A DNA stretch of 64,000 bases from Buxus sempervirens (taxonomy: Eukaryota > Streptophyta > Magnoliopsida > Buxales > Buxaceae), in the NCBI GenBank assembly GCA_947561395.2, contig OX387192.1:13118221-13182220 (forward strand). The letters run 5' to 3'. Below, one piece after another: positions 1 through 64,000 of the stretch (positions within the stretch are counted from its first letter, which is position 1; every line of letters starts with the position of its first letter). A program made the position numbers and the translations under genes. A model generated the notes under the pieces. It was not told the DNA's origin. It worked only from the letters and a program-made list of their open reading frames with translations, and made no database searches.

Positions 1-597
1 GCTCACTGCCCAACTGTTAAAAATAAATGGGTCCCTACTGGTAAAATTTTGAAGGAAGGTTCTGCCTCACCATTGGAGGGGGTGTCTCCAACAAGTTCTT
101 CTCGTGAAGCCAGCCCCAATCAACATGCCAATGTTGTGGCTTCTGATGTCGAAATTTTACCACCATTGGATGGGGTGTGGAAGTCCAGAAATAAGAAGGG
201 CAAGGAGATTATTGCACTTGACCAAGGTGAATCCGGTAAGAGTGATGAAGATCCCAATGCTCCAGATGTGCCAATTCCTCAGCCTCAATCTGATATTGAG
301 TCGACCATACCTCTTTCACAGCAAGGGAACACTTTAGAGTTTGTTTCGAAGCCTGGTCTGTAGCCTTGTGATCCAAACTTGGTTGATGAAGTAATTACTG
401 TTACCCCCAGCAGATTTGAACCTCTTGTCCAAAGCAGTCAAGAGCCTAAAAGGAGCTCATCGTCCTCCAAGAAAAATAAGAAAAAAAAGAGAATCCTAGT
501 TGACGAAGTGGCCATGAAGCATGCTAAAAGCAATCCAGTGGGTAAAAGCCTGGAATTAAGAGTTGGGGGTGGGGGTGATCATGTGAATCATGTTTAA
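1..597 (+). pseudogene. LINE ORF1 (gag-like), C-terminal part
   Basis: ORF1 of plant L1 elements makes an RNA-binding, nucleocapsid-like protein. The visible part starts inside a CCHC zinc knuckle (its last residues read H-C-P) and runs through a low-complexity Ser/Pro/Glu-rich tail. It ends in a Lys-rich stretch followed by a DEVAMK-like motif, shared with the ORF1 ends of L5 (DEIAMK) and L10 (DEIAMK). A TAG at 361-363 interrupts the frame once; the frame then continues to the natural stop at 595-597, just inside the start of ORF2. The N-terminal DUF4283 domain would lie to the left of the window. Confidence 0.85.
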
Positions 598-3500
598 TAT
601 TGCCATGTGGAATATTAGGGGTCTTAATAACCCCAAAAAGCAAATGGAAGTTCGAAATCTTATGTTATCCAAGAAGTTAAGTCTTTTGGCAGTTGTAGAG
701 ACTAAGGTGAGGCAAGTTAATGCCCAAATTGTGAAAAGCCTCATAACCACTCATTGGGAGCTCATTACCAACTATGACCAAGCTTTGAAGGGTCGCATTT
801 GGGTCTTGTTTAACCCTTCAGAAGTTAAAATTAATAAGTTGGACACTAGTGACCAACTTATCCACTGCTATGCAGATTTTTTGGGAATGCATAAAGCATG
901 CTTCATCACCTTTGTTTATGGTTCGAATGACGCCTTGGAGAGAAGGCATTTGTGGTGGCAATTGCAAAGATACTCAACACCCCATCCATGGATGCTTGTA
1001 GGGGATTTTAACTGTGTTAGATCAACTAATGAAAAGTCAGGAGGGCAACACATAAACAGATGTGCCACTGAGGAATTCAATGATTGTATTGATGCTTGTC
1101 AATTGGTGGAGCTCAAATCCAAAGGATTCTTCTTCACATGGTCTAACCAAGGGGAAGGCCAAAGACGTATATCTTGCAGATTGGACCATGCTCTTGTTAA
1201 CTTGCCATGGCTTAGAGATCTTACCTCCTCAGAAGTTGAGGTACTTAATCCAGGCGTCTCTGACCATTGCCCATTGTTGATTTCGATTTTTCCTCAATGG
1301 TAGCAAGGTAAAAAACCTTTCAAAATTTTCAACTTCTGGACTGCTAGATCAGATTTTTATCCACTTGTCAAGGAGGCATGGGAAGTTGAGGTGAATGGCT
1401 CACCAATGTTTCGAGTCGCTACGAAGCTCCAAGCTGTAAAAATGAAGCTCAAGGGATGGAGTAAGCAAATGAAATTTGCTGAGTTATCATCACAGGTGCA
1501 GGAAGCTAGATCCAAGCTTGTTATTCTGCAAAAAACCATTCATGATGATCCCCAAAATGTAGCCCTAATGCAACAAGAGAGCACTTTGAAGAGGCACTTC
1601 CACTCTTTACTAAGGCTTGAGGAGTCTCAACTCAAACAAAAATCAAGGGTTCAATGGTTGGCGGAGGGTGACAAGAATTCCACTTTCTTTCACAATGCAT
1701 TGATATCTAGAAGAGCAGCGAACAGTTTCTCATGTATCATGACAGAGGACGGTACCAAAATCACTGATCACAAAGAGATTTCCCAGCATATTGTCAAGCA
1801 CTTCCAAGAATCCTTGGGGTCGGTTGTTGAGCAGAACCACCATGACATGCCCACGTTCTCCAAAGTTTTATCCGAGGAACAGAAATGTTGTTTGATGGAG
1901 GAGGTTAAAGCGGATGAAATCAAGTCCACACTATTTTCTTTAAAGGAAGATAAAGCGCCAGGTCTAGATGGCTTTCCTCCTGCCTTCTTTAAAAGTTGTT
2001 GGGAGATAGTTGGAGATGACATTTTGGAGGCAATCACAAGTTCCTTCAAGGAAGGCAAGCTTCTTAAGCAGTGGAATACTTCAGCCATATCATTGGTGCC
2101 TAAGTGCCGTAACCCAAGTAAGGTTGCTAATTATCGGCCTATCTTGTGTGTCAATACCTTGTACAAATGCATTGCCAAGATAATTGCTAATCGGCTTAAG
2201 GGAGTTGTTCGGGAAATTGTTGGGAGCTACCAATCAGCCTTCATTCCAGGTAGAGGTGCAGCTGAAAATGTTCTTCTTACCCATGAGTTACTTCACAACT
2301 ATCACTTGAATGGGTCTCATATGAAATGTGCACTCAAGGTTTATATTCGTAAAGCCTTTGACTCGGTATCCTGGAGCAGCATTAGACAAATGTTGCATGC
2401 ACTTCAATTTCCGGCCAATATGATTTCATGGATCATGGAGTGTGTTACCACCCCAGCCTTCTCCATTATGATCAATGGTAGCTTGTGTGGTTTCTTCAAA
2501 GATGCAAAAGGTCTACGGCAAGGTGATCCTATGTCTCCCTACTTATTTGTCTTGGTAATGGAAGTTTTCAATATGGTGTTAAAGGAGCATACCAATCAAG
2601 GCTTCACCCACCACCATAGATGTGAGGCCATTGACCTCAAGCTCCTTTGCTTTGCAGATGACTTGTTCATCTTTTCTAAGGCTGACAACTCCTCCTTACA
2701 ATGTATTCTCAAAGCATTTGATGACTTTCATGAGTTAACAGGACTATATGTAATTAAAGCCAAGAGTGCCATGTATCTAAGTGGTGTGGATGAGGACCAG
2801 AAACTTGACCTAAGTTCCATGGCTGGATTTCCTATTGGGGAGCTGCCGGTTAGGTACCTTGGGCTACCTCTTTTCACTTCTAAGCTCACAAGGCGGGATT
2901 GCGAACCACTCATTAATCAAGTCAAAGCAAGAACTCAATCTTGGAAAGGTAGAGCTCTTTCGTATGCTGGTAGGTTACTCCTCATAAAGTCGGTTCTCTT
3001 TTCTATCAAAGTTCATTGGCTGACTACCTTCATCATTCCCAAAGGTGTTCTTTCTAAATTGGAAACTATTATTAGGAGATTTCTATGGGCAGGGCCAGAT
3101 CTCAAAAAGAAAATGACTCCGATCAGTTGGGATATTGTTTGCATGCCACGAAAGGAAGGTGGACTTGGTCTCTTCAAGCTTTGCAAATGGAACAAAGCTG
3201 CAACCATGAAGCATATATGGCGAATCCTGAGGAATGAGGACTCCTTGTGGGTGCAGTGGGTTCACAAGTACTTGGTCAAGGACCGCAATTTCTGGAATCT
3301 TAATATACCAGCAACTAGCGCTTGGGCATGGAGGAAGATCCTTAGAACAAGACAAGATGTGACTCACTTGGTGAAGAAGAAGATACACAATGGTATGTCT
3401 ACTTCCCTATGGTATGATAATTGGCACCCTGAAGGTCCCCTTTTTAGCAGGTATGGTTATCGCCTAATCTATGATTCGGGCCTCTCCACCCGAGCCACGG

Positions 3501-4228
3501 TTAGTAGCATTATCTCAGGACACAATTGGGACCCTCCTTTGGCAGCATCTCCTGACCTAATCGAGGTGTGGAGTAAGCTCCATCTGCTAAAGAATCCAAA
3601 GCTAGATAGTGAAGATGTGTTGACTTGGATCCCCACCAACTCAGGTATGTTTGATATCAGCAGTGCTTATAAAAGTCTTGACACTATCCGTGTGCAAGTT
3701 CACTGGTATAGTTTGGTGTGGTTTCCAAATCACATACCAAAGCATGCATTTGTCTTTTGGCTAGCTGTCAACCAAAGACTTCTCACCCGGGACCATCTAC
3801 ACAAGCTCCATATTATCGACCAAGCCTCATGTGTGCTATGTAGATGCACAGATGAGTCTCACTCTCATCTGTTCTTTGCTTGCCAATATAGCTCTCAGAT
3901 TTGGAATCGCATCCTTTCCAACAATTGTGTGAGTAGAGCACAGCGGTCTTGGCTACAAATAATACAATGGGCTTCATCTTTGCAAGTGGCTAGCCCACAA
4001 GCTCGGATGTTATTCAACTTTTCTCTAGCAGCCACAGTCTATCACCTTTGGAGAGAAAGAAACCGCCGGGTCTTCAAAAATATCTACATGCTGTGGCAGG
4101 TCTTGGTTGCAACAATCATATCAGATGTTCGTGACAAAGCAAATCTGGAACGAGTCAAGCTTCCAGATAACTCACTTCATCGCCAACTCATCTCTAATTG
4201 GGATTTGAATTGGGAGCTCACCCCTTAG
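590..4228 (+). pseudogene. LINE ORF2: endonuclease-reverse transcriptase-zf-RVT, one in-frame stop
   Basis: ORF2 nicks target DNA and copies the LINE RNA into it. An APE-type endonuclease fills about 590-1290 (WNIRGL, VETK, GDFN and SDHCP motifs). A linker follows, then the reverse transcriptase: KAPGLDGF near 1950, RQGDP near 2518, and the catalytic FADD at 2651-2662. The C-terminal zf-RVT domain lies at about 3700-3910 (CVLC...H...C). The start at 590 is chosen because it opens directly on the endonuclease motif. One TAG at 1301-1303 falls between endonuclease and linker; the frame is otherwise open for about 1212 codons, so this is a single-nonsense pseudogene. Confidence 0.92.
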
Positions 4229-4369
4229 CCTCATTTCTCATTTGTGTTTTCTTGTATGGTTGATTGCCTCATTAGCATGAGGCTTGGTTTGCTTTACCTT
4301 GTTTGGACGTCATTGTAGATATTTGTTTATTAATACAAACTTTGGACTTACCTTCCCAAAAAAAAAAAG

Positions 4370-4942
4370 GAGAAAAGCTACAAATCAAAGGTGGACACAA
4401 AGCTAGAGGAACAAAGGATGAAGCAAGCCCTAACAAGAAAAGGGGACAGGACATGGCTCTTACCCCGTTCATCAGTTTTGAGCCTTCATATGATTTCTTC
4501 TGGACCCTTGAACCCAGCCTACGTTTCGTCCTATTGTGAAGTCCTTTCTGATTACAGAGAATGTAACACTGAATCTTGGATAAACTAGCAATGACAGAAC
4601 CAAAAGGACAAAGAAGGACCTTGGATAGACATAATGGTTACCCATAGAATGAAGCTACGTGGGGTTTGAGCCCGTTTATCCTTCATTTCTGAACATTGGA
4701 ACCAAAAGCCTACATTTCGTCCTAGTAATAAGTCCTCTTTGATCGTTGGATCATGACCCATGGAAATTGACAGGTCCCTTAGACTAGGGCAAGGCACCGA
4801 ACCCGAGAGAGGGAACCAATGAGAGAAAAACCATTCCACAACCCTCAGACAAGGGTGGGAAAAGAAAGACAAGAGAGAGCAAGTTAAAATAACTGGGGAA
4901 GGGCAGTGCCAAGGAAACCCCAAGAATGAAAATAATTCCCGC
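4370..4942 (+). mobile_element. Tat/Ogre 3' UTR-like sequence
   Basis: No coding region is convincing here. Two imperfect copies of a unit share the 18-base motif AGCCTACRTTTCGTCCTA (4516-4533 and 4707-4724), followed in both by an AAGTCCT word. The same motif occurs inverted at 30733-30750, in sequence that follows a Tat/Ogre integrase, so I read this stretch as the 3' untranslated part of a related element lying on the + strand. It ends exactly where the long LTR begins at 4943. Whether it belongs to an older element that element A inserted into, or to an LTR-sharing tandem arrangement, cannot be decided from this window. Confidence 0.5.
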
Positions 4943-6090
4943 TGTAAGCACCTCATTTTTGCGCTCCCGGAAGAGCCGGAAATGCAAAACCTGGCTAAAA
5001 ATTCAAACCCTGAGGGGTCGAAAATTGACTTTTTGATCAAGTGAAAATTGGCCACTGTGCGTGCGTCGGAAACGCAGCACGGGGAAATTCAGAGTCGCCA
5101 CCGCCTGATGGGGTGCAGGCGGACACCTGGGTGCCTAAGTTAGTCTACTTTGGGCCTTGGTTTGCGGCTTGAGATTCTAAGTCATGGTCTGGGGAAGTCC
5201 GTAGACACCCCAGTCCACCCCGTCGGATGACGGGTCCCGTGGGTTCCCTGGTTTGAGTCAGCTTATTCTGGTTTCTTACCCGATTCCTAATCCGATATGT
5301 AAATGGGTTAAGTCTTGGCGGGACCACCTGAGTGGTGTGGGTCCCTTTAATGGCTTTTATCTTATTTACTTTAGGTTATCTGAGTCTGTTTGGGTGGGCC
5401 CTGTTGGAAGGCCTACGGTGCCCTTGGTGGGCTTGGGTAAGTGCGTGTGCCTCTGGCGGGCCTCTGTCTAGTCTAGGAGGCCCTTTGGGCTTTGGTTAAA
5501 TGTGTTGGTTTTATTTTAATTGTTCAATTTTGAAACTTAAGTGATTTCCATGCAAGAAGCGGGTCGGCATTGATTTGCGGGCCCCTAGGTGGGCCCCCAT
5601 GTTGGTTGCCAAAAAATGCTTTAATTTATTTTCATTTATCTTTGCAAGGTGAGTTGGACATCGGGCTTGGGGCCCTTGGTCCAAGTTTGGGCTTGAAAGC
5701 CCATGTTCCTGAAGTATAGGGTTTTGGAACCCTTACTTGGTTCATTAGCGGGCTTTGACGGGCCCAATAGGCCCTAACCCTGGGTCTCGGCCAAACCACG
5801 CAATTCATTCATTGATCCCCAAAACAAGGTTTGGGTGGGCCGCATTGGGTTTGGCCCACCTGATTCGAATGGTTCATTTCACTTAGGTGGCTTAATTGCA
5901 TGCCTTTAGATTTATCGGACTTGGTGGGCCCCGTTGGAAGGCCCACTAGTGTTCCCAAGTTGGACCATGGCCCAAGTCCCAAGTTGGGTTTCCAGGTGGC
6001 TCGGAAACCCTACTGGATCATCCGGTTCAATGGAAAGAATAGGAAAATTGCACAAGACCAAACAAAATGGAAAAATTAGATTTTCGGCAA

Positions 6091-6195
6091 TGTAGCCGGC
6101 CTGAGGTGCCGGCTACACACAGGGACTAGTGTATCCAGCCTGAGTTGCCGGATACACGCAGGCCATAGGTGATCCGGCCTGAGTTGCCGGATCAC
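6091..6195. repeat. Downstream palindrome array of solo LTR 1 (3 units, 39-bp period)
   Basis: Three palindromes start at 6091, 6130 and about 6169. Arms are 9-10 bases around a 7-base centre, for example TGTAGCCGGC with GCCGGCTACA. Arm bases differ between units yet stay complementary within each unit. Confidence 0.85.
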
Positions 6196-7459
6196 ACCAA
6201 AATGGCCTTTTTCAGGATTTTGGCAACTGGGGTGACCTCCAGGGGCTTCCTAGAAGTTTCTGCAGGTCATGTGGGCCCTCGGATGGGCCCACATTGGTTC
6301 AAGTTTGGAGGAAGCCTCCTTTGGCTTCCCTTTTTGGGAATTTTTCAGCAAAGGCAAGAGGATGGTGGGGGCATGGGCTTGATCTTGGGGTTTTTGGGCT
6401 GCCGAGGCAGCAATGACCAATGGGAGTTTACTGCTGTCTCCCACAGCAACTCAACTAAGTCGTGACTAAAGGGAGCATGGCAATGGTTCTTCACATAATA
6501 TCAATAAAATAAAGCAACAAAGGAGCAATTCAAATTCAGATATGTAGGATAGAAGTACATTCCCCGGGGTAAACGGAGCAAAAGGGGGTGTGCAAATCTG
6601 CTGGGAACAGCAGCTTGCATGGTTCTGCATGAGGGAGCTGTAGGGGGTGGTGGGAGCATGCTTTTACCATGGTGACTATAAAAAAAACAAACACCGTTGT
6701 GGGGGTTAGGGAACATGCTGACGTTACAACCAAGCACAATAAGCATGGAAGGGTATGATCAACAGCAACATAAGAAGAGATAAAAAAACATCCACTACCC
6801 ATGAGAAAACTTAAAAGAAAACAAAAATACCAAGAAAGGAATCTGGGGGTTATTGTTGGGGTACATTAGACCAAAGAAGAGAGGAACATTCTCCTCTAAT
6901 GATTTCTGGAGACAAAGCCCACAACAGCAACTAAAAAGTTACTAAAAAAATGTGAAAAGAGACTCCCGTGCTTCCTAAAAGGACCTACGTGTACTTCCTA
7001 ACTGTGTAGGACCTTATGCCATAAAAATGAAAGCGAGTGCATGCTTAATATAATAGGAACATGACCCCATGCAAAGGAGGAAGCAACACAGAAATATTTT
7101 CAGAAAAATACGATTTTAATATATGGTGAACACAATGTACTAGGGAACCTTACCTGGTGGCTATGGGGATCTGGAGTGACGTGTGGAACTACCTTGAAGT
7201 CAGAACGGTTGCTGGAGCAGCACCTTCACTCACCAACAAGTAGCTTCTCCTCCTTCTTCAAGTTTTTTAAGTGATGATGAGAAGGGGGTGGGGAGGGGTA
7301 ATATGGCCTTTAGGTGGTGCTCTGAGAGTTCCAGGAGCAAGGAGTGGTGAAAATGGGTGGTTTCGTACCAGGGGTAGTGAGGAAGAAGAAGTGGAAAATC
7401 GCAAGAAAACAGCCAACCCCGAAAATGAGCTGCTGTTTCCTATTTATAGACAAACTTAA

Positions 7460-7685
7460 TGTATCCGGCAACTCAGGCCGGATACACTAAGTACTCTTCA
7501 TAGCCAGCCTCTATGGCCGGTTACACAGATGTTTCTTTGTATCCGGTCTTCAATGCCGGATACAAAACATGATCATTCGAAAATTAAATGCCGCCGCGAA
7601 TCTCGCGTGAAAATCTCTTTGTATCCGGCATTTAAGTCCGGACATACACAAGGGTATGTGTATCCGGCATATTTGACCGGACACA
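7460..7685 (-). promoter_or_regulatory. Promoter-side palindrome array of solo LTR 1 (3+2 units, 39-bp period)
   Basis: Palindromic units start at 7460, 7499, 7538 and, after a gap, at 7620 and 7659. The typical arms are GTATCCGG and CCGGATAC. On the minus strand the first unit lies just upstream of the TATA-like TCTATAAATAGG (7439-7450). The array sits where proximal promoter elements of the LTR would lie; that it binds a protein is inference. Confidence 0.8.
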
Positions 7686-8711
7686 AATCAAAAAATTACG
7701 GATTTGCCCTTCGACTTGACTGATTCGACCGATTTGACACTTTTGGATATCTACGAATCGCCCCGTATGAATTTTGGATATTTAAGATTTAGCCCCTGAG
7801 ATATTTTGCTGCATTGGCTGCCACGTGGGCAGTTCCTGCGCCACGTGTGCAGTTTCCAGTTTTGCCACGCGGAAACTTCGACAGCTCATATCTCCTTCAT
7901 CTGAACTCCAATTTGAGCAAACTCAATTGCGTTAGACTCGTATCAGAGCCCTCTATCCAATGACATAGGGCCAAGCACTTGGCACGGGGTTCGAGGAAAA
8001 GTCAACTTTAGGCTCACCCTCAAGTTTGACCGACCCATCGAACCTTCATCTGGACTCCGATTCCAGCAAACTCAGTTGCGTTGGACTCGTGTCGGGATTC
8101 TCTATCCATTGAGATAAAGCAAGGTGGCCAAATTTCACTGGATTAAAAGGTCAACCTTTCACCCCTCAGGGGTTTGACCTTTTAGCCGGGTTTTGCATTT
8201 CTGGCTTTTCGGGAGCGCAAAAATGAGGTGCTTATAGCCACCTTGCTTTATCTCAATGGATATATAATTCTGACACGAGTCCAACGCAACTGAGTTTGCT
8301 GGAATCGGAGTATGGATGAAGGTTCTACAGGCCGGTCAAACTTAAAGGGGAGCCGAAAGTTGACTTTTTTCCGAACCCCAAAACAGGTGCTTAGCCTTAT
8401 GTCATTGGGTAGAGGGCTCCCATACGGTTCTAACGCAATTGAGTTTGCTCAAATTGGAGTTCGGATGAAGGAGATATGGGCTGTTGAAGTTTCCGAGCAG
8501 CAAAACCGGAAAATGCACAAGTGGCGCAGAAACTGCGCACGTGGCGACAAACACAGCAAAATATCTATGGGGGCAATCTTTAAATATCCAAAACTTGCCA
8601 AATATCTTAGGGACTAAACCAAAATTCGCAGGGGACAATCCGTAGATATCCAAAAGTGTCAAATCGATCGAATCGGTCAAGTCGAGGAACAAATCCGTAA
8701 TGTTTTCGACT

Positions 8712-8960
8712 TGTATCCGACCAAATATGTCGAATACACATACCTTTGTGTATATTCGACACTATTCATCGGATACAAGGAGATTAGTCAGCGAGATTTG
8801 CGCCGATTCACAGACAATTTCGCGGCGGCATCAAATTTTGCAAATTATGATGTTTTGTATCCGATATTTTATATCGGATACACATGGAGGTTAGTGTAGC
8901 CAACCTTGGAGGTCGGATACACATGGCCTCTAGTGTATCCGGCCTCCAAGGCCGGATACA
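8712..8960 (+). promoter_or_regulatory. Promoter-side palindrome array of A's LTR (2+3 units)
   Basis: Palindromic units start at 8712, 8749, 8856, 8895 and 8934. The last is nearly perfect (TGTATCCGGCC with GGCCGGATACA) and ends 11 bases before the TATA box. Read toward the TATA box, the 2-gap-3 grouping mirrors the arrays in the minus-strand LTRs. Confidence 0.8.
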
Positions 8961-8970
8961 TTAAGCTAGG

Positions 8971-8980
8971 CTATAAAAGC
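8971..8980 (+). promoter_or_regulatory. TATA box of A's LTR
   Basis: CTATAAAAGC follows the palindrome array directly. The same CTATAAAAGCCCAGC word occurs in reverse complement in solo LTR 2 (about 22192-22206), so it is conserved in the family. Transcription would start roughly 30 bases downstream. Confidence 0.75.
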
Positions 8981-9899
8981 CCAGCAACCACCCCTTGCTT
9001 GGGGTTGGCTCTTTTTGCTGGTTCGAGGCTTTCTTCCCCACTTGTGTTGGTGCGAACCTCCCTCATCTCAGCTCCCTTTACCTCCAATTGCCCTCCCACT
9101 CTCTTGAAAGACCATCCCATCCTTGTTTCTTTCTTCTTCACTTCTTTAACCAAGCTAAAGGAGCCTAGTTGCTGTTGGAGTGGAGCTTGGGCATCAGAGG
9201 ACTTTCCAGCAACATTTTGGCCTCAAGGAGGAGGCTCCACCTTGTACAAGAGTCTAAGAACCCCTAGGTAAGGTTCTTCATCCCATTATATTCAACATAT
9301 ATTAAAGCTGGATTTTTTTTCTACTGTTTTTTTTATTTTCTCGCTGGATATTTTTTCTATTCTTTTTTTTTATTTTCTCCTCTCTTGGCCTGAGCAGTTC
9401 CATGGTGGTTCAACCATGCCTTTACCATCTTTTTTTTTCATGGCATGAATGCCACCACCAGTAAGAAGTCCACGTAGGGTTCTTAGGGAAGCATGGGAGT
9501 CCATTTTTACACCTTTTCTGGTGCCCTTTGGCTGCTGTCCATGGGTTCATATTAAGTATTTTTCAGAAGGAGCATGTTCCTTCTTAGTTTACAATCTAAT
9601 GTACCCATATACTAGCCCTCATTCCTTTCCCATTTCTTCTCTCTTCTCATCTTTTTCTATGTTTTTTTGACATTGGGTTTCTGGTCGTAGCCTTGCTCTA
9701 GCTTTTTCTTCTCTTTTTTTAATGTCATGTGCTTGTTTGCTATTTGTCATTGAGAGGGAATGCATCTTCTTTTTTTCTCCTTGAATCTGCTGTTTTTTTT
9801 GTGTTTCTAAAACATGCCGGTTACTAATTACGTGCAATGACTTTGCATTGATTATTTGCTGTTTTTTGGGTGTATGTATGCAAGCATGTCCCCCTCACC

Positions 9900-11080
9900 C
9901 CCACAGCCCACTAGAGGTGCTTGCATGGGCTGCTGCTGGGAATAGCAGTAGCACCTCTCTACCCACTTCCCACTCCTCCACCCCATGCATAATTGCTCTT
10001 TTTTTAAACCATGTATGCTGCCGGTTCATGTGCACTAATGTTGCCTTGGTAACTTGCTAGTTTTTTTTTGTGACATATCTATATAAGCATGATCCCCTAC
10101 CCATGAATACCCGCTGTATTTTTGTACGCCAACACCTGTGCACCCCACCACCTAACCTAAGCATGCATGCTTCCCTCACCCCTTAACCCTTTGTTTTTTT
10201 GGGGCTGTACCCCTACTTACAGCCGGGTTTCACCCCCTGGTTAGTGTATGCATGAGGTGGCCTTGCCTTGTGGGATTATCAGAAGGTTGTGTACCCTTCC
10301 AACCTGCTGTTCCAGCAGGTCTATACATATTCCCTTCCCCCCCCCCCCCCCCCCCCCCCCCCCCAAGTTGGCTGTTATGCCCCTCCACATGTGGTTTGGT
10401 TGCTGCCCCACTAAGCTATGTAACAGTAATTTTCATGAGTTAGCATGCCTACTTCGCCCTTTTAGCTTTCTGTTTTAAGCCTTGCCAATGCCTCTCATGT
10501 CCTTATAAGTTGCTATTTTTTTGTATATATATGTAAGCATGCTCCCACCACTCCCCCTCAGCTTATAACCCCCCAAGGGTGCTTGCATGAGCTGCTGCTG
10601 GGAATAGCAGCAGCACTACCACCCACTCCCTACTCCCCCTTCCACCTACTGTTTTGGCATCTCCGAATGCACCGCAACCCACATCAATACCTGCCCCACC
10701 AGCATGTTTAAATACCACCCCACTTCCCTTTCTTTATGCTTTTAAGTTGAGATACATAGTGGAGATCAGTAGGGTATCGCTGTAGGTTACCAGGGATATG
10801 CTAGGATAAGTTGTCTTGTTTGTATGCATGTAGGAGCTTGCTGTTTTTTTTTTTGTGATCAGCCATGGTTGCTGCACCACGATGATGATTGTGTTCTATT
10901 TATTAACCAAGCTTTCCGTCGATTGTGTATGCTAACCCTCCCCTTGTTCTTTGTTCTTTTTGGATGGCCATAGCATGTGGAGAACCATTGCCATGTCCCC
11001 TTTACCATGACCAAAGTAAGTGCTGCTAGGGACAGCAGCAAACCTCCACTGTTTGCTGCTGTCCCAGCAGCCTTAAGCCC
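9900..11080. repeat. CTGCTG..CAGCAG palindromes in the transcribed part of A's LTR
   Basis: Interspersed palindromes of the type GCTGCTGGGAATAGCAGC occur at about 9928-9952, 10303-10319, 10591-10614 and 11022-11073; the last is a pair facing each other. Similar palindromes occur in solo LTR 1 (about 6598-6614), solo LTR 2 (20653-20703 and 20824-20873) and element B (about 46552-46572). They are a second, sequence-distinct palindrome class, downstream of the TATA box. Confidence 0.6.
10337..10364. repeat. C28 homopolymer
   Basis: An uninterrupted run of 28 C lies in the LTR of element A, just after a CTGCTG palindrome. Equivalent G or C runs occur in other LTR copies (46456-46480, 47821-47834, 47922-47939, 63545-63561). 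Confidence 0.9.
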
Positions 11081-12515
11081 AAGACCAGGCCCAGCCCTTC
11101 AACCCTTGTAGGCATGCTGCCTTATCCCTAATATCCATGCATTCCCAACCCCCACCCCATGCATAGCTTTTAATTGAACCATGCATGCTTGCGTTAGTGC
11201 AACATGGTACGATAGGTCTTGCTGTTGGGCTTTTAATTGTTCCTCATTTAGTGAAGTTAGGCCACCAAAGTAGGGGCACCAAGACCCTTACACCTTGCTG
11301 GAATTGCCGGAGAGAAATGAGAGGGGCAGCAGCCCCCATGCCCTCTTCTCATCTCTCATTTTGTGGAGAAACCCAAGGTAAACCACATGGGATGCCTCCC
11401 CCATGACCCGAACCAATGTGGACCCACCTAGGGGCCCACACAACTGGTATAAATCTCCTTGGAAATCTAGGAAACCACCTACATGGCTGAATCCTAAAAA
11501 TGCATTTTTGTGTGATCTTTGGTTTTCATTGATTCGGATAATCTCACAACAAAACCAAACGAACCAATAGACCCGGAAACCCAACATGGGACTTGGACCA
11601 CCGGTCCAATTTGGTACATTAGTGGGCCTTCCAACGGGGCCCACCAAGCTCGACGAACACTAAAGCATGCAAATAAGCAAGTTAAGTAAAATTAACCAAT
11701 CAAACTGGGGCGGGCCAAACCCAATGCGACCCACCCGAACCTTGTTTTATGGAATGATATTTGAATTGTATGGTTTGGCCGAGACCCAGGGTTAGGGCCT
11801 ATCGGGCCGGCTAATCCAACCAAGTGAGGGTTCAAAACCCTAAACTTCAAGAACATGGGCCTTCAAGCCTAAATTTGGACTACAGGCCCCAAACCCAATC
11901 TCCAACTCACCTTGGCAAATTTAAATAAGATAAATTCGAAGACACTTTGGTAACCATCATAGGGGCCCACCTAAGGGCCCACAAACCGAGGCCGACCCGC
12001 CTTCGCATGAAAGCCATTTAAAGTCTTGAATTAAACCTTAAAATAAAATTAATTCACTAAAATCTAAACCCAAAGAGCCTTTTAGGCTTAGACAGAGGCC
12101 CACATGGGATATGTGGGCTTACCCAAGTCCACCAAGGAAACCGCGGGCCTTCCAACGAGGCCCACCCTGCCAGACTCAGATCACCTAATTAAGAAAGATA
12201 AAAGCAATTTAAGGGACCCGCACCACTTAGTTGGTCCCGCCAGACTTAACCAAGTTGCATATCGAATTAGGAATCGGGTGAGAAACCACAGTAAGTTGAC
12301 TCAAACCAGGGAACCCACGAGACCCGTCATTCGACGGGGTGGTTTGGGGTGTCTACGGACTTCCCCAGACCGCAACCGAGACCCTACTTAGAATCTCAAG
12401 CCATAGACCAAAGCCCAAAATAGACAAGATTAGGCATCCAGGTCTCCGCCTGCATCCCATCAGGCGGTGGCGACTTCGAATTTTCCCCTGCCGTGTTCCC
12501 GACGCATGCACAGCC

Positions 12516-12533
12516 TAGCGACTCCGCTGGGGA
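12516..12533 (+). other. Primer binding site of element A
   Basis: The sequence three bases after the LTR end matches the PBS of element B on the other strand (44597-44614), read there as TGGCGACTCCGCTGGGGA. It is complementary to the 3' end of a tRNA ending in CCA. I do not assign the tRNA species. Confidence 0.8.
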
Positions 12534-14189
12534 TTTCTCAGCCCAGTAGGACCTTGGTTAGATTGAGTTAGCGTAAGAGGGATTTAGTTGATATTTAGGA
12601 CTCTTGCTATCTTTTTTAGTAAGACGCAGAATAAAAGTAATTACGTGTTATGGGGAGTCCTGTCGAAAGGACGCGATAATTGCCCAAGGCAAGCGGAATT
12701 TAAGCGGTCCCTTGTGACCCTCCACTTACCTAGCGATTCTCCCGCAACATCGTAATGCGTGCCAATTCTACACCTTACTATACGAGACGGTAAAATTCCT
12801 TTGTCAACAAAATCCAGGCAAAACTCACCCGTGTAGACACAACACGCAGCCCAACTGCACACACGGGCACGCCACCACACCGTGGATGGATTTAATTTTC
12901 TGCTTTTGTGTGATAAACTGCGTGGGGTGACACGCACGAGGGAGGCTGCGTGGATGATCTAACCCCGAATGAATGAGTGAAAATACGGATATTGCAACTT
13001 CTTTACCAAGACTTAGACCTCTCTAGCAGCCTACCCTTCTGTTTCCTATAAACTGATCTTTGGGGTGGTATTAGCACCTACGCTCCCGTGGCTTGCCGGG
13101 GAAAGCAGGGTAAACCAATCCCCCCAGTTTTCTGGAGTCCATTAGCACCACTAGTTTCTTGCCGTGGCACGCGAGGATCCAGTACTGGTCCAAACCCTTG
13201 TAGGCTTATGTCTCGGGTTGGGTATCCTTCCCCACCTAACGTTTTTGTGTAAACCACACGTTGAGCATGCGAGGGTGAGTATGTTGTGAATGATGAATAC
13301 AAGAGGAGTAAAATTGGAATGAAACCTAAGAGTCCATTAGGGGCAGCAACCCCTGCCGTTTGCCTCAAATTGAGTAAACCCTAGATCATGGGCTACCTTA
13401 GCCCTAATTTAGGAAGCTCACCTAATTTTGATCAGGGGAATCACCCTAGATCCATGCATGGAGTCCTGTATGCTATGGGTCTCAACCCATTAGAGTCCGC
13501 TGGGAGCACTTTAAGTCCGGATCGGTCTCTTAGAGCAGATGCAAGCCGGCCAGATCAGACAAACAGATGAAAGCATGCCAAATCAGAACATGGGCACTAA
13601 ACCCTAGATCTAGGAACTTTTAGCCTACCCACTTTGAAAGCAATTTGTATCCTTCCTCTTGGCTCCCAACAGCCTTAAGGATGAATTCTTTATAGCTTTA
13701 TAAATATCTTGTACAAATTCCGCCCTCGATGGCAAGTTGTAATTTTTGCTATGGTCCGACACCGAAAGCAGATGAAAGAACAGATGAAAGACAGAAGACT
13801 GATCAGGACTTGAATGTGCTCCTCTTCACAAGTATGTCTAGGAGTCACGCCTCAACTGGCGCCAACCCTTAGGACCACACACCATGTGTGCCTGAATTTA
13901 AATTCTGCACTGTTTAATTTTTGCTTTATTTTGTGAAGCATGTTAAAACTGCTAGTGGTTAGTCCTTTTGCTTGAGGTTATGCATATTTTAGGATTGATT
14001 AGGAGTTTTGTGTGGAACCTTAAATTGATTTGGAATTTCGATCGGATAGTTGGCATGGCATCTTCATCCTCAATTGAAAGAACCCGTTTCCCTAGGATAG
14101 AGAAGTGCGCCTAGGATACCCCCTGGATCCATTCTTGGACAAGGTAGCTCCAAGGGAGTGAGCAGATTGAATGGGAGCACAAATACCGC
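12534..14189 (+). other. Untranslated leader of element A
   Basis: This stretch has no credible coding region. Its first 200 bases match the leader of element B (44397-44596 on the minus strand), including GGGGAGTCCTGTC and ATAATTGCC words, which confirms it belongs to the element. A long leader before the extra ORF is usual in Ogre-like elements. Confidence 0.7.
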
Positions 14190-15446
14190 ATGGGACAGAC
14201 CTTGTCCTTGTTAAACATGCCGATCAACTGGGATATGATCCAAGCAGCCTTGCTTTTCTGGGATCCCCAACTTTTAGTGTTTCAATTCGGGATCAATGAG
14301 TTGATCCCCACAATTGAGGAACTCGACCTGTTCCTCCGATTTCGCGACTTAGGAGAACCCGCTAGGCCAAGTCTCAAAGAAAGCTACAAGAATGAAGCTT
14401 GTGCTTTCTTTGGCCTCTCAAGGGGAGAATTCCAGACCTTAGGAAATGACAAAGCATTCACGAGGGTCTCCAAAACATTCCTAGCTGAAAAGATAAGAAA
14501 CAAAAAACAGGAAAGACCCCGGGCTTGGTTTGACACCTTCACCCTTGTGGTTCTGTCGCAAGTCTTCTTTCCAATTGAGGGAGACACCATTAATTTGGCC
14601 CTCATGGAAATTGTGGATCAACTCAGGGCAGCATACCGAATCATGCCACTGATCCTAGCTCAACTATTCCATTCCCTGACTTTGTCCAAAAATTGAACTC
14701 GGAGGTTTCAAGGGTGTGCAACACTTGTCAGTGCACATTATAAGGTAGCTAGTGATAACATCATATGGCTAGCCCGAAGAGAGATCAAACCAGACCTACT
14801 CGCTCGTGAGGATTGGTTTAACCACTTTCTTCATCTAAAGGGAGAAACAGACATTCGATGGTGGGGCACATACAACATCCCCTACACCCCCATTATAGCT
14901 TTCAAGAAAAGAGAGGGCCTTACCCTGATAGGTCTTATCCATGCTGTGCTATACTATCTGATTTGGGTTCTGAGATAGTTTGGGAAACTACAGGGAATCC
15001 CAGTCAAGGATGACATGGGCAATTTGATTGGTCCACTCACTAAGGGACTAACGGCGCAACTACAAATGGAGTGGAAGACGGTGTGCGTATATCGGGAGGA
15101 CGTCTTCATCGAATCACACTTTCAAGATTACGAGTAGTGGATAGCTCGGGAGTTCGGCCACAACGGCCCCCCAACTCTTCAGCCTGTCGCTTCAAGCGAC
15201 ATTCCAGTTCCGCCCCCTAACACATATAGGGACAGGGTGGCTGAACTGCAGGAGACCCACTCCCGTATCCATTCAGCTTATATGGATTCGGAACGGGAGA
15301 GTAAGCAAGCCAATATGGCCTTGCAACATGAAATGGAATTAGTACGCAAGTGCGCAGAGGAGGACCGGCGTCTGCGGAACAAGCTTCTACGAGCCTTGAG
15401 GAGGCAAGACGTGTCCTCCCACTATGATGATGACCAACCTAGCTAG
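14190..15446 (+). pseudogene. Extra ORF upstream of gag (Tat/Ogre ORF1), fossil
   Basis: Ogre-type elements carry an additional ORF between the leader and gag, of unknown function. The N-terminal part (14190-14696) contains NWDMIQAALLFWDP, FQFGINELIPTIEELDLFL and ACFFGL-like stretches. These resemble a plant domain found in such retroelement proteins (often labelled DUF7745), so this is a family-level resemblance only. The C-terminal part (15237-15446) is charged and probably coiled-coil (ELQETHSRIHSAYMDSER), ending at a stop at 15444-15446. The region is broken. Confidence 0.6.
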
Positions 15447-15751
15447 ACTTTGGCTTTGTTGTATTTTGTTCTGAATGATGATGTAATTTGTGCCATGGTG
15501 GCTCTTTTTTATTAAAGCATGAATCTATTTTTTTTTTGCAATGTTGTTCGGGCTTAACAAAACAAGAATTTGAAATAAAAGAATTAATCCCCTCCAATAG
15601 GGCAACTCGGTCTCCGACAGACCGCCTCTATTCAGATAATTGCATCTCTCCCATTGAGATCGCAAAACCCCGCAACTGTTAAAAACACCCAAGACTTTGA
15701 GCTTAGATCACATCCGTTTGTATCTTTCCAAGATCATTCGGTCAATCCTGT

Positions 15752-16225
15752 AGGGCACCGAAACTGCCGATGGATGAGTCGGATATTGGTGGAGGAGCGT
15801 CCTGGCATAGCCTACCCCTTTTAATGACACCAAAGCCGCTGGTGGTTGAATCAGATATTGGTTGCAGAGCATCCGGGTACTACTAGCCGAATTCTTAGGG
15901 CACCGAAGCCCCCGACGGATGAGTCGGATATTGGTGGAGGAGGGTCCTAGCATAGCCTATCCCTTTTAGTGACACAAAAGCCGCCGGTGGTTGAATCGGA
16001 TATTGGTTGCGGAGCGTTAGGCTACTACTAGCCAAATTCTTAGGGTACCGAAGCCGTCGACGGATGAGTCGGATATTGGTGGAGGAGCATATTGGCATAG
16101 CCTACCCGTTTTAGTGACACCAAAGCCGCCGGTGGTTGAATCGGATATTGGCTGCGGAGCGTCCAGGTACTACTAGCCGAATCTTTGTATCGCCGAAACC
16201 ACCGACGGATGAGTCGGGAATTGGT
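15752..16225 (+). repeat. Tandem repeat of about 145 bp, 3.2 copies
   Basis: Units start at about 15754, 15900, 16047 and 16190, each with an ACCGAAGCC..GACGGATGAGTCGG opening. Each unit consists of two related halves: GATGAGTCGGATATTGGTG.. and GGTTGAATCGGATATTGG.., so the 145-bp unit probably arose from a dimer of about 73 bp. Tandem arrays between ORF1 and gag are known in Tat/Ogre elements. Confidence 0.9.
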
Positions 16226-16323
16226 TAAGGCAACCCTGAGTGCTATTCTTCAACCCCCCTTTCTGAGACCATGCGTGGTCCAACCCTATGATTCCGAGCT
16301 CAGAAAAATCCCCCTGCATTGAA

Positions 16324-16710
16324 GGTTCTCTTCCCTTGCCAGACGGCTAAAATAGATCAGCTTAACCCTAGGTTCTCTTCGCTTGCCAAGGTGGCTAAAA
16401 TAGACCAATTAAACCGGGTTCTCTTTCCCAGTCGCTCCTAAGCGACTAAAATAGATCAGCTTTTAGAAAAATTAGCCTTCAGAAAAAATAGGGTTCTCTC
16501 TCCCAGTTATCTACGGGTAGCTAAAATAGATTCGGTCATTAGGGTTCTCTTTCCCGGTCGTCTTAGGACAACCAAAATAGATCAGGCTTCAAGATTTAAT
16601 AGGGTTCTCTCTCCCAGTCACCTGCGGGTAGCCAAAATAGATCAGTTGATTCAAAATCAGGTTCTCTTCCCTTGTTTCCTTAGGGTAGCTAAAATAGATC
16701 AGTTAGTCCA
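16324..16710 (+). repeat. Second tandem array, about 7 units of 46-75 bp
   Basis: Each unit carries GGTTCTCTTTCCC, a variable stem-like core, and GCTAAAATAGATCAG. Units start at about 16324, 16371, 16417, 16492, 16543, 16603 and 16660. The fixed ends and variable length between them suggest that short conserved words rather than overall length are kept. Confidence 0.88.
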
Positions 16711-16872
16711 AATCCAATAAAAAAATAGCATAAATCAAAGGAACATATTCTATCGAATAAGTTGCGTGACTAATTCATGTAGAATTGCACTAATGCCTGC
16801 TAATTGCTCCACCAGGTACCAAAATTGCTTCCAGAAGTCCGTACCTACTAAGATCGAGGAAAAGACTCGATA

Positions 16873-18460
16873 TGGATCAGCTAGGAGAGCAAGCACCGCC
16901 AGGGCAACATCCGGCAGAATCTAGCCAGGCACAAACGGTCAATGAGATGCAACAGAGAATTAACAGCATGGGTTCCGTCATCCAGGAATTAATGGCGTAA
17001 TTAAGGGAATTAAAGCAAGTCCCCCCAGTAGTGCCGGCCGCCCACCAGCCGCAGCCGCAGTTCACGCCACCAGCAGAGGTGGCACCACCACCACATCCAG
17101 TACATCCCCCTCCTGTGGCACCAGCACCGCCACCACCAGCAGCTCCGTTCCACATACCACAGCAGGATCAGTTTTTACCTGTCCATCTGGGGCAAGATGA
17201 CGAAGACTGGTACAGAGCGTAGGAAGCGCAGTTTGGGGGGAAATTGGCAGCAGTAAGAGAAGAGAACAAAGCAGAACTGGCTACCATGAGAGAGCTTCTC
17301 AAACAGCTCCAACCCAGTACAGTGCAGAGCGAGGCCATGCTTGAAAACCTCTGTTTCTTTTCTAACATCCAGCTCTCGGCTAAGTTCAAGTGCCCGGAGT
17401 TGCACCAGTTTGACGGCACGGGTTGCCCACTAAACCATCTGAGGTCTTATTCTGGCGACATGTGCCAGTATGCTAAGGAGGAACGAATCATGGTGTAGTT
17501 CTTCCAGAAGTCGCTAACCGGGGCGGCTTATTCTTGGTTCTTGAGTCTAGACAAGGCTAAGATAAAAACATGGAATGACCTGGCAGCAGTCTTTATCCAG
17601 CAGTACCGCCTGAACAGTCAGATAGTACAGACAAGGGCAGAGTTGCAAAGGCTGGCTAAGAAGAGCCAAGAGTCAGTAAGAGAATACGCCAAGCGCTGGA
17701 AGGAATTGGCAGCGTTGGTATAGCTGCCGTTGCTAGAACAGGAGATGACGTCCCTGTTTATTGTGTTATTGGGTCAACCCTTCTTCACTTTGCTGCTGGG
17801 GCAAAGTATGTCGAATTTCAATGACCTAATCCTGACGGTAGATTGGATTGAAGACGCAGTAAAAGCCGGGAAGATTGACGGCAGTAGGTAGAGTGCTGCA
17901 CCCAGAAGGCCAGTAATAGGGCAAGCCAGTAGAAGCCAGGGGCAAGAGCCTAGGAGACAGGAACAACAGGCGGTCAACTATGTATACCCTACACAACCTC
18001 ACCATTTCTCCCAAGGACCGGAGGCAGTTGCACCTCAGGGAACCAGGCAGGCAGCTTACCAAGGGGTAAGAAGGACGAGAGAAGAGATGGAGGCCAGGAT
18101 GAAACGGGTTTTCACTCCGCTCCCGTATGCACCAGCAGAGTTACTGCCAACTTTGTTGAAAAAGGGGTATGTGCAAGTCAAACCCCCTGAACCCTCGATT
18201 GGTCAACGCTAGAAGCTATAACGCAGCACAGCGGTGCGAGTACCACTCTGGTGCTCCAGGGCACCACACCAACCGGTGCTGGGATCTAAGGCACGACATC
18301 CAAGACCTGATTGACAGTAAACGCATCACGGTCGACCCTCCAGCACCACCCGCTCAGACTCCAACAGTCGGCGTGACTACTAACCCTCTCCCAGATCACT
18401 CAAAGGCCTCCGCTAGTAGGACGGCGAATCAAGTGAGCAGTGATCAGGGCACCATGTAGC
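16873..18460 (+). pseudogene. gag region of element A, fossil
   Basis: Gag forms the virus-like particle and binds element RNA. A Pro/Gln-rich N-terminal stretch (about 17031-17222) is followed by a retrotransposon gag core (about 17340-17760: FKCPELHQFDGTG, TWNDLAAVFIQQYRLN, VREYAKRWKELA). A nucleic-acid-binding knuckle lies near 18225-18275 (CEYHSGAPGHHTNRCWDLR). The order fits Ty3/gypsy Tat-type gag. The region is broken in several places. It continues across solo LTR 2 into the protease region. Confidence 0.8.
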
Positions 18461-19058
18461 TCGACCCTTCTGTACTTATTGGCTGACTAGGGCAGATAGT
18501 AAAAGGGCAGCTTCGAACAGGAACCCAATCGATAGCAATTGTTGTTAAGGAGAATACGGATGTCTACATCTGTACAATCGAGAATGAACCGCAAAGCAGT
18601 GAGGAAGTCACGAGGCCATGGAACCCAATACAGTGTGGATGGATCAGCGACTCCCCGTCCCCTCCACGCAGAGAAGGAGTGGGCAGTTCCAGTGGACTCC
18701 AGATCCAGGATAGACCTCAGATCTCGGACGCATCCGTGGGCAGTTCAAGGGTGCCTCCCCAGTTATCTACCGAATGGCCAACATAGGGCATGTCTACGAC
18801 ATCAGAACCGCACCCCTATTTGGCATACTCAGCCAACTCATCATCACTTGAGTCTGATCCTGCCCCCTCCTATATGATATGCATGAGTGGTTCGGCCCCC
18901 CTCGTGCCACAGAAGAAGAGGAACCACCATCCACTCCTGAACTTGCAAACCTGCCTGATCCATATGAGAGCTCGGACGAGTCCACTGATACAGACTCAGA
19001 AGACACATCAGCAGAAGAAAATGAGACAGTGAACGTCATTGAAGGAGATGGTGGTGAC
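18461..19058 (+). other. gag-protease linker of element A, left part
   Basis: Acidic, Ser/Asp/Glu-rich translated stretches (for example ESSDESTDTDSEDTSAEE near 18970) show linker-like sequence without a recognisable domain. Solo LTR 2 interrupts it at 19063/23036; the linker resumes at 23041. Confidence 0.5.
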
Positions 19059-19948
19059 TCCCCTGTGCGCGCGTCGAAAATGCCGTACGGGAAAATTCGG
19101 AGTCGCCACCGTCTGATGGGGTGCAGGCGGACACCTGGGTGCCTAATCTTGTCTATTAGTCTGGTCTGCGGCTTGAGATTCTAAGTCGGTTCTCGGTTGC
19201 GGTCTAGGGAAGTCCGTAGACACCCCAGTCTACGCCGTCGGATGACGGGTCCCGTGGGTTCCCTGGTTTGAGTCAGCTTACTTTGGTTTCTCACCCGATT
19301 CCTAATCCGATATGCAACTTGGTTAAGTCTGGTGGGACCGCCTGAATGTTGTGGGTCCCTTTAATTGATTTTATCTTATTTAGTTCAGGTGATCTGAGTC
19401 TGATTGGGTGGGCCCCGTTGGAAGGCCCACGATGCCCTTGGTGGGCTTGGTTAAGCCCATGTGCCTTTGGAGGGCCTTTGCCTAAGCCTAGGAGGCCTCT
19501 TGGCCAAGGTGAGTGGGATACTGGGCTTGGGGCCCGTAGTCCAAATTTAGGCTTGAAAGCCCGGTTCTTTGAAGTCTAGGGTTTTCACCCTTCCTTGGTT
19601 CAATTAGCGGGCTTTGGCGGGCCCGATAGGCCCTAACCCTGGGTCTCGGCCAAACCATACAATTCAAACATTATACCACAAAACAAGGTTCGGGTGGGCC
19701 ACATTGGGTTTGGCTCGCCCAGTTTGATTGGTTAATTTTACTTAACTTGCTTATTTGCATGCTTTAGTGTTTGTTGGGCTTGGTGGACCCCGTTGGAAGG
19801 CCCACTAGTGTACCAAATTGGACCGGTGGTCCAGGTCCCATGTTGGGTTTCCGGATGATCCGGAAACCCTGTTGGTTCACTTGGTTTTGTTGAAAATATC
19901 ATGAAAACTCGACAAGGAACAAAGAACACAAAAATGACATTTTTGTCA

Positions 19949-20014
19949 TGTATCCGGCCTTAGTTGCCGGATACGCACAAGCTGTAGGTGATCCGGCCTG
20001 AGTTGCCGGATCAC
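19949..20014. repeat. Downstream palindrome array of solo LTR 2 (2 units)
   Basis: Units start at 19949 (arms TGTATCCGGC / GCCGGATACG) and 19988 (arms GTGATCCGGC / GCCGGATCAC), 39 bp apart, at the same LTR position as the array at 6091-6195 in solo LTR 1. Confidence 0.85.
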
Positions 20015-22195
20015 CTCAAAACTGCTCTTTTCAGGGTTCAGGCAATTGGGGTGATTTCCAGGGGTTCCTAGGAGCTTTCTACATGTCATGTGGGCCCTTA
20101 GGTAGGGCCCACATTGGTTCAGGTTTGGGAAGAAATCCACTTTAATCCCTTTTGGGGGTTCTCACCAAAACAAGAGGTGGAGAGGAAGACATTGGGGCCG
20201 CTGCCCCTCTCATTTCTCTCCGGCAATTCCAGCAATGTGTAGGGGTCCTAGTACCCCTACTTTGGTGGTCACACTTCAGTATTCGATGGGCCATGAAAGC
20301 CCAACAACAAGGTCTTGCACTACGCATATTAAACACAAAATTGAACATGCTACAAATCATGGCATAGTAACAATAAACAAGAAGGGACAGCAGTGAAATG
20401 AGGGATCTTAGGTGGGCTTTAATCATGCTGATGGAAATGGTGAATGCCCAGAGATCAAGTGAAGGGGTGTATGCATGTCTAGTACTCAATGGGTTGGGTT
20501 GAGGGGTGATGGGCTCATGCATTCTTAGGTTTATGAGCAGCAAGTTACTTGAGAAGGGAAGGATGCATTCCTAACCAAAAAGACAATGGAAGTTGGCATA
20601 AATACGGGACTTGATTGTGGGTCAACACCGGGGTGATTCTAGGATTCCAAATTTGCTGGGACAGCAGCCAATGATGAGGGTTTGCTGCTGTCCCCAGCAG
20701 CCACTCATTTGGGTCATGGCAAAGGGAATGGAGGGGTGATGGGGGGCGTGCTTCCCTGAAGATGAGGGCTTGCCGATAGGTGCTATGGCAGCTAGTCTTG
20801 GGGATGATTTTAGGCCTTCCAACCTGCTGGGACAGCAGCAAACAGTGGGGATTTACTGTTGTCCCCAGCAGCAACTTACTTGGGTTAATGAAAAAGGGGT
20901 TAGGGTGCATGACAGTGGGTTAAGAGGCTAGGCTTGGGGGGATGCCTAGGCACCTAGGTGGGTCTGTTGGAGGTCCTGGAACAGCGGCAAGCAACAAAGG
21001 CTTGTTGCTGTCCATGACAGTAACTGGTGTAGGTCTTTGAAGCTTGCAGAGTAAACTTAAAAGGGGTAAAGGGGATCCATGGGCTTTCCAATAGCAACTA
21101 GCTGGAGAAAGGAAACATGTATCCCAATCTCCAAAAAAAATTCAGAAAGTTAATATGGCATGCAGGCATAAACAAACCAAAGTGAAACCATGCTGTAGGC
21201 ATTTATGCACATAAACACACACTAAACAGCAAGCCTAAAAGGAGGGGGACTTGCTGGAATGGCTGCCCGAAAACAATAACATCTGAGCGGGAAATAACCG
21301 GCACATGACAAGGAGACACCCCACCATACATAGAGAATATAAGTTAACATTGGCATGGGCATGCATCCTCATGTGATGGCCTTTTCCAGCAAAGGAAAAT
21401 AGCAAGGAGATGGTTGCCGAAAACCATCAGATCCATATGCATGCAAGAAACACAAAGTGGCAACAAAACACACATGCAAGAAGAACAATGAGAAGAGCAA
21501 TGATCTAATATGCATTTCCTACGATTCTTAGCGATATATGAACCCAAGACTCATGCTTAAACCTAGCGAAAATTCAGAGAAGGGGAGGAGAAGGGGGTAT
21601 ATATGGGGATACACTGGATGAAATTACGGGGGAACAAGCTCCCCCCTACTGAATCTCCAAGGATCCCAAAACAGCAACCTTGTTGGCCTCAAATGGTGTG
21701 GCCAAGTTCCCCATCTTTTCATGGGTCGTGCATGGGGTCTCTCTCACCTTTAGAGACCTCCATGTTACCAAAGGAACGAAAGAAAACATATGTAAGGGAA
21801 GTCCTCAAACAGGTCCATGCTAGGGGAGAAGACCAACTTTGGCAAACACCTTAGAAAATTCCTATTTTAATGTATGGGTAATACAAAGTAGTAGAGATGC
21901 TCACCTGGGTGTTCTTGCACTCCAAAGCAAGGTGGGAACCCTTCTTTGATGATGGACAGCAGCTAGAAGCCCTTGGGTACACAGCCTTGCTCCACCAGCA
22001 ACTAGTCTCCTTTAACTTGCTTAAGAAAGTGAGGGAGGAGAAGAAGGAAACAAGGGTGGATGCACTTGAGGTGGTATGGTGAGGTGGTGGAGAGCAAAGG
22101 GAGTTGAAGAGGGAAGGTTTCGGATGAGAAAAGGTGGGGGAGGAAGCTAAAAACTAGCAAAAGAAGCCAACCCCCGGCCAGAGGTGGTTGCTGGG

Positions 22196-22206
22196 CTTTT
22201 ATAGAC
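22196..22206 (-). promoter_or_regulatory. TATA box of solo LTR 2
   Basis: On the minus strand this reads TCTATAAAAGC, eight bases downstream of the first palindrome of the array starting at 22215. It is shared with the TATA region of A's LTR. Confidence 0.75.
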
Positions 22207-22214
22207 AAACTTAA

Positions 22215-22461
22215 TGTATCCGGCATTAAATGTCGGATACACTACATGTCCTTTGTATCCGGCATTTAATGTCGGATACACTGAACCTCCTTTGTATCCG
22301 GCATAAAATGTCGGATACAAACAAAATTATTTCAAAAATTTAATGCCGCCGCGAATTTGTCGGGGAATCGGCACGAATTTCGCCGAGCAAATCTTTGTAT
22401 CCGACATTTGAGTCTGGATATGAAGAGGAGCAAGTGTATCCGGCATATTTGGTCGGATACA
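22215..22461 (-). promoter_or_regulatory. Promoter-side palindrome array of solo LTR 2 (3+2 units, 39-bp period)
   Basis: Units start at 22215, 22254 and 22293, then 22396 and 22435. Spacing within each group is exactly 39 bp and the gap between groups is 103 bp. Each unit has 9-10-base arms (TGTATCCGGC / GTCGGATACA) around an AT-rich centre. Confidence 0.88.
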
Positions 22462-23040
22462 AATCGAAAAATTATGGATTTGCCCCTCGACTTGACCGAT
22501 TCGACCGACTCGACCGATTTGACACTTTTGGATATCTACGGATTGCTCCCTGCGAATTTTTGCTTTAAACCCTGGGATATTTTGCATGTTTGGATATTTA
22601 CGGATTGCCCCTCGAGATATTTTCTTGCGCCACTCGCCACGTGTGCAGCTTTCTGGGTTTTGCTGCTCGGAAACTTTGACAACTCATATCTCCTTCATTC
22701 GGACTCCGATTTGAGCAAACTCAGTTGCGTTGGACTCGTATCGGAGCCCTCCATCCAATAATATAGATCTAAGCACCTGGCTCGGGGTTCAAAAAAAGTC
22801 AACTTTCGGCTCCTCCTTTAAGTTTGACCGGTCCACAGAACCTTCATCCGGACTCCGATTCCAGCAAACTCAGTTGCGTTGAACTCATGTCGGGATTCTC
22901 TATCCATTGAGATAAAGCAAGGTGGCCAAATATCACTTGATCAAATGGTCAAATTTCGACCCCTCAGGGTTTTGACTTTTTAGCCGGGTTTTGCATTTCC
23001 GGCTCTTCTGGGAGCGCAAAAATGAGGTGCTTACATCCCC

Positions 23041-25466
23041 TACAGGCCTCCCTCTGGTGCACTTCCACCCAACTAGGGATCAAGAGTTTTTCTACTTGAC
23101 CCCCCTCGCCAACCCTGCAACCCTTGACATCCATGACATCATGGACTCGCCTCCACAAGACCCCTTCTCCCTTTCATTCAAACCACCTACCCTGAACCTT
23201 TCCAAACTTAACCTGGAACCACCTTCGTACAATGTCATACCACCACCCTACCCCACTCAATCCCCCTACCATTCATCCACCACCACCACCATTAAAGTAG
23301 AAATCGATTGAATCACCCGATTAGGTTGATATGTAAACACCGATCCCCCACCCGCACTAGAGGAAGGAGCGGAGGTAGAAGCAAAGAGGAAAGAAAAAGG
23401 GAAGGATGTGGTTACTGAATTGCCACAGACCCTCAAGAGAAAAGGAAGGGCCACCGAAGAGGAAATCATAGATTTTCTCCACAGTGTTTTCACTCCAGAA
23501 TACGACCTCCTCTAGCAGTTGAACAAGGTGCCTGCCCAAATCTCTATAATGCGACTTCTGATTGATTCGGAAAAGCACAGGGCAGTGCTAATGAAGGTCC
23601 TGGGTGATGCACACGTACCAGCAAGCATTTATCTTGAGCAACTAGGGGCAGTGGTGTCAGTGGTCACGGCACCCCAGGCTATTTCCTTCTCTGCAGCAGA
23701 TCTGCCGCCTGAGGGTTGTGACCACACAAAGCCACTCTACATAACCATGAAATGTGTAGATCTCATTGTAAAGCGGGCCATGATCGACAATGGATCGACA
23801 CTGAATATATGTCCGATGAGGACATTCCATAGCCTGCAATTGAATCCTTCGATGATCAAGCCAAGCGCTCACAATGTCAGGGGCTTCGACAACGCCAGAA
23901 GAGATTCACTGGGAGAGGTCACTTTGGTGATCATAATTGCAGATAGGCCATTCACCATGGATTTTGAGCTCATGGATATCAACGCCTCATTTAACTTGCT
24001 GATTGAGAGGTCGTGGCTGCATCAGGCAGGAGCAGTATCTTCCACACTGCACAGAATGGTCCGATTTATATCGGGTAATAAGCTGATCACGGTACATGCG
24101 AAGGACCATCGGAAGTTTGAAAGGGTTGGAGTACCCTATGTGGATTATGAGTTGCCCACCACACTCAATTTCCTGGCAGTGGAGATGGTGCAGGTGAATC
24201 ATATCCCTGAATCTGAAAGGGGGCAACGACTCTCGAAGAGAAGAAGAAAGTACATGTTTAGCGCTGCTGACTATGCAGACTGGGGTCTCAGAGCCGTTGA
24301 TGGACTGGGCAAGTATAAGCAGGGAATTAAAGCAGCCGTTCAACCTTATGAGCAAACCACTGGGTTTGGCCTAGGGTTCAAGCCGCAACCGGAAGACTAC
24401 TCCCGATTCTCTGGGAATCGTGCCGAAAGGAAAAGAGCCAGAACTGAAGGAAGAGACCCCCACTTGCCCATATGCGTGCATGAGAACTTGTACCACCGCT
24501 TCACCAACATGGAGCGTAGAGCAGCTCAAGCCATCAAGAACATAGTCCCCCAAGGGTGGGGAGATGAGTTTCTGGACACCTCTGCCATGGAAGAGGACTA
24601 CCTGCTAGGCCTGGCTTAGATGCTCTGGGAGGAGCCACCATCTATGAAAATAATCGGGAATGCGGTCGAGATAGACCCACTGGCTCCGAAAGGGTCACCA
24701 GATAATCTACCGACGCTAGTCGCCTTGGAATCCGTCGATGACGTCACCATGGCTTTCGCTCCACCAGAGGAGCCATTCATCCTTGAAAGGATACCAGTCC
24801 TCCCCATAGCGGCCATAGAAGCACCGCCACCTGCTCACGTTGAGGAATCCAAAGAAGAAGGTCCAATCATGTATGTCTGCATGATGGAAGGGCGAGACAG
24901 CTCAGGGACGCCAACCCACAGGCTAGGATCGCCTCCTCCACCTCCCTATATCCCGCACCCGGGGACTCGTGACGGTCTGAACCGGATGTTCCGCAACATG
25001 CCTCAGGTGCTAGGGCCAGTGCCCGAAGAAGTGTACCATGCAGCTTATGGCAAATGGGCACCACCAGCTTACTCTTCTATTGTGCCTGGGATACCAACCG
25101 GAATACCCATAGCCTTTGCACCACCCAGAGTTGACCCGGCCAACGAGGTCACCATCACATACATGCCGCCTGAGGACGAGATACAGATGGCAATTCCCCT
25201 CAGTGGATCATGGGAAAGGGTATCATCAGACAGCGCGCCCCGATCAGAGAGAAGCCAGAACAAGCCGGTAGGCGCGGCAAATGATCCCATCTACATCTCG
25301 TCTGACGACAGCACCAACATGGTGCTGGCTGGAGAACCAAAGAAGACGATTTCTATCAACAACGAAGACGGGGCACCACTGAAGAACTGGAGCGCCACGC
25401 CGTTTGCTATCAACAAAGCTACTATCCCAAAGGGGGTTTCTGTCACCTCTGAAATTTCTGTTGTAG
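23041..25466 (+). pseudogene. Protease region of element A, fossil
   Basis: Retropepsin-type protease cuts the gag-pol precursor. The core lies in 23519-24619, with an active-site-like MIDNGSTLNICP stretch near 23780, followed by DRPFTMDFELMDI and NLLIERSWLH, typical of Tat-type proteases. A Pro-rich spacer with LPEDYLLG-like and PPPPYIPHPG stretches follows (24620-25466) and leads to the RT. In Ogre elements protease and RT are separated by a spliced segment; I cannot show a splice here. Solo LTR 3 interrupts the spacer at 25471/27895. Confidence 0.75.
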
Positions 25467-26190
25467 CTACTTGTGCGCACCTAAAAATCTAGATCGCACA
25501 CGGGGCGCACGTGGGTTTGTGTGTGCCTCAGGACATTCGGAGTCGCCACTGCCTGAGAGGTGCAGGCAGACACGGTGTTTGCCCTATACGGGTCTAAGTC
25601 TGGTCTGCGGCTTTTCAGAGTTCTAGCTAAGTCCTCGTTTACGTCCGGGGAAGCCCTAAGACACCCCGGCCCGCCCCGTCGGTTTGATGGGTCCCTCGGG
25701 TTTCCCTGGTTTTTTGAGTCAGTCTCACCCTTCCTAGACCAGCATGCTGTCTATTGGGTCTGGCAGGACCCTCTGAAGGTGTGGGTCCCTTTTACTTTGA
25801 TTTTATCTTTTTATTTAGTGGAGTGGGTCGGACCCGGGTCCCGTTGGAAGACCCGTGGGTTGCCATGATTGGGCCTGGGGCCCAGTTGGGTTATTGGGTA
25901 ACCCATTTGGTTATTTTATTAAGTTTCATTTATTTACAATTTTAGTTTTGGCTTAGTGGGCTTGGAATGGGCCCATTAGCCTAAGTCAATTGGCCTTGGG
26001 CCCGTTTTTGTTGAAAACGGCCGGTCTAAGGTGGGCCCCACAAGTGGGCCCAGGGTGGTCTTGGTGGGCCCATTGTCCAAAATGGACTTAGAAAAGTCCA
26101 ATTTATTAAAAATGATCGGGTTAATTCATTCCGGGTCGGATTTGGGTCCAACCGGGTCAACAAATTGATTTTTTATTGATTTTCCTGAAA

Positions 26191-26297
26191 TGACCGCATT
26201 TGCTCTGCGGTCTGGTCTTGACCGTAGAGGAACTACGGTTTAGTCATGACCGCAGAGAGAATACGGTCATAACTAAACCGCTCTGTGTCTGCGGTTT
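26191..26297. repeat. Downstream palindrome array of solo LTR 3 (4 units, 28-bp period)
   Basis: Units start at 26191, 26219, 26247 and 26275, with arms such as GACCGCA / TGCGGTC. The period is exactly 28 bp. The base sequence is unrelated to the GTATCCGG palindromes of the other LTR type, yet the array sits at the corresponding LTR position. Confidence 0.85.
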
Positions 26298-27073
26298 TCA
26301 CCACTTTTCGACTTTGAACTCCAATTCCGATTGGGACTCCTCCGGTGGTCTTCTCAGGTGTTTCGGCAGCTCCGGTTGGGATTCTAGATTCTTCAAAGTC
26401 CTTCCCTTTCTTCTTTTGGCCTAAAAGGCCTGCTTCTTCTTTCTTTCTCTTTTAACATGAAAACCAGCATCTTTTTTGATGATTCATGATCATCTTTTGG
26501 AGGGGGAAGTGGGAAATTACAAGGAACTCATTTAATCTCAAGAAGGGTTCAATCCTTCCATGTCAAAGAATTAAAAAGGGTTATTTGATTAGTTAATCAA
26601 AGTTTTCTTTAGACACTTTCTTTTTCTCCTTTCTTGTAATGATCAACCCTTTAATACTATCTTCTCATGGCACTCAAAACAGCAACTGAGTTAGTAACAT
26701 TAAAAGTATTTAAAAGAGACTAGAAAAGAAATTTAAAGTGAAAACATTAGTGATAATATCATATTATAAAATCTAACATACTTACAATATGGTTTTTGCT
26801 AGTGATGATTTCCCCAACGAATTCGGCAGCTCTTCCGCGTCCTCCAAAAACTCTTAAGTTGGGTTTGAAAGGGGTTGAGTAGGTGGTTATGTTCAAAGGA
26901 AGATTAGAGAAGGTTTGGACATGGTTTTGGTGAGGCAAGGGTATTTTGGGAACAAAAAAGGTTTGGGTTTAGGGGTGGCGGCAATTGGGCAGAGGTTTGT
27001 CATGAGAACATCAGGGGAGGAAGGGGGGATCGGCCAAGGGACCAGGCTTGTTCAAATGAGGGGGGTGGCCTCT

Positions 27074-27084
27074 CTATTTATAGG
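27074..27084 (-). promoter_or_regulatory. TATA box of solo LTR 3
   Basis: On the minus strand this reads CCTATAAATAG, just downstream of the palindrome array that starts at 27096. Confidence 0.7.
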
Positions 27085-27095
27085 CAAAATTTTCG

Positions 27096-27312
27096 TGCCC
27101 GTATTTGAAGTACAGGCATGCCTTGCCCGTACTTCAAGTATGGGCGTGCCTTGCCCGTAATTTAAATACAGGCGAAAAACGCACATTTCCAAATCTTGCA
27201 AAATCGGCCGTACGGGACGCGTGTCTCGCCGTACAGCGACACGCGTCCCCTTCTAGAAGCTCGCCCGTATTTGAAATACGGGCATGCCCCGCCCGTACTT
27301 CAAATACGGGCG
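27096..27312 (-). promoter_or_regulatory. Promoter-side palindrome array of solo LTR 3 (3+2 units, 28-bp period)
   Basis: Units start at 27096, 27124 and 27152, then 27262 and 27290, with arms GCCCGTA / TACGGGC. Spacing within groups is exactly 28 bp and the gap between groups is 110 bp. A further 12-base palindrome (GGGACGCGTGTC at 27214 with GACACGCGTCCC at 27238) fills the gap. Confidence 0.88.
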
Positions 27313-27899
27313 CGCACGTTTTTTAAATGCTGGATTTGAAACACTTTATTAAATTTGATTTTTAAACGGATTTTATTCGATTTTAATGATTATTATATTA
27401 AAATATCTTCAGATATTTATTAAAATATTATTAAAAGTTAAGATATTTTTTATAAACAATTATTTTATTTATTTTACTCATTTGTTCTGCCTTTTTGCTG
27501 CTGTTTTGCCACATGGACAGTTTTCTCGAAACTTCAACTGCCCATAACTTCTTCATTCGGTGTCCGATTTCAGCAAACTTAGTGTCGTTGGAACCGGCTC
27601 GGAATCACCTATCCACTGGGATCAATTCGGGTAGCTGAATCGGGGTCAAGCAAAAAGTCAACTTTACGCTCCCCAAAAGTTTGACCAGCTCATAACTTTC
27701 TCATCCGGACTCCGATTCCAGCAAACTTAGTTGAGTTGGAACCGTGTTGAAATGCTCTTTTTAATGAGATGAAATTTGACGGTCAAATTCACTTGAATCA
27801 AAAAAGTCAATTTTTTGGCCCCCTCAAGGTTTGACTTTTTAATTGAAATTTTCATTTTCTTCATTTTTTGGGGTGCAAAAATCAGGTGCTAACACTACT

Positions 27900-29940
27900 G
27901 CTGAAATTTTCAATAAATATCTGAATGCTTCCTGCTACTTGCATCTGTTTGAAAATGAAAATAACAAAAATAAGCAACTTGAAAATTGCAATCTTATTAT
28001 CAATCCCAACGCACACCTGGGAGATCTGGGGCATGGATAGGTAATAAGATTGCCATAATTGAACAAAAAGAAATTGAAAAGCTAGTGCAGATAGCAATAA
28101 TAAATGAAATGCATGAGCCAGTGTCCAATCCTGAAAACGAGCAAGAACTCGACAAGTCAGATTGGGGCACTTGCCCATCGTAGCGAGTAGATTCAGACAT
28201 CGTCCCCTGTGAGCCTTTCAAGCATAAGGACGACGATGAATCATGGGAGACCCCGCTTGAATTCCAACTTGCATTGGAAAGGCACGAAAAGATTCCCCAA
28301 GCCAACATTGAGGAAACAGAGCCAATTGACATAGGTGAAATGACACAACCAAGTATCCTCCAAATTGGTAAAAAGCTGTCACCATTATTGAGAAAACAGA
28401 TGTTTGATTTTCTTAAGTCTTATTCTGACGTATTTGCATGGTCATACGAGGATATGCTTGGGTTAGACATGGACTTGGTTGTGCATAAGTTACCAACAAA
28501 GTCTGAGGCCGTACCTCTAAAACAGAAGCTCAGGCGCACGAAGTCGGAATGGGCCCTGAAGATCAAGGAAGAGGTCACCAAGCAGTTGGATGCCGGATTC
28601 CTGCAAGTAACTCATTACCCGAAGTGGTTAGCCAACATTGTGCTGGTTCCCAAGAAAGAGGGGGAAGTCAGGATGTGTGTTGACTACAGAGATCTGAATA
28701 GAGCAAGTCCGAAGGACGACTTCCCATTGCCGCACATCGATGTACTGGTTGACAATACTGCTACACATTCGATGTTCTCCTTCATGGACAGCTTCTTTGG
28801 TTACAACCAGATAAGGATGGCACCTGAGGATATGGAGAAAACATCCTTTATCACGCACTGGGGCACTTACTATTACTGCGTGATGCCGTTTGGATTGAAA
28901 AATGCGGGCGCTACGTATCAGCATGCAATGACCTCAATATTCCACAACATGATGCATAAGGAAATGGAAGTATATGTGGATGACATGATAGCAAAGTCTA
29001 AGGAAGAAGAAGATCACTTGGTGAACCTTAGGAAGATGATCAACAGACTCAGAGAGCACAAGCTCCGGCTCAACCCAAACAAGTGCGTATTTGGAGTTAC
29101 TTCAGGAAAGCTGCTCAGCTTCATAGTGGGCAAGCGAGGCATTGAGGTTGACCCCGTCAAAGCAAAGGCAATTCTGGAGATGCCTCCTCCATCGACTGAA
29201 AGGGAAGTAAGAGGGTTCCTAGGTAGGCTACAGTACATTAGCCGGTTCATTGCACAAATGACTCCAGTGTGTGAGCCCATATTCAAGCTACTGAAGAAGG
29301 ACAATCCCGTGGATTGGAATGAAGACTGCCAAGTAGCGTTTGATAAGATCAAGGCTTATCTGATGAGTCCGCCGACATTGGTCCCGCCAGTCCCAGGACG
29401 ACCCTTGATTATGTATCTGACAGTCTCTGAGACGGCTGTAGGATGTGTCTTGGGGCAACACGATGAGGAAGGAAGGAAAGAACAAGCAATCTACTACCTG
29501 AGCAAGAAATTTACCAACTTTGAAGTCAGATACACCGTGCTTGAAAAGACGTGTTGTGCCCTGGTCTGGGCAGCTCAGAAGCTTCGGCATTATCTGCTTA
29601 GTCACACAGTCTTACTGATCTCGAACCTGGACCCATTGAAGTATATCTTTGACAAGCCAATCTCCACTGGTAGGGTTGCCAGGTGGCAAGTCCTTTTGTC
29701 CAAGTACGACATTGTCTACACGACTAGAAAGGGGATAAAAGGACAAGCTGTTGCAGATCACCTGGCAGAGCATCCCCTGCCAGACTACCAACCGCTCCTG
29801 ACTCACTTCCCGGACGAAGATGTGATGTATACCGAGTCCACAGAAGAGGTAGAAGAAACCCAATGGCAGATGTTCTTTGACAGGGCAGTCAATGTAAATG
29901 GAAAGGGGATCGGAGCAGTGCTAATCTCCCCGATGGTGTT
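27900..29940 (+). pseudogene. RT-RNase H-second RNase H region of element A, fossil
   Basis: Reverse transcriptase and RNase H copy element RNA into DNA. Ty3/gypsy RT motifs are clear: VRMCVDYRDLNRASPKDDFPLP near 28675, MPFGLKNAGATYQ near 28885 and the catalytic YVDDM near 28974. RNase H follows (about 29390-29800: YYLSKKFTNFEVRYTVLEK, TRKGIKGQAVADHLAEHPLP). The beginning of a second RNase H comes next (WQMFFD..VNGKGIGAVLISP, about 29850-29935); this double RNase H marks the Tat/Ogre branch. The element breaks off here at the junction with minus-strand sequence. Confidence 0.88.
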
Positions 29941-31149
29941 CATCCCCGTCATCCTTTTTGTGAGACCTTTTCCTTTGGCTTGAATGCGAACTTGCCACGC
30001 TTGTTCGAGATCCTGCTGAGTACGTGGAGATTCCGCCAAGGACTGGTGTGACCCAATCTCGTCTTTGTGTCGCTTTCCCTTGCAAAGCCAACCTCTTCAG
30101 ACTGGGTGAGGCTTGGGAAAAATTACACTACCAGGTATCATTCCCTTATTGTGGAAGGATTCCATGGGGAATTAGGGGATCTCGCCCTTCGCTTGTTGAC
30201 CAAGACTTCACTGGGGATTAGAGGATATTACTCTCCGGTTGCTGAAGGAATTCCACTAGGGATTTGGGAGAGGATGCTCGCTATCTCACCCTTGCTATAC
30301 CTATGAAAAGGCGACATCGTGTTAGTGGTGGACTAACTGGGGAAAGCAGGTGTGTCAGTGTGTGCCTGTGTCTGCAAAATCAAAGGTTTCCAAGGTCAGA
30401 CGAGACTTGGAGTGCTTGGTATTTTTAGTAGTATTGTCATCACAGGCCACTGCAAAGTTTTTAGCTTGGGCACAACCTACCGGTCTGGACTCCTCAGATC
30501 TATTCATCTCTCTCGGTTCACTGCTTGTCACTGTTACTGCTCTTTCCGTACCTTGTTCTGCCCAGTCCAGATGTGACTAGTTTTTTTTTCCACTGACCAC
30601 ACAACGCCCTTTTTTCGGGTTTTCGTTGTGTGAAGCTTTTTCTGGGAAATTCCGAATTCTGTCGTCGCCGATGAACATAGACTTAACCGTTTGCCCTGAT
30701 CATTCCTTTTGGGATCCGAGAGATCTTGGAGATAGGACGAAATGTAGGCTTGGTCTTGGTTACGAAAGAAAGGATAGATGGCTCAAAAAAAGCTTAGTTA
30801 TCTAGGTTTGCAAAGTGTGCTACTTTTATTGTTGGTGGGACTTACATCCTAGCTTATTTGTATCTCTACTTTTTTTGTTGGGTAAACATTTCCTAATTTT
30901 CTTTGTTTCTTTCTTTTATTTCTTTTCTTTTTTTGAGATTTTTCTGGGCAAGAATGCCCTGTTTCTTTTTTGCTTTGCCAAGAATGCCCTATTTGATGTG
31001 TAGAACACTTGTACTGGGTTGAAAGAATTTTAAGGCTCAAAATTGTCTAACTAGAGGAGAATTCAAGGTGCTTAGAAGGATTTATAGTCTAAAGGAGAGT
31101 CAAAGATGGCCTCTTTTCATTTCCTAATCAGCATGATCCTAGGCATAGT
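29941..31149 (-). mobile_element. Tat/Ogre 3' UTR, opposite orientation
   Basis: No coding region is convincing. On the minus strand this follows the Tat/Ogre integrase end directly (after removal of the LINE L2 target site), so it is the element's 3' untranslated part. It contains the 18-base motif AGCCTACATTTCGTCCTA (30733-30750, inverted) shared with 4516-4533 and 4707-4724, and AT-rich low-complexity stretches at about 30860-30960. No LTR follows it; it runs into the + strand second RNase H of element A. Confidence 0.6.
30145..30290. repeat. Short tandem repeat, about 3 units of roughly 48 bp
   Basis: Related units carry GGATTCCATGGGGAATTAGG, then ACTTCACTGGGGATTAGAGG, then GGAATTCCACTAGGGATTTG, each followed by a CTCGC/CTCTCCGG-like end. 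Divergence is high. Confidence 0.5.
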
Positions 31150-31493
31150 GTGATAGGCGAGTGTTCAAGAACAGCTACCTGCCACCTGAAGTTATCATTG
31201 AAAAAATAAGGTGGGATACTCAAGCTAGGCTTGCCAATCGGGGGCTGATGATTAAAGACACACCAAGAAGTAGACAATTCGTGAACTCCTTGGGGTTGAA
31301 TTGGAAATTTGGGTGAGTGTAGGTCACATAAGTTTGTCTTTTTGATGCTTGTAACCGATTATCCGGTGTTATTCCTCATTTTTTTGTAGCCGATGCCTTG
31401 TGTTGGTTGCCTTGAGGGCTGTTTTAACCTCCATTGTACATTTTTCTTTACTTTAATATACACTTTGGACTTATTTTCCAAAAAAAAAAAATT
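31150..31493 (+). mobile_element. LINE L2, 5'-truncated insertion of 344 bp
   Basis: This is flanked by a perfect 14-bp target duplication ATCCTAGGCATAGT (31136-31149 and 31494-31507). It contains the last 53 codons of ORF2 (31158-31316, starting RVFKNSYLPPEV and ending NWKFG), a 3' UTR and an A tail (31480-31491). The preserved coding end has no stop before the natural one. It interrupts the boundary between a Tat/Ogre integrase end and its 3' UTR. Confidence 0.95.
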
Positions 31494-32394
31494 ATCCTAG
31501 GCATAGTACAGCTTGACTGCCTCTGCATTTATCGGCTCGGGAAAAATTGCCTCGTCCATCTCTTGTAGGATGAGTGCTCCTCTGGACAAAACTTTGTGGA
31601 CTACGAATGGCCTTTCATAGTTTGGCTTGAATTTCCCTCTGTTGTCTTCCTGATGGGGGAAGATTCTCTTCAACACTAGATCTCCTACCTTGAAATGTCG
31701 TGGCTTCACTTTCTTGTTGTAGGCTCGCGCCACTCTCTATTGGTAGAATTGGCCATGACACAGAGCCTTGATTCTCTTCTCATCCAACAGGTGGAGTTGG
31801 TCAAATCTGGATTCTTCCCACTCGATGTCACTAATTTCGGCTTCCTTCAGGATCCTAAGTGATAGAATCTGTACTTCCACAGGGAGGACCGCTTCCATTC
31901 CATATACCAGGGAGAAAGGGGTTGCCCCAGTCGATGTTCTAATCGACGTCTGATATGCGTGCAGTGCATAGTGCAGTTTCTTATGCCAGTCTCTATAGGT
32001 GACTACCATCTTCTTGAGTATCTTCTTCAGATTCTTATTGGCAGCCTCTACTGCTCCATTCATCTTGGGCCAGTATGACGTAGAGTTCAGATGCCTGATC
32101 TTCAGATCTTTTTTTTTTTTTTTGAAACTTGGGGTATCTGGGCCAGCTTGCGCGCACCACGACTAATCCCCAAGGGCTTGTGCAGTCCCCCCGTCCCACA
32201 CAAACCGGGTAATTACCAGGCCAAAGGCCCTGGGGGTAGTCCCAAAGAATTGATAGCACCTGAGAAGTTTTGAACCTGAACCTGATCTTCAGATCTTCAT
32301 ACATCTTTTCCATGTCCTGATCATTGCTCTTCAATCGGGAGGCTCTGGCCTCAACGTTTTGCGGTTTGGAGATTCTTTGCTCCGAGGACGCCAT
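31494..32394 (-). pseudogene. Tat/Ogre integrase, C-terminal part, fossil
   Basis: Integrase inserts the element's DNA into the genome. The minus strand shows HLNSTSYWPKMNGAVEAANK followed by KKILKKM, the region around the last catalytic residue in Tat-type integrases. GATPFSLVYGMEAVLPVE comes next, then the C-terminal GDLVLKRIFPHQEDNRGKF and the terminal AEAVKLYYA at 31497. The upstream core is missing. A SINE is inserted at 32110-32280. It is oriented opposite to element A and could be part of element B or an inverted part of A. Confidence 0.85.
32110..32280 (-). mobile_element. tRNA-derived SINE, about 171 bp
   Basis: This is flanked by a perfect 16-bp target duplication CCTGATCTTCAGATCT (32094-32109 and 32281-32296). 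On the minus strand it opens with a box-B-like GGTTCAAAACT, runs through a body containing GGGACTGCACAAGCCC and GCGCGCAAGCTGGCCC, and ends in an A tail (T run 32110-32123). Box A is missing, so it is 5'-truncated. It would have been made by Pol III transcription and copied by LINE machinery. I do not assign a named family. Confidence 0.88.
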
Positions 32395-32570
32395 GTCCTT
32401 CAGTCTTGGAAGATGCCTTGCTCCTTAGGGACACCCTTCCGTGTCATTCGGACATGGGGGACACCTTGCTCCTTTAGTTTTTTGTCCCTTTCTTTTTCTG
32501 TTTTGGTTGAAACCTGAGGTTGCCTCTACCAATCTCCGATTCGTCCGTCGACAGCTTTGGTGCCAACGCC
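32395..32570. other. Unassigned sequence between two Ty3/gypsy fragments
   Basis: I see no gene or recognised domain. The phrase CCTTGCTCCTTTAG/CCTTGCTCCTTAGG occurs twice about 60 bp apart, which suggests a small duplication. Confidence 0.4.
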
Positions 32571-32730
32571 AAAGAGTTCATGATTCACACTGATCATGAG
32601 TCTTTGAAGCATTTGAAGGGCCAACAAAAGTTAAATAAGAGGCATGCACGATGGGTGGAGTTCATTGAGACATTTCCATATGTCATTCGGTACAAGCAAG
32701 GTAAAGAAAACATTGTTGCAGATGCACTTT

Positions 32731-35700
32731 TTTTTTTTTGGAAATTAAGAAAGTTCCATTAATGAGTAAAAGAAAATGTACATCAACTGCCTTTTCCAAG
32801 GCACACCTCAACCAAGTGGTCCAAATCTTCAGGATTTGCTTGGAAAAGAACACATTTGGAGTGGCTTATAATATTTCGTCTAGCCAGCAAGTCTTGAGTA
32901 AGTAGTCTTCAATGAACCGCCATCCAAAGGATAAAAGCATGCCTTGGGATGTTGTTGGAATACCATACCAAATCTGCCCATGCAACTTTTGGGAGAGGTT
33001 CTCTCATGCTTTGATATGCTTCCTTGATGTTATAAGTGCCGGAGGAGGATGGTAGCCAACATACCATATCTCTCCTTGATGAATCTGGCCTTGGAATGGC
33101 ATTGAGTTGGTCCCACACTTCATCAAGTTCATGAGTGATAACAAGGGGAGGCTTCCAATTATCATCTTCAATTATTGAAGACACCTTTGCATTCAAGGGA
33201 AGACCCAAGTCATAGACAATCCTACTCCCGAATCTCTGAATTATGGAGCCCCCAGGGAGCCAATTATCAAACCACAGCCATGTACTTTCTCCATTGCCAA
33301 TACTGTACTGAAGCTTATGGAAAAAATGACTCCTTTGCTTCAAAATTTTCCTCCATATCCAAGTGGAACTTACTGGTTGGGCCACTTGCCATATGCTTCT
33401 TCCCTTTAGTTGGTTATGCATTATCCACTCATACCACAAGGATCCATCAGCTTTGACAATTCTCCACAAATATTGAGTTATGGCTGCTGTATTCCAAGAG
33501 TTTAAGTTAAACAACGCTAAACCTCCCTCCTCTTTCGGATGGAAAATGTGGCTCCAGCTTATAGGTGCCATTTTCTTCTTCATATCCGGGCCTGACCATA
33601 GGAAACACCTGCATATTCTTTCCATTTCAAGGAGAACTCTTTTTGGCAATATAAAAGATGACAACCAATAGACCGAAGTGGAGAATAAAACAGATTTGAT
33701 AAGTTGTACTCTTCCAGCATATGATAGTGTTCTTGCTTTCCATGCTTGCACCTTGGACTTCATTCTTTGAATAAGTACCTCACAATCCTTTGCTGTAAGT
33801 CTTGTTGTAATGAGGGGAAGACCCAAATATCTTATAGGCAAGGAACCAAGAGGAACTTGACTACTTTCCAAGATCTGATTTTGAGTTTCAATAGGGATAG
33901 CACTGCAAAAAATTTGGCTCTTACCTTTATTAATCTTTAGCCCTGCTAACTTCCCAAAGTCCTGTAAACACCTGAAGATGTACTGGATCGATTGGAGTTC
34001 TCCACTTGAGAAGATCATTAAGTCATCGGCAAAACAAAGAGCCTTGATTTCTTGCTTGCGGCACTTGGGGTGGTACTTGAACTCTTGATCTTCATTTTTC
34101 TGCAGAATACCAAAGAACAACTCCATGACAAGCATAAAAAGGTAGGGGGATAAGGGGTCACCTTGTCGAAGACCTCTTGCTCCCTTGAAGAACCCAACAA
34201 GACTACCATTAATGTTCAAAGAATAACTTGGGGTAGAGACACATTCCATAACCCACTGTATGAACTTTGTAGGAAACTTCATTGCTTGAAGGATCATAGG
34301 TAGAACACTCCAATCAACTGAATCATAGGCCTTCATTATGTCAATCTTGAGTGTGCATCTTGACCTACCCTTGTTGAGTTGGTAATTGTGGATAAGATGT
34401 TGGGAAAGCATGACATTATCTGATATGTGTCTCCCTGGGATGAAGGCACTTGGATATGGACCAACAAGATCATCAATGACTTTCTTAAGCCTGTTTGCCA
34501 CAATCTTCGAAATTGTAAACAGTGTTTACACAAGAGATAGGCCTGTAATCACCCACTTGTGATGAGTTAGCACTCTTGAGAACAAGTGTAATAACAGTGT
34601 TGTTCATTTGCTTCAAGAGTTTGCCATCCTTAAAGAAACTTTTAATTGCAGCCACCACATCATAACCAACAATGTGCCAAGCCTTCTTGAAGAATCGGGG
34701 AGTGAATCCATCCGGACCTGGAGCCTTGTCCTCCTTAAGATTGAACATGGTAGTTTTGATTTCATCGTCCGTAATCTCTTTTATAAGATCATTCTCACTT
34801 CCAGGGTTAATGCTTCTTTGGAGAAATTCCGAAATAACCTACTGATTTTCTGCTTCTTGAGAGGGAGCCGAACCCAAGAGGGATATGTAATGTTGCTCAA
34901 AAATGTTCTTTATGATGCTCATATCAGTGATCTTATTACCATTCTCATCATGGGCACTTATAATATGATTGATTGCCTGATGGCCAAGAAGAGATCTGTG
35001 AAAAAATTTTGTGTTTGTATCACCCTCCTGGAGCCATTGTACACGCGATTTTTGTCTAACCTATGCTTCAAAACTCAGGGAGGGAGTAGCAAGGCTTTTA
35101 GATAATACCTTCTCTTTATGACTCAGCTCCTCGCTAAGTGGATTAGCAAAAAGTTGCTGTTGGCACTCTTGCAGCTCTTTCCTAATGGTATGTACCTGCA
35201 TATCAAGGTTTTGAAAATAGACCTTGCTCCACTCTTTCAACTTTTGTTTAGTAAGCATCAGCTTCTTAGTGAGATGGAACATAGGTGATCCATGTACTTG
35301 AGAGCTCCAAACTCCAGCAACCATGGGAAGAAAATCATCATGGTTTGCCCAGAAGTTAAAGAACTTGAAGGGTTTCGGTCCGAAGTATATCTTCTCAAAG
35401 ATAGAAAGAATGGATGGGCTGTGGTCAGAGATACCTGGAGCAAGGAACTCAGCCTCAGATAGAGGGAAATCTTGTAACCATGCATGGTTCACAAGCACCC
35501 GATCAAGTTTACAAGTGATCAACCTATTGCCTTCAGCCTTATTGCTCCAAGTGTGTGAAAATCCTTTGTACTTGAGGTCCATAAGCATGCAATCATCAAT
35601 GAGCAAGTTTTGAAGTCATCCACAGCACTCTTAATAATTGGTTGTCCCCCAAATGTCTCTGTAGAGTCTCTTACACAGTTAAAATCACCTGCCATGATCC

Positions 35701-35925
35701 ATGGACCAACTGGAATTAAGCTTCTAATGTCATGCCAAAGAGCCTTCTTGACCATATAATTGTTGGAAGCATAGATGAATGAAAATGTGCATTGCTTTTG
35801 AGTTTTGAGAAATATTGCTTGGCAGTGCATCAACTGATCTGAAACAAAAGTTGGGTGAATCGCAACCTCAATCGGATCCCAACAGGCCCAAATTCTTCCA
35901 TTTAAAGCTTTCGAATAGTTCCCTT
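32731..35925 (-). mobile_element. LINE L3, 5'-truncated, 3' part deleted internally
   Basis: This is inserted in the chromovirus RNase H region and flanked by a 12-bp target duplication CAGATGCACTTT (32719-32730 and 35926-35937). The A tail is the T run from 32728. It is 5'-truncated inside the endonuclease. The C-terminal half of zf-RVT and the ORF2 end are missing although the 3' tail is present, so an internal deletion lies near 32.8-32.9 kb. Confidence 0.92.
32909..35925 (-). pseudogene. ORF2 of LINE L3 (endonuclease part, RT, start of zf-RVT)
   Basis: The endonuclease part lies at 35925-35300 (GDFNCVR; SDH motif read as SDHSPS). RT lies between about 34750 and 33600, with KAPGPDGF, RQGDPLSPYLF and FADD at 34022-34033. 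The zf-RVT domain begins at NNIPRHAFILWMA and then stops at 32909. Frameshifts lie near 35.55 kb and 34.49 kb, and there are in-frame stops at about 35061 and 32909. The longest open piece is 530 codons (34501-32909). It is clearly dead. Confidence 0.9.
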
Positions 35926-35989
35926 CAGATGCACTTTCATGAAGGTACTTATTACTTTCTACTCTTGATGCAAAGTTACTTGGTTTTGT

Positions 35990-37133
35990 ATTACCTTGGA
36001 TTGTATGTAAAGCGACCGATGAAGGGGGCTTAGGAAGCATTGATATTACCTTGTGGAATAAGGCAGCCACGGCTCAGCTCCTTTGGAGGCTTTTTTTTTT
36101 TTTTGGAAATTAGCTCCTTTGGAGGCTTAGTACTGAAGACGAGTCACTCTGGGTAACATGGATGAAGGAAACCAGATTGAAGGGGCGAAGTATTTGGCAA
36201 GTCAATATCCCTAGCTCATCTTCATGGTCTTGGTGTAAAATTCTCAAGTTTAGGGATATTATCTTTCATCGCATGAAGTATAAAATTGGAAATGGAGAGA
36301 AAGCATGGCTTTGGTTTGATAACTGGCACCCATTTGGGTCTTTGTATGGAAGGTATGGACATAAAATCATCTATGACTCAGGGCTTTCAGCCAATGCAAG
36401 GGTGGTGGAAATCATCAATGGCGATTAATTGAGTGTTCCCCCAACTAGGACACATGCTCTTGATGAAGTGTGGGATGAGCTTCAAACCCTGCAACAAGCA
36501 GGCTCAAGTAAGGAGGATAAAATTGTTTGGCTCCCTTCCACCTCTGGGATGTTTTCCATCAAAAGCATGTACTCTGACTTGTGTGAAACATGTGCTCCAG
36601 CCCCATGGAGGAAACTGGTATGGTTTAAAGGTAATATCCCGAGACATGCATTCATGTTGTGGCTTGCTATTCATAAGAGGCTTCCAACGAAGGATTGGCT
36701 AGTAAAGCACTCAATTATTCAGACCAGTACATGTGTTCTATGCCTGTGCCACATGGAAGACATAATAAACCATTTATTCTTTGAGTGTCTATACTCGAAG
36801 GAAGTTTGGAGGAATATCATGAGGAAAAACTATGTTAATAAGAGTGTTGGCCCTTAGGATAGCTTGGTGGAGTGGGCCACTCATGTGCTTGGAGGTAGGG
36901 ACCTCATATCCATCGTAAGGAAGTGCTCCTTTGCTGCAATGGTATACCACATATGGACAGAAAGAAACATGAGATCCTTCCAAAACAAAGCATCTACTGT
37001 TGAGGAAACAATGGAGCGGATTGATACGGATGTCAAAGGCAAGTGCTATAATAAGGACCATGTACTAAAAGACACCCCTAGGCATCGTGAAATATGTTTG
37101 AATTGGGACATTCATCCAACCTGGACGATGTGA
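35990..37133 (+). pseudogene. ORF2 C-terminal part of LINE L4
   Basis: It begins with the EGGLG..I.LWNKAA segment that follows the RT thumb, and continues through SIWQVNIPSSSSWSW and WLWFDNWHPFG. The zf-RVT domain lies at about 36600-36800 (GNIPRHAFMLWLAIHKRLPT, CVLC..H..C), and ORF2 ends at 37131-37133. The frame from 36162 is kept throughout apart from in-frame stops at 36426-36428 and 36855-36857. The short insertion at 36093 also disrupts it. Confidence 0.9.
36093..36111 (-). mobile_element. Minimal LINE insertion: little more than an A tail
   Basis: About 12 T followed by GGAAATT (minus strand AATTTCC then A tail) is flanked by a perfect 17-bp duplication AGCTCCTTTGGAGGCTT (36076-36092 and 36112-36128). 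AATTTCC-A(n) is the exact 3' end of LINE L4 (37258-37275), so this is a LINE copy that aborted after about 7 template bases. Confidence 0.88.
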
Positions 37134-37984
37134 TTTTAAGTTCTTTTTTCTTTGTGTCTAGTGCTTTTGTAAGCCTCCTTTTGTTATAAGAGGCGAGTGT
37201 AGCTCTTGTGTGATGGTCATATTGTAAATCTTTGTTTGATAATACAAATTTGGACTTAATTTCCAAAAAAAAAAAGTTATTTGGTTTTGAGCATATAATA
37301 GAATTGTATCCTTTAGACCATGATTTTTGTGAGGAATATCGGACTTGTGAGAAAAATGCAGTGGGTAAGTTCTATAGGCATGAGGATTTCTTGTTTAGGG
37401 AAAATAAGTTGTGTGTACCCAATAGCTCTTTGCGTGATTTGTTAGTAAGGGAATCCCATGGTGGAGGATTAATGGAACATTTTGGAGTTGATAAGACCTT
37501 AGCAGTTCTGCAAGAACATTTTTATTGGCCACACATGAAAAGAGACGTTGAGAGAATTTGTGGGAGATTTGTGACATGTAGGCAAGCAAAATCCCGAGTG
37601 CAACCCCATGGTTTATACACACCATTGCCCATTCCTAGTGAACCTTGGATTGATATTTCTATGGATTTTGTGTTAGGTTTACCTAGGACTAAACATGGTA
37701 GGGATTCGATCTTTGTGGTTGTGGATAGATTTTCTAAGATGGCTCATTTTATTCCATGTCACAAAACTGATGATGCTTCACATGTTTTTTTTTTTTTGAA
37801 AAGTAAGTAAATTAAATAAAAAGTAAGAAAGAATGTACAAGAGAGATCCTCACCCACACTGTGGTGCAAGGTACCAGAGCCAAAGCTCACAACATGGACA
37901 AACAAACATACAAATACACTCTAATCCATCCCTATCTGGTTAGCCTCCGCCTCACCTCACACCCCGCCAAACCACACCTCACCT

Positions 37985-40900
37985 TTGCGTCACTGTGGTT
38001 TCTAAGCAACTCAGATTCCAGTTGCTTACCAATTGGTGATCACGTGGGTTATTTTGGACCATTACTTTGCTGTGCTTCAATTTCCCTCTAATGTCATTCA
38101 CTATATGCCTCAACACCTCTTGGTGAGGAAGGTAACTATTGTTGAAGGTCCTCCTGTTTCTTTCAATCCAAATGTTATAGATGGCAGCTGCAAAGGATAA
38201 TTTCATAAGTACCTGTCCAAAGGAAGATCCAGTCATGCAACATTAGTAGGCCACTGGCGGGTAACCTACGGAGTTCCATTCATGAAAAGAAGACTATGCC
38301 AAATTGCTTCACTATAGTCACACTCGAAGAAGAGATGATGTTGCGTCTCAGTATACTGTCTACATAGGATACACATAGCCTAATGTATAACCCCACACTC
38401 CAGGAGTTGATTCTTGGTTAGGAGTCTACCTCTGATCGCCATCCATGTAATAAAAGAATGCCTTGGAATAGCCATGCTGTGCCATATTAGCTTCTTCCAC
38501 TGAACCTGCTGTCCAGTCCCGGCAATTGCCTTATATGCACTCTTAATATCAAATATTCCTGATTGAGCTGGCACCCATACCGTTTGATCATCCTTTTGAG
38601 GGTCTGGTCTTGGTAGCTCATGAAGTCTTCCCCAAATCTCCATAAGGTCCATAGTCATTGATGGAGGCACATCCCACTCCTCCTCTCTTACAATACTACT
38701 TACTGCTGCGTGGAGTGGTATGCCCGAATCATAGCTTACTCTCCTTCCAAACCTTCTGTAAAGTGGCCCCATTGGGTGCCAATTATCAAACCATAATGAT
38801 GTGTCCCTCCCGTTATTAATCCTCTTTCTAACAAGAGGAGCAGTGGCATTTCTGAGTTTTAACACTTTCCTCCATACCCAAGACCCTTTAGCAGGAACTT
38901 TTAACGCCCAAAAGTTCCTGTCCTTGACAAGGTAAGCCCTCACCCACCTCAACCAAAGACTTGATGCCCCACTCGCTATCAACCATATTAGCCGCATTAT
39001 CGCACATTTATTCCATAAATGCAGTTTCACAACCCCAATGCACCCTCCTCCTTTGGTGTGCACACAACGTCCCAACATACCGGAATAACCTTCCTTTTCA
39101 TATTAGGACCTGCCCATAAGAAGTTTCTGCAAATTTTCTCCAACTCATTAATCACCTTCTTGGGAATGCTGAAGACCGAAAGCCAGTAGACTTGAATTCC
39201 AAAAAGTACTGTCTTCACCAGTATCATCCTCCCTGCATATGATAGCGCCCTTCCTTTCCACGATTGGGTCTTGGATCTGACACTATTAAGCAGTGGTTCA
39301 CAATCAGCTACTAATAATCTGGTGGAAATAAGGGGGAGGCCCAAGTATCGTACTGGTAACTGAGCTAACTGAAACCCCAACTGATTTGCAATATCTTGCT
39401 TCTTCTCCTCCTCCACTCCACTTACAAATATGGTACTCTTCTCACTGTTAACCTGGAGGCCCTCCAAGCTATTCAACCTCTGTAGTGCTGCCTTGAAGCA
39501 CTAAATTGATGATGAATCGGCATGTGCAAACATAAGCAAATCATCCGCAAAGCATAGTTGTTTAATATCTTGTGCCTCAAATCTAGCATGATGTGTAAAC
39601 CCTTGTTGGGTCTCCTCCTTGAGGACCATATTGAACAACTCCATTGTCAACACAAACAAGTATGGAGATATCAGGTCTCCTTGGCGAAGCCCCTGGCACT
39701 TGAGAAGAATCCAACCATACTCCCATTTATTATTATAGAGAACCTTGGGGTTGAAATACACTGCTCAATCCAATTAATAAACATCTGTGGGAAATTCATC
39801 CTGTGAAGAATTGCTAGTAAACATCTCCAGGAGACCGTGTCATAGGCTTTCCTCAGGTCAACTTTGATAGCTACCTTCTCTTGATTGCTTGCCCCATGGT
39901 AACGGTACAGTAGCTCATGAGATAACAAAATATTATCCACAATATTCCTTCCTAGCACAAATGTCGATTGGTAGTCGCCCACCAAATCTCCAATCACCCT
40001 CTTCATCCGGTTTGCCATGAATTTAGATATCCATTTATATATAGTATTGACACATGATATGGGTCTAAAATCACTCACCTTAGATGGATTTTTGCATTTT
40101 GGGATCAGCGAAACTGATGTACAATTTACCTGCCTCAACATTTTGCCAGATATGAAGAAGCTTTGTATAGCTTTCACCACCTCGGTCCCGACAATGCTCC
40201 ATGCTTTCTTAAAGAACACAGGGGTAAATCCATCCAGTCCTGGCGCTTTGTGATCCTTCAAAGCAAAGAAAGTAGTCTTTATTTCTTCTTCATTCACATC
40301 TTCCGTTAAAGCTCTTGCCTGTTTTGGACTTAACTTCGGGTCAAAAGCAGGAAACTGACCCCCCACTTGATCCGCCACACCCATTGAACTTTTGAAGTAC
40401 TTCAATATTGTGCTTTGAACCAATTCAGGATCAGTCACCCTCCTTCCATGCTCATCATCAATGCTATAAATATTATTCCTTGACCTTCTCGCAGCTATTG
40501 TATTATGGAAAAAACCTAAGTTCTGGTCCCCATCCTTAAGCCATTGTATCCTGGAATTCTGTCTAAGCTGTGCCTCCTCAATTCTAAGAGCATACGACAA
40601 ATTATTTTGGAGATGTTTCTCTTGTTGCCCAAGCCCTTCATCATCCCATCTTTGTTGTAAGAGTTTCTGACACTCCATCAGCTCATATCGAATAGTCTTA
40701 ATTTTCTATGAAATATCCGAAAACCGCTCATTCTTACTCCACGTCTTAAGAGCATCCTTCACCCTCCTCAACTTTTGAACCATAATGAACATGGGAGTTC
40801 CGGAAATCTGGGTATTCCATGCTTGGGCCACGATATGCATAAAGTCTTCATGCTCCGTACATACATTAAAGAATCTAAATGGCTTACCTTGACCAAGCCT

Positions 40901-41608
40901 TGGAGGGTACATTGAAACAATGATTGGGCTGTGGTCCGAGATAGACTGTGGCAAGAACTCAGCCTCCGAAGCATTAAATTCATGAAGCCATCCCATGTTA
41001 ACCAGTACTCTATCCAACTTACACGCAATCCAGTTGTTCCCACAACTCCTGTTGTTCCATGACAGAATTTGGCCCTTAAACTTCAATTCTGTATACTCAC
41101 ACCTATCAATAAACATGTTGAATTCATTTGTTGCCTGCACATTAATATGTCTTCCAACTTGCTTTTCTGAAGAATTCCTAACACAATTAAAGTCCCCCAA
41201 CAACATCCACGGTGACTCAGTTTGGCATGATCGCAGCTCACTCCATAGAAATCTTCAATCGACTTGATCATTCGAAGCATAGACAAATGAAATCATCGCC
41301 CACTGTTGCGAACCCATAATTTCCACTAAACAGTGGATAAACTGATCTGACATTGATACCGGAGTTACCTTCATTACATCATTATTAAATAGAATCCAAA
41401 TCCTTCCTTTTAATGCCCTTCCATAATTGGAGATGAGGTCCCAACTTGCGCAGATCCTATTCTTTATAGCATGAGTGTTTACTTCTCTTACTTTAGTTTC
41501 CACCAAACACAGTAAACTCAGTCCTTGGTCTTCGATTAAGTGCTTTACTTCCTGCTGTTTAGAGGGATCATTGAGACCCCTTGTGTTCCACGAACCAACT
41601 TTGATCAT
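37985..41608 (-). pseudogene. ORF2 of LINE L5, several breaks
   Basis: It starts MIKVGSWNTRGLNDPSKQ, an endonuclease opening (about 41608-40900, with VETK, GDFNCV and SDHSP). RT spans about 40330-39100 (KAPGLDGF, RPISCVNT, FADD at 39540-39551). zf-RVT lies at about 38480-38330 (LECG VIH and following cysteines out of frame), and the terminal part is at 38236-37985. In-frame stops lie near 41253, 40706 and 39501, and frameshifts near 39.7, 39.05 and 38.3 kb. The first two stops look like single base changes, in keeping with methylation-driven decay. Confidence 0.9.
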
Positions 41609-41655
41609 TGGGGTAATGGAGAATGACTTGATACCATGGGAGCCGCATCCTCCCC

Positions 41656-43017
41656 CTACCCATCAGAATTCTTTGCTTGCATCTTATGCTGCTTCATCGC
41701 AATTTCGTCTACAAAAATTCTCTTCTTGCTCTTCTTTTTCTACTTCCTCCTTGATGATGACTCACTCGAATTCCTTTCCCCCATCTCTGATAACATACTA
41801 AACGAGTTTGACTCATTCACCACAACACTCCCAACGACCCCCACCTGAGCTAGTGGAGTTGGAGAACATTCCACTTCAACTACTCCAACTTGAGTATCAA
41901 ATTGCTCATTGCTCTTTATAACATCCTCCCCTCCATCCTCCACCTGAACATACACATCACCGACCCCATGGGTATGGGTCTTGGGCTTATGTGTTACAAT
42001 CTGCCACTGTTCCCCAGAATCAACCTCCACGACTCCTTCATTAGTTTTGGGCTCATCCTCAACTTCCGGCAAACTCACTTCGTCTTTTATTCCATTGGAC
42101 GCTCCATCTCCACCCTTGATCACCTGCTGGAGTTCCTCCCTCTCATCAACAGTAGGGGGACGTTCAAAATACTTGCCCGTTGGCCTCCATTGCTTAGCCA
42201 CTTTTGTAGGGCATCTATTAGCTGAGTGACCAAACACCTTGCATGTAGCACATACCGCTGGCCTCCATGTGTATTCCACTCAGATCTCCTCCATCCTTAC
42301 TCCTAAATTTAACAACAGGGATTCAGGAAATTCACAGCTTGTATCCACCTCCACGCACACACGAGCGTAGGATAACTTAGTATGATTTTCGGTTGCCTCA
42401 TCCATGAAGAGAGGCCAACCCACCCCACTTACCACATAACTCATCCCTTTGACCATCCAGAACTCGGTTGGAACATTAAATAGCTTAATCCAAATAGGAA
42501 TTTTTTCTAAGTCATGCTGTTTTAGGCTCATATTCGGTTCCCATTCTCTTAGCACCAACAGACGACCAGCTACATGCCATGGGCCAGCATCACGTACCTT
42601 CTCCAAAGCTTGCATGGACGCAAACCGAAAAAAGAAAAATCCATTGTCATTCGCAGAAACTTTAACCTGACCATATCTACTCCACCACTTATCAACAAAC
42701 GATTTCACCACCAAAAAAGGCAATCTCTTGTCAAGCACATGACTGACCAGGCAGCTTTGCCAAGCTGCGCATCCTTCCACAGCTACTTCAGGGGGTGGGC
42801 TAATCACCGTCTTACCTTCACAAAGCTCAGGCCTAAAATAGGAAAGCTTTGACCTTTGGCAGGAGCTCGCATTAAATAAAGCCTTCCAAGGCTGAGCGGG
42901 GCAATTCAAATTTGAATTCGAGTTAAAATTCGAGGCTATCGGGCCGGGGTCCCCGACCTGGTTCCTCAGTGACCCATCTTCCTCACCCGACAAAAGAGGC
43001 GGGAAATCCGACTCCAT
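41656..43017 (-). pseudogene. ORF1 of LINE L5 (DUF4283 + CCHC knuckle), two in-frame stops
   Basis: ORF1 encodes the RNA-binding gag-like protein. I start it at the ATG at 43017 because it opens MESDFPPLLSG, the usual FPPL-type beginning; an upstream ATG at 43152 only adds 5' UTR. DUF4283 lies at about 42800-42300 (SPPPEVAVEG, FFFFRFASMQALEKV, KIPIWIKLFNVPTEFW). A CCHC zinc knuckle follows at about 42240-42205 (CATCKVFGHSANRC), then an acidic spacer and a Lys-rich DEIAMK end. In-frame stops at 42280-42282 (TGA, probably from CGA) and 41740-41742 (TAG) break it. Confidence 0.88.
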
Positions 43018-43129
43018 CGAGTACCACCCAGACCAATAGCAGACTTTACTGCATGAAACCCCACCGCATATCCGTAACACGAATCTCGCTTTCCGGCGCT
43101 CACAGACACGCCAAAGTACCTTACGTACA

Positions 43130-43566
43130 CACCACCTCGATCTCACGGCCAACAGCAGCAGGACCTCACGAACAGCACCACTAGTACGTCACGCACAACA
43201 CCAGCAGGAGCCCACGCACAGCATCTCCAGTACCTTACAGACAGCCCCACCATGAACTCACGAGGCAGTGCCACGAGCTCACGACCAACTTTCCCCCACA
43301 GCACCACTCGGACCTCACGAACAACACCTTACGAACAGCACCACCAGGACTCTCGAACAGCACCTCTAGGACCTTTCGAACAGCGACAGGACCTTACGAA
43401 CATGCCCAATGAGGTCCCAACAACACCACCAGAACCTCACGAACAGGATCTCACAACCAGGATCTCGCGAACAGCACCTTACAAACAACACCTGCACCTC
43501 AGGAACTCCAGCACCTCCCGAATAGCACCTCACGAACAACTCCAGCACCTCACGAACAGCAGGACC
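43130..43566 (-). repeat. 5' UTR minisatellite of LINE L5
   Basis: Irregular tandem units of about 20-30 bp are built on CTCACGAACAGCACCACCAG (+ strand). GAACAGCACC-like words recur throughout (for example near 43325, 43345, 43365, 43455 and 43545). The block fills the untranslated region upstream of ORF1, where a LINE's internal promoter lies. Confidence 0.8.
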
Positions 43567-44596
43567 TCACATGTTGCTGAATTGTTCTTTAGAGAGATTG
43601 TGAAATTACATGGTATGCCTAGAACAATTGTTTCAGGTCGAGATGCTAAGTTCTTGAGTTACTTTTGGAAGACTTTATGGGCTAAGTTAGGAAATAAATT
43701 GTTGTTTTCTACTACTTGTCACCCACAAATTGATGGTCAAACCGAGGTAGTGAATAGGACTTTGTCTACCTTATTGAGGGCCATAATCAAAAGGAACATC
43801 AAAACTTGGGAAGAGTGCTTACCACATGTTGAGTTTTCACCGTTTGAAATTGTCTATGGTTTTAATCCCTTAACTCCATTGGATTTAACTCCATTGCCTT
43901 TATCAGAACGTACTAACTTGGAGGGACAGAAAAAGGCTGAATTTGTTAAGCAGATACATGAGAAGGCAAGGTTGAACATTGAAAGGAAGATAGAGCAATA
44001 TGCTAGACAAGCAAACAAAGGGCGCCAAAAGCTGATTTTTTAACCTGGAGATTGGGTTTGGTTACACATGAGAAAAGAAAGATTTCCAGCCCAAAGGCGT
44101 TCCAAGTTGTAGCCGAGAGGAGACGAACCATTTCAAGTTCTTGAGCGTATAAATGACAACGCCTACAAATTAGATTTACCATGTGAGTATAATGTTAGTG
44201 CCACTTTTAATGTTGCTGACTTATCTCCTTTTGATGTAGGTGAAGATTTGAGGGCAAATCCATTTCTAGAGAAGGGGAATGATGATGGCAAGGTTACTAA
44301 AGAATTACAAGAACCCATCAAAGTCCCAATTGGACCCGTCACAAGAGCCCGAGTTAAATGTTTCAAGGAAGAGCTTAATAATTTAATCAAAAAGGTCCCT
44401 AGGTAATTGGAGGGGCACAATGGTCCTACTTAAATTCCAATTGCCTTAGGCAATTATCTCGTCCGTTTGACAGGACTCCCCGGAAGATGTATTTGCGCGT
44501 ATTCTACGCTTTACTAAACTAGATAGTAAGAACCCTAAGCCAACTAATCCCTCTTGTGTTGACTCATTCTAACCAGGGTCCTACTGGGTTGAGCAA

Positions 44597-44614
44597 TCCC
44601 CAGCGGAGTCGCCA
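44597..44614 (-). other. Primer binding site of element B
   Basis: TGGCGACTCCGCTGGGGA on the minus strand lies three bases after the LTR end. It begins with TGG, as expected for pairing with the CCA end of a tRNA. Confidence 0.85.
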
Positions 44615-45669
44615 GGCTGTGCGCGCGACGGCAACGCCGCAACACGGGGCGCACGTATTTTCTTGCATGCCTCCGGATGGGTAAAAATGGGAAGGTTGGA
44701 GTCGCCACCGCCTGATGGGGTGCATGCGGACACCTGGGTGCCTAAGTTTGTCTAATAAGCTGGTCTACGGCTTGAGATTCTAAGTAGGGTCTTGGTTGCA
44801 GTCCGTAGATACCCCGGTCCACCCCGTTGGTTGATGAGTCCCATAGGTTTGTCCTGGTTTTGAGTCAACTCATTGGTTTATCACCTGATTCTTAATCCGC
44901 ATGCAATTTGGTTAAGTCTGGCGGGACCACCTGAATGGTGTGGATCCCTTTAATTGATTTTATCTTGTTTAATTAAGTTGATCTTGGTCTGATTGGGTGG
45001 GCCCCGTTGGAAGGCCCCCGGTGTCCTTGGTGGGATTAGTCAAGCCCACATGTCACTTGGTGGGCCTCTGTCTAGCCTAGGAGGCCCTTTGGGCTTAGGT
45101 GAAATAAATTGATTTTATATAACTGTTCGAATTGGAGTCTTAATCTGTCAAAACTGGGACGGTATTGGTTTGTGGGCCCCTGGGTGGGCCACGCAAGTGT
45201 TTCCAAGAGTTTTTAAGTTATCTTGTTCGATTTGCCAAAATGGGCTGGTCACTGCGCTTGGGGCCCGTAGTCCAGACTTGGGTTGGAAAGCCAAGGTTTT
45301 CTTTCAAGTTAGGGTCTAAACCTTTACTTGCTTTGTAAGTGGGCTTTAGCGGGCCCGGTAGGCCCTAGCCCATGGTCTCGGCCAAACCACGCTAAATTAG
45401 TTCATCATGCTGCAATTGGGCTTTGAGTGGGCCGCATTGGGTTGGCCCATTCAGTTTAGTTAACTTGCTTAAATTGCTTATTTTCATGCAAAACGATTTG
45501 TTGGGCTTGGTGGGCCTCGTTGGAAGGCCCACTGTGTATCTATTTGGACCGGTGGTCCATGTCCCATGTTAGGTTTCCCGAAAACCCTATTGGTTCTCTT
45601 GGTTTGATTGGAAATACCATAAAAAAATGCAAATATCACAAAGAGAACATGAAATTGGGCTTAAAACAG

Positions 45670-45815
45670 TGTAGCCCCTTGCTGGTCGACTACACAAAAA
45701 AAAACCAGCATGTAGCCGGTCATGAAGGTCAGCTACACACATAAGACAATGTAGCCGACCTTTAAGGTCGGCTATACATAAGCTTCAGCTGATCTGACCT
45801 AAGTTGTCGGATCAG
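45670..45815. repeat. Downstream palindrome array of B's LTR (4 units)
   Basis: Units start at 45670, 45711, 45750 and 45789 (spacings 41, 39, 39). Arms include TGTAGCCGAC / GTCGGCTATA and CTGATCTGAC / GTCGGATCAG, so the arm sequence shifts while complementarity stays. Confidence 0.82.
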
Positions 45816-47965
45816 TTTGAAACAGCCCTTTCTTGGGGTTTTGCAAGTGGGATACTCCTGTGGGCTTCCTAGGAAGCTTCTACAAGTTGTGTGGGCCCCT
45901 AAGAGGGCCCACAGTGGATCAGATAATGGGGGAGAATCCCCTTTGATCTCTTCTGGGGATTTCTCAACAAAAGCAAGAGGTAGGAAGGAAGGCATGGGGC
46001 TGCTGGCCCCCCTCACTCCTTTTCAATAACACCAACAGCAGCATAGGGGTCTTGGCACCCCAATTTTTGTGTTTCCATGTCACCAATGAATACATAATCA
46101 AGTCAAACAACCAAACATACAATACTACACCATCACATGCATTAATCCAAGCATTAACATGTACCTTGCTAGCATACACTAAGCATGGGGACAGCATGTA
46201 TTTAGGAGACAGAGATCCTATTAAAATCATGCAAACATCAGTAATTTTAACCAATATATCAGCAACCAAGTGAGGGGAGAGAGGAGCATGGGAGACAACC
46301 TAGCATGCATACTACAATGGGGTTCATGCACGCACTCGAAGTAACCAAACGACAATGCATGTCACATAAGCATAAATAAAAACAAAAAAAGTGAGTAAAA
46401 ACCTGCTGTAAACGGGGGGACAGCAACTGTCATGGGGTTTTAATCATGCTAATGCGGGGGGGGGGGGGGGGGGGGGGGGGAAGGGGGGAAGGGGCATCCT
46501 TCATGCATGACACTTAATGGGTTGGATTAGGTGTGCAAACAAGTGGACAAACCTGCTGGGACAGCTGCTGCCCAGGGGGTTTCAGGCAGGCTAAAGATCA
46601 GCAGACATAAAGGGGGAGGGGATCATGCTCATATGTACACAAACAGCAAGTAGGCAAGAGCAAAGGAAGGATGTGTTGTTGCACATAACGGTAACATGCT
46701 GGCCTGGTGCAAACAGCAGCTAAGCATAAGATGGGGGAGCTTATTGGCACCCAAAAACAATAGGCTAACACAGGGAAAGGGAAGCATGGCCGTGGGGTTA
46801 TAGGTACACATGTATTAACATGAAGATACACACACACTTCAAAGCATGCAAGATGGAAGGCACATACACATCCAAACAGCAGCATGCTAGGGACATGCAT
46901 TAGCCGTGGGATGCATATGAATGAGCAAAACAGCAACATGTTAATGGGGGTTAAGGAGCATGCTGTAATTTCAACCAAGAATAGTAAGCAAAAGAGAGGT
47001 ATGGCCACAGCAACAGCAAAAGGGATGGGGAAGCATGCATTTGGGAGGCAATTATAATAACAAGGGAGGGGAGGATCCTAACTCCAACATGCATGCACCA
47101 TGAACTCTAGAACACAAAAATAGCATACATTATAAAGGAGGGGCTGCTTTCCATAACAACTACAAAAACCTAGATGAGGGATCATGGCATGGATGCTGGG
47201 AGCATGCAAGATTAAAGTGGAGATAGGTAGCATATGCATGTCTTACCGTACACCAAACACACCAATCTGCCCCCTCAAACATGCATCCACCATGGCACAC
47301 AAGGGGAAGAGAATACGGCCAGCAAAAGAACACCCAGAAAAATTATAAAAAGAGTGAGAGAAGAGATAAATCAAGAAGGGTAATGGGGGGTTACTTCGAG
47401 GGTACATTAGAGGAGCTAGCATGAGGGAATAGGCTCCCTTTTAAAAGAAACAAAAACAGGCACAACAGTAGCTACAAGAATACCCAAAAAATGCATGGGG
47501 AACTCTCTCATCCTCCCTTAAGCTCACACGTAGGGTTCTCCCTTACTTAGAGACTTTCATGTGGTGAAGATAAGAGAAAAACAAATGCCAAATTATCATG
47601 AGAACAGTTTTATGCCAAGGAAGAAAACAAGCTTAATAGACTCTTTAGAAAACCCTCATTTTAACATATGTACCATAAAGTGTGTGACCTCTTGGAAGCA
47701 AGAAAACACCAGATGGGCAATTTGTCTCCAGCATCAACAACAGGTACCTCTCCTCTTGATGGGGTGAAAGTGAAGAGGAAGAAGGAAAAGAAAGGTTGGA
47801 ATCACCTTGGGGTGGTGTTAGGGGGGGGGGGGGGTGTGTGGAAGCAAAGGGAGCTGGAGAAAAGGGGTTTCGGAATGAATGAAGGAAGGGGAAAAGGGGG
47901 CAAGGCCAGCTACCCTTGGCCGGGGGGGGGGGGGGGGGGTGCTGGCCTTTTTATAAATGAAATTT

Positions 47966-48174
47966 TGTATCCGGCCATGGAGGCTGGATATACTAGAGGT
48001 TCTTTGTATCCAACATAAAATGTCGGATACAAGACATAATGATTTCGAAAATTCAATTTTCTGAGCGAATTTGTTGGCGAATCCGTGTGAATCTCGCGGG
48101 CGAATCCTCTGTATCCGAAAATAATTTTGGATATGAAGAAACACATGTATATCCGGCATTATATGTCGGATACA
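47966..48174 (-). promoter_or_regulatory. Promoter-side palindrome array of B's LTR (2+2 units)
   Basis: Units start at 47966 and 48005 (39 bp apart), then 48110 and about 48147, with GTATCCGGC / GTCGGATAC-type arms. A third TATA-proximal unit, seen in other LTRs, is not recognisable here. Confidence 0.75.
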
Positions 48175-49058
48175 AAAAGCGAATTTTTCGATATTTACAG
48201 ATTGCTCCCCAGATTTGACCGATTTGACATTTGAGATAATCGCAGATTGCCCCCTGGCTATTTGCAGATTAATCCTTGATATATTTTGAACATTTTGGAT
48301 ATTTATGAATTAATCCCCGAGATGTTTATCTGCATTTCTTGCCACGTGTGCAATTTCCAACATTGCTGCCGGAAAACTTCAACTACTCATATCTTTTTCA
48401 TCCGGGATTCGATTCTGGCAAACTCAATTGCGTTAGAATCGTATCGGAGTCCTTTATTCATTGGAGCAGAGTTAAACAGCTGATTCGGGGTTTAGCAAAA
48501 ATTCAATTTCTACTCCCCCTCAAGTTTGACCGACCTGCAAATCCTTCATCCGGGCTCAGATTCTAGCAAACTCAGTTGCATTGGAACTGTGTCAGGATTT
48601 TCTATCCATTGAGTTAAAGTGAGGTGGCCAATTCTCACTTGATCAAAAGTCAACTTTTGCCCCCTTAGGGTTTGACTTCCAGCTGGGTTTGCATTTCCGG
48701 CACTTCTAGGGGCACAAAAATGAGGTGCTTACAGCCTCATCCATGAATAATGGCTTCCCTATTTCGCTTGCAATGTAACTCATCCCCTTCTAAGACCAAT
48801 ATTTTGTTGGGATGCTGAAGACACATTTTTGGTTCCCATTCCTTAAGAATGAGAAGTTTTCCTGCCAAATGCCTAGGGCTATTCTCAAGCACTCTCTCCA
48901 TTGATTGGGCATTGTAGAACTTGAAGAAGAAGAAGCCGTTCCCATTAGAGGATACTTGAACCTCACCTTACTTACTCCAAGCCTTCTCTACGAATGCCTT
49001 CACATAATGGAATTGTAACTTCCTGTCAAGGAGGTATTGAACGAGGAAGTTCTTCCAA

Positions 49059-50301
49059 ATATGGTCTCCTAAGGACCAAGGTGGCCTTGGTGTCTTGAAC
49101 ACCCAACTTTGGAATAGATGTGCCATATTGAGGCAAGTCTGGCTTGTGGGAAGTAAATCTGAAAACCTTTGGGTTTCTTGGGTTACAACCAACCTCCTCC
49201 GGGGCCGAAACTTCTGGACTGTTCCTATCCCTTCCACTGCTTCTTGGGTGTGGAGGAAAATACTCAAGCAAAGGAACCCTGCTACCACCTTCATAAAGCA
49301 CTCCATCCACAATGGTAGGAACACCTCATTTTGGCATGATAATTGGCATCCCCTTGGTCCCCTTCTTCCAAGGTTTGGTAGAAGATTGATTTATGATTCT
49401 GGTCTTCCGGATGATGCCTTAGTCCATGACATTATTTGTGCTTCTGATTGGGACACTCCAGTTGTGACTTCATTTGATCTGATGGAAGTTTGGTCTAGGC
49501 TCCAGGACTTACCAAGGCCTAAGCCTGGTGAGAACGACCGTATTATTTGGACCCTCTCTCCTTCTGGCACTTATGAGACTCATAGCACTTATAAAGCACC
49601 GGAAGCCGATCATCCTACTGTTCCTTGGTCGAAATTGGTGTGGTTCCCTTTCAACATTCCTAGGCATGCCTTTATTCTATGGCTAGCGATGAGGAAAGCC
49701 CTCCTTACCAAAGACAGGCTTGTCAGATGGGGTATTCTCCAAAGTCCGGTATGTGTTCTATGCCGTAAGACTCATGAAACCATTGAGCATCTATTTTTCC
49801 GTTGTGACTACAGCAACTTCATATGGCAACACTTTATTAAGAAGAATTTCTTGAACTCGGCTTATGCATCATCTTCATGGAATTCCATCATCCAGCTTGG
49901 ATCTTGCGCTTGGAGTGCCAAGACGCCTTTACATTTGTTAAGACGTCTTTCTTTGGGTGCTGCCGTTTATCACATTTGGTGCGAAAGGAACCGCAGGATT
50001 TTCAAGAATTCAGCCTTACCAAAGGAGGGTCTTTCGATGCCACTGACGGACAATGACATTCACAGGAAAGTAGCGCTTCAATGGAATATCAACTTCCTTT
50101 TTTGTTAATCTTTTAGCATGGTCTAGTTCGTTTCTGTATTGGTTTAGCATGCACATAGAAGCTTTAGTACGGTTTCCTCTGTTTTGTTTTGGTTCAGCGT
50201 GCACTTGGATGCCTGTTGTTATGTAATGTCCTAGTGGACTCCCACTACTTTCTTTGTACATTCTTCCTCCTTTTCTAATGGAATCTTACTTTTTCCAAAA
50301 A
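49059..50301 (+). mobile_element. LINE L7, 5'-truncated, inserted in L6
   Basis: This is flanked by a perfect 12-bp target duplication AAGTTCTTCCAA (49047-49058 and 50302-50313). It carries the C-terminal third of ORF2, a 3' UTR of about 190 bp and a short A tail. Its protein matches L10 far better than the other LINEs here (LRGRNFW, STASWVWRK, GRRLIYDSG), so it belongs to the same subfamily. Confidence 0.94.
49060..50108 (+). pseudogene. ORF2 C-terminal part of LINE L7, open but truncated
   Basis: It reads through without a stop from the KDQGGLGV segment after the RT thumb to the ORF2 end at 50106-50108. The zf-RVT domain lies at about 49620-49830 (FNIPRHAFILWLAMRKALLT, CVLCRKTHETIEHLFFRC). 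Compared with L10, an in-frame stretch of about 15-20 codons is missing after FKNSALP (about 50030), because LPKEGLSMPLTDNDIHRK replaces the longer L10 sequence. It has no endonuclease or RT catalytic core. Confidence 0.88.
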
Positions 50302-52035
50302 AAGTTCTTCCAAGCTACACTCCCTTCCTCTGCAACTTCCGGAGGTGGACTGATTATTGGAATGCCATCAGCTACAGAAGGTTCAAAATACTGAAGTCGC
50401 GCACGTGCTTTACCACCCCCAAATAAATCCCTCCACTTACTTGCTTCTTTCAAATTCAAATTTGAATTTGAATTCGGGTCATTCTCTTCTTGACCTGGTG
50501 GGTCGCTTGGACCACCCGAGCTGGTTGCCTACGCCCCTGGCAATGGAGGGAACTCCTCCAGCGCTCCGGCTATACGCCAATCGATGACTATCAACCCTCA
50601 TCTACTACTCTGAGAATCAACCAAACCAATGCTCAGAACACCCTCCAGAAAGGATTTCACCGCTCAAAGCACGACGGCGAACTAGACATGCCCCTCCTTC
50701 AAGTTTCAAAGCACAAACCTGGACCCCCCCTTATTCGCTTGATTCTCCCCAGCCTCTCAAAAAGTGATTCCGATCGAGAACAGCACCCTAGGTGCGTAGC
50801 AACCGAGAAAAGAGCAGACGCTGGGAACCAATCTGCAGAACGCCAAACCCTAACTCTTCGATCAAGCCCCTAGCTCTAACAGATGCGACTGCCCAAGCAC
50901 CCAGACCCTCCCTACAGCTCTCCGAAACGACGGAGCGAAAATCCCTGCTTGAACCACGACGGAGCAAACCGCGGAGCGAAACCCCTGCTCACGAGCAAGC
51001 TGGCAATCTGCAAAGGGGGGATGTTTGCTGGCAAAGATCCGACCACGAAGCTTGCTACTCACCACGAACCTTGTTGCTCACTATGCACATGGTCGCACGT
51101 GAGGTGCACGTGGGAGTGCGTGGCTCGGGAGATTTCGGGAGTCGCCACTACTTGATGGGGTGCAGGTAGACACCTGCGTTCCTAAATTTGCCTATTGGTC
51201 TACGATTCGAGATTCCGGCTAAGTTCTCGGTTACGGTCCGGGGAAGTTCGAAAACACCGTGTCCGCCCCGTCGATCTGACAGGTCCCTTGGATTTTCTTG
51301 GTACGAGTCAACTCAGTCTTACCCTAATCCTAACCCAGCATGTATCAAATTAAGTCTGGTAGGGACCTCTGTAGGTGTAAGTCCCTTTTATTCATTTTTA
51401 TCTTTTTAGCCATTTAAGTGAAGTGAGTCGGATGTGGGCCCCATTGATTGCTAAGTTGGGCTTTAAGTCAAGCCCATGACCCATTAGGGTTATTGGGTAA
51501 CCCTTATTGGATTTGGTCATTTAATTTTGAAGTTAATTAAACATGCAATTTAATTTAGTGGGTTTAAGTTTTTAAGGCCCATTGGACTTGGACTTGGCCC
51601 ATGGGTTTTTAATCAAGTGACCTGAGACCCATTTATGAAACGGATCCTAGTGTGGGTTGGACTGGATGTGGGCCCCATTGGAGGGCCCACAATGCCTTGG
51701 TGGGTCTAAGTAGACCCAGGTAACTAAAGTGGGCTTGGTTTGACCGAAAAGCTCATCTGGTTCAGATTAAGCAATATCAGGTCGAGTCGAACCGGATCGG
51801 ACCCACAAAAGCTGATTTTTAGAAATTGACTAATATTAACGGCACATATCTTACGGTTCAAACATAACCGTACACTTGGTGCGGTTCAGCCCAGATCCCA
51901 AAAAAATGGTTAAATTCTCATTAAGGATTGGTTTGTCGACCTCTTTAGGACATCCGAAAATTGCTATGAATTCTGGAGAGTATTTACAGTGGTACAAATC
52001 CTCCCATTTGACTCCAATGACTTATTTGTATGAGG

Positions 52036-52664
52036 TTTTTTTTTTTTTTAAAAGGGAAGGATCTTTGATTAAATAGCCACTTATGTTTCAAGATAGGGAT
52101 TCTAGGCATCCCTATTTGGTGTCCAAAATAATCTATCCTCTTTCTTCATGAGAGAAGAAGGTGGGGGAACCTCCAGAGGCTCAAACCATACCCCAAACAA
52201 CCATTTAACTCACATACATGCACTTGATCAACAAAACATATACAAAAATCCAACCGAATAATAGCTACTATGCATGGAGAAGTATTACCATACACGCAAG
52301 AACAATAAATAACGAAGATCACCTAAGGATTTAAATGAAAACTTTGAAAAAGAATAAAAAAATCCTAAAATAACCGAATAAGTATGTGCTTGTGAAACAA
52401 GAGAGACAAGATTTCATACAAGTGTTCAAAAGAAGTATAAATGAGATAAAATGAGCCTAGGACATGCTTTATACATACTACGTGATGTTGTGTTAAGATG
52501 TGCATCCTGTAGTAGAAACAAACATAAAAATAATAGATCTAAGGATAAGTATGTGTGTGTGTGTGTGTGTACAAGAAATTTTCTATTACACATACATGAA
52601 AATAAATCTAACAAGTATGCTAAAAGATAACCACAATCCTTTGTTCAGTGAAAGGAGAGAGGGA
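52036..52664. other. AT-rich LTR sequence, no gene seen
   Basis: A T run at about 52038-52050 followed by AAAAGGGAAGG could be a decayed LINE tail on the minus strand, but I cannot find a matching target duplication. A (GT)n microsatellite lies at about 52552-52571. Nothing else is recognisable. Confidence 0.4.
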
Positions 52665-53569
52665 AAAAGAAGCAGTAAGGAGCTTCTTCCATTCGGGTAA
52701 GATTCTTAAGCAAATGAAATGTTCATCATTAACTCTGGTTCCAAAGGTCTTGAACCCAGCGAAGTTTGGAGATTATTGTCCAATTTCTTGTGTTAATACA
52801 TTATACAAGTGCATAGCAAAGATCCTGGCTAACAGATTGAAGGGTGTTGTGGGTGACTTAGTGGGGGAGTACCAATCAGCCTTCATACCTGGAAGAAGAC
52901 TTGTGGACAATGTGTTGCTCACTCATGAGATTATGCATAACTACCATCTTAAAAGCAACCATTAGAAGTGTGCAATCAAGGTGGATCTTAGGAAGGCCTA
53001 TGACATGATTGATTGGGGATGTATTAGGGCTACCCTCCAAGGTATGAACTTCCCCCCGAATTTCATTTCATGGATAATGGAGTGTGTGTCAACTCCATAC
53101 TTTTCTATAATGTTGAATGGCAACATGGTGGGGTTCTTTAAAAGCACTAAAGGCATACGGCAAGGGGACCCTTTGTCCTCGTATTTATTTGTGCTCGTAA
53201 TGGAGCTTTGTCATGTTATTCTTGAAGAGAAAACGGCTGTGCACTTCAAACATTATTTTAGGTGTCATGAGCCAAATGTGAAGATGTTGTGCTTTGCGGA
53301 TGATCTATTCCTACTTTCTCATGGAGACCCCACATCTGTTTCTTGTATAGTTGAGGCCTTGAGAACCTTCACCGAAGTGTCTGGACTTCATGTTAATAAG
53401 GAAAAGAGCGTAATCTTCATGAGTGGAATGGATGATAACACAGCAGATTTGGTGAAACAGGTTGCTGAGTTCTCAGTTGCGTCAACCTCTTATTGAAAGA
53501 ATGAAGGCTAGGACTCATTCTTGGAGGGGTAGATTCTTGTCATCTCTCCAGTTAATTGGGCTACTGTGT
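52665..53569 (+). pseudogene. ORF2 of LINE L8, left part (RT)
   Basis: RT motifs are YCPISCVNTLYKC, GEYQSAFIPGRR, VDLRKAYDMIDW, IRQGDPLSSYLF and FADD at 53293-53304. An in-frame TAG lies at 52963-52965 and a frameshift near 53.48 kb. Immediately before the L9 insertion, GRFLSS joins straight to the PVNWATVCSPK segment that normally lies about 60-70 codons further on. An internal deletion in L8 therefore predates L9. Confidence 0.85.
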
Positions 53570-53715
53570 TTTTTTTTTGGAAAGTGAGTCCAAAGTATAT
53601 TAATAATAAAGAAAGGTATGTACATGAAGACCAAACAACTCATAGGCTCCCTAAAGAGGGAGAACCTACAAGAGACGTACAAGAAACCAAAAGGTGCAAT
53701 AACACAACACACAAA

Positions 53716-56056
53716 CTACGCAAAGGTAGGAGTAATCTCCCAATTTGTAAAGAACAGCCTATTTAATCTGTTGTCCTCCACGACTTCTGAAGCATGTCCG
53801 AATTTCATCTTGATATCCATGATGATAGCCTTCAAGAGTAGATCAGGTGGTGTGGCCTTATTTTGAAAGAGTCTTGCATTCCTTTCTCTCCAGATATGAT
53901 AAATCATCGCTACCAAGGTAGATTTTCCAATCAAGTGTTGAAGTTTTTTCCCCTTCCAGTACGAAATAGCCCATTAAATAATTAAGGTCCACTGGTTTGG
54001 CCTCACTGAAACACAGTTTCGTCTCATGATATCCGTCCATATAGCTGCAGAGTACTCACATTGGAAGAAAAGATGGTTCAAGTCTTCATTGTTGTTTTGG
54101 CAAAGAACACACTTGGATGTGGTTATCACATTCATTCGGAGTAGTCTATCTTAAGTCAAAAGACGTTGATGGATGGATAGCCATAGGATGAAAGCATGCC
54201 TGGGGATGCTGCCTTTAAACCACATAATGCTGCTCCATGGAACTTTTTGGTTCATTAGTCTACAGGCCTTGTAAGTGGACTTGATGGAATACATACCTGA
54301 TTTGGTCAGCTTCCAGATAACCCTATCACTTCTGTTCTAATCGAGGCTTGGAAGATTGAGAAGATCATTCCAGGCTTCAAGAAGGTCATGACTTTGGGCA
54401 ATAGGAGGGTGCCATGAGTTCCGGTCAATAATGGCTGCCACCGGAGCACTGAGGGGTAGCCCGGCGTCATATCTCATTCTCTCACCAAATGTCTTCAATA
54501 GCATTCCTTTAGGGTGCCAGTTATCCCACCAAAGGCTGGTATGTAAACCATTCCCTATCTCATGCTTGATGAAGTCCATGGCAATATCACGACTTTTCAG
54601 AATCTTTCTCCAGACCCACGTTGCTGATGTGGGGGTTTTAATTTGCCAAATGCTCCTTCCCCTCAGTAAGTAGGCTCTAGCCCAATGAACCCATATTGAA
54701 GAGCTCGAAGTAAGCAACCTCTATATGTGTTTCACCATTGCCGCTTTGTTCCACCTAAGGATGTCGACTAACCCAAGGCGACCTTCCTCTTTGGGGGAAC
54801 ACACAACGCCCCATTTCACTGGGATGATTTTCCTTTGGTTATCTGGAACCAACCAAAGAAAGTTCCTGCATAACCTCTCTACTTCCTTGGTAACCAGCAT
54901 ATGAGAGCGCCGAGCTTTCCATGACTATATTTTACTTTGAATCTTCATGAGGATAGGTTCACAGTCCCGCAAAGAAAGCCGAGTGGAGATGATTGGAAGA
55001 CCAAGGTAGTGGATTGGCAACCTCCCAATAGGAACCTTCAAGGTGAGAGTAATAAAGTCAATGACATGATGAGGAATAGCACTTGTGAACATGACACTCT
55101 TAGCTGGGTTCATGTGAAGGCCGAAGAGGTTGCCAAATTCCTCCAAGCTTTTCACCACCGTACTTATTGAGTCTTTGTCTCCATTCATGAAGACCATAAG
55201 GTCGTCTGCAAATGCCAAACTTTGTAGACCAACTCTCTTGCACTTGGGATGGTGAGTGAAACCTTGAGATGATCTTCGCTTAGGATGCCATTGAACACTT
55301 CCATAACCAAAATAAAAAGGTAAGGCGATAATGGATCACCTTGCCGAAGCCCCTTTGTTCCTTTGAAATACCCAACACAACACCCATTCATAATAAGGGA
55401 GAATGAGGTGGAGGAGATGCATGCCATTACCCAATCAATAACTCGTTGAGGGAACTTCATGGATGTCAAAATATGTGGGATGATCTCCCACCTTACCGAG
55501 TCAAACGCCTTCATAATGTCGGCTTTGAGAATACACTTTGGCCTTCCTTTGTTCAGATGGTAGTTGTGAATCAGCTCCTGGACAATCAAAACATTGTCAG
55601 AAATCAACCTCTCCGGAATGAAGGCATTCTGATGAGGTCCCACGGCGTCCGCAATACATGACTTGAGTCTATTAGCAACAATTTTAGATATGCATTTATT
55701 CACTGTATTCACACATGAGATTGGCCTGTAGTCACCTAACACCGTTGGATTCCTTGTTTTCGGAATGAGAGTGATGAGAGCGGCGTTAATTTGCTGCGAC
55801 ATAGCTCCAAAAGAGAAGAAGCTTTTTATTGTCTCCACAGTGTCCTTCCCCACAATGTTCCAAGCAACCTTGAAAAATTTCGAGGTGAAGCCATCAGGCC
55901 TTGGGGCTTTGTCCTCGTTCATCCTGAATAAGGTATCTCTTATCTCCTCCTCTATGACCTCTTTTTCCATCTCCGCAGATTGGGAGTTGGATATCGTCCC
56001 CGATAGGCAAGCATCAATAATCTCATCGCTGCTCGTCCATGAGCCTGTCTGTCCCC
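53716..56056 (-). pseudogene. ORF2 of LINE L9, 3' piece (RT, thumb, C-terminal)
   Basis: It continues GGQTGSWTSSDEIID, then RT: EDKAPRPDGF (the usual GPDG is changed), RPISCVNTVNKC, KADIMKAFDSVRW, RQGDPLSPYLF and FADD at 55201-55212. A frameshift lies near 55.2 kb. There are in-frame stops at about 54925, 54718-54720 and 54337, and the zf-RVT region (about 54230-54050) is not open. It ends near 53716. Dead. Confidence 0.86.
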
Positions 56057-56232
56057 CCAAGAGTTTTTTTTTTTTTTGGAAAATAAGAAAGATTCCATTA
56101 AGAAGAAGAAAAAGGGGGAAAGCATGTACAAGCAAGAAGTGGGCATACCCACCAAACAAACCAAGGAGCATTCATCTCCTTTCTAGAAATACATGATACA
56201 ATGAGCAAAAGAAAAGAAACCCAGGCCCATCA

Positions 56233-59200
56233 TTAGGTGAAGATACACTTAAGATCCCAGTTAAAGGCAATCTGCCTATGGCAAGCATTGTCCCTGAGAA
56301 CAAACTGATGACCAGCGAGTCTGTATGAGATATCCTGTATAATAAACTTACACACCTCTTGCTCAGGTAAGGCAGAGTTCTTGAAAACTCTACGATTCCT
56401 TTCACACCAAATGTGGTACACAGCTACGGATAGAGAAAGCCTTCTTATGAGGTGGAGTGGGGATTTGGAGCACCATGAGGTACCAGCCTCAACAATGAGG
56501 TTCCATGAAGGGATTGCAATAGAGGCATTAAGACCATTCTTGTTCAAAAGAAATCTCCAAATATGTGAGCTGTAATCGCATTGAAAGTAAAGATGGGAGA
56601 TTGATTCACTACCTTTACGGCAAAGCACGCACATCGCATTTTGAATCGTACCCCATCTGAGAAGCTTGTCCTTAGTGAGGAGAGCATTCCTTATGGGAAG
56701 ACATGTCACAAACGCATGCCTGGGTATATTACATGAGTACCATAATAACCCGGCCCAAGGTAAAGATGGATGGCTAACCTCCAACGCTTTATAAGTGGCG
56801 CTTATACTGAAGTATCCAGTGGGAGAGAGGGTCCAGATAACCCTGTCTTCCATGTTGGGTTTAGGCCTTGGCAGCTCCTGAAGTCTTGCCCAAACATCAA
56901 TCAGGTCCAAGGAAATAGCTATGGGAACGTCCCATTCGTCACTGTTGATAAGCTGATGGACTGTAGCATCATCTGAGAATCCTGAATCATAGATCAATCT
57001 CCTGCCAAATCTTACAGCTAAAGGACCAAGAGGGTGCCAATGATCATACCAGATTGAAGTACTTCTCCCATTATTGATTATATGCTTTGTATATCTGGCC
57101 ACAATATCTCTATGCTTAAGAGTTTTCCTCCAAACCCATGAAGCTGTGGAAGGGATTGGTATTTTCCAGAAGTTTCTGCCACGAAGAAGGTTGAAATTAA
57201 CCCAGGACACCCATAGATTGGCAGCTTTACTTCCCACAAGCCAAGCTTGTCTTAACACAGCACACTTATTCCATAGGTGTATGTTCAAGACGCCCAGACC
57301 TCCTTGGTCAATAGGCGAGCAAACATGGTCCCATCTAACTTTAGAGATTTTAGCATCTTGGGCATTTCCAGACCATAAGAAGTGCCTGCAAATTTTCTCC
57401 ATCTTGTAGAGAACTTCCTTGGGAAGAATGTAGACAGACATCCAATAGACTGCAATAGAGAACAAGACTGACTTAACAAGCAATAGGCGACCAGCATATG
57501 ACAGATACCTACCTTGCCAAGACTGAGTACGAGAAGTGAGCTTTTGGAGGAGTGGCTCACAATCAGTAGCCGACAGCTGAGAAGAAATGAGAGGCAGCCC
57601 CAAATACTTGACAGGTAGATGGCCTTCCACGAAACCCAGGGACCGCAGAATATCATGTTTGACACTGTCAGTAATGCCGGCCATGAACACAGCACTTTTC
57701 TCCTTATTAACAAGCAGACCGGATAACCTGCCAAAATGTGCAAGAGCTGATGATACACAGTTAATGGAATCAATGTCCCCATGAGAGAAAACAAAAAGGT
57801 CATCGGCAAAGCAAAGTTGCTTAATAGATGGCTCAATACACTTGGGATGAGGCCTGAAATTCACCGCTGTCTTATCCTTCAAAACCTTGTCAAATAGCTC
57901 CATTACGAGGACAAATAAGTATGGAGAAATGGGATCACCTTGCCTGAGGCCCTTCCCCCCCTTGAAGAAACCCTCCATGCTACCATTAATCATAACTGAA
58001 AATGATGTGGTAGAGACGCATTCCATAATCCAGGATATAAATCGAGGTGGAAACTTAAAGCCTTTGAGAACCTCTTCAATACACCGCCAATCAATAGAGT
58101 CAAAGGCTTTCTTTAGGTCAATCTTGAGTGCACATCTGGGAGAACCCTTATTGAGATGGTAGCCTTTGAAAAGCTCATGAGTTAAAAGGATATTGTCCAC
58201 CATCCTTCTATCAGGAATGAAAGCCGACTGGTGCGGGCCAACCAAGGAGTCAATTACAGCTTTAAACCTGTTAGCTAAGATCTTTGATATGCACTTATAT
58301 ATAGTGTTAACACAGGATATGGGACGATAATCAGATATCGTAGAAGGCTTACCCTTCTTAGGCACCAAACTGATTATGGAGTGATTCACCTGCTTCAAAA
58401 GTCTTCCTGAGGAAAAGAAGGATTGAATGGCAGTCATGACATCTTTCCCAACAAGGTCCCATGCTTTCTTAAAAAATGATGGGGTAAAGCCATTAGGGCC
58501 TGGAGCTTTCTCATCCTTGAGAGAGAACATTGTGGCCTTGATCTCATCCTCTGTGACGGCTGCTTGCAACATTTGAATCTGGTCATGGCTAAGGAAACGG
58601 TCAAAGTTAGCCTCATAGGGTACAAGAGACGTATCCTTCTCACCCAACAGACTAGAAAAGTGTGAAACAATGTGCTGCCTTATCTGTGCTTGGTCAGTAA
58701 GCTCTCTACCATTATTGTCAAGCAACTTGGAAATGGAATTGTAACCACGTCTGAAAATAACAGAATTAAAGAAGAACTTAGAATTCTGATCTCCCTCTTT
58801 CAACCACTGAATTCGGGACTTCTGCCGGTATTGAGCTTCTTCAACACGCAAGAGGTCTGCCAAGTCCTTTCTGAGCTTCCCTTCCATGGAAGAAAGGTGG
58901 ATATCTGAAGGATTAGTATGCAAGGCCTTCTGACAATGCTCAAGCTTATCCCGTACGTCAACAACTTTGATTGAAGCTTGGGCAAATTGCTTCTGCCTAC
59001 TCCACTCTTTCAATCTGAGCTTTAACTTCTTAAGCTTGGTGCTGAGTTGGAACATGGGTTTACCATCAACCGGCAAGCTCCAGACATCAGCAACCAAGGG
59101 TAGGAACTCTTCTGAGGAAGTCCAGAAATTGAAGAACTTAAAAGGTCTATTGCTCTTCAACATATCTGGGTCTACAGAGACAAGAACAGGACAGTGATCA

Positions 59201-59871
59201 GAGATTCCAGGAGGAAGGAAGTCAATCTCAGAATGGTTGAATTGGTTGATCCAAGCAATATTAACGAGGACACGATCCAATTTACAAGAAATACGCCTTT
59301 GACCTGCACTCATATTACTCCAAGTGTGCAAAAAGCCTTTATAGTTCATTTCAATCAAGAAGCAGTCTCTGATGCATGAGTTGAAGTCCTGGGTAGAAGC
59401 CATGTTAATTTTCTTACCACCAACTTTTTCAGAATCCTTTCGAACGTAATTAAAGTCCCCAATCAGCAACCAGGGGCTATCCACAGAACAGAGACGCAGG
59501 CTTCGCCAAAGATCTCTCCGAACCAAAGCGTCATTATACCCGTAGACAAAAGATAAGTAAGAGATTTTTCCAGAGGCCACGAACTGAACCCAACAATGGA
59601 TAAGCTGGTGAGATTCGAACACTTTAGAAACATAGATAGCCGAGGGATCATAGCAAACCCAGATACGCCCTTTCAATGCATGATCATAGTTAGCAATACA
59701 TGTCCAAGATGGGCAAATTAATCTTCGAACAAAATCAGCATTCACTCTTCTTACTTTCGTTTCCACAAGACATAGCATGCTAAGCCTATGAGATGCAACA
59801 AGATTCATAACTTCTCGCTGCTTAGAGGGGTCATTTAGACCCCTAATGTTCCATGTTGCGAGCTTGATCAT
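56233..59871 (-). CDS. ORF2 of LINE L10, intact: endonuclease-RT-zf-RVT
   Basis: The 1212-codon frame has no stop. I start it at the ATG at 59871 (MIKLATWNIRGLNDPSKQ) because an upstream ATG (59940) precedes the endonuclease opening and lies within ORF1. Endonuclease (about 59871-59170) shows WNIRGL, VETK, GDFNYV, HTWSN and SDHCP. RT (about 58560-57500) shows RPISCVNTIYKC, KIDLKKAFDSIDW, RQGDPISPYLF and FADD at 57799-57810. zf-RVT (about 56760-56570) shows CVLCRKGSESISHLYFQC. Oddities: GPNG instead of the usual GPDG before the RT fingers, and VTCLPIR where relatives have ILWLAI/M. It could encode a full-length protein if transcribed. Confidence 0.93.
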   Translation of the reverse strand: MIKLATWNIRGLNDPSKQREVMNLVASHRLSMLCLVETKVRRVNADFVRRLICPSWTCIANYDHALKGRIWVCYDPSAIYVSKVFESHQLIHCWVQFVASGKISYLSFVYGYNDALVRRDLWRSLRLCSVDSPWLLIGDFNYVRKDSEKVGGKKINMASTQDFNSCIRDCFLIEMNYKGFLHTWSNMSAGQRRISCKLDRVLVNIAWINQFNHSEIDFLPPGISDHCPVLVSVDPDMLKSNRPFKFFNFWTSSEEFLPLVADVWSLPVDGKPMFQLSTKLKKLKLRLKEWSRQKQFAQASIKVVDVRDKLEHCQKALHTNPSDIHLSSMEGKLRKDLADLLRVEEAQYRQKSRIQWLKEGDQNSKFFFNSVIFRRGYNSISKLLDNNGRELTDQAQIRQHIVSHFSSLLGEKDTSLVPYEANFDRFLSHDQIQMLQAAVTEDEIKATMFSLKDEKAPGPNGFTPSFFKKAWDLVGKDVMTAIQSFFSSGRLLKQVNHSIISLVPKKGKPSTISDYRPISCVNTIYKCISKILANRFKAVIDSLVGPHQSAFIPDRRMVDNILLTHELFKGYHLNKGSPRCALKIDLKKAFDSIDWRCIEEVLKGFKFPPRFISWIMECVSTTSFSVMINGSMEGFFKGGKGLRQGDPISPYLFVLVMELFDKVLKDKTAVNFRPHPKCIEPSIKQLCFADDLFVFSHGDIDSINCVSSALAHFGRLSGLLVNKEKSAVFMAGITDSVKHDILRSLGFVEGHLPVKYLGLPLISSQLSATDCEPLLQKLTSRTQSWQGRYLSYAGRLLLVKSVLFSIAVYWMSVYILPKEVLYKMEKICRHFLWSGNAQDAKISKVRWDHVCSPIDQGGLGVLNIHLWNKCAVLRQAWLVGSKAANLWVSWVNFNLLRGRNFWKIPIPSTASWVWRKTLKHRDIVARYTKHIINNGRSTSIWYDHWHPLGPLAVRFGRRLIYDSGFSDDATVHQLINSDEWDVPIAISLDLIDVWARLQELPRPKPNMEDRVIWTLSPTGYFSISATYKALEVSHPSLPWAGLLWYSCNIPRHAFVTCLPIRNALLTKDKLLRWGTIQNAMCVLCRKGSESISHLYFQCDYSSHIWRFLLNKNGLNASIAIPSWNLIVEAGTSWCSKSPLHLIRRLSLSVAVYHIWCERNRRVFKNSALPEQEVCKFIIQDISYRLAGHQFVLRDNACHRQIAFNWDLKCIFT

Positions 59872-61342
59872 GGGAAAGGAGGTACCCTTTAGGAACACTA
59901 CAGGAGACACCTGAATTGGAGGAAAGAGACGAGGTTGCATTTTTGGCCTCCTTCATTGCTATCTCATCCACCAGCAAACGTTTCTTAGCTTTCTTGCGCT
60001 GCTTCTTCGATAGTGAATTAGAACTCGTATACATGCAAGGCAGCTCATCCAGTAGGTCAAACTGGTTGGGACTCATCCCGATACCAACTTGTCGGGCTTG
60101 GGTTGGTTGGTCCAGGATTGCAAGTATCGGAGAGGAGCCATGCTCATTGGTATCCATCGGTGCTACCTGCTTACATTTGGAAACACTTTGCCATTCAAGA
60201 TTGGTGACCGCAGCAAGTGAAGTGGATTCCACATGATGCCTAACATTCCCAACCGGGTAGAGCGATTCATTATGAGCCAAATCAGCACCATCAATAACCC
60301 CAGCAGGCATAACAACGTGCTTAAGCTCTACCATCGTAACAGCTGCCACTGGTGCCCCAGTAGGTGTAACACGTTCATCAACGTAAACCATTGAAGTAGC
60401 TTGCTCCACACATTCAACAGGAGTCACAAGTTTGACAACTTGTTCAGCAATTTGATCAACACGTTCAACATGTTCAACAACAGGCGTTGGAGCAACTAGA
60501 TCCACAGGTTGAAGATCAGAAAAAACCGGACATTCAGTGGTAACCTGGACAGGAAGAGGGTTCGACTGTTCATCGAGATGCTCCCCAACAGTCGTACCAA
60601 CAGAAAATTCAGAGAGTAACGAGGAGAATTTTCTCCCGGTGGGTCTCCATTCCCTAGCCCGAACCTTGGAGCACCTTGAATCAGAGTGCCCAAAGACCTC
60701 ACAGACCTTACACTTGATAGGTTTCCAGCCGAACTCAGTGGATATCACCGTCCTTGCGTTGTTGGCACCATGATGTATATAGATACTATCAGGGTAAGAG
60801 CAAGTGGTGTCAACTTCCACACATACCCGTGCATAGCTCAGCTTGGTTCTCTTCTCCGTCATCTCATCAAGGAACAGTGGCCTGCCAATGCCACTAGCAA
60901 TAAAACTTAATCCTGTAGGGGTCCAAAGCTCAAGGGGGACATTAAAAAGCTTGACCCAAATTGGAACCTTAGATAGCTGAGATTTTTCAAACGATTGGTT
61001 GGGTTCCCACTCTTTGATTACAAACAAACAACCGGCCATGTACCAAGGCCCTTGAAACAAAACCTTATCTCTCACAGAATTAGACGAGAATCTGAGAATG
61101 AAAAACCCATTTTCGATACTTGAAACCTCCACTTTCCCCCACATTTTGAGAGCAAAGGATTTGATAACATTAAGGGGAAGGCTTCTGTCCATAAAGTAAC
61201 CGATAAGGCAGTCTTTCCATAAATGAAGGCCTTCATTTATCACCTCTGGAGGGGGAGAGACCACGACCTTGCCATCTATAATCTCAGGGGCAAAAAACGA
61301 GAGTTTAGCCTTACAAGCCATCTCGTTAAGGAATAAATCAGA
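59843..61342 (-). CDS. ORF1 of LINE L10, N-terminally truncated
   Basis: The open frame enters from flanking L9 sequence (an ATG at 61387 that is not real), and the LINE part starts WSDLFLNEMACKAKLSFFAPE. DUF4283 lies at about 61290-60850 (VSPPPEVINEG, GFFILRFSSNSVRDKV, KVPIWVKLFNVPLELW). The CCHC knuckle is at about 60715-60680 (CKVCEVFGHSDSRC). A long Val/Glu/Thr-rich spacer with VEHVERVDQIAEQVV-like stretches follows, then the Lys-rich DEIAMK end. The stop at 59843 lies 29 bases past the ORF2 start. About 70 N-terminal codons seem to be missing compared with L5. Confidence 0.88.
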   Translation of the reverse strand, partial: SDLFLNEMACKAKLSFFAPEIIDGKVVVSPPPEVINEGLHLWKDCLIGYFMDRSLPLNVIKSFALKMWGKVEVSSIENGFFILRFSSNSVRDKVLFQGPWYMAGCLFVIKEWEPNQSFEKSQLSKVPIWVKLFNVPLELWTPTGLSFIASGIGRPLFLDEMTEKRTKLSYARVCVEVDTTCSYPDSIYIHHGANNARTVISTEFGWKPIKCKVCEVFGHSDSRCSKVRAREWRPTGRKFSSLLSEFSVGTTVGEHLDEQSNPLPVQVTTECPVFSDLQPVDLVAPTPVVEHVERVDQIAEQVVKLVTPVECVEQATSMVYVDERVTPTGAPVAAVTMVELKHVVMPAGVIDGADLAHNESLYPVGNVRHHVESTSLAAVTNLEWQSVSKCKQVAPMDTNEHGSSPILAILDQPTQARQVGIGMSPNQFDLLDELPCMYTSSNSLSKKQRKKAKKRLLVDEIAMKEAKNATSSLSSNSGVSCSVPKGYLLSHDQARNMEH

Positions 61343-61349
61343 CCAAGAG

Positions 61350-62100
61350 GTTTTGGTAGTAAGTCTCAAAACAGCTCTTAACATCATCCCAGTTTGTTAA
61401 CTTGGACCCTTCATGATTATAAATACTTGAGATTCTGTTGTTTGCTCTCCTTCCAATCAGGGACTTGTGGAAAAAAGAAGTGTTGGAATCTCCTTCCTTA
61501 AGCCAAAGAACTCGGGACTTCTGCCTCGTTTGGGACTCCAGATCAGCGGAAAGTCGAGCTAGCTTGTCAACCAGATTTTTTTCCTCAATCGCCAAGTTGG
61601 TATCACCATGATATGAGAATATTCTACGTTGGCAAGCTTCTAATTCCTCTCTTACCATTGTGAGTTGATCATGCAGGTTATGAAACTTCTTATGACTCCA
61701 TTCCTTTAACTTCATTTTCACATTCTTCAATTTTTTGACAAGCTTAAACATGGGGGTGCCAAAAATCTGGATTGTCCATGCTTGCGCTACCAGTGGAAGG
61801 AAATCATCATGCTTGCACCAGTTGTTAAAAAATTTGAATGGTTTTGTGCCTCCATAAGATCCTTGAGCCATGGAGACCACAATCGGGCAATGATCAGATA
61901 TGATCGGAGGAAGAACATCAGTTTTTGAGCAAGGGAATGCCTGCAACCACTCATGGTTAACCAAAACCCTATCAAGTTTGCAGATAATGAGGTTATTACC
62001 CATGCTTTTGTTGCTCCAGGAGTGGGAGAGACCTTTTTGCTTAAGTTGAACCAGCATGCAATCATCAATGAAAGTATTGAAGTCCTTTACTGCCTTGTGA
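61350..62100 (-). pseudogene. ORF2 of LINE L9, 5' piece (endonuclease end and linker)
   Basis: It reads from VKDFNTFIDDCMLVQLKQKG through SDHCPIVVSMA (end of endonuclease) and the linker RQKSRVLWLKEGDSNTSFFH. It runs to DVKSCFETYYQNLL, where L10 is inserted. It is open throughout; the ATG at 62135 lies in L8 and is not a real start. Confidence 0.87.
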
Positions 62101-62118
62101 TTGATTGGGCTACTGTGT

Positions 62119-63207
62119 GTTCGCCAAAAAACCAAGGAGGCCTTGGGTTATTCAACTTGCAGCTGTGGAACAAAAGTGCTATAATGAGGTATGTATGGCT
62201 TATTGTGACTAACTCCTCAAACCTGTGGGTTTTGTGGGTGCAAAGATATCTCATAAGGGATAGAAATTTTTGGGCGTTACGCTGTCCTAGTGGTTGCTCG
62301 TGGGTATGGCGGAAAATACTCAAAACTAGAGAGCATGCAGTCAACCTCATCAAGAAGAGGGTGTTCAATGGGAAGAGTACTTCATTGTGGTATGATAACT
62401 GGCATCCCCACGGACCATTGGTAGCAAGGTATGGGTCGAGAGTTATTCATGACTCGGGGCTACTCCGGTCTCACTGTGTTGACACCATCATTGATAACAA
62501 CGAGTGGAACATTCCAGTCTCTGTATCTCCAGATCTCTTGGAAATATGGAGTCATTTGAATGAGCTCCCAAGCCTTAATAGTGAACGACAAGATCAAACC
62601 ATCTGGTGCCCCCACTAACTCAGCCACGTTTCAGCTGGCTTCGGCCTACAAAGCCTTGGAGGAGGACAAACCATTGGTCCCATGGTTTCACTTGGTATGG
62701 TTTGCAGGTCACATTCCTAGACATGCGCTCATCCTTTGGTTTGCTATGCACCGGAGACTTCTCACAAAGGAGAGATTGGCAAAATGGGGAGTGACTAATC
62801 AGGTAACATGTGTGTTGTGTAGAAGGTGTGATGAAGACCAGAAACATCTCTTGTTCGAATGTGAGTACAGCTCAAAAATTTGGCAGCGAGTCATGCGTAT
62901 GAATGCTATTACCACATCCAACCGTCCTTGGGACAGAGTTGCATTATGGGCAGCGAGGAGATTCATTGGTAAGTCCCCTACTATAAGACTTGCTAAACTT
63001 TCATTTGCAGCTCTAGTGTATTATATCTGGATTGAAAGAAACCGGCGTGTGTTCAAGAACAACTATCTCCCTCCCGAAGTGGTTGTGAGCTATATTGTTA
63101 CAGATGTCAAAGCTGTATGCTGCAACCGAAGTATTGTGGTTAAAGACTCCCCACGGAATCGGCAGATAGTTCATGATTGGGGCTTAGATTGGCAAATGCG
63201 AGTCTAG
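62119..63207 (+). pseudogene. ORF2 of LINE L8, right part (C-terminal, zf-RVT)
   Basis: It continues KNQGGLGLFNLQLWNKSA.., RDRNFWALRCPSGCSWVWR and SLWYDNWHPHGP. After a frameshift near 62.61 kb, the zf-RVT domain follows (GHIPRHALILWFAMHRRLLT, CVLCRRCDEDQKHLLFEC), then the ORF2 end at 63205-63207. A 3' UTR of about 225 bp precedes the A tail. Confidence 0.87.
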
Positions 63208-63455
63208 CCTTAACGGCTGGGTGGCAGTTACTAGTGGACCTGACATGAATTGGAGACAGTGGCTATGATCCATTTACTGGTTGGTGTTTTGGTTTGGTTC
63301 TTGTTCAGTGCGTGCTTGGTTGTCTTGTAGGTCTTTGTACCTTGCCTTGCGTCTGTGTGGAGTCTCCACCTTGGACGCTTGACTTGGCCCCATTGTAAAT
63401 TTTTGTCTATCAATGCATTCTTGAATTAACGTTCAAAAAAAAAAAAAAAAAAAAA

Positions 63456-64000
63456 GAAAGAATGATTAGGGGTACAAATGATCTCCTAGGAGGACAAACC
63501 CCTCCTCAAATGGAGAATAAATCAAGAAGAATAATCACTTAAGACCCCCCCCCCCCCCCCCTTCTTTTTATTTTTACTTTATAGAAGCTCTCTTCTCCCT
63601 TCTTGACGTATGGAGAGTCCCCCTTTACCATGGGGACTCCCATGCCATGCACAAAAAATACAAATGGTGAGGAACAAGTGATCCAAAAGGAAATGAACTC
63701 AAGAAAACTTCATATTAATATTTATTGGTGAAAAGTTGGTGGAAAAGATGAACTCAAGAAAACTTCATATTAATATTTATTGGAGAGAAAACAACAAATA
63801 ATTTTACCTTGCTTTTACCTTCACATATGGGAGTGTTATGATCCCTAAGTTGATGTTGAGAATAGCTTGAGAGCTTCCTAAACTAAAGGAAAATCCTTCT
63901 CTTGACTTCTTGAAAGGGATGGGAAAGAAGTGATTACAAGGGTAGGATAGGAATTGGACAAGGTTTGAAGGTGAGAATGAGAATTAGAAAGATTGCTGGT
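63456..64000. other. LTR-like sequence right of the LINE nest
   Basis: No gene is seen. It holds a 17-base C run (63545-63561), words similar to mid-LTR sequence elsewhere (GGAGAGTCCCCCTTTACC), and a tandem duplication. I read it as the continuation of the LTR that starts at 51082. Confidence 0.45.
63693..63802. repeat. Tandem duplication, 2 x 55 bp
   Basis: ATGAACTCAAGAAAACTTCA and the following ATATTAATATTTATTGG occur at 63693 and again at 63748 without visible mismatch over about 36 bases, so the duplication is recent. Confidence 0.93.

Follow-up and report, generated by a model that had tools for sequence, protein, structure and literature searches.

LTRs and element pieces of the window

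The window, that is the whole 64-kb stretch of DNA analysed here, is plant-like DNA with numerous LINE pieces, in which LTR retrotransposons are nested; matches to reverse transcriptase, zf-RVT and DUF4283 were found. Six related LTRs of about 2.4-4.4 kb, with the 5-bp TSDs CTACT, GCCAC and TCCCC, were recognised in it (Table 1). LTR1, LTR2, the solo LTR at 19064-23035 and LTR4 form type 1; S3 and the LTR5 fragment form type 2, of which the window shows no recognisable internal region. An earlier note on this DNA had read S3 as a solo LTR, and the TSD found on its two sides agrees with that. S3, a putative Ogre-lineage LTR, has no internal region and is 68-73% identical to the other window LTRs over its end regions. 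LTR1 lies in the opposite orientation to its host LTR2, so that 7772-8128 and 8237-8593 form the arms of a large inverted repeat within 4943-12513. A module of at least 112 bp is duplicated near the U3 end of four minus-strand LTRs, the copies being 148-149 bp apart; this is a second spacing that is conserved across both LTR types.

Table 1. Positions in the window of the LTRs, their arrays and other features
Feature	Position	Strand	Remarks
LTR1	5056-8236	minus	TSD GCCAC; inside LTR2
LTR2	4943-5055 + 8237 to ~12513	plus	5' LTR of plus-strand element
Solo LTR 19064-23035	19064-23035	minus	TSD TCCCC
S3, solo LTR, type 2, 2423 bp	25472-27894	minus	TG...CA ends; TSD CTACT on both flanks
LTR4	about 44618-48733	minus	type 1
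LTR5, fragment, type-2-like	from about 51090	minus	
TATAAA of S3 promoter, TATAAATAGAG	27077-27082 (read 27082 to 27077)	minus	aligns with four type-1 TATA boxes
S3 proximal promoter group, three CCG-N11-CGG dyads	27099-27171	minus	centres 27107, 27135, 27163
S3 distal promoter group, two CCG-N11-CGG dyads, both intact	27265-27309	minus	centres 27273, 27301
S3 downstream group, four intact CCG-N11-CGG dyads	26194-26294	minus	centres 26202, 26230, 26258, 26286
36-bp palindrome in S3 promoter gap, different sequence	27214-27249	.	arms GGGACGCGTGTC/GACACGCGTCCC, 12-nt loop
LTR1 promoter array, 39-bp type	7465-7680	minus	3+2 dyads
LTR1 downstream array	6096-6190	minus	three dyads, 39-bp period
LTR2 promoter array, 39-bp type	8717-8955	plus	3+2 dyads; second distal dyad with TCG core
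19064-23035 promoter array, 39-bp type	22220-22456	minus	3+2 dyads
19064-23035 downstream array	19954-20009	minus	two dyads, 39-bp period
LTR4 promoter array	47971-48169	minus	2+2 dyads, one with 10-bp loop
LTR4 downstream array	45716-45810	minus	three dyads, 39-bp period
LTR5 type-2-like downstream array	51840-51884	minus	intact dyad (centre 51876) and damaged palindrome (centre 51848)
Duplicated U3-end module	7873-8133, 22671-22931, 27529-27788, 48374-48633		LTRs of both types
TGGGCCC...GGGCCCA palindromes	26032-26052, 6269-6294, 20088-20114, 45890-45913, 51667-51691		downstream part of LTRs
ORF1 piece	14148-14696	plus	DUF7745 PF24924, E 1.7e-12; element with LTR2 as 5' LTR
gag piece, LTR2 element	17499-17723	plus	PF03732, E 7.9e-14

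In the LTR2 element, and in this element only, an ORF1 piece with DUF7745/PMD similarity was found upstream of gag; its match to PMD (PF10536, E 5.4e-07) reaches 29.5 bits, under the curated 34.9. The single-sequence structure model of ORF1 is poor (mean pLDDT 57.4), and a PDB sequence search gave no match at E up to 1. A 145-bp tandem repeat (3.3 copies, 15751-16226) separates the ORF1 and gag pieces. A PBS-like sequence, TGGCGACTCCGCTGGGG, begins three bases past LTR4, and the LTR2 version differs from it by one change; it seems to resemble the Ogre PBS. The Ogre PBS is complementary to tRNA-Arg, according to the available part of PMC9289625. The 18-base PBS pattern gave no locus in viral contigs and 11 in genome contigs, all prokaryotic, about 7 matches being expected by chance (our own estimate); compared with the window by blastn, none of these 11 contigs shows similarity at E 1e-3. 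One reverse transcriptase piece had no relatives in the viral or prokaryotic collections either.

A pol end with a SH3_Tf2-1 match meets the LTR4 PBS region at 44113-44618, a rearranged junction. At 23516-24619 an interrupted element has a weak G-patch similarity (E 0.1, under the cut-off), a domain known from plant Gypsy elements (PMC9289625, partial text). In a search for the second, archaeal-type RNase H that Ogre elements have between RH and INT, no Pfam match was found in 29714-29980, where the reading frame stops.

Palindrome arrays and their common skeleton

All nine palindromes described in S3 by the earlier note are present, at most one base from where it had placed them, and the 28-bp period is exact: dyad centres are 28 bp apart in every group, promoter and downstream. 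The promoter groups are separated by 110 bp start-to-start, which matches the gap first estimated, and the downstream group lies about 0.8 kb downstream of the TATA box. As S3 reads on the minus strand, its 3+2 dyads stand upstream of the TATA box; the three-then-two layout announced by the earlier note is found in S3 and in type 1 (with 2+2 in LTR4), but this orientation had escaped it. The downstream and proximal 28-bp arrays were detected by TRF, and all nine dyads by the skeleton search described below. At a strict threshold the window contains 54 palindromes vs 9-12 in four dinucleotide shuffles, and two regular chains of at least three, both of them 39-bp arrays, vs none in the four shuffles. 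The 36-bp palindrome of the S3 promoter gap is strong; a palindrome scan displayed its inner 10 pairs. A large palindrome also covers 26236-26280, in the region of the S3 downstream array, and further palindromes are present in the window LTRs.

A second array, of 2-4 dyads, was found downstream of the TATA box in four of the five promoter-bearing LTRs, at about 0.8 kb in S3, 1.3 kb in LTR1 and 2.1-2.2 kb in LTR4 and 19064-23035. The two-array layout proposed earlier holds for these four but not for every copy: LTR2 has no recognisable downstream array, including at the equivalent place near 11470-11510. Within each LTR type, promoter and downstream arrays have the same period and similar half-sites.

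The motifs of the two LTR types had been called unrelated. They are not: the skeleton CCG-N11-CGG is common to both. It occurs 27 times in the window, whereas 200 dinucleotide shuffles contain 2.7 occurrences on average and never more than 9; 23 of the 27 matches are array dyads and four lie elsewhere, about the chance level, among them the match at 48083, which falls within the LTR4 array interval and is no dyad. Among 1984 gapped palindromic trinucleotides CCG-N11-CGG ranks first in type-1 LTRs and second in S3, where it is first in the downstream half and 30th in the promoter half, three of whose five dyads carry a core transition; in the LTR5 fragment alone, with one match, it ranks 109. 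S3 has seven matches, one outside the arrays, vs a mean of 0.30 and a maximum of 4 in 5000 shuffles. LTR1, LTR2, 19064-23035 and LTR4 have 6, 3, 6 and 3 (LTR2 counting the non-array match 8493, LTR4 that at 48083) vs 0.15-0.32 (2000 shuffles each, P ≤0.0015). All six LTRs come from a single window and four are closely related, which means that the counts are not independent.

Around this skeleton the outer half-site bases differ by type, TGTAT in type 1 and TGC or TGA in S3. Type-1 dyads are mostly TGTAT-CCG-N11-CGG-ATACA. In the plus-strand text the S3 promoter dyads have the form GC-CCG-TA...TA-CGG-GC and the LTR5 dyad AA-CCG-TA...TG-CGG-TT; the S3 downstream dyads are RA-CCG-YA...(TA or TG)-CGG-TY, with one loop-edge variant. 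Within S3 the promoter motif TGCCCG-TA resembles the downstream motif TGACCG-YA. The idea of a structure kept while the sequence turned over is supported for the promoter layout, the exact regularity and much of the turnover, but not for the independence of the motifs, given the shared skeleton.

The skeleton search, allowing at most one core mismatch and requiring at least 7 of 12 arm pairs, returned 38 rows, four of them outside the arrays. The other 34, with the second distal dyad of 19064-23035 added by hand from the alignment, make a list of 35 dyads; it omits the second distal dyads of LTR4 (10-bp loop) and LTR2 (TCG core, weak arms), the fourth downstream palindrome of LTR4 and the damaged palindrome of LTR5. 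Cores are intact in 23 dyads and carry one change in 12, a transition each time, counts that are biased by the entry rule of at most one mismatch. The three S3 proximal dyads have one transition each, always in the left (sense) core (CTG, CCA, CTG), their right cores being intact. Such transitions fit a decay of methylated cytosines in silenced copies.

Start-to-start spacing within groups is 39 bp in type 1 vs 28 bp in S3, and this applies to the promoter arrays as well as to the downstream ones; it results from a 17-bp dyad followed by a spacer of 22 vs 11 bp; the difference of 11 bp pointed out earlier is thus exact and comes from the inter-dyad spacer. The intact dyad of LTR5 and its damaged palindrome are also 28 bp apart. 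The distance from the nearest CGG to TATAAA is 16 bp in LTR1, LTR2, 19064-23035 and S3, and 15 bp in LTR4. Between promoter groups the start-to-start gap is 103 bp in 19064-23035, 104 in LTR4, 105 in LTR2 and 82 in LTR1, where a deletion is visible in the alignment.

From these 11 bp the earlier note had concluded that the sites would stay on the same face of DNA. This helical phasing was rejected at 10.5 bp per turn, since the phase resultants of the dyad centres are 0.10-0.25 in the seven arrays tested; a period of 28 bp makes 2.67 turns and one of 39 bp makes 3.71. If 10.0 bp per turn are taken instead, clustering appears in the type-1 arrays (0.62-0.89), 39 being close to 40, and is absent from the S3 arrays (0.38 and 0.25). 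The relative phase of adjacent dyads is alike in both types, and nothing more of the phase is kept.

Conservation of the half-sites and pairing of their arms

Like the arrays, their skeleton and their spacing, the conservation of the half-sites is directly observed. Alignment of the four type-1 promoters gives a pairwise identity of 0.883 for the cores (162 comparisons) and 0.896 for the outer half-site bases (270), vs 0.602 for the loops (294) and 0.669 between dyads (592); it is 0.785 further up in U3 (2951) and 0.557 downstream (1178). Between S3 and type 1 the values are 0.447 for cores, 0.484 for outer bases, 0.358 for loops, 0.357 between dyads, 0.612 further up in U3 and 0.455 downstream. 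S3 dyads are not superposed on type-1 dyads in a plain alignment, so that the arrays are akin in skeleton and position rather than column by column. In the aligned type-1 promoters CpGs are retained in 32 of 38 core cells vs 122 of the 227 remaining cells (Fisher P 0.0003).

The loops show another behavior. In the S3 promoter the loop of dyad 1 is exactly the reverse complement of that of dyad 5 (11/11), the LTR1 proximal loop is the reverse complement of two of the three downstream loops (11/11; 10/11 for the third), and one S3 downstream spacer is almost the reverse complement of another. This inverted recurrence suggests that arrays swap sequence, via their palindromes, inside one LTR; both arrays could then change their code together, and gene conversion between dyads could inflate the apparent conservation. 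It is also what a neutral origin would predict, in which template switching or slippage at inverted repeats produces palindromes and arrays and multiplies them, with no function attached; the large palindrome at 26236-26280 and the additional palindromes of the LTRs go in the same direction. We nevertheless regard such a by-product as improbable, since half-sites are conserved well beyond loops and spacers, core CpGs are preferentially retained, and two divergent types have the skeleton and the TATA distance in common.

The arrays might also be stem-loops in the retrotransposon RNA, serving packaging, stability or small-RNA processing, with the downstream array placed towards the 5' end of the RNA and the U3 array towards its 3' end. 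Of the eight array segments tested, seven indeed fold far better than their shuffles (z -4.1 to -9.2), the LTR5 segment barely so (z -0.97), but good folding is not decisive as any palindrome folds. We compared arms with their own partner and with swapped ones, in 32 hand-picked palindromes (15+8+5+4, indel-bearing ones and LTR5 left out) and by a permutation that ignores relatedness. In S3 own arms pair no better than swapped ones, with 44 pairs vs 44.0 in the promoter and 26 vs 27.8 downstream. Type-1 promoter arms show a weak excess (156 vs 149.3, P 0.058), mostly from the loop. At the opposite, type-1 downstream arms covary (78 vs 61.3, P 0.0006), and compensatory stem changes are clear in this group only, being weak or absent in the three others: its dyads have three self-complementary flank variants (TGTAT, TGTAG and TGAT) in which both arms are changed. 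In the promoters of S3 and, nearly so, of type 1, the half-sites thus behave independently, which favors their being read by a protein. The LTR2 promoter dyads centred at 8869 and 8947 do have a nearly full loop self-complementarity; by contrast loop position 5 is G/T in the plus-strand text of 5 of the 15 type-1 promoter dyads, which makes A.C, and no wobble, in the sense RNA of minus-strand LTRs. Cores are moreover kept in sequence beyond mere pairing, and promoter arrays precede the TATA box by a set distance. Structure as the sole explanation was thus put aside for the promoter arrays; a structural role is kept as possible for the type-1 downstream arrays, and hairpins as an account of the arrays at large seem to us improbable.

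A regulatory reading, its possible factors and known systems

We consider it probable, judging from the sequence, that the palindromes are cis-regulatory dyads, i.e. CCG-N11-CGG half-site pairs, most likely bound by a sequence-specific dimeric protein. Two or three dyads would act close to the TATA box, with another pair some 80-110 bp higher up, and promoter and downstream arrays would flank the presumed position at which transcription of Ogre-type LTRs starts. LTR transcription might then be set by a cooperative filling of the two arrays, which perhaps loop together. From one type to the other the core, the half-site spacing of 11 bp and the TATA distance are constant, whereas the outer specificity bases and the inter-dyad spacer (22 vs 11 bp) change in both arrays; fixed geometry with changed outer bases and spacer is expected from a co-divergence of the sites with one binding protein. 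Binding itself, dimerisation, the effect on transcription and looping are the parts of this reading that we infer. The default candidate for the binding factor is a host transcription factor, and a protein encoded by the element is a possible one. No plant factor is known to us whose site is CCG-N11-CGG.

The latter case would recall VANC: the element's own protein, for example the ORF1 product, would bind the dyads of its own family in order to activate, autoregulate or prevent silencing, and motif and protein would co-diverge. The position of the DUF7745/PMD-like ORF1 upstream of gag in a type-1 element suits this idea, as does the presence of PMD in 57% of Ogre elements (PMC6317226, in the part of the text available). 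In Arabidopsis the PMD proteins MAIN and MAIL1 act on TE silencing and on genes that have one promoter motif in common (PMC7156037, partial text), and VANC proteins bind family-specific motifs that vary among related elements, according to the excerpt consulted of PMC5735166. The likeness of both arrays within each LTR type, in period and half-sites, would also be expected. On the other hand, the window has no recognised type-2 internal region to pair with the type-2 motif, and the structure model of ORF1 is poor. DNA binding by PMD was not found in the literature consulted, partial texts included, and we know of none. Finally VANC21 motifs are arrayed in one orientation and are not dyads, as far as the available text of PMC5735166 goes. 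Altogether, we hold a VANC-like binder to be unlikely.

Quite unlikely in our opinion is its most explicit form, a self-directed operator of the Ogre lineage, in which a dimer of the element's own ORF1-type protein would sit on the CCG-N11-CGG dyads flanking the LTR start and serve autoregulation or anti-silencing. Each family would have its outer-base code and a spacer set in steps of 11 bp; such a family-specific code and spacer would insulate new families from each other's regulator.

How the promoters of the giant Ogre elements diversify while remaining functional is poorly known. Sites that keep their geometry while their specificity bases change offer a concrete signature to look for genome-wide, and pairing LTR motifs with ORF1 sequences would tell whether the element brings its own regulator.

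The lineage itself has its likeness in Ogre/Tat elements: long LTRs, a 5-bp TSD and an extra ORF with PMD similarity before gag. No account of dyad arrays in Ogre LTRs came out of a literature search that covered partial texts and few subscription papers. As to the sites, those of fungal Gal4-type zinc-cluster proteins are CGG-N11-CCG. They likewise have trinucleotide half-sites 11 bp apart and several dyads near a promoter; compared with type 1, which is CCG-N11-CGG, their half-site orientation is reversed. S3 displays both orientations, as its half-sites alternate every 14 bp. This is an analogy only; to our knowledge plants have no Gal4-type zinc-cluster proteins.

The BII boxes of Tnt1 are repeated in tandem ahead of the TATA box, in a U3 that turns over among Tnt1 subfamilies. 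We know of no CCG-N11-CGG dyads and of no second, downstream array in this Ty1/copia element. The BII boxes of the tobacco Tnt1 U3 are, like the arrays described here, boxes of a plant LTR promoter, and they bind defence-induced factors (PMC3316501, in the part available). The Arabidopsis VANC/VANDAL system is a DNA transposon with motifs in the same orientation and a proven element-encoded binder, unlike the window LTRs, whose half-sites form inverted pairs; yet it likewise carries short, family-specific tandem motifs in the non-coding DNA of a TE (PMC5735166, from the portion of the text consulted).
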